IMG/VR virus record: IMGVR_UViG_3300010148_000098
Location: 1-25,925 of that record
Source of the DNA: a virus
Direction: 5' to 3' (one strand)
Length of the DNA stretch: 25,925 bases
Part shown: piece by piece, positions 1-25,925 of the stretch
Position numbering within the stretch: the first letter of the stretch is position 1
Layout of the letters: the number at the start of each line of letters is the position of its first letter
Translations under genes and position numbers: made by a program
Notes under the pieces: generated by a model
Databases searched by the model: none
What the model was told of the DNA's origin: nothing
Seen by the model: only the letters and a program-made list of their open reading frames with translations

Positions 1-2730
1 AGCGACGGGTGGTGAATACGGAATATCTTTTTTCAAGAAGTCATGGAAGTTTCGTTTGTATTCTTCATAATCTTGCGCGTCATAGATAGCATACTTTGTG
101 TCCGGTGTCTGCGTCGCGCCACTTAACACTTCTTCTCTCAAATCCCTACCACTTCTGCCACCATAACCAATCAAATCATTGTGATTATTATGCGACACAG
201 ATGATAACCTATCCTTGTTAGCGGGGTCTATTGCTTCTAAGAATCGTTTCATGGATTCAGAATCTTCGATGTGAAGCGGGTCGTGCGCGCCCATCATCAA
301 TGCATCAATCAACAGTTTATCTTGTTGTGTCAAATCATATCTATGATGCGTTAGTAATCTATCATCATTCTCGTTATCTGTCAACCATCTAGTGTGTAGC
401 AATTGGTCTGCGCCTTTGTCAAAAGAATTGATGCGCTTCTTTCTCAAACCAAACATTGGTGTATCTAACGCGACTGAAGTAGCGTCCAACGGTATATTAT
501 CAAGACTCGTCCACCCTACTAGGTCATCCATATTCCATTGCAAATTGCTAGAGTGTGCCATATAGAATGAGTTGAGTCCTCTAGTCGCTGGTGTTCTAGG
601 AGAAGGCATACCCTCCATGAAAGATTCAATCGCGTCAACACCCGTTTTTTGCTCTTCTTCATCATCTTGGTTGTTGGGGTCAAAGCCAAGACTTCTTTCT
701 GCTATCTCATCCAAACTCATGTCACCGCGCGTCATCTCAAGTTTGACTTTGTTGCCAGCGTCGTAACTTGCTAACATAGCATCTTGCTCTTCGGGACTGT
801 AATTACTTGCTTGAAGCGCGGTTGATAAGTCAACTCTGATTTGACCGTCAATGTCCTTATCGGGGTCAAACTCATTGATTCTCTCTTGTGTTACATTTGA
901 GCCTTTACCCGTTCTCTCACTTCTGTTTGTCTGAGCGAAATTGACTGTTGACAACGGTGCGAAGTAAATGTCTTCAAACGCTTCTTCGTAAGCACGCGCG
1001 AAGTCGTTTGATTCACCATCTAAGTTACCGTGATAACCTACACCTTCCATGACTATACCTAGAGGCGATAATGACAGTTTGGGTTTTTTCTGCATATCCC
1101 AATCATCATCACAACCATGAGTGTAAATGTAACCATTTATTGATTCGCGTAAATGTTTACTGAACTCTGTGCGCGCATAGTCGTTAGCAATACCATTGAT
1201 TATCTCGTCGAGTTGACCTTCATCAAAGAATCCACTTTTCGCTAATTCTTTCATGTCCGGCAAATCATTATTCATTTCTAACATAGAGCCAACTAAGTCG
1301 CTTTTGATGTGCGGGTATTTGCCACCTTCATTGATGAAAAACATATTATTCTCTTCAGCGAACTTTTCAGCAATGGATTCCAAATCATAATTATCGAGTA
1401 CAGAAACAATAGAAGATTCCACCGCACGCGGGAAATTATTCTCTTTCATTTGCTCTATCTTACGCTCTTTCTCTTGCTCTATTTCAGTCATCAATCGACT
1501 CTTCTTATCTTTGAGATAACGGTTGCCAATCGTTTGACTCATACCTCTTTTATCAGCACCACCCGCGTAAATAGTGTTTAACATGTTATCCATTAGATAA
1601 GCATGATGAGCCATGTAACCTCTCGCGTTTGGGCCTAGTATTTTGTTGATGACAGAATCATTGATTGAACCATCGTCTTGAACACCAGCACCCGTCAACA
1701 TCCATTTCTGTATTTGATAAATGTCATCATAAGGTAACATGGCTATACCTAAACGATACGGGTCTATACCAACGCGACCAAAGTTAAGTTGACCCTTCAA
1801 AGGTTTTTGACTTCTGCTATTGTACTTATCTGCCAACTTTCTCAGTTTGCCGACAGGCGAGTCATCTTTACTAGAACGGATAGGTTGACCGTTATCATCA
1901 AACAGATTATCCATCACCACATCGCGTGGTAACCCTTCATTCTCCCAATTCTTGACTCTCATAAAGTGTAAATCTAATTGTTGAGCGATATTGCTTGGAA
2001 GGTCATTGACATCGTATCTCTCTTTGTAATACTCTTTGAAATCATTACGGCCTCTTTCAAACAATTTCATCATGTTAACATTGTTTCCATTCCATGTACT
2101 GAATATGTGCTGCTGCTTCAATTCCGGTGACATACTCTTAGATAATTTCACCATCGCATCATTGAGTCTTTTCGCATTACTCATACCATCTTTGTATAGG
2201 TAGCGCGTTAACTTTTGGAAAACCGGTATCTCACCATATGAAACATCGCCATCGCGCGGAGGAAACATGTTTGTTGCTCTGAACTTTGAATGGTCGCCAA
2301 TAATACTCAGACCCTTATCTTTCGTATTAGGCACAGAGTCATGCCTCCAACCCGCTGCGCGACGAATCATAGTGTCAAATGCATTAACATCATCTTGCTC
2401 TATCGCTCTTATCAAATCCTCATTATTGATTTGAGGCTTCATGCGATGATGGCGTGGAGGCGCAGGTTCGATGCGAGTGTCCTTAGTTGAGTATATTTTC
2501 GCCTGTTCACTAGCAGGTAGTTTGTTAAACTCTAGTGTAGGTTTCATTCTGCCTTCAATATATTCTTTCGCTTCATTCTTGAGAAATATACGCGTGTAAC
2601 CTTGATTCTCTAAGTTGTTACAACTCAACAAGACATTGACGGCTTCGTCGCGTGCGTCTTGATTATCGAATACTGCTTTTACAAACTCATCACAAACTCG
2701 GTGATGATATTCAAAGGCATCTTCGCGCAC
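1..2730 (-). CDS. Large hypothetical virion-type protein, partial (C-terminus beyond left edge)
   Basis: One minus-strand frame stays open from base 2730 to base 1, giving 910 codons with no stop, so the protein continues past the left edge. The start is read as GTG at 2730-2728: two in-frame TGA codons lie just upstream, and a strong Shine-Dalgarno-like GAGGTGAT overlapping the end of the previous gene sits about five bases before it. The product is hydrophilic, with many Asn, Asp, Lys and Met, no signal peptide and no membrane segment. A charged coiled-coil-like helix lies at about residues 410-430. I recognise no family or catalytic motif. It is the last visible member of the portal-side gene run, so a structural or ejected internal virion role is inferred from position only. 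The reading frame is very secure; the function is unknown. Confidence 0.85.
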   Translation of the reverse strand, partial: MREDAFEYHHRVCDEFVKAVFDNQDARDEAVNVLLSCNNLENQGYTRIFLKNEAKEYIEGRMKPTLEFNKLPASEQAKIYSTKDTRIEPAPPRHHRMKPQINNEDLIRAIEQDDVNAFDTMIRRAAGWRHDSVPNTKDKGLSIIGDHSKFRATNMFPPRDGDVSYGEIPVFQKLTRYLYKDGMSNAKRLNDAMVKLSKSMSPELKQQHIFSTWNGNNVNMMKLFERGRNDFKEYYKERYDVNDLPSNIAQQLDLHFMRVKNWENEGLPRDVVMDNLFDDNGQPIRSSKDDSPVGKLRKLADKYNSRSQKPLKGQLNFGRVGIDPYRLGIAMLPYDDIYQIQKWMLTGAGVQDDGSINDSVINKILGPNARGYMAHHAYLMDNMLNTIYAGGADKRGMSQTIGNRYLKDKKSRLMTEIEQEKERKIEQMKENNFPRAVESSIVSVLDNYDLESIAEKFAEENNMFFINEGGKYPHIKSDLVGSMLEMNNDLPDMKELAKSGFFDEGQLDEIINGIANDYARTEFSKHLRESINGYIYTHGCDDDWDMQKKPKLSLSPLGIVMEGVGYHGNLDGESNDFARAYEEAFEDIYFAPLSTVNFAQTNRSERTGKGSNVTQERINEFDPDKDIDGQIRVDLSTALQASNYSPEEQDAMLASYDAGNKVKLEMTRGDMSLDEIAERSLGFDPNNQDDEEEQKTGVDAIESFMEGMPSPRTPATRGLNSFYMAHSSNLQWNMDDLVGWTSLDNIPLDATSVALDTPMFGLRKKRINSFDKGADQLLHTRWLTDNENDDRLLTHHRYDLTQQDKLLIDALMMGAHDPLHIEDSESMKRFLEAIDPANKDRLSSVSHNNHNDLIGYGGRSGRDLREEVLSGATQTPDTKYAIYDAQDYEEYKRNFHDFLKKDIPYSPPVA

Positions 2731-2741
2731 ACATCATCACC

Positions 2742-3092
2742 TCATAGGAAGTCTGTGAGATTGTATGCTGATTCCGGGTTCTTATCGGATGGGTCACCCT
2801 TCTTATTTTCACGCGCTTCTAACGGGTATGGATAACCGATAGGAGTCAACTTAACTTCTTCCTTCTTAGGTTTAGTTTTTGGAACATCCTTAACTACAAT
2901 TCGTCTTTGATTGGTGTCATAATAGCCTGTGCGTACAGGCTCGCTACCTGTAACATTAGCAAACAAATCAGCGTGTTCTGAACCAAACTCCTTTGTTTCC
3001 TTGTCAACCTTTTCGATGATGTCATTTGCTTTTTCAATCATCTCATCAACATCGGGCGCGTGTTGCCCTGCTTCAACCTTCATTGGCTTCAT
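2742..3092 (-). CDS. Hypothetical small acidic/basic protein in portal cluster
   Basis: This is a 116-aa protein starting at an ATG that overlaps the previous gene's stop as ATGA (4 bases shared), with AGGAGG about eight bases upstream. The N-terminal half (about residues 14-40) is a charged amphipathic helix rich in Asp, Glu and Lys. The middle is rich in Lys, Pro and Val, and the C-terminus is Asn/Pro-rich. There are no cysteines, membrane segments or recognisable motifs. It is translationally coupled to its neighbours downstream of the portal, in a slot where tailed viruses often keep scaffold, connector or head-completion proteins. That role is only a positional inference. I do not recognise the family. 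Confidence 0.75.
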   Translation of the reverse strand: MKPMKVEAGQHAPDVDEMIEKANDIIEKVDKETKEFGSEHADLFANVTGSEPVRTGYYDTNQRRIVVKDVPKTKPKKEEVKLTPIGYPYPLEARENKKGDPSDKNPESAYNLTDFL

Positions 3093-3439
3093 TGGTCTAT
3101 CCTCCTTCCTTCAACTTCTGCTGCGGTGTTAGCCATAGCGTGAATCTCTTCCCATGACATATCATGCCATTCTTCGTTTGACGATGGCATACTCATACCC
3201 GCGTCGTCGATAGCAGCAGCCGCTTTACTAATGACATCTTCACGGTCACCGCGAAGTGGGTCACCCCAAACATCTTCGTTAGCGGGTGTTTTTGCACGCA
3301 CGAAACCTGCGCGCTTGAGTAATAACTCCGGTGCATCCATGCTCTTACGCATAGATAAAATCTCAGCATCCATTGATTCCATTTTACTAATGAGTGCTTT
3401 CATTAGAACCATAGCATCAGTTTCTTCCGGCACGCTCAC
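3089..3439 (-). CDS. Hypothetical small protein, GTG start, portal cluster
   Basis: This is a 116-aa protein. The start is GTG at 3439-3437, overlapping the upstream TGA as GTGA; a second in-frame GTG two codons later is an alternative. Residues 10-35 form a Met-rich amphipathic helix (coiled-coil-like). The C-terminal half carries two Trp residues in an acidic helical segment. No known family is recognised. It overlaps genes on both sides by 4 bases, so translation is probably coupled. A head or connector accessory role is possible from context but not shown by sequence. Confidence 0.72.
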   Translation of the reverse strand: MSVPEETDAMVLMKALISKMESMDAEILSMRKSMDAPELLLKRAGFVRAKTPANEDVWGDPLRGDREDVISKAAAAIDDAGMSMPSSNEEWHDMSWEEIHAMANTAAEVEGRRIDQ

Positions 3440-3792
3440 ACCTGTCCCTGTTTCTTGAAGTGCGCACCGATTCTGTCCGGTCCAATGTAGCCCATTGGTC
3501 TATCACCGGACTTCGCGACAACTCCTTGTGTGCTGTTGAATTGCGCAACAGGGAAGCCACCAGCGAACCTATCGTTAACACCAACAACCTTGTTTCCGCC
3601 ATTTTGGGACTTGTAAATCGCGGTGACATCATCGGCGAGATAATCAGCATTACTTTGAATGCTGCGTAAGAATTGTTCTGCTGATACAAGGTCATTATTT
3701 GCAAGTGCAATCTTGAACTCAGCCATAGCAGTTTCAAGTTTGCGAACCATCGGGTCCATCTTATTGAGTAGGTCGCTCATAGGTAACCCCAT
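3436..3792 (-). CDS. Hypothetical small protein directly downstream of portal
   Basis: This is a 118-aa protein whose first ATG is at 3792; a second ATG four codons in (3780) is equally possible because neither has a strong Shine-Dalgarno site. The N-terminal 60 residues are predicted helical, with regularly spaced Met and Leu. The C-terminal half is Gly/Asn/Gln-rich and ends in a basic tail. There are no cysteines or membrane segments. It lies 25 bases after the portal gene and overlaps the next gene by 4 bases. The family is unknown. Genes directly after a portal often encode scaffold, protease or head-completion proteins, but no protease motif is visible here. Confidence 0.72.
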   Translation of the reverse strand: MGLPMSDLLNKMDPMVRKLETAMAEFKIALANNDLVSAEQFLRSIQSNADYLADDVTAIYKSQNGGNKVVGVNDRFAGGFPVAQFNSTQGVVAKSGDRPMGYIGPDRIGAHFKKQGQV

Positions 3793-3817
3793 TACTGCTC
3801 AACTCTTGAAGGTATCG

Positions 3818-5653
3818 CTATTGGAAACCACTATCTTTTTGCTTAGAAGTAGGGTCTTTCGCGGCTTGAATGCTATCAAGTGCTTCTTCTAAAGGTGATT
3901 TTTTAGCACCGCGTTGATTCTTCTTAGGTGAAGGTGCGCCGGATTGATGAGTTTCAGAACTAATAGGCGCAGGTCCATTATCGCGTTGCCCTGTTCCTTC
4001 ACCCAACCCTAATGCTTTTTCCATCATCATAATCGGTGTGCCACCACCGGGTGACGCTCCGCCACTAGGAGAAGCCCCTGCTCCCGGTGGCATCATCGCG
4101 CCCGCACCCTGTGGAGGTAAGCCGCCCCCCGGCGGCATAGGTGGAGGCATACCGCCACCGGGTGGCATACCCGGCGGCATAGGCATTCCGCCCGCCGCGC
4201 CACCTTGCTGTTGCATCATGGCTTCTTGCGGGTCGGGTTTCTTGTAAACAAAGCGTATATCGCGACCAGCATCTTCAGTCAACTCCGGTTGGAAACCAAG
4301 TTGTTGCATACGCTGTGCGATGTTAACTTCTTGCTCATCGCGTCTTAGTCGTGTGATTTCATCTTCTTCTTCATTCGGGTATAGCGTCAAAGACCAATCT
4401 TCAACGCCCATTTGGTCTAACAGACGAGGGAATAATTCGCGTGAATATAATTTCTGTCCCGACTCAACTGCTCGATTAGTAACAAGTATCTGCATACCTT
4501 CGTTATTCAGTCCACCGGATTTTCCAGCATCCATCATAAACACATTAGAAACACCATAGAAAGCCGCTATACGCATTCGTATTTCATCACGAACTTGAGC
4601 GTATTGCATTTCATCAAGACTATCCATAAAGCGTACAAACTCAACTTTACCACGACCGGACGCAGATTCAACACCAACTTTCGGTATGTAGTGTGGGTCG
4701 CGTTCCATCTTCTCTTCCGCACCCTTCCAAAATGAAGCGGTTGATTGAATATTATCAGTGGTGATAGCGAGTACACCGCGTGGGATTCTTCGCTTTTGAT
4801 ATGCGAGATAGATGTAATTATCCATCGCTGTAAGTGACTGTGCTTGCCTCCACATACTAGCGACAGGAGAACGCCCATACAGTTTAGACGGGTTGAACTT
4901 AGACAAGTGTAACACTTCACCATCAATATAGTATTGCGTTTTACCACTACCAGCAGTATTGATGTAATGAACATCTTGGAGAGGGAGAGAACACACTTCG
5001 CACTTCTTATGCTCGCGGTTATGAGGATAGGTTTTGTCACGATGAATAGGACACAAAAGGTATCTGCCACCACGCTTACCTGCTTTGTCAGCAACAATAC
5101 GCATGAATGTTGGGTCACCACGCACTAACTCTTTGACTCGGAAGAACTCTATTTCACCACTATCGGGGTCAATGAAATATTCTTTGATTAGCAACAAGAA
5201 CGCGTCATCAACAATATCTAAATCCCATTCTATCTCTTTCATTATCTCAATGAATGATTGGTCCATACTATTGCGTTGTTTCAATAACCAACGCGGATAC
5301 ATTATTTGGTCTGCCTCCGGGCTATCAAACTCTTCGTTACCACAAATGCGACATTCACTTACAGTATCATGTTGATATTCTTCTTCGCAGTTTGTGCATT
5401 TTTTGTGATACTTCTTCTCCCAATAGTAACCGCGTCTGAAGATTTCTTGACATAGTGTGTTGATTGTAGTTCGCAAAATAATCGACTCTTGAACAGTCGC
5501 GTAAAGTGCAGGTATTGAAACACCTTGTACGAGAACAGGTTCTTGTATGCCCGTTTTCCATAACGGCATCATAGGTTCGGGTGTCGAACGCCTTCTGAAC
5601 GGTTTACTCAGCGAACTTAAAAAACGACCTACTAATCCTTTTTCTTCTGCCAT
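3818..5653 (-). CDS. Portal protein with two inserted zinc knuckles and a Pro/Gly-rich tail
   Basis: This 611-aa protein is the likely portal, the dodecameric ring at one capsid vertex through which DNA is packaged and ejected. The recognisable part is the clip/stem region around residues 250-290, with the Gly-Arg-Ser-Pro motif followed by a helix ending in Lys-Arg-Arg-Ile-Pro-Arg-Gly, and a later helix of the form found in HK97/PBSX-type portals (Ala-Ala-Phe-Tyr-Gly-Val, about residues 365-375). Two metal-binding knuckles interrupt the fold: C86/C89/C101/C104, a rubredoxin-like ribbon, and C201/H204/C218/C221. Residues 490-560 are Pro/Gly/Met low complexity, probably a disordered C-terminal extension. 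The ATG overlaps the previous gene's TAA by one base. Terminase and other packaging genes lie upstream in the same unit. Portal identity is fairly sure; zinc binding is inferred from residue spacing. Confidence 0.85.
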   Translation of the reverse strand: MAEEKGLVGRFLSSLSKPFRRRSTPEPMMPLWKTGIQEPVLVQGVSIPALYATVQESIILRTTINTLCQEIFRRGYYWEKKYHKKCTNCEEEYQHDTVSECRICGNEEFDSPEADQIMYPRWLLKQRNSMDQSFIEIMKEIEWDLDIVDDAFLLLIKEYFIDPDSGEIEFFRVKELVRGDPTFMRIVADKAGKRGGRYLLCPIHRDKTYPHNREHKKCEVCSLPLQDVHYINTAGSGKTQYYIDGEVLHLSKFNPSKLYGRSPVASMWRQAQSLTAMDNYIYLAYQKRRIPRGVLAITTDNIQSTASFWKGAEEKMERDPHYIPKVGVESASGRGKVEFVRFMDSLDEMQYAQVRDEIRMRIAAFYGVSNVFMMDAGKSGGLNNEGMQILVTNRAVESGQKLYSRELFPRLLDQMGVEDWSLTLYPNEEEDEITRLRRDEQEVNIAQRMQQLGFQPELTEDAGRDIRFVYKKPDPQEAMMQQQGGAAGGMPMPPGMPPGGGMPPPMPPGGGLPPQGAGAMMPPGAGASPSGGASPGGGTPIMMMEKALGLGEGTGQRDNGPAPISSETHQSGAPSPKKNQRGAKKSPLEEALDSIQAAKDPTSKQKDSGFQ

Positions 5654-7044
5654 TATATCATCTCCACAAGTCGGTTAGCGTCGTCAACAAGACGAAGGGT
5701 TTCGCCGTCCCGATTAAACATCGCAAGCACTCCCGCTTCATCAATGTTCCACTCCTTTAGCAATTCTTCGCGCTTATCCGGTACATCTTTCCAATTCAAC
5801 CACTTGACGATGCGAAACAATTCATCACGGCGTGATTTGATAATATCAGTTTTACGACCACGCAAATCAAGAAGTTCTAAGATTGCATCGGCCTGTCCCT
5901 TTTTCATCCGCAAATGTGGTTTGATACCTTTCATCAGTTTGCGTAAATCATCTCGACTGTAAAATTGTAACCTGTGTTGAGTTCTTCTGCTATTCTTATG
6001 AATCTTCAAATCAGTCTGTAACACACCACATCCAAGAGCCTTGTGTAAATGTTCACAATGCATCTTGCCTCTTTCACCTGTGGCAATAAAACCTGCTCGC
6101 GGCTCAAGACGCTTTGTGATAGTAATATAACCGTCAGCATCTAGGAAACCAGCAGCATAAGCCCATACATCTTTGAAAATAACCGTATCATCTCTGATGA
6201 TACCCCACGATTTACCAATGCGCTCAATGTTATATTCAACACCATGCGTCTTGAGAAGCGCGCTCAACTTTGAACTTGAAAGATTTCTAGCACCTATCAT
6301 GTTGGCAAAAATCTCAGATGATGGTAGCGGTCCACGCTTTTCAAGTATTTCAACGGATTTCGTTAAATGAATGGCCTCGGTTTTTTTGATATTATCAATT
6401 GAATGCAAAGCGTTCTTCCATTCTTTTTTCGCATTCTTTTTGATTTGTTGTGCGTCAACCCACATCTGTCTTTGCTCATCATTGAAATCTCCTTCAAGTA
6501 GCAACAATTTACTGATGGTATCATTAGCGTTTTCCCATTGAACACACGCTCTTCTTAGCGCGTATTGACGATTGTTACCATGTTTTCTCAACGCTTGTAG
6601 GTCGCGCTCGCTAATGCCGAGATTGCGGACAGTACCTTCATGCTTACCAATCCATTCAATTGATTGAAGGGTTGCTTCGACTTCTTGCTTCTTCGCGATA
6701 CGAATAGCATCAATGGCATAATCAATAGCATCGCGCATATCTTTATGTTCACGACGAGCCATTCTCAAATCCTTAACTAAGTCACCAGCACCGCGACCAA
6801 ACATTGACTGAAACCATCCACCATCGGGGAGAGAACGATTGAGTTGTTGTTGAACTACTTGCTTTATCTTCTCTTCTTCTTCTTTCTCACCGTCTTGATT
6901 ATTTTCGGGTGGTGTAGGATTGGCGTTTGCCTCTCCTTGACCTCGATTCGCAGGTCTAGGTGCATCACCAAACGAAGGTCCTTGTATAGTGTTTTTCAAT
7001 ACACTGTTCGACAGTATTTCGGAAAAAGAGAATATTTCAACCAT
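5653..7044 (-). CDS. Coiled-coil protein fused to a LAGLIDADG endonuclease-like domain
   Basis: This 463-aa protein has three visible parts. Residues 1-60 are disordered (Pro, Asn, Glu-rich). Residues 60-235 are long charged helices. Residues 235-290 resemble a winged-helix segment, followed by a single LAGLIDADG motif at 297-305 (Ala-Ala-Gly-Phe-Leu-Asp-Ala-Asp-Gly) and a basic C-terminal region to about 395 that fits a single-motif homing endonuclease half. Asp302 (first acidic residue of the motif) or Asp304 would be the metal ligand. Such domains act as dimers on double-stranded DNA. It overlaps the portal by one base and is neither an intron nor an intein insertion as far as the sequence shows, so it looks like a stable virion or packaging gene. 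Whether it still cuts DNA is unknown. The start ATG shares 8 bases with the small gene upstream. Confidence 0.8.
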   Translation of the reverse strand: MVEIFSFSEILSNSVLKNTIQGPSFGDAPRPANRGQGEANANPTPPENNQDGEKEEEEKIKQVVQQQLNRSLPDGGWFQSMFGRGAGDLVKDLRMARREHKDMRDAIDYAIDAIRIAKKQEVEATLQSIEWIGKHEGTVRNLGISERDLQALRKHGNNRQYALRRACVQWENANDTISKLLLLEGDFNDEQRQMWVDAQQIKKNAKKEWKNALHSIDNIKKTEAIHLTKSVEILEKRGPLPSSEIFANMIGARNLSSSKLSALLKTHGVEYNIERIGKSWGIIRDDTVIFKDVWAYAAGFLDADGYITITKRLEPRAGFIATGERGKMHCEHLHKALGCGVLQTDLKIHKNSRRTQHRLQFYSRDDLRKLMKGIKPHLRMKKGQADAILELLDLRGRKTDIIKSRRDELFRIVKWLNWKDVPDKREELLKEWNIDEAGVLAMFNRDGETLRLVDDANRLVEMI

Positions 7045-7162
7045 CTGATTTCATAGCCTCCGGTCGGCCATTTTCAACCCAACACTTCTTACAAAATCCA
7101 AAAGGGTACAATTCGGGTGTTGTGTAACAACACCCTTTGTAAACCCCTTCGACTTCACTCAA
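7037..7162 (-). CDS. Small Cys-rich (zinc-knuckle-like) protein, 41 aa
   Basis: A short frame fills the space between two larger genes. It starts at TTG 7162-7160, which overlaps the previous stop as TTGA, with GAGGTG about six bases upstream, and ends at TGA 7039-7037 inside the next gene. The peptide has adjacent cysteines at residues 11-12 and a Cys-x2-Cys pair at 24-27, with aromatic residues between, resembling a small treble-clef or ribbon zinc site. The coupling pattern (NTGA overlap plus Shine-Dalgarno) matches neighbouring genes and supports a real gene. An upstream GTG at 7171 is an alternative start. Function unknown. Confidence 0.55.
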   Translation of the reverse strand: MSEVEGVYKGCCYTTPELYPFGFCKKCWVENGRPEAMKSDG

Positions 7163-7836
7163 CAATTCCACCTCTTCAGTGATGCACCCTTTGGTGTTAG
7201 TTTACCTTTTTTAGAAGTCGGTCCTTTAACACCACTCATCCGCGCACAAAATGACTTGCGTCTTTTGGCTTTTTTACCACCGGGTTTGAGTTTGCTAGGT
7301 TTAGTTGTAACAGGTGGTTTTAGATTCGCTCCTGTCTTGCGCTTTGCAGCAGCACGACCTTTAGCATTCAAACCACCCTTTTTACTGTGCTTGTTAGGGT
7401 TGTAACCATGAAACGGTTTGCTCTTTTTCTTTGCTTTTAGCACAGAACTTGCTATGTCAAAAGGAGAGCAGCACGAACAAAATGTTACTTGTTTCGCGAT
7501 GTCATCATCTGTCATCATTGCTAATTCTTCTGCCGTTATCGGCTCATGTTCTATGTATTCGTATTGCATCTTCACCACCGTCGGCTTACCGCCCACTCCT
7601 TGTTTTTTACTGCGTTTTCGTTTTGTAGCCGCGCGCTTTTGACCTTCCGACATAGAGCCGGATGTTTTTGGAGTTTTACTTGACACTTTAACAGATGGGC
7701 GACATTTTGGATAACCCTTTGAAGAAGTCTTGGCTTTGCTTCGCCCACATGGAGGATGTGACCCATCCTTCTTTTTACGGGAAACATCCACCCACTTCTC
7801 TTTGAACCAACGGTTCAAGTTCTTCTCAACTGTCAT
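7159..7836 (-). CDS. Very basic protein with DUF5872-like N-terminus and DUF6321-like C-terminus
   Basis: This 225-aa protein is rich in Lys and Arg. Residues 4-50 (Lys-Asn-Leu-Asn-Arg-Trp-Phe-Lys-Glu-Lys-Trp-Val-Asp start, then Pro-Cys-Gly-Arg and Tyr-Pro-Lys-Cys-Arg-Pro) look like the DUF5872 family. Residues 153-205 (Gly-Gly-Leu-Asn-Ala-Lys-Gly-Arg-Ala-Ala, then Leu-Lys-Pro-Pro-Val and Ser-Phe-Cys-Ala-Arg-Met) look like DUF6321. Both assignments are from memory of the sequence patterns. I know such domains mainly as short proteins of unknown function in aquatic phages and giant viruses; here both sit in one chain, joined by an acidic linker with a Cys-x-Cys-Cys cluster at 120-123. A nucleic-acid-binding or DNA-condensing virion role fits the charge but is inference. 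The ATG overlaps the previous TGA as ATGA. Confidence 0.82.
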   Translation of the reverse strand: MTVEKNLNRWFKEKWVDVSRKKKDGSHPPCGRSKAKTSSKGYPKCRPSVKVSSKTPKTSGSMSEGQKRAATKRKRSKKQGVGGKPTVVKMQYEYIEHEPITAEELAMMTDDDIAKQVTFCSCCSPFDIASSVLKAKKKSKPFHGYNPNKHSKKGGLNAKGRAAAKRKTGANLKPPVTTKPSKLKPGGKKAKRRKSFCARMSGVKGPTSKKGKLTPKGASLKRWNC

Positions 7837-7997
7837 ACCACTCGCACCATTTTTTTCAAAGCAGTTTTTTGTTTATCCATCAAAGCATAGCATGGGCATT
7901 TGGGAGATTTAGCAGAACATTGGTTCCCTTCAATCATGCAAACACATGGTGTCTTTTTTGTACCACCGCAACAACATTTGTCTTTTTTGAGTTTCAT
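7833..7997 (-). CDS. Small Cys-rich protein, 54 aa
   Basis: This frame is short but well framed. ATG at 7997-7995 overlaps the upstream TGA as ATGA, and its own TGA (7835-7833) overlaps the next ATG the same way, so it is the middle of a coupled trio. The peptide carries eight cysteines: three in a row at residues 8-10, Cys-x-Cys at 18-20, Cys27, and Cys-x-Cys at 34-36. The ends are rich in Lys. It could bind zinc or form disulfides. Four overlapping bases at both ends leave almost no untranslated DNA, which supports coding. No family recognised. Confidence 0.65.
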   Translation of the reverse strand: MKLKKDKCCCGGTKKTPCVCMIEGNQCSAKSPKCPCYALMDKQKTALKKMVRVV

Positions 7998-8452
7998 TTC
8001 TTTTTGCCTCCTTTCTTCTTTCCTTTGAACTTACCGCGACAGTATTGAACAGCCCAACCGTTAGCATACGCGCTTGGATAAACCTTGAACTTTCGCTTTG
8101 CTGCTGCTTTACCAGCCGGACATAACTTCTTCTCAAGATAACCAAAAGCCGCTTCAGTACCTACACAAAACTCACAATTACAGTCTGATGATTTAATCGT
8201 CATTTGAGAATTGTTTGCGGGTTGCCTATTCCTATTCACAAGTTCTCTGAATTGTTCCTCTTGTAAACGATTCTGTTCTGCTTTCTGTTTTTGTTGATTC
8301 GCTAAAAACTGCTTTGCTTCATCCGCTTTTTCTCTAAACTTTTGCTCTTGTAAAAGATTCTGCTGCGCTTTCTGTTTTTGTTGATTCGCTAAAAACTGCT
8401 TTGCTTCATCCGCTATTTGTCTAAATCGCCTCTCTTGTTCTTCATCGTTCAA
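7994..8452 (-). CDS. Coiled-coil repeat protein with basic Cys-containing C-terminus
   Basis: The chosen start is TTG at 8452, which overlaps the terminase stop as TTGA and gives 152 aa; a longer form starting at ATG 8518 would overlap the terminase by 70 bases. Residues 10-68 are two copies of a 29-residue helical repeat rich in Gln, Lys and Ala, a likely coiled coil. Residues 91-96 have Cys-x-Cys-x2-Cys, and residues 110-145 contain Lys-Phe-Lys-Val-Tyr-Pro-Ser-Ala-Tyr-Ala-Asn, a motif I associate with small basic proteins of marine viruses (related to DUF5872-type sequences). The tail is Lys/Gly-rich. It forms a coupled set with the two basic/Cys-rich genes downstream. A DNA-associated virion role is inferred only from charge. 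Confidence 0.78.
   Translation of the reverse strand: MNDEEQERRFRQIADEAKQFLANQQKQKAQQNLLQEQKFREKADEAKQFLANQQKQKAEQNRLQEEQFRELVNRNRQPANNSQMTIKSSDCNCEFCVGTEAAFGYLEKKLCPAGKAAAKRKFKVYPSAYANGWAVQYCRGKFKGKKKGGKKK
8280..8414. repeat. Two-copy tandem repeat with a 48-base perfect core
   Basis: The 48-base stretch at 8280-8327 recurs unchanged at 8367-8414, 87 bases later, so the repeat unit is 87 bases or 29 codons. Flanking bases are also similar. It encodes the duplicated coiled-coil unit of the overlapping gene. The perfect core at the DNA level, including synonymous positions, points to a recent duplication or gene conversion. Confidence 0.9.
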
Positions 8453-9849
8453 TCTAACAACCCCGCCATAACTTCGTCTAAGTCCACAATACGCTCGCGG
8501 AACTCGGTAGTAGCCCAATGTGCTAACGCCAATGCGATAGCAAAGTCATCGTGTCGCCCAATGCTATCAAGGCGACCCTTCTTACTCATACCGAACATAA
8601 GCAACTCTCGCTCAAGTTCAGACATGAGCGTGCGTGAACGGTCATCTCCCCACGGTAAACGAATCTGCTCTTTCTCAAAGCGCAACACCAAACCCATGAG
8701 AAGTGACTCACGGCGTTGGCGTGTGGAAATGAATGTCTTGATAGGAAGGTCAGTATCAGCGCGTAATTCAGTCGCGAAGACACGCTGGAAGTTGTTAGCC
8801 TCAAGTTCAATTACATCGGGATTGAACTTCGCATTCAAGCGTTGTATTTCCATAATCTGTGTTCTAAAGTCCATATTCTTACGGCGAATAGCGTGAACTA
8901 ATTCAAGCAATTCGGGATTAGTGGATGGACGACGAAGCACTACCATCACTGTATAGTCTGCTGAACGGTCGCTTGAAATAGCCGGGTCCCAACCGACGAA
9001 GTATTGGTCGTCCGGGTCGCCAACTTCGCGTTCAATCAATTTGAGTGTGCTATCTTTTGAGGCTTGCAAGATAGTGGAAGGGAATAGACTTGATACATCG
9101 TCCATTGGTTCACATAAATATTCGCGAGCAAACGCAATCGCTGGCATATCTGCCCTGCGCGCATCCAATGATTCTAAGTCCCATCGTTCCGGCCATAATG
9201 CTACACCTTGAGTATTTATCGCGGGGTATGTTTCAACAAGATAACCTTCACGGCTTTCAAGTTCAGTGTATAAATCGGTTGGAGTAAAGGGTGTCCCGAC
9301 TATCATTAGTTTAGATGTGTGGTGAAGTGTCGGTACAAGAACTTCGTAAAACCACGATGCAACGCGAGCAAGTTCTGTATCGGTAGTACCCCACAGAATG
9401 TCGTCACAAAGAATCAAATCGGGGTGAATACCACGAATAGCACCACCCACTGATTTCGCGCTAATGTTAGAACCATTGGCAAAACCGAAGAATGTTTTAG
9501 ACCAACTATCCGCCTTCTTCATTTTAGCAAGGAATGGCACACCATCAATTAAATCATTCAGTGTTCGCATGTGGTGTATAGACTGATGCAGACTGTGTGA
9601 AATTAATACTGCTTTGGTCTTTGGATTGAATGCGGTTTTCCATAACATGTAGCCGAGAAACAGTGTTGACTTACCGTGGTCACGCGCTGCTTTTACACAG
9701 TATCGCTTGCGCTTCTCAAGATTGTTATACCATCTTTCATGGTGGTGTGATAATTGAAACCCAAGAATCTCTTCAAAGAAGAACTTGAAGTCGCGCTTCG
9801 CTACTTCAAAGTCAATTTCTTCGATTGCTTCAAGGGATAATTGCTGCAC
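8449..9849 (-). CDS. terL: Terminase large subunit (packaging ATPase and nuclease)
   Basis: This 466-aa protein drives DNA into the capsid by ATP hydrolysis and cuts the concatemer. The ATPase half shows a Walker A-type loop at residues 56-62 (Arg-Asp-His-Gly-Lys-Ser-Thr), Walker B at 144-150 ending in Cys-Asp-Asp, and the coupling motif Gly-Thr-Pro at 185-187. The RNase H-like nuclease half has Asp288 after a Val-Gly-Trp stretch, an acidic pair at Glu348/Glu350, and Asp434/Asp435 in an Arg-His-Asp-Asp-Phe motif, so all three metal-binding acids are present. Length is normal for the family. The start is GTG at 9849, with AAGGTGAT overlapping the end of the previous gene. It docks on the portal, encoded about 4 kb downstream, and needs a small subunit, possibly the zinc/HTH protein at 14589-15257. 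Confidence 0.95.
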   Translation of the reverse strand: MQQLSLEAIEEIDFEVAKRDFKFFFEEILGFQLSHHHERWYNNLEKRKRYCVKAARDHGKSTLFLGYMLWKTAFNPKTKAVLISHSLHQSIHHMRTLNDLIDGVPFLAKMKKADSWSKTFFGFANGSNISAKSVGGAIRGIHPDLILCDDILWGTTDTELARVASWFYEVLVPTLHHTSKLMIVGTPFTPTDLYTELESREGYLVETYPAINTQGVALWPERWDLESLDARRADMPAIAFAREYLCEPMDDVSSLFPSTILQASKDSTLKLIEREVGDPDDQYFVGWDPAISSDRSADYTVMVVLRRPSTNPELLELVHAIRRKNMDFRTQIMEIQRLNAKFNPDVIELEANNFQRVFATELRADTDLPIKTFISTRQRRESLLMGLVLRFEKEQIRLPWGDDRSRTLMSELERELLMFGMSKKGRLDSIGRHDDFAIALALAHWATTEFRERIVDLDEVMAGLLD

Positions 9850-9853
9850 ACAA

Positions 9854-11482
9854 TCACCTTATGTTCAACCCTTTCAATAGCGAATCCCAACTCGCATGGT
9901 GCTTATCTTCGGACAAATCCATCAGTTCGCCACCAGCAGGGTCGTCATCATCTTCTTCGGGCGCGAAGGTGAATTGCGGATTGTTACTCCCCACTTCTTC
10001 GACAACATTTTGCGCTTCTGAGTTACCTGCTTGTGCTGCTTGCACTACCTGTTCGGCTTGCGGTCGCGATATACCCATCTCGTTTGCAATCGCGTTTGCT
10101 AAGTCTGTTCTAAGACCCTTTTTACCCGTTGCTTCTATGATGTCGTCATAAGTCAAACCCTTTCTGCCATACAAACCTTGTGCTATTTCTGCGGCTTTCC
10201 TACGCGAACCACCGGGTTTGTAAACACCTTCTGCCATATTTTGACCAAAAGCGGTAGCAGGGTCCAACTCGGTAACTTCGGCTACATCCGGTTCAACACG
10301 CGTAGGTGGCCCTGCTTGAGTTTCCGGTGGTGTTTCTTTTTCGGGCGCGAATGTGAATTGCGGGTTGGTTTCCGTTGCTGGTGCATCAGCGTCAAGCACA
10401 GGGTCAGAAACACCCGCTAGTGGTTCTTCGACTGCTTCTTCTTCAACCGGCGCAGCCGGTGGTTGCATCCTATCCCTAAACGCACCGCGTAATCCTCTTC
10501 GACCGGCTTGTTCTGTGCCGATATTAGAAATCTCGCTTCGCATAGCGTCATCAACAGTCATCGGTTGACCTGCTCTCTCATGGCCTTCGGGATAATTAGG
10601 TAAACCATCGGGGAAATATCTCTGCATGAAACCTTTATCGTAATTTTTCATTTGTTGGTCGTAACCTTCAGAACCGGGAACCATCCTATTACTGTAATCT
10701 TGTCGTCTGCTAGCACCGCTTTCTAATAACTCTCTTCTAGCGCGTCCCTCTCTCAAATCTCTCCTTTCACCCATGTAATCTTTTATCGCACCCGGTGCTG
10801 CCTTGATACCTTGCATGAAGCGACCCAATCTATTTTTGACACCGGGGAACTTCCGCGCTAGATAACCACCAGCAGCCGCACCAGCATCAGCAATGCCCTT
10901 ACCAGCAGAAGCGATACCTTGACCAAGTTTTCTATATGCGTCACGGCCCCCTTGAGTCATACCCAAAGCAGAACCTAATCCGTACGCACCCGCACCACCA
11001 GCGATAGCAAGCCCTGTACCAACATCTTTGAGTCCTTGCCCTGCTGCTGCACCGTATTGACCTGTTTGTGCTAAGTCGCGAATCCTCGGTCTTTCACCGG
11101 GTGCAAGATTTTGAAGGCGCGCATCTGCTCCCGCAACTCTTTGTGCGCCTAATAATTTTCGCGCTTGTCTTTTACTGTTAACTGCTACTTGATACGGGTC
11201 AGTGCTACCAACACCTTGCATCTGCATCATAGCAGCCGGTCTGTAATCTGCACCAACACCGAAAGGATTGGGAGCATTCTTACGGATGATGTCGGGATGG
11301 GAGTTTTCGCGTTCCGCGACGGCCTTGATAAGTGGTTCCCAAGTGTCATCATCAGTATCTAACATAACATAATTGAAATCTTTCAGTGTGCCACCTTTCG
11401 CGAAGATAAACTCCATAGTACCCATGTCAACACCGTGTTGCATCATACTACTATTCCATTCTAATTCCCACATTTCAACCAT
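9854..11482 (-). CDS. Large Gly/Ala-rich protein with repeated Phe-containing motif, probable virion protein
   Basis: This is a 542-aa protein. Residues 1-70 are ordered-looking and mixed. Residues 143-208 are a long Gly/Ala/Leu stretch, weakly hydrophobic, of the kind seen in phage internal or ejection proteins that insert into membranes. Residues 215-340 are basic and helical. Two copies of Asn-Pro-Gln-Phe-Thr-Phe-Ala-Pro-Glu occur at 373-381 and 501-509 in acidic, Pro-rich linkers, flanking a small helical domain (about 425-495) that looks UBA- or HTH-sized. The ATG shares 8 bases with the preceding gene. It sits immediately upstream of the terminase. No family recognised; ejection or internal virion protein is an inference. 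Confidence 0.85.
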   Translation of the reverse strand: MVEMWELEWNSSMMQHGVDMGTMEFIFAKGGTLKDFNYVMLDTDDDTWEPLIKAVAERENSHPDIIRKNAPNPFGVGADYRPAAMMQMQGVGSTDPYQVAVNSKRQARKLLGAQRVAGADARLQNLAPGERPRIRDLAQTGQYGAAAGQGLKDVGTGLAIAGGAGAYGLGSALGMTQGGRDAYRKLGQGIASAGKGIADAGAAAGGYLARKFPGVKNRLGRFMQGIKAAPGAIKDYMGERRDLREGRARRELLESGASRRQDYSNRMVPGSEGYDQQMKNYDKGFMQRYFPDGLPNYPEGHERAGQPMTVDDAMRSEISNIGTEQAGRRGLRGAFRDRMQPPAAPVEEEAVEEPLAGVSDPVLDADAPATETNPQFTFAPEKETPPETQAGPPTRVEPDVAEVTELDPATAFGQNMAEGVYKPGGSRRKAAEIAQGLYGRKGLTYDDIIEATGKKGLRTDLANAIANEMGISRPQAEQVVQAAQAGNSEAQNVVEEVGSNNPQFTFAPEEDDDDPAGGELMDLSEDKHHASWDSLLKGLNIR

Positions 11483-13325
11483 ATATTACTCCCCCACAAG
11501 ACCTCTTGATAGCGCGAACCACATCATGTGTAGTGTTAAAGGATTTCGCTATAATAGCCCAATCTCCTACACTCATCGCGATAGCGCGTACATCAATACT
11601 CGACATGCCTACTTCTTGACTTAATTTTCGCATATCGTAAGAATCGTTTGGGTCAAACTTTGTAATCAAAGAACCGCCCGCGTCGTGTAACTGCACGCGT
11701 TCCATTATGGTCGCGATGACACCCATCGGGTCATCATCCGAATATTTGAAATTGAAATCATTAGGGTTGTAAGTAAAACCTCCTTCGGGTGGCTGATACA
11801 CAAAATCGCTAGGCTGCTCATACGCACCCTGCACATTAGCACTACCACCTAGAGGCCCTAATGGGTCTTGTGCCAACGGTTCTTGAGTTGAAACTGTTGG
11901 TGGTAAGTCACTCATTGGGTCTTCCGCGACAGGCTTTGGTTTCTGTGACATATCAGTCGTGCTACCACCGCTAAGATAATCGGGGAATGATTGATGTAAG
12001 TGGTCTGTTTTTTCGCTATAATTGTCGTGCATGAAGTGTCTTTCGTCCACACTACCTAGCGCGTCTAAGTCAACTTGCTTACCACCACTTGTCAACGCGA
12101 CATCTTTCCACCCACTAACAACACTCTTTGGTGCAGTCGGGAACATTGACATAGCGTTCATATCTATACCTAATGTTTCAGCAGTTTTCAACATAGCCAA
12201 GATTTCAATAGTGGCATTAGTTCTTCCATTATCGTCATCACCTACATCTGAGGCGACATGGCTTTTGTGGTCTAAATAGATGTCATTTACTTCGGGGTTT
12301 TCTATCTGTAACGCGGCTCTCATGTTTTTCATGACATTGCGTAACCCCGTTGCCCTACCATCTTTACCACTACCGTATAGCAATTGATTGACAGGAGCGC
12401 GAGCCATTGCTCTCGCGGTTGGTTGGTCGTAACCCCTCTCCATCAGTTGATTCATAATTCTTTTTGACATGTTGCCCGATGTTGAAGGCACGAAGAAGTC
12501 ATTTGGTAAAACTGAAACAATATCCATAGGTGTTATCTTGCCATACGCAGCACTTTCTCCGTGTAATCTTTTTGAATCACGCGTCATTTTAGTGCGACCC
12601 GGTTGTGTAGGGTCTTTCTCATTTGAAGTAACTCTGTATGTTAGCCCATCAGTGATTTGACCCGGTTCAATTACATTCTGTCTTGCGCCTATTGAAGTTT
12701 GCACATTTCTCTTCTTGAATATTTCTTTGAGTTCTTTGTCAACGTGAAGCGCGGATGATTCAAGGTGTTGACCTAATGTTGGGTGTGGTTCATTACGAGG
12801 GTGATTGTTAATCAATTTTCTATCATTGGTTCTCACTGTTCTATCTGAAGTGGGTACGGCACGACCTTGATGACCGCCATAGTGATTGTTTTTGTATTCA
12901 GAATGTAAACCACCATCTCTGCCAAAAGGTATTGGTAAAATATTGAAGTCATCGCCCGAACTTCTTTTTGTCGCGTTGAACATCATTGTTGCTTCGTTAA
13001 AAAAATCTCTTGCTAATCTTCGCGCGCTGCCTTCACTAGAAGGGTATCTGTGCGTACCGCTTTCATCTTTGTAACCTTCCTTCATCATATCAGAAGCGAC
13101 TATGTTAGCAGCGATTTCCATAGGCCATTTATTCAACACTCTTTCGCTCAAATTATCAAACAATTCGCCTGTTAAACTGTTGATGTGAAAATGACTGTGT
13201 TTAGTGTGGTCTGAATGTCGCGGTGGAAATGACATGGGGTGGTTCTCACCCGGCGAGCCATACTTACCTTCGGCATCGTGAAACCAAACACCCTTACCCT
13301 TGAGGATTATATCGTCTTCAATCAT
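11475..13325 (-). CDS. Large hypothetical protein, probable virion component
   Basis: ATG at 13325 is preferred over GTG at 13337 because GAGGTG lies about nine bases upstream of the ATG; this gives 616 aa. The N-terminal 60 residues are rich in His and Asp with a Trp-Phe-His-Asp-Ala segment. The middle (about 200-400) is mixed helical. Residues 420-520 are Pro/Ser/Asp-rich and likely disordered. A C-terminal domain (about 525-616) includes a helix resembling an HTH (Asp-Val-Val-Arg-Ala-Ile-Lys-Arg). The N-terminus resembles no enzyme I know. Position between other unknown large proteins and the terminase suggests a structural role; function is not recognised. Confidence 0.85.
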   Translation of the reverse strand: MIEDDIILKGKGVWFHDAEGKYGSPGENHPMSFPPRHSDHTKHSHFHINSLTGELFDNLSERVLNKWPMEIAANIVASDMMKEGYKDESGTHRYPSSEGSARRLARDFFNEATMMFNATKRSSGDDFNILPIPFGRDGGLHSEYKNNHYGGHQGRAVPTSDRTVRTNDRKLINNHPRNEPHPTLGQHLESSALHVDKELKEIFKKRNVQTSIGARQNVIEPGQITDGLTYRVTSNEKDPTQPGRTKMTRDSKRLHGESAAYGKITPMDIVSVLPNDFFVPSTSGNMSKRIMNQLMERGYDQPTARAMARAPVNQLLYGSGKDGRATGLRNVMKNMRAALQIENPEVNDIYLDHKSHVASDVGDDDNGRTNATIEILAMLKTAETLGIDMNAMSMFPTAPKSVVSGWKDVALTSGGKQVDLDALGSVDERHFMHDNYSEKTDHLHQSFPDYLSGGSTTDMSQKPKPVAEDPMSDLPPTVSTQEPLAQDPLGPLGGSANVQGAYEQPSDFVYQPPEGGFTYNPNDFNFKYSDDDPMGVIATIMERVQLHDAGGSLITKFDPNDSYDMRKLSQEVGMSSIDVRAIAMSVGDWAIIAKSFNTTHDVVRAIKRSCGGVIYG

Positions 13326-13326
13326 C

Positions 13327-14589
13327 TTATACCCCACCTCGTCTTACATACAAGTCGTAGGGATGTGCGCCCCATCGTGTAGCGTCATCATCGGGGTCTG
13401 TTTCAGTTGCCCCTGTTGGATTAGATGAAAGACCACCCGATGAGTTAGGTGATGATTTCTCATCAGCACCCTGCATCGACTTATCCTCTTTACGCATCAA
13501 TCGGCGCAATAGATGGTTGAGTTGGTCTATCAATTGACGATATTCTATCTTATCGCGTTGGTTGAACTTGCCCTTTCTGATAAACTCTTCAGATGCAAGA
13601 ATTGAATCACTTGAGCCGATACCACCAGCGGCCATAGCAGAAGCACGACCACCAGCAAGGGATATGTCCTTCGCGGCTTCAGCACCACCCGGTGTTCTCG
13701 CAGTTCTTGGTTGCCTAGTAGCCTTCTTGTGCGGCTTAGAATCTCTCGACCCTCTAACCGCGCGTGGTATTCTCGCAGTAGGGGTGACTGTTGGAATAGG
13801 CGGTGTTACATCTTGTGTTGGTTGATTCTGCCTTTGCTGTTGCCTCATCGCTTCTGCTTCACGCTCTCTAGGGTTCTCATAGGAGGCTTTTGCCCTAGAA
13901 CGCCCTGTTGAAGTGGTGAGTCTTACAGGCGCGGTTCTTTGCCTGTAAGTGTAACCTCCACCGAATGAAGCATAAGGTGCGCGAGCCGCAGACATAGTAG
14001 CAGCAATGCCGGGTTGACGCACATTCCCTGCTTTCAACGGCACACCGCTACCCTTCTTTCTCCTTCTCCTTTTGATAGACTCGACCCTAACATTCTTTTT
14101 CGCTTTACGCTTCTTCCCTGTTTTCGCTCTTTCGCGCGCTCTTACAGTTTCAATAGTAGTGGTTTTCTGCGGTTTGTCTGTATCATATTTTGGCTCATTC
14201 TTCTTTTTGCGAATCATCTCAAACGCATCGTCGATGTAACCTGTTGTTGACAAAAGAATGTTAGAACCTAATCCGCTAGCATTTGGATTAGCACCCGCGT
14301 TGGCCTCGTTTTGGCCGACCTGCCCTGTCATTTGAGCAAGTTCAGCCTGTTGTTTCATTTGGCTATCTTCCTCATCTTCGGGGTTTTTCTGAGGGATTTT
14401 GATTTTCATATGTTGAATACCATGCAATTTTTTAGCACGCTTATCTTGCTCTTCGCGCTTTTTAGCCTCATGCTTGGCGCGCTCTTCTGAATCTTCGCGA
14501 CCAACACTAGAATCGTCTTGCAACTCTTCAGCACTTTGTCGAGGATTAAATCGTAGTCCAGCGGTACTACCTTCGGGACCGCCAACCAT
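13327..14589 (-). CDS. Very basic, disordered hypothetical protein
   Basis: The start is ATG at 14589, overlapping the previous TGA by one base, with GGGGATGAT just upstream; a TTG one codon earlier is possible but less likely. The 420-aa product is highly charged. Residues 30-55 are an alternating Lys/Glu helix. Residues 150-180 are a dense run of Lys and Arg. Residues 200-320 are Arg/Thr/Pro-rich with Gly/Tyr segments. About 345-368 is an amphipathic helix with Leu repeats. The C-terminal 50 residues are Ser/Gly/Asp-rich. A nucleic-acid-binding or condensing virion protein fits the composition but is unproven. No family recognised. Confidence 0.82.
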   Translation of the reverse strand: MVGGPEGSTAGLRFNPRQSAEELQDDSSVGREDSEERAKHEAKKREEQDKRAKKLHGIQHMKIKIPQKNPEDEEDSQMKQQAELAQMTGQVGQNEANAGANPNASGLGSNILLSTTGYIDDAFEMIRKKKNEPKYDTDKPQKTTTIETVRARERAKTGKKRKAKKNVRVESIKRRRRKKGSGVPLKAGNVRQPGIAATMSAARAPYASFGGGYTYRQRTAPVRLTTSTGRSRAKASYENPREREAEAMRQQQRQNQPTQDVTPPIPTVTPTARIPRAVRGSRDSKPHKKATRQPRTARTPGGAEAAKDISLAGGRASAMAAGGIGSSDSILASEEFIRKGKFNQRDKIEYRQLIDQLNHLLRRLMRKEDKSMQGADEKSSPNSSGGLSSNPTGATETDPDDDATRWGAHPYDLYVRRGGV

Positions 14590-15257
14590 CAAGCATCATC
14601 CCCTATCAGTTTACCGCGTAGTCTAGCCCAAACTTCGGGTGACTCCTTCGCTAACTCAACCTTGAGGATGTTGATAGTTTGAGCATTCATAGTTTCGTTA
14701 GTGTTACCCGCCGCACGCTCTTGGACGCGCATAATGTCTTTCACCGTTTCACGAACTTCTTTGTGCAATGAAACTATGTTGCGCACATATTGAGGGTCAT
14801 TACGGTCAGCATCGTCAAGGAAATGTCCTAATTCACCATTCATACGCGACAGGTTGTTTCGCAAGGATTCCATCTCTTGACCTGCTTCAACAATAATTAG
14901 GTCTGCTGCGCCCTTCTGTACGATAGGTTTGAGATGATGTCTGATATGATGATACACTGTGGATTCCGGTATCTGCAAATCTTCCGCTATTTGTTGGCTA
15001 GTCATAGAGCCGTTGAAATATGCCATCTCAAGAGATTCGCGTTTAGGCGAAGTGCAAAAACCACATTCACTGTTACTCGACATATGATACTCGCCCATAT
15101 GGTTGCGGAAATGACGGTCAGCCGTCCCTTCGCGCCAACCTTTTTGTTTATCCAATTCCTTCGCAGTCATAAGACCGGCTTTCATTAATTCTTCAATACT
15201 ATCGCGGTCGGGGTCTTGACAGAACTTACAGGAGGCCCTAGTTATACGCTCCGCCAT
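14589..15257 (-). CDS. Duplicated zinc/HTH DNA-binding protein, candidate terminase small subunit
   Basis: The ATG at 15257 gives 222 aa beginning with Met-Ala-Glu-Arg-Ile; ATG 15269 and TTG 15323 are alternatives that run toward or into the divergent gene. The N-terminal half is a tandem duplication of one module: Cys-x2-Cys (10/13 and 65/68), a helix-turn-helix, then a His pair (49/53 and 103-108). The second HTH (Ser-Gln-Gln-Ile-Ala-Glu-Asp-Leu, Pro-Glu-Ser-Thr-Val) is a good match to recognition helices that read DNA. Residues 115-195 form a coiled coil suited to oligomerisation. HTH plus coiled coil near terL is the usual design of small terminase subunits, which select viral DNA. A transcription factor is the main alternative. 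It is first in the packaging-gene run. Confidence 0.8.
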   Translation of the reverse strand: MAERITRASCKFCQDPDRDSIEELMKAGLMTAKELDKQKGWREGTADRHFRNHMGEYHMSSNSECGFCTSPKRESLEMAYFNGSMTSQQIAEDLQIPESTVYHHIRHHLKPIVQKGAADLIIVEAGQEMESLRNNLSRMNGELGHFLDDADRNDPQYVRNIVSLHKEVRETVKDIMRVQERAAGNTNETMNAQTINILKVELAKESPEVWARLRGKLIGDDA

Positions 15258-15295
15258 AGCAAAGACCATGTAGTGGTGGCAAAAGAACCTTTTCC
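15258..15295. promoter_or_regulatory. Divergent promoter region, 38 bases or less
   Basis: Only 38 bases separate the proposed starts of the minus-strand zinc/HTH gene (15257) and the plus-strand Cys-rich gene (15296). Neither start has a good Shine-Dalgarno sequence at normal spacing, unlike almost all other genes here. The two genes must either share a very short bidirectional promoter with leaderless transcripts or use promoters inside each other's coding sequence. No clear TATA element was found. The assignment rests on gene arrangement only. Confidence 0.4.
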
Positions 15296-15607
15296 ATGCG
15301 AAAACGCTTACAGCGCGCACCAAAAATTGGCGGAGTTCCTATCTCAATAGGGACCGCGAAGAGTCTTTCGCGTGCTGCCGCTGATTTGATTACTAATCAA
15401 CGCGCTGATGCGAAAGTGAAACAGCAAAGGCTATGGGTTTGCCAAAGTTGTCCCGAAAGACAAGGCATAAGGTGCGGATTATGCGGTTGCTTTTTGAAAA
15501 GCAAATCTATGCTCAAGAACAGCGAATGCCCCATAGGTAAATGGTCAACCTTGATTAGCGAGTCTGCGATAGACGATGCCGGTAGCAGTAAAACAAACGA
15601 AGAGTGA
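15296..15607 (+). CDS. Small six-cysteine zinc-finger-like viral protein
   Basis: This is the only convincing plus-strand gene. The 103-aa protein has a basic N-terminus and then a compact metal-binding core: C49/C52, C60/C63, C65 and C78, in the pattern Cys-x2-Cys-Pro, Arg-Cys-x2-Cys-Gly-Cys-Phe-x-Lys and Cys-Pro-Ile-Gly-Lys-Trp. I recognise this core as a widespread small phage and marine-virus protein of unknown function. The conserved Gly-Lys-Trp end of the core supports the frame. Its 3' end overlaps the convergent two-TM gene by 63 bases. It interrupts an otherwise minus-strand region, so it probably has its own promoter. Confidence 0.82.
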   Translation: MRKRLQRAPKIGGVPISIGTAKSLSRAAADLITNQRADAKVKQQRLWVCQSCPERQGIRCGLCGCFLKSKSMLKNSECPIGKWSTLISESAIDDAGSSKTNEE

Positions 15608-15778
15608 GCCTATAATCCAACTAAGTGTGGTGGAAGTCATATCCGGTCCCGAAAACACCAAGATAAGGAAACAACCCACTGTCAATGAGATTAGTTGCAC
15701 CATTATCATATCAACTATCACTGATTTGCGCAAATTAGTCATATCGCTAACTGCTGCGTAAAAAGAAGTCATATCCAT
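15545..15778 (-). CDS. Small protein with two membrane segments
   Basis: The ATG at 15778 is preceded by GGGAGG about six bases upstream and begins two bases after the preceding gene ends its stop codon region (15780). The 77-aa product has a short hydrophilic N-terminus and two hydrophobic segments, about residues 22-42 and 49-70, separated by a short Pro/Asp turn, then a basic tail: a helical hairpin with both ends probably in the cytoplasm. Tailed-virus holins have similar size and topology, so holin is one candidate, but its place in the GTPase cassette makes a membrane-anchor role equally possible. The last 63 bases overlap the plus-strand gene. Confidence 0.7.
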   Translation of the reverse strand: MDMTSFYAAVSDMTNLRKSVIVDMIMVQLISLTVGCFLILVFSGPDMTSTTLSWIIGSLFVCFTATGIVYRRLANQG

Positions 15779-15779
15779 A

Positions 15780-16361
15780 TCACGGCCTCCCTGTCATAAC
15801 TGAGCGAAGGAATGAACCCGCACCCGACCCCGCCGCTTGAAGCATACCGGGGTCTGCCATCGCATCATTCAGCATACCTTGCATCATACTTTGGTTTGCG
15901 ACTTGCACCATTTGTTGAAACTGCATAGTTTTTTGCTGCACATTGTTTGATGACGCATTAAGAATCTGAGTTTGCGCCATTGTAACACTATCAGCAGTTG
16001 GCATACCCTGCACCGCGCTAAAATCGAACTTGTAACCATCACCATCTTCGACTAGACGCGCATTGGCAAGCATTGTGTTTACAGATACCGCGACAAGACT
16101 ACTTAAAAGCGAAACAAGCATGTTCATATTAGCACCATTATTTTCGGATAACCACTTGTCAATCATAGGGTTCGATGTAATCATAGCAGAAAGAATCTCC
16201 ATTTCAGTAGGTGGTGCTTGATATTGGAAACCATACTGCTGTTGTTGACCCCATTGTTGTCCTTGCGCGGGTGCTTGTTGTTGCCCGTTATTTAGACCAA
16301 GATTCAATGCACCGTTTTGTTGCGGTTGTTGCTGATTATTGTTGTTAAAAGGCCATACCAT
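15780..16361 (-). CDS. Gln/Asn-rich N-terminus protein, 193 aa
   Basis: The ATG at 16361 has GAGGTGGT upstream. Residues 1-50 are a low-complexity Gln/Asn/Pro/Gly tract. Residues 52-90 are amphipathic helix with a weakly hydrophobic patch (about 80-97) that could associate with membranes. The C-terminal half is Met/Gln/Ala-rich helix, ending in Gly-Ser-rich linker. There are no Cys and no enzymatic motif. It follows the 294-aa gene closely in the GTPase/membrane cassette and probably shares its transcript. No family recognised; a structural or oligomerising partner is possible. Confidence 0.8.
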   Translation of the reverse strand: MVWPFNNNNQQQPQQNGALNLGLNNGQQQAPAQGQQWGQQQQYGFQYQAPPTEMEILSAMITSNPMIDKWLSENNGANMNMLVSLLSSLVAVSVNTMLANARLVEDGDGYKFDFSAVQGMPTADSVTMAQTQILNASSNNVQQKTMQFQQMVQVANQSMMQGMLNDAMADPGMLQAAGSGAGSFLRSVMTGRP

Positions 16362-16370
16362 GTTACCACC

Positions 16371-17255
16371 TCACGCGCTTCCCTCATTTTGATGTTGCGG
16401 TAAAGGTAATGGTTCAGTTTGTTTCTGCATTTCGTTAATCGCGAGAGCGTCAAAAAGCAACCTACCGTTATTACCGGCATGAAATTGGCGCATATCAAAA
16501 ACAACTACCACTAAGTCATTCATACCCGTCGCGGCGTTTGTCATATGAGTGATTGGGATGTTGTCTTGCTTGAGCATTTTGAAAAATGGCTCATATTTCG
16601 TCAATATTGGCGGAGTGTTGTCTTTTTTCTTAATTGAGTTGACAGGAACCGCAACTAACGAAACACCTTTTCTCAATTTCGCTTTCAGCGTTCCTGTTTC
16701 CGCTTCTTCTTCCGCTTCTTCCTCTTTTTCCCATTTTGTAAGCAAATGATACAAATGTAAGTGTTCGGGGCAATAAGTGCCGCGCATTTTACGCCCACTT
16801 GTGACATTTTCGCGTGCTACAAAGGCTTCAACCTCTCCCGTAACAGGATTTTTGAAATATATGTCCCATAATGACTGCCCTGTTTCCTCATCAATGATTT
16901 GGTCGTAAATATTACCTGCTACGCGGATAAGATTCTCAATATCGGCCCCATCAATAACACATCTCATAGTATTCGTGTTATATCTGTATTTGCCACCAAA
17001 TAACCACCTGCGAGGCGAAAAAATAGACCTTTTTGTTGGTTTCAGCAACTTATATGCCTGTTTTATGTCCTTTTTGCGCGCTTTTTTGGGGTTTGGATGC
17101 CTAGAAGGGTAAAAATTGACCTGTGGAACCTGTATATGTTGACTCACATTAGTCATAGCAGCCTGTGCAGATGCCTGTTGTTGCATCTGTGCAAGGCTCA
17201 TTTGTGTCTGTGCGGCAAGGTGTAATAGGTCATTTTGGGGTGTTTTTCCAAGCAT
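16371..17255 (-). CDS. Hypothetical protein next to the Arf-like GTPase, 294 aa
   Basis: The ATG at 17255 follows the GTPase stop by four bases, with GGTGAT as the ribosome site, so the two are translated together. Residues 1-45 are Gln/Ala/Met-rich helix. Residues 55-90 are strongly basic with aromatic residues (Phe-Ser-Pro-Arg-Arg-Trp), a plausible membrane- or nucleic-acid-contacting patch. Residues 95-180 and 195-275 look like folded alpha/beta domains, split by a Glu-rich linker (about 176-186). A Cys-Pro-Glu-His-x-His motif occurs near 162. The strand Leu-Val-Val-Val-Val-Phe-Asp near 250 resembles a core beta strand. No family recognised. Its tight coupling makes it the best candidate partner or effector of the GTPase. 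Confidence 0.82.
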   Translation of the reverse strand: MLGKTPQNDLLHLAAQTQMSLAQMQQQASAQAAMTNVSQHIQVPQVNFYPSRHPNPKKARKKDIKQAYKLLKPTKRSIFSPRRWLFGGKYRYNTNTMRCVIDGADIENLIRVAGNIYDQIIDEETGQSLWDIYFKNPVTGEVEAFVARENVTSGRKMRGTYCPEHLHLYHLLTKWEKEEEAEEEAETGTLKAKLRKGVSLVAVPVNSIKKKDNTPPILTKYEPFFKMLKQDNIPITHMTNAATGMNDLVVVVFDMRQFHAGNNGRLLFDALAINEMQKQTEPLPLPQHQNEGSA

Positions 17256-17259
17256 TTAA

Positions 17260-17982
17260 TCACCAACTTAGCATTTTAATCATAGTTTTTTCAACATTCC
17301 AGCCTATTTTAGTCGCCATCATGCTAACGCGACACGGAATACCCGCTTTTTGTAGCCTTCGCATGGCTGGACGGTGTGTGTCAAACACTTTATGTTCACG
17401 CAAACGGTTAGATTGCCACAATATGTTAGCATTTTCGTCCCACCATTCGTCTGCTTTGTTTGCTACAAGCCATATTTGCTTAGGAGAGTATCGTTTACCC
17501 TTGAATCTTGACTTCAAAGAGCGATATTTCCATCTTTTATTGATTAAAGCATCAACAAGATACTCAAAACCACCCACCGCGTCAATAATTTGCGCCCCAT
17601 TCCCCTTCAAAACGCGCGTATCTGTCATAAAAATGACAATTTCGACCTGTCTATCGACCATATCATCAATCCATAGGTTCCAAAAGCGTTGTTGACCGCC
17701 AATATCAGCAGAATGCACTACTCTTTTCTCTCCTTGCCACCTCAATCTCTTTCTCGTAGCCTTCGGAAGCACATACCCACCGCCGATTAACCTTTTTGGG
17801 TGCATAGTACGTTCTTCTATGTCGTCCATTTCGCCCGGAGTGCGCATAAATTGGTCTAATGTGGTTTTTCCGACTTGTGTTGGACCATAAACGCCGATTC
17901 TGCGCGGTTTGATGAAGTTGTAAAGTTCACGACCATAGACAACTGCACCCATAAGCGCGCTACCAGCGAATGTACCAACCAA
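17260..17982 (-). CDS. Arf/SRP-receptor-beta-like small GTPase
   Basis: This 240-aa protein has the G-protein motifs in order: G1 Gly-x4-Gly-Lys-Thr at 33-40, a possible switch I threonine (59 or 76), G3 Asp-Ile-Gly-Gly-Gln at 93-97 followed by Gln-Arg-Phe-Trp as in Arf/Sar/SRbeta proteins, and G4 Asn-Lys-Ala-Asp at 175-178. Ser/Ala near 215-220 could be G5. Gln97 is at the place of the catalytic glutamine, so GTP hydrolysis looks possible. Residues 3-24 are a weakly hydrophobic or amphipathic helix preceding the G domain, like the membrane-binding N-terminus of Arf. The start appears to be TTG at 17982, just after the previous stop; ATG at 17952 is the alternative. It lies between two TM-protein genes and a 294-aa unknown. 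Family membership is strong; its role in the virus is unknown. Confidence 0.88.
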   Translation of the reverse strand: MVGTFAGSALMGAVVYGRELYNFIKPRRIGVYGPTQVGKTTLDQFMRTPGEMDDIEERTMHPKRLIGGGYVLPKATRKRLRWQGEKRVVHSADIGGQQRFWNLWIDDMVDRQVEIVIFMTDTRVLKGNGAQIIDAVGGFEYLVDALINKRWKYRSLKSRFKGKRYSPKQIWLVANKADEWWDENANILWQSNRLREHKVFDTHRPAMRRLQKAGIPCRVSMMATKIGWNVEKTMIKMLSW

Positions 17983-18219
17983 TTAACCCACCCATCCGCG
18001 TATTTTGTTGTAAAACCATTCAACGGTGTTCTCCCAAAGGCTAACATCTGTCTGTAATTCAAGATATGAAACCGTTAGAGCAGTTACAACACCTGTCACA
18101 ACACAAAATATCAACGCTCTTCCGCGCTCATAGTAAGTATCTAAGGTATTTTGTGTGTGCAAAGCGCGTAATGTCGCTTCGGTAGCGTCGTCGCTTGGGG
18201 TTTTGAATAACCAACCCAT
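17983..18219 (-). CDS. Small single-pass membrane protein, 78 aa
   Basis: The ATG at 18219 is chosen because GGAGTGAT precedes it by about five bases; an upstream in-frame start at 18282 would overlap the previous gene. The first 33 residues are hydrophilic, residues 35-53 are a membrane segment, and the C-terminus is aromatic (Trp, Tyr, Phe) and amphipathic. No signal-peptide cleavage site is obvious. Its stop is directly followed by the GTPase start, so the pair is co-translated. A membrane anchor or receptor for the GTPase, as SRalpha/SRbeta pairs are arranged in other systems, is conceivable but speculative. Confidence 0.78.
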   Translation of the reverse strand: MGWLFKTPSDDATEATLRALHTQNTLDTYYERGRALIFCVVTGVVTALTVSYLELQTDVSLWENTVEWFYNKIRGWVG

Positions 18220-18223
18220 ACAA

Positions 18224-18748
18224 TCACTCCTTTTTGGTCTTCTTGTAAGTGCCATTGGGGTTTCTATCTCTGCCACCAGCACCTAGATTGAGTGATTTTT
18301 GGGTATCTGCTTTATGTTGTGGCACTTCATTATCGTCGTTCATCCCCATCAAACCTAAATATTGTTGCACTTCGGGGTCTTTTTCTAACTCTTCCATTTG
18401 TTTAGCGAAAGCAACCTCTTGTTTTTTGATTTCCATTTCCATTTGAGCCTGTGCGAATCGCATTTGTTGGTTTTGCATCTGCCGCGTCATGCTTTTCTGC
18501 ATATTAGATATAACAGCGCGTTGGTCCATGCCGTCTTGCGCTAACATTTTGTAAATGAAATACGACATACCTTGTAATGTAAACGCGCCCATCGTATATG
18601 TTATCGCATTTGTGTAAGTATCTGCTGACTTGAGCCACAGACTAGCATCAAACACCGCAATCGCGCATCCTACGAGTACGCTTACGAATGATATTAACCC
18701 TAAAATCCTCAATTCATCTGTGTTGTTTTGTGACCTGTTGCCTTGCAT
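18224..18748 (-). CDS. Two-TM coiled-coil membrane protein, first gene of the GTPase cassette
   Basis: The ATG at 18748 has AAGGAGGT about seven bases upstream, one of the best ribosome sites in the window. The 174-aa product has hydrophobic segments at about residues 15-34 and 45-68, a likely hairpin, followed by a long Gln/Met/Lys/Glu coiled coil (about 75-130) and an acidic-to-basic disordered tail. There are no catalytic motifs. Being first after the AT-rich intergenic region, it probably starts the cassette transcript. Coiled coil plus membrane hairpin suggests a scaffold that could recruit other cassette proteins to a membrane; this is inference. Confidence 0.83.
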   Translation of the reverse strand: MQGNRSQNNTDELRILGLISFVSVLVGCAIAVFDASLWLKSADTYTNAITYTMGAFTLQGMSYFIYKMLAQDGMDQRAVISNMQKSMTRQMQNQQMRFAQAQMEMEIKKQEVAFAKQMEELEKDPEVQQYLGLMGMNDDNEVPQHKADTQKSLNLGAGGRDRNPNGTYKKTKKE

Positions 18749-18893
18749 CGCAAGGGACCTCCTTGATATTCGTGTTCGCGATTGGTAAATAACGATTGCT
18801 GAGAATCATTCACCTCATTCTCGATATTATCGTATTATTATCATAATAATATATATTATTCTAATTATCATAATAAAATGATATTATCGAGAA
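18749..18893 (-). promoter_or_regulatory. AT-rich intergenic region: promoter of the GTPase cassette and possible terminator of the giant gene
   Basis: This is one of the few true gaps. Its right part (18817-18893) is almost purely A/T and carries a TATA-like stretch on the minus strand (TATATATT at 18849-18856). An AAGGAGGT ribosome site precedes the 18748 ATG. If the TATA is used, the leader would be roughly 75 bases. The inverted repeat described separately lies directly after the giant gene's stop and could end its transcript. Whether TATA or a bacterial promoter is used depends on the host. Confidence 0.5.
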
Positions 18894-18894
18894 T
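18817..18894. repeat. Long inverted repeat flanking an AT-rich core
   Basis: The arm at 18817-18831 (ATTCTCGATATTATC) pairs with 18880-18894 (GATATTATCGAGAAT) with one central mismatch, and the interior contains further imperfect A/T palindromes (for example around 18833-18851). The right arm abuts the stop of the giant gene. It could be a terminator stem, a regulator-binding site covering a promoter, or a cruciform element. Confidence 0.8.
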
Positions 18895-21800
18895 TAACCA
18901 AGAGTGTCAAACTCTCCGCCTTCACGCGCTCTTGCTTGTTGTGCCTGTTGCTGGTTCAACGCGGCTTGTCTTTGGTTCTCCGCTTGTTGCGCTGCTGCAC
19001 TTCGTACTGCTTCCATATCTGCCGCTGTACCTCGTATTGGTGCATTGTAGTCGTGCATCGCTTTTTGTGCGAAGTCGAATTGCAAGGACTCGTCATAGTT
19101 AGATGGTGTTAGTGCCAAATCGGGATGATGCATAAGCAAAAGCATTTGAGATTCGTCTAACTTACTCGTTATCGAAAGCGGCAAATCATGCTCTTTGTAT
19201 AGTCTTTTCATTTCTGAGAAATCCATACCATCTTCGTTTTCGTCACCGTGTAATATATCTTCACGCGCTTCTCTTCGCATCCAATTAGGATAGTCTTCAT
19301 ACATAAGATTCTTTTTCAGCAAATCAAACTTCTTTTTCTCTTCGTCTGTAAACTCCGCTTCTTGGCTTTGCATAATGTGCGGAGTCACTTCATCGACCCC
19401 ACCACCAATGTTCAACGGTTTTAGTTTCCCATCTGAACCTTCTCCTACAATTGGTAAAGTGCTGCGCCCATTACTATCTTCGACAGGCAGCACTTTCGCG
19501 CCAGCCAACACTTCATTCTTGAAATCTTGAGGGTCAAGGACTAATTTGCCTATTGTAATCTTACCTTTCATATTCAACTTCTTATCCATGTCTTCTTCAT
19601 CTGTGAATCCAGCAAGCATAGCGGCCTCATCATAGAATTGCGGTTGTGTATTATCATCCATTGTCAATTGCGCGAAATTGGCGACGGTTACATTATCGTT
19701 TAAGTTAGGATAATCCAACTTATTCAATTTCCCTTGAATGAATTGCCTAAGTGCCATGCGTTTGACATATTCCTTCCACAACGGTCTGATTTGCTCATTT
19801 ATCGCGGAATCGTGTTCTGAACCTATGCCGCGTTTTTGATTCTGTGCGTTGCGAGTAAACAAGTATGTGTCCTTCAGTTTAGATTTGCTGACACCTTTCT
19901 CCTTCAACATTGACAAAAACTCATCATTCCAAGTAGCGGTCATACCTGTTTCGGTAGGTTCTATCGCGCTACCACCAAACTCTTCCATCAACGCGTTAAG
20001 TTTCTTACTCTCTATGTTAGTAGTGTTTACGCGATTCATTGGTCTTTGTGTACCCGTTACTTTATCAGTAAACTTAGGGTCGTTAATAACTTCCATGATT
20101 GCATCCATTTCATGTTGCTTGAACTTTTCATCTTGCTGCATTCTGTATAGAAGGTTTGTAGCATCATCATCGCCTCTATAATGCATTACCATATCTGCAA
20201 ATGTCGGCTCTTTTGGTCGCCTATGCGGTTCCGCAGGGTCAAACAGACCTTCGTAGTATTCTTTAGATGTCATGAATCTGCCATGCGCGAATATCTTAGG
20301 TTCAAACTGTGTTGCCTTCTTTTGAATTGGTAACTCTTTACCAGCAAAATAATCTGACGGACTGAAACCTAATTCACCTTCTTCGCCCATTGGGAGTGGC
20401 ATTCTTTTCGCCTCTTCAGTCGCGAAATGTCTTTCTGCTAGTTCTTGCAGTTTATCCAAAGGTTCCACGATAGGATGGTCTTCATCACCATGCGCATGTT
20501 TCCTGTGCGGGTGGTTCAAGATTTCATTAACTAAACCGTCAATCATGGCAATATCATCATCACTTGTAGCAGTTTGTTTCGCATACTTAGATAACACCGC
20601 AACCCTATCTTCTAAGATTTTATTGATATGCGCGTCCATGAGTTTACCATGAACTTTACCTTGCATAGTGCCGGAATAAGCACCATACCCCGTACCTGTC
20701 GGTGCTTTGTAAGGAGGGCGTTCTCGGTCTTCTAAATCTCTAAGACCCTGCCCCACATCTCCGCCACTACCCAACACTTCGGCTAATGTTGTCATTTTAG
20801 ATTGCTCCGGCGTTTCCGACTCATCATCCGCAAAATCAAACATCGGAGTTAACGAAAGAGGTTCGCGAGTTTTCTCCTTCTTTCGCGCTTCTATCAAATC
20901 TCTCTTGCTGGTGTATAAGCCTGTTTTCAGCCAATTCTCATACTGTTCGTGTGGCATAGAAGCAGGTCTGAAAGACTGAATAACTTCTTTCAGATAATCG
21001 GGTATTTCTGTTCCACCCGTTCTGTAATCCGCGAGCATAGCGAATAGTTGATTCATAGCATCTTGGCTTCGACTATGTGTGTGATGATTATGCAACTTAC
21101 CTGTTATGAAGTTGCCATCTTGGTCAATGTAACCATTGTGAATCATATCGTTATCTTCCGGGTCGCGCATTCCACTACTGAAACAGTGAGAACACAAACC
21201 GTTTGATATTTTACCACCTATTACACCGGGGTCATCATGTTCACAGTCGGGGCAAGCAATTTGCTCATGGTCGTCTGCTCCCATAGGATGTTCTTCATCA
21301 GAATACATAGGGTGTGAACCCCACGAACCGTGGTCGCGTGGTCGCATATTATCAGCGATGTATTTGTTCATCTTAGGTGAGTTTGAATCTTCACCACTCA
21401 TGCCAGCAACGCGACTCTTTACCCAAGAGGCTGCTTCGCCTCTATTGATATGACCGTGACCGTGACAACTACCGCACAATGTCGGTGCGTTATCGGGCCA
21501 ATTAGAAATCAAATCCGCGCTAATATTACCTTTCTCGATTTCCTCTTCCGCCCCTCTAGTGAAATGTGAGTTCTGATGCCTTCTGCGCATTTCTGCTTCT
21601 GTCAACATACCCATCCCATCTTCTTCGCTGTCATGGTGAGAGTGGTCCGCTGAAGAGTGGTTTATCATGTCTTCGGGGTCTAACCCTAACATCTCTGCTA
21701 CTTCTTCGTCTAGCATACCGACATCCGCGTCTTTCATTATTTTCTCGATTGTTTTTTGGTCTTCAGCAGACAGGCTTTCATGCCCCTTCAATCTTCTGAG

Positions 21801-24800
21801 CGCGCGTAGTTGATTCATGTCGTTTGGTCTTGGTAACGCCTTATTGTTAGTGAAGTGCCTAACACCTGTTCCAGCCATTTCACCCACTTTACCTAACTTG
21901 TAATTGCTGAGTTGGTGCTGATAATCTCGCGTTACCTTTCCAAACTCATCGCCTTGTAAGATGGTGTCATCACCTTCGGGGTACACTTGCAATATCAATT
22001 CGGATAGTCTTTTTTGCATGTATTTATCAAAATGCTCTTTCCTTTCTTCGGGCCTCCACCGCTTGAAACTTTCTAACTTCTTAGTTTCCTTTTGCAAGTC
22101 TTGCATTGCTTTAACTATGTAACCACCAGCACCCATAAATGCACCTAGCGCGTAATCGTCATACCTTTGAATTGAATCCATGTCAGAACGGCTAGCATCA
22201 TTGAATCTCTTTGTATTGTCTTTGACGCGCTTTTCTATCTTCTTTCTCTCTTTGAGCATAGGACCATACTTCGCTTTCAATTGCTCTCTTCTCTTCTTCA
22301 ATATCTCTTTTTGAGAAGGTGAAGAGTATTCACCGGGGTATGTCCTTTCAACCCCATCTTCCATAACTTTCTGCGGTTTGGTCTTTGCTTCATCTGCTTC
22401 TAATTGCGCTAGCAGCCCTTGATAAAGCGCGTGTGCTTGCTCAGTTTGCTGCAAATCATCTTGTGCGCGCTTGAGATTCTTTTCGGCCCTTTTCCTATTT
22501 TTGTTAGGTTGTTTAACAATCCTATCTATCATCGCTTTTCTGCCACTTTCGCTTCTTAGCGCAGACAAAGCAACCTTTCTGTTGTTGCCTTTTTCATCAG
22601 CAATCTTCCCATCAGATAACTCTTGCAGCAAATCCATAGCGTTCAACATCGCTTCATATCTTATTGCGTTAATAGTCATAAGCCGCGCGTTTTCATAATG
22701 AGTATCGTAAGCATCCTCAGAAGGTAACAAAAACGATGAAGCAATCAATTCATTGTTACTGTAACCAGCAGGTCCACTCGCTATACTGTAATCGTGTTCC
22801 TTAAACAACCCGAACTTATTGTAAATATTCTGCGCTCTTGAGTTACCTGTTACAACCGCTTCTTTGATTTTCCTACGAAGTCGTCTTTCGGTTCTATCGC
22901 GCCAACGACTCTTTTCGCCCCTCTTCTCCGCCGCTTCTTCTTTTTCCATCATCTCGTTATATGAAAAACCCCCGTCGGGGAATATGAAATCAGCAATGTT
23001 GGCGATTGACGGTTGCGTGCTAGTATCTCCCATCAAAAACAAGTCTTTGATTTGATTTGATTCTGCATCTTTGTATTTGGTTAGAATCGGAACTTGCATC
23101 ATTTTGCGCGTATAAGGAGTCTTACTCCTACCGTCAAAGAAGCCGGGTGACTCTTCTCTAGCAGTTTCCGCGTCACTTGTCATAAAGCGTGAATGATGAC
23201 ACCCGTTACAATCTTCGGGGTCGTGTATTAGATGTTTGTTGCTCTCGATGAACTCCTTCGGTAATTCTATTTTCTCCGGCAAGAATATCTCACCCCTAGA
23301 GCGTAACTCCGCATCGTCCTTGACAGGACCCATACCATACCTCATTGCAGTTCGATGTCTAGCGAAACGCTTGTTTTGCTCATCAACTTTCATATGATAC
23401 TCATTGTTTTTCGCTTCTGCTCTTCCTCTTTTTTCCAAGAAGCGCAATAATTTACCTGTTGCAAACTCAGACAGGTTACCTTCGCGGAATCCACCTTGAA
23501 CTCTGCTATGGAGATATTGCAAAGCGTTAGAGTAACCCTGCTCGGTCATATCTTCACCAGCGTATCTAACTGCGGCTTCCATGAAATTACTAGGAGAAAT
23601 ACCTAATTCTTTGAAGCGGTTCAATCGCTTGTTCATACTTTGCGCGTAGTCTGCTAAAACCTCGTTTGCGTTTTGACCGAGTAGTCCTGTCAACTCTTTG
23701 TATTTGTTCATCTGCTCTTCTGTCATATTAGCGCGTGAACTACCTTTTTCGTAGTATTCCATAATATTCATCAAATCGTCCGAAGATAGATTCAATTCTT
23801 TGAACTTGTCAAGACCGGCCCGTCTATCCTCCGCCGTTTCATTACCACTATAATTTTTGACTACAAGATTTTTCAGTGTTTGATTTAGCCTACCCATGCC
23901 TATTAGATTATCAACGAAGCCGCTAGTTTCTTTCGCTATTTGCTCGGCGTTTTTACCATAGAAAGCGTGACCTTTACCGAAGTCTTTACCTTCAATACCA
24001 TCCATTATCTTATCCGGGTCAAACGCGGATATAGAATCGCCGTATAACTTTCTCATTTGATATTCGTTATCACTGATTTGACCGCTTGAGTGAAGATATT
24101 CTAGGTTGGCAGTTTCACGATTGACTTTGATTTTGCGCGTCCTTTCGTTACCCTGTTGGATTATCTTTAGTTCATCTTCGGGAGTCATCAATGCCGATTG
24201 AGTGCCTACACCTTCGCGTGCTTCTTTCGCACGCATTTCACGCTCTTCTTTAGTTCCAGCAGCCTGTGCTTCACCTTCAACAACCGCCCTCTTATCTTCT
24301 AACTCGGTGTCTAACACCCCGCCTTCTCTCATCGCGTTCATTAGTGAAAAGTGGAAACCTTCATCGGTATCTATTTGCGCTACTGCATCGCGAACTTCGT
24401 CGCTCATAGGGTCCTTGCCTCTAAGCCAATAACCAGCAATCTCATCGGGTATGTTTGGTGCATCTTCTCTAGGGATTACTATACCCAAGTCTTCTGCCGC
24501 TGCTGCAAGCGAAGGTGACATAGCGTTAGGTGCTTGACCAACTTCAATCTCGCCACCGAACCTACCCGCGCGCCCCGATGTTCCGAATGCTTTCTCTCCT
24601 GTTAGAGCCACCATGAACTTGTTGAACCTATCTTGGATTTTATCGAATGCTTGCGGTACAGTAATTTTTTCATTAGCAGCGACCCTTTCAATATAGTCTT
24701 TGTATATCTTGATTGTTGGAGTAGTGGGTCTATTGAACTTCATCCTAGAAGCCGCTAGTGTGCCTTCACCCGTAGGTTCGATAGAAGTTTCATCGAATAA

Positions 24801-25640
24801 ATCACCATACATTCGCCGCGCTTCTTGTAACCTTTTAGTGTCATACTTGGGTGAAGCAGAAACGAATGCTGGTTTAATTTTTCGACCGGATTGGTCCGTT
24901 CCTTCCTCAACCCCTCGGTCATCATACCCTACATAGCCACCGTAGGATGAGAAATCTTCACCTCCCTCTTGCTGCTCTTCACGCGCTTGTTGTAGTTCCT
25001 GTATGTAAGCAGGGTCAACCAATCTCACCCTACCGCTTGACTTTCGCGGCGCGCGCTTTGGCTTTTCGAGAGTGTCGCTACCGATGGTATGGTATAGAGA
25101 TTCAGCAATCGGGTGGTTCGCTTTTGAGAGTAGGTTATAGATACCTTTCAATTCAGAACCTTTCATTTCCCTTTCTTCTTTAGAGGGGGCTGCGATAAAC
25201 TTCGATATATCAGCGCGAATACCCCTGTTGGTTTTCAGTAAGTCATTCAGCGAACCATTCTCTTCCTCGTCCTCTGCAATAACATCTTTTAGTGGGGTAA
25301 TACTATCTGCTATTCTTTGCATCCAAAGCGCGACAGAAGGCGTGTAAATCGGTGTGTCTAATAGACTAACTAACTCATCACCTTCTTCGGTTTTTATATT
25401 GTCGTCTAGTGATTCTCTATCTAATCCCATCGCGTCTGCTAACATGTAGTTATTCGCAAACAGAACATCATTGAATAATTCATAGTGGTCTATTTCCTCA
25501 TCCGCATATTTTTCAGTGAGCAATTGTGCCATGTAACCCGATAGCGCGTCGAAACCTGCCTTTACCCTTTCATGATTGCGTTTAGGCTTCTTAGATTGCT
25601 CTTCATCAGCCTTCACGATGCGGACATATGATACGCTCAT
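18894..25640 (-). CDS. Giant hydrophilic virion-type protein, about 2248 aa, with Cys-pair zinc motifs
   Basis: ATG at 25640 is preferred; a TTG at 25748 would add 36 residues read from structured GC-rich DNA. No Shine-Dalgarno site precedes the ATG, but a TATA-like element lies about 30 bases upstream, fitting a leaderless transcript. The protein is charged and Met-rich, without membrane segments, so it is unlikely to be a classical tape measure. Cys-x2-Cys pairs occur at about 811/814, 1389/1392, 1463/1466 and 1483/1486; the last three, with His/Gly spacing, resemble the DnaJ-type zinc centre. Charged coiled-coil stretches lie around 1080-1180 (Lys/Glu/Gln), and the last 40 residues are Ala/Gln coiled coil. 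No enzyme motif was recognised. A multidomain structural or ejected protein is inferred from size and context. Confidence 0.88.
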   Translation of the reverse strand: MSVSYVRIVKADEEQSKKPKRNHERVKAGFDALSGYMAQLLTEKYADEEIDHYELFNDVLFANNYMLADAMGLDRESLDDNIKTEEGDELVSLLDTPIYTPSVALWMQRIADSITPLKDVIAEDEEENGSLNDLLKTNRGIRADISKFIAAPSKEEREMKGSELKGIYNLLSKANHPIAESLYHTIGSDTLEKPKRAPRKSSGRVRLVDPAYIQELQQAREEQQEGGEDFSSYGGYVGYDDRGVEEGTDQSGRKIKPAFVSASPKYDTKRLQEARRMYGDLFDETSIEPTGEGTLAASRMKFNRPTTPTIKIYKDYIERVAANEKITVPQAFDKIQDRFNKFMVALTGEKAFGTSGRAGRFGGEIEVGQAPNAMSPSLAAAAEDLGIVIPREDAPNIPDEIAGYWLRGKDPMSDEVRDAVAQIDTDEGFHFSLMNAMREGGVLDTELEDKRAVVEGEAQAAGTKEEREMRAKEAREGVGTQSALMTPEDELKIIQQGNERTRKIKVNRETANLEYLHSSGQISDNEYQMRKLYGDSISAFDPDKIMDGIEGKDFGKGHAFYGKNAEQIAKETSGFVDNLIGMGRLNQTLKNLVVKNYSGNETAEDRRAGLDKFKELNLSSDDLMNIMEYYEKGSSRANMTEEQMNKYKELTGLLGQNANEVLADYAQSMNKRLNRFKELGISPSNFMEAAVRYAGEDMTEQGYSNALQYLHSRVQGGFREGNLSEFATGKLLRFLEKRGRAEAKNNEYHMKVDEQNKRFARHRTAMRYGMGPVKDDAELRSRGEIFLPEKIELPKEFIESNKHLIHDPEDCNGCHHSRFMTSDAETAREESPGFFDGRSKTPYTRKMMQVPILTKYKDAESNQIKDLFLMGDTSTQPSIANIADFIFPDGGFSYNEMMEKEEAAEKRGEKSRWRDRTERRLRRKIKEAVVTGNSRAQNIYNKFGLFKEHDYSIASGPAGYSNNELIASSFLLPSEDAYDTHYENARLMTINAIRYEAMLNAMDLLQELSDGKIADEKGNNRKVALSALRSESGRKAMIDRIVKQPNKNRKRAEKNLKRAQDDLQQTEQAHALYQGLLAQLEADEAKTKPQKVMEDGVERTYPGEYSSPSQKEILKKRREQLKAKYGPMLKERKKIEKRVKDNTKRFNDASRSDMDSIQRYDDYALGAFMGAGGYIVKAMQDLQKETKKLESFKRWRPEERKEHFDKYMQKRLSELILQVYPEGDDTILQGDEFGKVTRDYQHQLSNYKLGKVGEMAGTGVRHFTNNKALPRPNDMNQLRALRRLKGHESLSAEDQKTIEKIMKDADVGMLDEEVAEMLGLDPEDMINHSSADHSHHDSEEDGMGMLTEAEMRRRHQNSHFTRGAEEEIEKGNISADLISNWPDNAPTLCGSCHGHGHINRGEAASWVKSRVAGMSGEDSNSPKMNKYIADNMRPRDHGSWGSHPMYSDEEHPMGADDHEQIACPDCEHDDPGVIGGKISNGLCSHCFSSGMRDPEDNDMIHNGYIDQDGNFITGKLHNHHTHSRSQDAMNQLFAMLADYRTGGTEIPDYLKEVIQSFRPASMPHEQYENWLKTGLYTSKRDLIEARKKEKTREPLSLTPMFDFADDESETPEQSKMTTLAEVLGSGGDVGQGLRDLEDRERPPYKAPTGTGYGAYSGTMQGKVHGKLMDAHINKILEDRVAVLSKYAKQTATSDDDIAMIDGLVNEILNHPHRKHAHGDEDHPIVEPLDKLQELAERHFATEEAKRMPLPMGEEGELGFSPSDYFAGKELPIQKKATQFEPKIFAHGRFMTSKEYYEGLFDPAEPHRRPKEPTFADMVMHYRGDDDATNLLYRMQQDEKFKQHEMDAIMEVINDPKFTDKVTGTQRPMNRVNTTNIESKKLNALMEEFGGSAIEPTETGMTATWNDEFLSMLKEKGVSKSKLKDTYLFTRNAQNQKRGIGSEHDSAINEQIRPLWKEYVKRMALRQFIQGKLNKLDYPNLNDNVTVANFAQLTMDDNTQPQFYDEAAMLAGFTDEEDMDKKLNMKGKITIGKLVLDPQDFKNEVLAGAKVLPVEDSNGRSTLPIVGEGSDGKLKPLNIGGGVDEVTPHIMQSQEAEFTDEEKKKFDLLKKNLMYEDYPNWMRREAREDILHGDENEDGMDFSEMKRLYKEHDLPLSITSKLDESQMLLLMHHPDLALTPSNYDESLQFDFAQKAMHDYNAPIRGTAADMEAVRSAAAQQAENQRQAALNQQQAQQARAREGGEFDTLG

Positions 25641-25668
25641 CGTATGCCCGATGACAACTCTGCCCTTC

Positions 25669-25674
25669 AATATA
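25669..25674 (-). promoter_or_regulatory. TATA-like element upstream of the giant gene
   Basis: On the minus strand TATATT begins 34 bases before the proposed ATG at 25640. Archaeal TATA boxes sit about 26-30 bases before the transcription start, so transcription would begin within a few bases of the ATG, matching the missing Shine-Dalgarno site. The call depends on the host being archaeal. Confidence 0.4.
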
Positions 25675-25742
25675 CCGATTTTTTTGAAGATTTTTTTTTG
25701 GCCCCATGAAAAAAATATCTGTATTTCGCACGCGGTTAAGGA

Positions 25743-25905
25743 GGGCAAATTGCCGTCGCGACAACGCGACTCCGGCTAACGCGATTTGCCCGTAGCGTCG
25801 CGAATGCTTCGCGATGCGCTCGCGTAACGCAATATGCCGCGCAGTAATGCGGTTTTCACAGGTGACGCGAAACATTTCGCGTGTCGCGGGGTTGTTCGTC
25901 ACCGC
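25743..25905. other. GC-rich block of nested hairpins, no convincing gene
   Basis: Base composition changes sharply to CG-rich here. Visible stems: GGGCAAAT 25743-25750 with ATTTGCCC 25784-25791, enclosing GTCGCG 25755-25760 with CGCGAC 25765-25770 (loop ACAA); GCGTCGCGAA 25795-25804 with 25808-25817 (one G-U); ACGCGAAA 25865-25872 with TTTCGCGT 25875-25882; and GGTGACG 25861-25867 with CGTCACC 25897-25903. It could be a structured RNA leader, an origin or packaging signal, or an intergenic regulatory element. The window ends at 25925, so its full extent is unseen. An open frame across it looks like a by-product of the CG-rich repeats. Confidence 0.6.
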
Positions 25906-25925
25906 GTCGCGCGTTTCCTCCAACC

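Follow-up and report, generated by a model that had tools for sequence, protein, structure and literature searches.

A LAGLIDADG nuclease fused to a helical and winged-helix protein between the terminase and portal genes of magrovirus-like tailed viruses: a probably domesticated gene with a proposed role in packaging

Nucleases of the I-MsoI/I-CreI type carry one LAGLIDADG motif per chain and act as homodimers that cleave a target of about 20 to 24 bp. Proteins of the WhiA/DUF199 type combine the LAGLIDADG fold with an added helix-turn-helix. According to excerpts of PMC7282813, WhiA is a former LAGLIDADG endonuclease that has lost cleavage, and the yeast HO endonuclease is a domesticated LAGLIDADG nuclease that still cleaves. 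The HNH protein gp74 of HK97 promotes cos cleavage together with TerL, as stated in the available part of PMC9410871. Selfish nucleases are known to cluster in the terminase region, and it is debated whether HNH genes beside terminase are selfish passengers or serve in packaging (PMC10448857, in excerpts). Here we describe a virus gene from this region that encodes a LAGLIDADG nuclease joined to other domains.

The DNA analyzed, hereafter the window, is a stretch of 25,925 nucleotides from a virus (IMG/VR record IMGVR_UViG_3300010148_000098). All features given below lie on its minus strand. An open reading frame with an ATG start (positions 5653 to 7044) encodes a protein of 463 amino acids, in which model and family comparison place a LAGLIDADG nuclease domain behind a helical and a winged-helix part. 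The portal gene follows at 3818 to 5653 (phrog_18178, E = 1e-74; 30% identity to the HVTV-1 portal) and starts on the last base of the stop codon of the fused gene (TAATG, a 1-nt overlap), and the gene for the large terminase subunit lies at 8449 to 9849 (phrog_38, E = 3e-61; Terminase_6N/6C). By model and dN/dS, the N-terminal segment of the fused protein (residues 1 to 73; 6826 to 7044) is mostly of low confidence, with pLDDT below 50 for residues 1 to 50 in the AlphaFold model of the full protein, and is the least conserved part. The helical part (residues 74 to 223; 6376 to 6825) is predicted with a pLDDT of about 90 to form a multi-helix bundle whose helices extend over residues 77 to 237; Foldseek gave no match to it at E ≤ 0.001, which does not in itself imply a new fold. 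The winged-helix segment (residues 224 to 288; 6181 to 6375) is assigned from structure matches spanning residues 217 to 287, to ASFV I73R (VIA; Z 8.7, rmsd 1.9, 62 residues aligned) and to Z-alpha domains (Z 8.4 to 8.6). It is followed by the LAGLIDADG domain (residues 291 to 400; 5845 to 6174) and by C-terminal helices (residues 401 to 463; 5656 to 5844) that count W418 and W432 among their conserved residues in the family alignment. The initial annotation had described a long helical protein with a winged-helix-like segment and one LAGLIDADG motif on its C-terminal side, encoded immediately before the portal, and the models and the gene borders agree with this description; the region that it called a coiled coil is modeled as a multi-helix bundle.

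From the single sequence the LAGLIDADG match is weak: Pfam LAGLIDADG_3 gave an E-value of 0.38, under the cut-off, and phmmer comparisons with I-MsoI gave 0.002 to 0.83. The assignment is nevertheless firm because both the family profile and the predicted structure match. All 39 aligned family members matched phrog_5046 (best E = 1e-11), the family profile found I-MsoI in the PDB with an E-value of 1.8e-7, and the AlphaFold model (mean pLDDT of 77.7, about 80 to 89 in the LAGLIDADG region) aligned with I-MsoI over 130 residues with a Z-score of 14.6, an rmsd of 2.2 and 25% identity. The alpha-beta-beta-alpha-beta-beta-alpha core is present by secondary structure and by this match, and a chance occurrence of the motif was rejected on the same structural evidence. 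Structure prediction and inspection of the active-site acids had been proposed as checks. The predicted fold is that of I-MsoI, and the catalytic Asp in the FLDADG motif (D304; 6133 to 6135) is present in all 88 sequences of the family alignment. K381 (5902 to 5904), which corresponds by alignment to the active-site Lys of I-CreI, is kept in 87 of 88; the sole exception, L307, has a gap at that position and is frame-broken. Apart from this one frame-broken copy among the 88, the decay or relaxed selection expected in some lineages of a selfish homing gene is not seen. The fused protein shares with I-MsoI and I-CreI the single motif, the (predicted) fold and the catalytic Asp and Lys; it differs in the 290-residue helical and winged-helix module ahead of the nuclease, and its gene lies outside any intron or intein and is fixed in the virus morphogenesis cluster. 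HO, in contrast, is an intein-related host gene for mating-type switching.

No other part of the protein is as conserved as the LAGLIDADG domain, which is under purifying selection as strong as that on portal and TerL. Median dN/dS was 0.029 for this domain, 0.038 for both portal and TerL, 0.049 for the helical part, 0.075 for the winged helix and 0.147 for the N-terminal segment (each from 54 to 77 pairs of moderate dS, chosen out of all pairs among 81 sequences). Winged helix plus LAGLIDADG recalls the helix-turn-helix plus LAGLIDADG layout of WhiA, likewise domesticated, and the fused protein might by analogy only bind DNA, as a non-cutting binder of the packaging site or a regulator of late genes. 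We consider this quite improbable, because WhiA lost cleavage whereas both active-site residues are kept here at the frequencies given above, and because the catalytic domain is the part that changes least.

The position of the gene was compared in IMG/VR relatives, collected scan by scan as the best 80 of 317, 122, 172, 408, 133 and 142. Removal of exact duplicates reduced 344 loci to 88 distinct portals, one of which (L142), with only 1,396 nt upstream and no match there, was excluded. In each of the remaining 87 distinct portal neighborhoods listed, all with at least 1.7 kb upstream, the fused open reading frame lies directly upstream of the portal gene, and the order TerL-fusion-portal holds in all 84 with TerL in view among the matches listed. 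Outside this count stand halovirus and methanogen-virus loci (L054 to L056, L265 to L270, L314 and L315), of which those with a portal lack the fusion, and L090, which carries it. The overlap with the portal start is 1 nt in 54 and 4 nt in 9 of the 87 neighborhoods; a gap of at least 80 nt (maximum, 1,070 nt) in another 19 indicates that strict coupling of nuclease and portal is not universal. The gene is present in a single copy in 12 of 12 large contigs, with no second location. The initial annotation had asked whether relatives keep fusion and position, and named as contrary evidence a helical part that occurs without the nuclease at random positions. Both are kept, and neither an empty site nor a nuclease-free helical part was seen among the neighborhoods listed; among the loci fetched by means of the helical part, each reading frame that lacked the nuclease was truncated by a contig end. 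A recent insertion was rejected, since no empty site occurs among the 87 neighborhoods listed.

Distances between fused proteins track those of portal and TerL (Pearson correlations of 0.80 and 0.70; 81 sequences). The trees are mostly congruent: of 13 well-supported splits in the LAGLIDADG tree, 10 recur in that of portal, and conflicts number 2 with portal and 2 with TerL. In one mosaic locus, L044, DNA identity rises from about 65% to about 94% within the LAGLIDADG domain, near the contig end. This mosaic and the splits in conflict with portal would fit a long-lived selfish homing endonuclease that swept to fixation and is maintained by repeated homing beside terL, cutting the terL or nearby DNA of rivals and gaining by co-conversion (intron-less homing). 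The kept active site, the reputation of terL neighborhoods as a hot spot for selfish nuclease genes (PMC10448857, in excerpts) and the many annotated HNH genes and free LAGLIDADG gene of HVTV-1 point the same way. We nevertheless regard such an element as unlikely: an empty allele is absent, with all 87 neighborhoods listed occupied, dN/dS equals that of structural genes, the 12 contigs hold one copy each, and all complete cases have the nuclease joined to the conserved helical part.

The comparisons, which concern sequences and predicted structures, show a nuclease fold with kept active-site residues, a fixed position, a single copy and strong purifying selection. That the fused gene would be a domesticated virus gene and not a recent selfish insertion is well supported, because it occupies the same place in 87 of 87 neighborhoods, keeps its active site and is under selection like that on portal and TerL. 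This conservation suggests that the viruses now depend on the nuclease. A LAGLIDADG nuclease present in every neighborhood listed and under portal-strict selection would make a clean case of domestication in tailed viruses, add another fate of such nucleases beside HO and WhiA, and offer a defined protein open to assay.

Domestication into the packaging role of HNH nucleases, as first suggested for this gene, stands in its first part; the second did not gain comparable backing, and it is from the position of the gene that we consider a packaging role probable. On balance, we lean toward a stably inherited, domesticated nuclease of the I-MsoI/I-CreI type that is fixed between TerL and portal and aids packaging. 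The nuclease would dimerize via its LAGLIDADG helices, the helical and winged-helix parts might guide it to DNA or to terminase or portal, and a site-specific cut or nick could help to start or end the packaging of viral DNA concatemers, much as HNH gp74 acts with TerL in HK97. Such a role would add a packaging component for a virus group known only from metagenomes. The gene for gp74 and those of its relatives likewise lie at the terminase/portal cluster and are retained in relatives; however, gp74 has an unrelated nuclease fold (HNH), Pfam detected no HNH domain in the fused protein, which has the LAGLIDADG fold instead, and the nuclease here is joined to other parts. Selfish nucleases, too, usually lie next to terminase (PMC10448857, in excerpts), which counts against the packaging reading. 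In HVTV-1 (Druskaviridae), the HNH genes gp109 and gp111 flank TerL on both sides, gp111 lying between TerL and the portal that is related to the one in the window. Their products are zinc/HNH proteins of about 210 amino acids, unlike the fused protein, and homology to it was rejected because similarity is absent. In HCTV-1, a nuclease is absent between TerL and portal. An HNH protein is thus no constant component of packaging even among related haloviruses, and related viruses manage without a nuclease at that place.

A recognition site had also been suggested as something to look for. Among shared 12- and 14-mers, four of the top ones, inspected by eye, read as conserved TerL codons. A synonymous-constraint scan of three genes gave a candidate DNA element in terL codons 135 to 142 (9424 to 9447). 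The synonymous conservation of this 24-bp stretch was reached in 0 of 1,000 permutations; since a conserved motif of TerL is encoded there, translation effects may account for it. Its ends read GGTG...CACC. RNA structure prediction gave 6 pairs, none with a compensatory change, and a control attempted in an unrelated TerL family gave no comparison, as relatives of the TerL of Bacteroides phage SJC03 were not found. It is a long shot that the nuclease is the packaging-site nuclease of this virus order, recognizing a 22- to 24-bp element in terL and starting packaging by its cut; if so, the nuclease-bearing genomes would all keep the terL element instead of destroying their target.

In 41 of 84 neighborhoods (counted from distances), the fused open reading frame adjoins or overlaps that of TerL. 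Together with the helical plus DNA-binding arrangement, this would suit a small terminase with an added nuclease, in which the helical and winged-helix parts oligomerize and bind pac or cos and the LAGLIDADG domain cuts. We hold this to be rather doubtful. A figure legend in PMC10768690, available in part, labels a TerS/TerL pair in Aoguangviridae, and a separate helix-turn-helix protein of 244 amino acids in the head cluster (14589 to 15323), present in 10 of 12 searched contigs, is the likelier small terminase; in the two contigs without it, the nuclease gene lies near the contig end. No small terminase was among the sequence or fold matches listed for the fused protein, which does not exclude that function.

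The viruses with the fused gene look, by sequence, like magroviruses, and their hosts are thought to be ocean archaea. Magrovirales are marine viruses of the archaeal order Poseidoniales; their genomes of 90 to 110 kb encode PolB and a chaperonin, and their portal module is akin to that of Druskaviridae. Contigs of 102.9 and 106.9 kb carry both PolB (3 of 12 contigs overall) and Cpn60 chaperonin (4 of 6), and among the matches the portal is nearest to Druskaviridae. The Aoguangviridae traits of virus-encoded MCM (PF00493, 0 of 5), archaeal primase (PF01896, 0 of 6) and TFB (PF00382, 0 of 6) were absent from the records searched, several of which are fragments. The whole protein found no relative among 50,697 phage records, and other queries gave stray LAGLIDADG or chance matches. 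UniProt A0A516LD89, a viral protein of 533 amino acids (Foldseek E = 3.7e-20, 24% identity over 440 alignment columns), is probably a remote family member that has this fusion too. Genome contigs contained one relative among 191 pattern matches; this contig of 18,054 bases is filed under a Cytophagaceae MAG and appears identical to a contig of the viral set.

The minus-strand ORF at 5653-7044 of this 25,925-base virus contig encodes 463 amino acids, in which an N-terminal segment, a helical part and a winged helix are fused to a LAGLIDADG domain followed by C-terminal helices. In transcription order, the minus strand carries an HTH protein, three large ORFs, TerL (8449-9849), a 174-aa ORF, a 225-aa ORF, the fused protein, and the portal (3818-5653). 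The stop codon of the fused gene shares 1 nt with the portal start, as TAATG.

As a single sequence, the LAGLIDADG domain is weak (Pfam LAGLIDADG_3, E 0.38; phmmer to I-MsoI, E 0.002 to 0.83). By sequence comparison the assignment is firm at the family level: all of the family members (39/39) match phrog_5046, which is labeled HNH endonuclease yet aligns with the LAGLIDADG part, and the family profile matches I-MsoI with an E value of 1.8e-7. The full-length AlphaFold model (mean pLDDT 77.7) contains the alpha-beta-beta-alpha-beta-beta-alpha core and superimposes on I-MsoI with a Z of 14.6 and an rmsd of 2.2 over 130 residues at 25% identity; its pTM of 0.46 is low, so the relative placement of the parts is not given by the model. 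The N-terminal part, modeled separately (pLDDT 89.9), is a helical bundle plus a winged helix. The bundle had no known fold among the matches listed in the fold search, and the winged helix resembles small winged-helix domains with Z up to 8.7, a value common enough to limit the claim to the fold class.

How fixed is the place of the fusion? We collected loci with a protein query (52 distinct loci), an alignment query (best 80 of 317 relatives, from 407 pattern matches), portal queries independent of the nuclease (best 80 each of 122, 408 and 142 relatives) and an HVTV-1-portal-led query (best 80 of 133 relatives). Removal of duplicates left 88 distinct portals, 87 with at least 1.7 kb upstream, and in all 87 the fused ORF lies upstream of the portal. 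The order TerL, fusion, portal holds in 84/84 loci with TerL in view, TerL being out of reach in the other 3. The two genes overlap by 1 nt in 54/87 and by 4 nt in 9/87, and a gap of at least 80 nt separates them in 19/87. When the helical part alone served as bait (best 80 of 172 relatives), 52 of the 56 new loci examined carried the fusion and 4 were ended by the contig end; over all loci, the only nuclease-free N-terminal ORFs found were cut by contig ends. Each of 12 large contigs has a single copy of the fusion. In two loci, L139 and L143, about 1070 nt of extra sequence separates the nuclease gene from the portal, and a third, L142, may resemble them. Another locus, L090 (PAUP01000076.1), a virus contig, has been binned in a MAG with the name Cytophagaceae and seems to be present in the viral collection as well.

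By median dN/dS, the LAGLIDADG domain is the most constrained part of the protein (0.029, compared with 0.038 in both portal and TerL); the helical part follows at 0.049, then the C-terminal helices (0.060), the winged helix (0.075) and the N-terminal 73 residues (0.147). These ratios are rough because synonymous distances are high (medians 0.4 to 1.1). Averaged over all pairs, amino acid identity comes to 0.77 in the nuclease domain and 0.55 in the helical part, compared with 0.80 in the portal and 0.73 in TerL. The catalytic D304 is present in 88/88 sequences and K381, aligned with the I-CreI active-site lysine, in 87/88, the exception (L307) being frame-broken. Nuclease distances correlate with those of the portal (Pearson 0.80) and TerL (0.70), and 10 of 13 well-supported nuclease splits recur in the portal tree, with 2 in conflict. 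One relative, L044, is mosaic at about 6350-6653, where its match to the window goes abruptly from about 65% to about 94% DNA identity within the nuclease domain and runs on to the contig end; recombination or a chimeric assembly may be the cause.

What the analysis establishes is the protein's fold, its active-site residues, its place and its constraint; that it dimerizes, cuts DNA and is linked to packaging is our inference. The model for such a role is HNH gp74 of HK97, which promotes cos cleavage together with TerL (PMC9410871). We lean slightly toward the fused protein being a domesticated nuclease with a packaging role; our confidence goes no further because HEG-like genes also cluster beside terminases, and PMC10448857 treats the selfish and packaging readings as compatible. 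The haloviruses offer a comparison. HVTV-1 has the order gp108 (a weak TerS match, phrog_3218, E 3e-4), HNH gp109, TerL, HNH gp111, portal, and in a related contig, L270, the order is a gp108-like protein (phrog_26615, E 7e-41), an HNH-like protein identified by eye, TerL, portal. HCTV-1 has neither HNH gene at this place, and the HNH nuclease is thus optional there in haloviruses, whereas the LAGLIDADG protein is fixed in the magrovirus-like group. The free LAGLIDADG gene of HVTV-1, gene 143, is located elsewhere in its genome. Among the papers listed on magroviruses, on LAGLIDADG with terminase and portal, on LAGLIDADG in archaeal viruses and packaging, and on terminase and endonuclease in Poseidoniales viruses, we saw no report of the fused protein, which may nonetheless have been mentioned before; a word search of PMC10160649 did not return LAGLIDADG.

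Synonymous conservation, scanned over codon alignments of TerL, portal and the fusion with 34 of the 81 sequences as representatives, peaks at terL codons 136-142 (z 7.4; next-best TerL window, 3.8). Across 82 of 85 TerL rows (3 are gapped there), CGT occurs in 75, GGT at codon 140 in 77 and CAC in 81, compared with usage of 0.27, 0.51 and 0.51; codon 135 is likewise conserved (GGT in 71/82). Permutation within amino acid class reached this level in 0/1000 trials with the 34 representatives, and in 4/1000 and 8/1000 with 16. Codons 135-142 delimit a candidate DNA element of 22 to 24 bp (9424-9447, minus strand), whose 22-mer is found once in the window at up to 3 mismatches; predicted pairing supported no RNA structure there. 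As a lead, the element could be a nuclease target or a packaging site. Windows near the 3' end of the fused gene are also raised (z 4.6 to 5.8; codons 429-463, 5656-5757, minus strand), just before the portal start, and may mark a signal for portal translation or regulation.

The closest named portals are those of Haloarcula tailed viruses (Druskaviridae), at 30% identity. Both contigs above 100 kb encode a family B polymerase and a chaperonin, a gene content that fits what PMC12999244, PMC10768690 and PMC5332604 describe for magroviruses, viruses of marine group II archaea; host and marine habitat would follow from this likeness. None of MCM, archaeal primase and TFB turned up in the records searched (0/5, 0/6 and 0/6, several of the records being fragments), so the clade is probably outside Aoguangviridae. 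A search of phage records with the window TerL returned, at E<=1e-20, only Bacteroides phages and one other phage; haloviruses were absent despite their related portals, and the TerL genes of the window and of locus L054 (6798-8243) seem to have different origins.

Among the neighboring genes, the 244-aa HTH protein (14589-15323, minus strand), present in 10/12 contigs, is likely the small terminase; it sits about 5 kb upstream of TerL, not beside it. Nearly every close relative has, in its packaging cluster, the basic 225-aa protein with DUF6321 and DUF5872 (7159-7836, minus strand). The 2284-aa ORF (18894-25748, minus strand), with no Pfam match above the cutoff, is probably a structural or tail protein.

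Follow-up and report, generated by a model that had tools for sequence, protein, structure and literature searches.

A Ras-superfamily GTPase as a core gene of a membrane-protein cassette in magrovirus-like tailed viruses of archaea

Based on a 25,925-nucleotide stretch of viral DNA (IMG/VR record IMGVR_UViG_3300010148_000098, positions 1 to 25,925; the window, which means this whole stretch) and on related loci, we have identified a GTPase as a core gene that is inseparable from a cassette of membrane proteins and from a soluble partner with a zinc-type motif, g294. The protein almost certainly belongs to the Ras superfamily. The cassette-bearing viruses form a lineage of tailed viruses of marine archaea that resembles the magroviruses. 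Eukaryotic membrane traffic has small GTPases as one of its hallmarks, and the Asgard relatives of these proteins lie at the heart of the debates on the origin of eukaryotes. Proteins of this kind are known; what appears to be new, within the searches made, is one that tailed viruses of archaea have as a core gene bound to an operon and that, as far as PHROGs shows, would be the first family of small GTPases recorded for prokaryotic tailed viruses.

Organization and distribution of the cassette

The cassette and its neighbours occupy the following positions of the window:

18817..18894, no strand: A+T-rich inverted repeat that separates the giant gene from the cassette; perfect arms of 15 bp (ATTCTCGATAATATC / GATAATATCGAGAAT)
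18224..18748 (-): cassette gene 1, g174b; membrane segment, weaker hydrophobic stretch and charged coiled-coil-like region; 136/139 loci
17983..18219 (-): cassette gene 2, g99; one membrane segment, C-terminus ..VEWFYxK; 137/139 loci
17260..17982 (-): GTPase gene; 240 amino acids, TTG start directly after the TAA stop of the upstream gene
16371..17255 (-): cassette gene 4, g294; soluble, zinc-type Cys/His motif CVxDGx...TYCPEHLHLYH (A3 alignment); 139/139 loci
15780..16361 (-): cassette gene 5, g193; Gln-rich N-terminus and two hydrophobic helices; 81/139 loci by tblastn
15545..15778 (-): cassette gene 6, g77; small protein with two membrane segments and a conserved (V/I)xDM(I/V)M(V/I)Q; 138/139 loci
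14589..15323 (-): HTH/Zn protein, candidate small terminase, with HTH hits; 139/139 loci; the next late gene past the cassette
8449..9849 (-): large terminase subunit, TerL (phrog_38, 3.3e-61)
3818..5653 (-): portal protein (phrog_18178, 1.1e-74), nearest to Druskaviridae (HVTV-1, 30% identity)

In all 139 loci drawn with the GTPase the genes follow one another on one strand in a constant order, i.e., g174b, g99, GTPase, g294, (g193), g77, the HTH gene and on to TerL, which confirms the initial annotation in placing the GTPase within a gene cluster, here a late one, of a tailed virus. The HTH gene accompanies the GTPase in 139 of these loci and TerL in 134. Median gaps within the cassette are 1–9 bp, as opposed to 273 bp between the cassette and the HTH gene. 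On the other side, the inverted repeat likely marks a transcription-unit boundary. The HTH protein is probably the small terminase subunit (TerS).

The same association is found when the loci are drawn by other genes. Among the loci drawn with TerL that extend at least 9.6 kb upstream, 28/28 carry the GTPase, these being largely the same contigs as the GTPase-drawn set. A divergent g294 alignment drew 80 loci with the GTPase present in 77, that is in 77/77 of those covering the site; in the other three, g294 begins within the first 91 bases of the contig. Twenty contigs were drawn with PolB, six of which contain TerL; four of the six carry the GTPase, and the remaining two stop short of its position. 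No related locus covering the site thus lacks the gene (28/28, 77/77); absence from all related contigs was what the initial annotation had named as refuting its reading.

Conservation of the GTPase equals that of TerL, with mean pairwise identities of 67.0 and 67.2%, respectively, over 7,381 pairs. The other cassette proteins follow with 57% (g294), 45% (g174b), 41% (g77) and 37% (g99). Within the GTPase family, identity spans 52–98%, and dN/dS between the window and nine relatives is 0.03–0.06. An IMG/VR scan with the GTPase of the window yielded 142 relatives, a second one started from a divergent member 204.

The membrane proteins differ in their predicted topology. A scan of g174b for two transmembrane segments found only one above threshold in most members, and this protein thus appears to have one clear membrane segment and one weaker; its gene is preceded in the window by a strong Shine-Dalgarno sequence (AAGGAGGTC). 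Two membrane segments are predicted for g77 in 125/138 members. The start of g99 (MGWLFKTP...) is conserved according to an alignment of starts, while its open reading frame already opens at 18282. The structure model of g294 (pLDDT 73) matched no known fold, and a role for g294 as a roadblock/longin or GAP-like partner was set aside on that account, an absence of a match that does not in itself exclude such a role. No MglB/roadblock protein was recognised among the neighbours of the GTPase.

A short LNLG-type motif occurs in 63/81 members of g193, within the N-terminal tail, and in 91/136 members of g174b, within the C-terminal tail, compared to at most seven members in the four control families; it possibly represents a shared docking motif. 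We dropped the idea that it joins the portal to the cassette, the motif being present in the portal of the window and missing from the portals of distant relatives.

Several further elements surround the cassette. Where the cassette gives way to the HTH gene, the other strand has a small Cys-rich ORF (CQSCPERQGIRCGLCGCFLKSK; 15296-15607, +). The small DUF5872/DUF6321 genes g225, g54 and g174 (7159-8518) are highly conserved and placed differently among the related loci. Directly before the portal gene, a 463-amino acid ORF (5653-7044) has a LAGLIDADG/HNH-type homing endonuclease domain (phrog_5046, 1.4e-10), and the portal protein itself (3818-5653) carries a zinc-ribbon-like insertion (CTNCEEEYQHDTVSECRICG). 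At the end of the contig, a giant ORF of 2284 amino acids (18894-25748) features CxxCxGxG-like Cys/His motifs; no match to this gene was found in distant related loci. Many contigs (L002, L003, L008, L010, L016, L019 and others) break off close to where the giant gene starts, 7–10 kb upstream of the GTPase, which suggests that the genome ends there or that a repeat disrupts the assembly. Two contigs of ~103–107 kb are permuted.

Signature and fold of the GTPase

The initial annotation had read positions 17260-17982 as a GTPase gene. This is an exact ORF of the (-) strand, G1, G3 and NKAD are present in its product, and with its many relatives, invariant motif columns and low dN/dS it stands far above chance. 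At the position of the TTG start in the window, the GTPase genes of other loci have ATG. The elements of the protein are, all on the (-) strand:

17911..17976, residues 3-24: predicted N-terminal hydrophobic helix, GSALxGxVxxxxELY (hydropathy, moment)
17863..17886, residues 33-40: G1 / P-loop, GPTQVGKT; GKTT is invariant in the alignment
17800..17811, residues 58-61: RTxH; invariant in 81/81 and 139/139
17692..17706, residues 93-97: G3, DIGGQ; RFWNLW comes next; Q, E or D at residue 97 across the family
17449..17460, residues 175-178: G4, NKAD, guanine specificity; 139/139
17311..17319, residues 222-224: G5-like MAT, followed by xIGWNVE; 81/81

Invariant columns, in up to 81 sequences, comprise GK, TT, RT.H, D..G, NKAD and MAT. 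Within the G1 motif GxxxxGK[ST], residues G33, G38, K39, T40 and T41 do not vary, and D93 and G96 of the G3 motif DxxG are kept in 81/81 sequences; in the window, the G3 region DIGGQ-QRFW spans residues 93–101. Thr59 of RTxH follows the P-loop Lys by 20 residues, nearly the distance found for the switch-I (G2) Thr of Ras, and by this spacing may be its equivalent. Invariance also extends to residues with no catalytic role (TPGEM, RFWNLW, LWQ, EH, LQK and GWNVE).

An intact catalytic Gln had been taken in the initial annotation as a sign of an active switch. The window indeed has Gln at the catalytic position of G3, but the residue corresponding to Ras Q61 varies across the 139 sequences of the family (Q, 72; E, 55; D, 12), with H in a few loci drawn with g294. 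The catalytic Gln is therefore not a family feature, and the inference of an active switch from it is not supported. Not every member of the Ras superfamily keeps this Gln, so membership does not depend on it. Canonical cycling, however, is not assured given the Q/E/D variation: either hydrolysis proceeds without Gln or some members cycle in a non-canonical way. The residues that bind and sense the nucleotide are strictly kept in the alignment.

Also the amphipathic N-terminus of the initial annotation needs correction. A helix is predicted, moderately hydrophobic and rich in small residues, yet amphipathicity is not established: its hydrophobic moment is low (0.28; 0.27 and 0.50 for the N-termini of two Asgard Arf proteins) and its hydropathy borderline, making it neither clearly transmembrane nor clearly amphipathic. 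Residues 3–24 may nonetheless be a membrane-associating segment.

No Pfam, NCBIfam or PHROG model matches the viral GTPase at or above its curated cut-off. The sub-threshold profile matches are for the most part to small GTPases, with TIGR00231 (small_GTP) in 22/34 members (best 0.0046) and Arf as the commonest Pfam match (12/34 members, best 0.006). An AlphaFold2 model built on 34 sequences (pLDDT 75, pTM 0.74) retrieved GTPases throughout the Foldseek list against the PDB (best E 7.8e-8, probability 1.0). VIA-align 2 gave Z scores of 12.6 for LokiRagO (an Asgard RagA-like protein), 12.5 for GerdArfR1, 12.3 each for Gtr, HodArfR1 and Arl2 of the tubulin-cofactor complex, 12.0 for Arf1, 11.0 for Rab and 10.7 for Ras. 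Arf and Rag structures are thus tied at the top, with an rmsd of 3.3–3.9 over 161–169 residues for the top chains, and Rab follows just about one Z unit below. Sequence identity to the top-scoring GerdArfR1 (8oum), HodArfR1 (8ouk), LokiRagO (8yl2) and Arf1/Arl2 (Z 12.0–12.6) is 12–19%. Profile–profile comparison by hhalign gave 95.7% with a Ras/Rab set, 88% with Arf and 85% with Rag, the alignments to these three sets spanning G1 to G3/G4; with DRG and an MglA-like protein only the P-loop was aligned.

That the protein is an unrelated P-loop NTPase with GTPase-like motifs arisen by chance is highly improbable: although no library profile reaches its cut-off, NKAD, DxxG and the switch-I Thr are invariant across a family of 52–98% identity, and the Foldseek, VIA and hhalign results, on which we reject this reading, lead instead to the Ras superfamily, a distinction that the initial annotation had put forward as decisive.

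The subfamily is less clear. When the viral profile was run against 195 Asgard genomes, the top matches, one viral contig aside, reached at most 29.7 bits (E 7.6e-7); these are mostly proteins of ~300 amino acids with GPSxAGKTSL and DxGGQxxFWxLW in their GTPase part, and Pfam assigns them to Arf at 1e-15 to 1e-16. In the tree, the virus stands beside Asgard Arf-like proteins with a support of 90/76 and outside the starred Ras/Rab and Rag clades, a position that is partly circular as the Asgard sequences grouped with the virus had been chosen as its best hits. Many sequence-annotated Asgard 'Arf' proteins are structurally closest to Rag and also near Arf (PMC10933270). The C-terminal roadblock-type domain of Rag/Gtr is absent; the viral GTPase ends in the model at the last helix of the G domain (230–239), in contrast to the LokiRagO/Rag chains of 284–301 residues. 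The viral protein is probably on the Arf/Rag side. The term Arf-like, used in the initial annotation, agrees with the Pfam Arf matches, the Asgard Arf/Rag structures and the Asgard cellular hits, and less so with the Ras/Rab preference of hhalign and the tree support of 90/76. It is the best label, yet with Pfam matches below threshold and a weak link in the tree to the Asgard Arf-like proteins, the subfamily is unsettled and Arf-family membership not established.

The closest cellular counterparts, i.e., the N-extended Asgard Arf-like GTPases (L198, L199, L201, L202, L204) that are the best cellular matches of the viral profile, share with the virus the P-loop style GPSxAGKTSLxRYL and the switch II DxGGQxxFWxLW. 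They possess an N-terminal domain of ~100 amino acids that is lacking in the viral protein, whereas in the latter the switch I/interswitch is longer, NKAD is preceded by an insert and there is the N-terminal hydrophobic helix; a very long branch (2.64) separates the two. This Asgard domain (RTLEC(D/S)xCxxFDS...) was seen in ~300-amino acid Arf-like GTPases of L198, L199, L201, L202, L204 and L205.

Ras/Rab proteins, including those of giant viruses of eukaryotes, have the fold of the viral GTPase and are among the top Foldseek hits, and Ras/Rab-type proteins of these giant viruses are also the best matches in the viral-structure library BFVD. They are a precedent for small GTPases in viruses, labelled Rab, Ras or Ran; the archaeal virus protein differs from them by its DxGG(Q/E/D), its own invariant signature, its core-gene status and its fixed tailed-virus operon. 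MglA is, like the viral protein, a prokaryotic small GTPase (bacterial/archaeal Ras-like). In MglA, Thr replaces the Asp of G3 (PMC3000849), an Asp that is kept in 81/81 viral sequences; by this measure the viral GTPase is not an MglA.

Viral lineage, host and cellular relatives

The 25.9 kb of the window, a fragment, include TerL and portal; further genes of its lineage are known from other contigs with the same cassette. In 12/12 large contigs that carry it (80–118 kb), an ERCC4 nuclease, a chaperonin and PolB are found together; PolB was detected in 12/15 records searched. Genomes of ~100 kb with these three genes have been published as the magroviruses of Poseidoniales (PMC10768690, PMC10160649), and the combination characteristic of Magrovirales (~90–110 kb, PolB, ERCC4 nuclease, chaperonin and tailed-virus head genes) is present in the 12 large contigs. 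From this match to the published magrovirus description we infer that Poseidoniales, an abundant group in the sea, are the host.

The GTPase was probably overlooked so far since it stays below the threshold of every curated profile; the magrovirus annotation in the literature relied on Pfam at E 1e-5 (PMC10160649). A GTPase goes unmentioned in the magrovirus papers compared, a set to which the first magrovirus paper and a 2025 paper on Poseidoniales viruses do not belong. A tblastn search with the viral GTPase against the 50,697 phage records of INPHARED gave no match, nor does any PHROG family match, at 1e-3, four genuine Asgard small GTPases (Ras, Arf, Rag and MglA-like). Druskaviridae are related by the portal (30% identity between that of HVTV-1 and that of the window); profiles of the GTPase and g294, run with no positive control, had no match in HVTV-1, HCTV-1, vir335, vir519 and PhiCh1.

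The suggestion in the initial annotation that the gene was captured from an archaeal host is not sustained by a close cellular homologue, none being found in searches whose profile part did not extend to Poseidoniales. In a scan of species genomes, which requires near-exact peptides and from which distant homologues can escape, only three MAG contigs matched (L081-L083). All three carry the viral cassette and are hence probably viral contigs in bins, and recent capture from a host that has a close cellular homologue was rejected on this result. One of them, L082 (JABLTJ010000060.1, 8 kb), was binned in the genuine Asgard MAG HMA_bin2.96 (G015), which has 40 matches of its own to the Arf profile. 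No other viral locus has a G+C content as low as that of L082 (0.368), a value near that of the MAG (~0.34). It represents either a misbinning or an Asgard-infecting relative.

Possible roles of the cassette

The GTPase quite probably acts at a membrane. We propose that it would dock on the cytoplasmic membrane via its N-terminal helix and/or via two membrane proteins, the one with a single transmembrane segment and the one with the coiled coil, and would cycle between GTP- and GDP-bound states. In its GTP state, it may assemble or gate a virus-made membrane complex of g174b, g99, g77 and perhaps g193, or recruit g294 to it, late in infection. The step most likely served would be virion release, for which the cytoplasmic membrane of the host would be remodelled or opened. 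This membrane-associated GTP switch that runs a viral membrane complex late, for egress, is our best explanation, though a tentative one that falls somewhat short of probable. The late expression of the cassette would follow from its strand and position.

Egress, as opposed to another membrane step, is likewise favoured with reservation. In many tailed phages, the lysis genes are found beside or directly before the terminase genes, and the cassette lies directly before the terminase genes, which argues for egress. Archaea that lack pseudomurein need a lysis mechanism unlike the endolysin-holin one, a second argument for this step, and no holin gene had then been identified in isolated archaeal viruses (PMC4456609). 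The likeness of the cassette to a phage lysis cassette consists of its position and its small transmembrane proteins only; there is no significant Pfam/PHROG match that would indicate holin, spanin or endolysin homology of its proteins. In our judgement, g77 and g174b are also more conserved than typical holins, which counts against egress, and membrane proteins beside packaging genes could equally serve entry or assembly. The fullest form of the proposal, in which an Arf/Rag-type switch with dedicated membrane effectors constitutes a GTP-driven machine that opens or remodels the host cytoplasmic membrane for egress, is rather doubtful. If true, it would mean that a virus of archaea has built a GTPase system of the trafficking type, and it would answer the missing-holin problem for hosts with no murein-like wall. 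How tailed viruses exit from archaea with no murein-type wall is an open question (PMC4456609), for which the operon is a concrete candidate. The cassette is now defined, and its products can be expressed and tested.

Among the alternatives, the one that survives best, if still unlikely, is a role in entry or assembly, with virion-associated or assembly-site membrane proteins and a GTPase that controls DNA delivery across the host membrane or head/tail assembly at it. The cassette lies among morphogenetic genes, between the giant late-strand gene and TerS/TerL/portal. Of the neighbours detected, the adjoining giant gene is conserved least, a trait frequent among host-contact proteins, with 22–37% identity in most loci in which the GTPase is ~90% identical, and the LNLG-type tail motif common to g193 and g174b is compatible with a common docking partner. 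However, the similar motif in the portal tail of the window is not kept in distant portals, and we know of no GTPase that is part of a tailed-virus virion, a view of virions and packaging that the initial annotation had expressed and that is upheld here.

Distinctly less probable is manipulation of the host, in which a mimic of a cellular Arf, SR-beta or Rag GTPase would hijack membrane protein insertion or signalling with the help of the transmembrane proteins. The nearest structures and the best cellular sequence matches are indeed Asgard Arf/Rag-like GTPases, SR-beta is a membrane-tethered relative of Arf, and partners with two and one transmembrane segments would fit a client of translocon type. 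Genes for host takeover are usually patchy, though, whereas this GTPase matches TerL in conservation and is confined to a single operon. For a role in defence or counter-defence, which we set aside, PADLOC returned nothing useful.

The preferred reading of a cycling membrane switch also has to be weighed against a structural G-protein whose nucleotide is bound at all times and which acts within the membrane complex as a scaffold subunit with no switching. This has about the same low probability as host manipulation. It would agree with a catalytic position that is Q, E or D (few H) while many non-catalytic residues are invariant. Glu at position 97 need not mean an inactive enzyme, however, as Ras Q61E reportedly has a faster intrinsic GTP hydrolysis, and the sensors of the gamma-phosphate, i.e., the switch-I Thr and the Asp and Gly of G3, are strictly kept.
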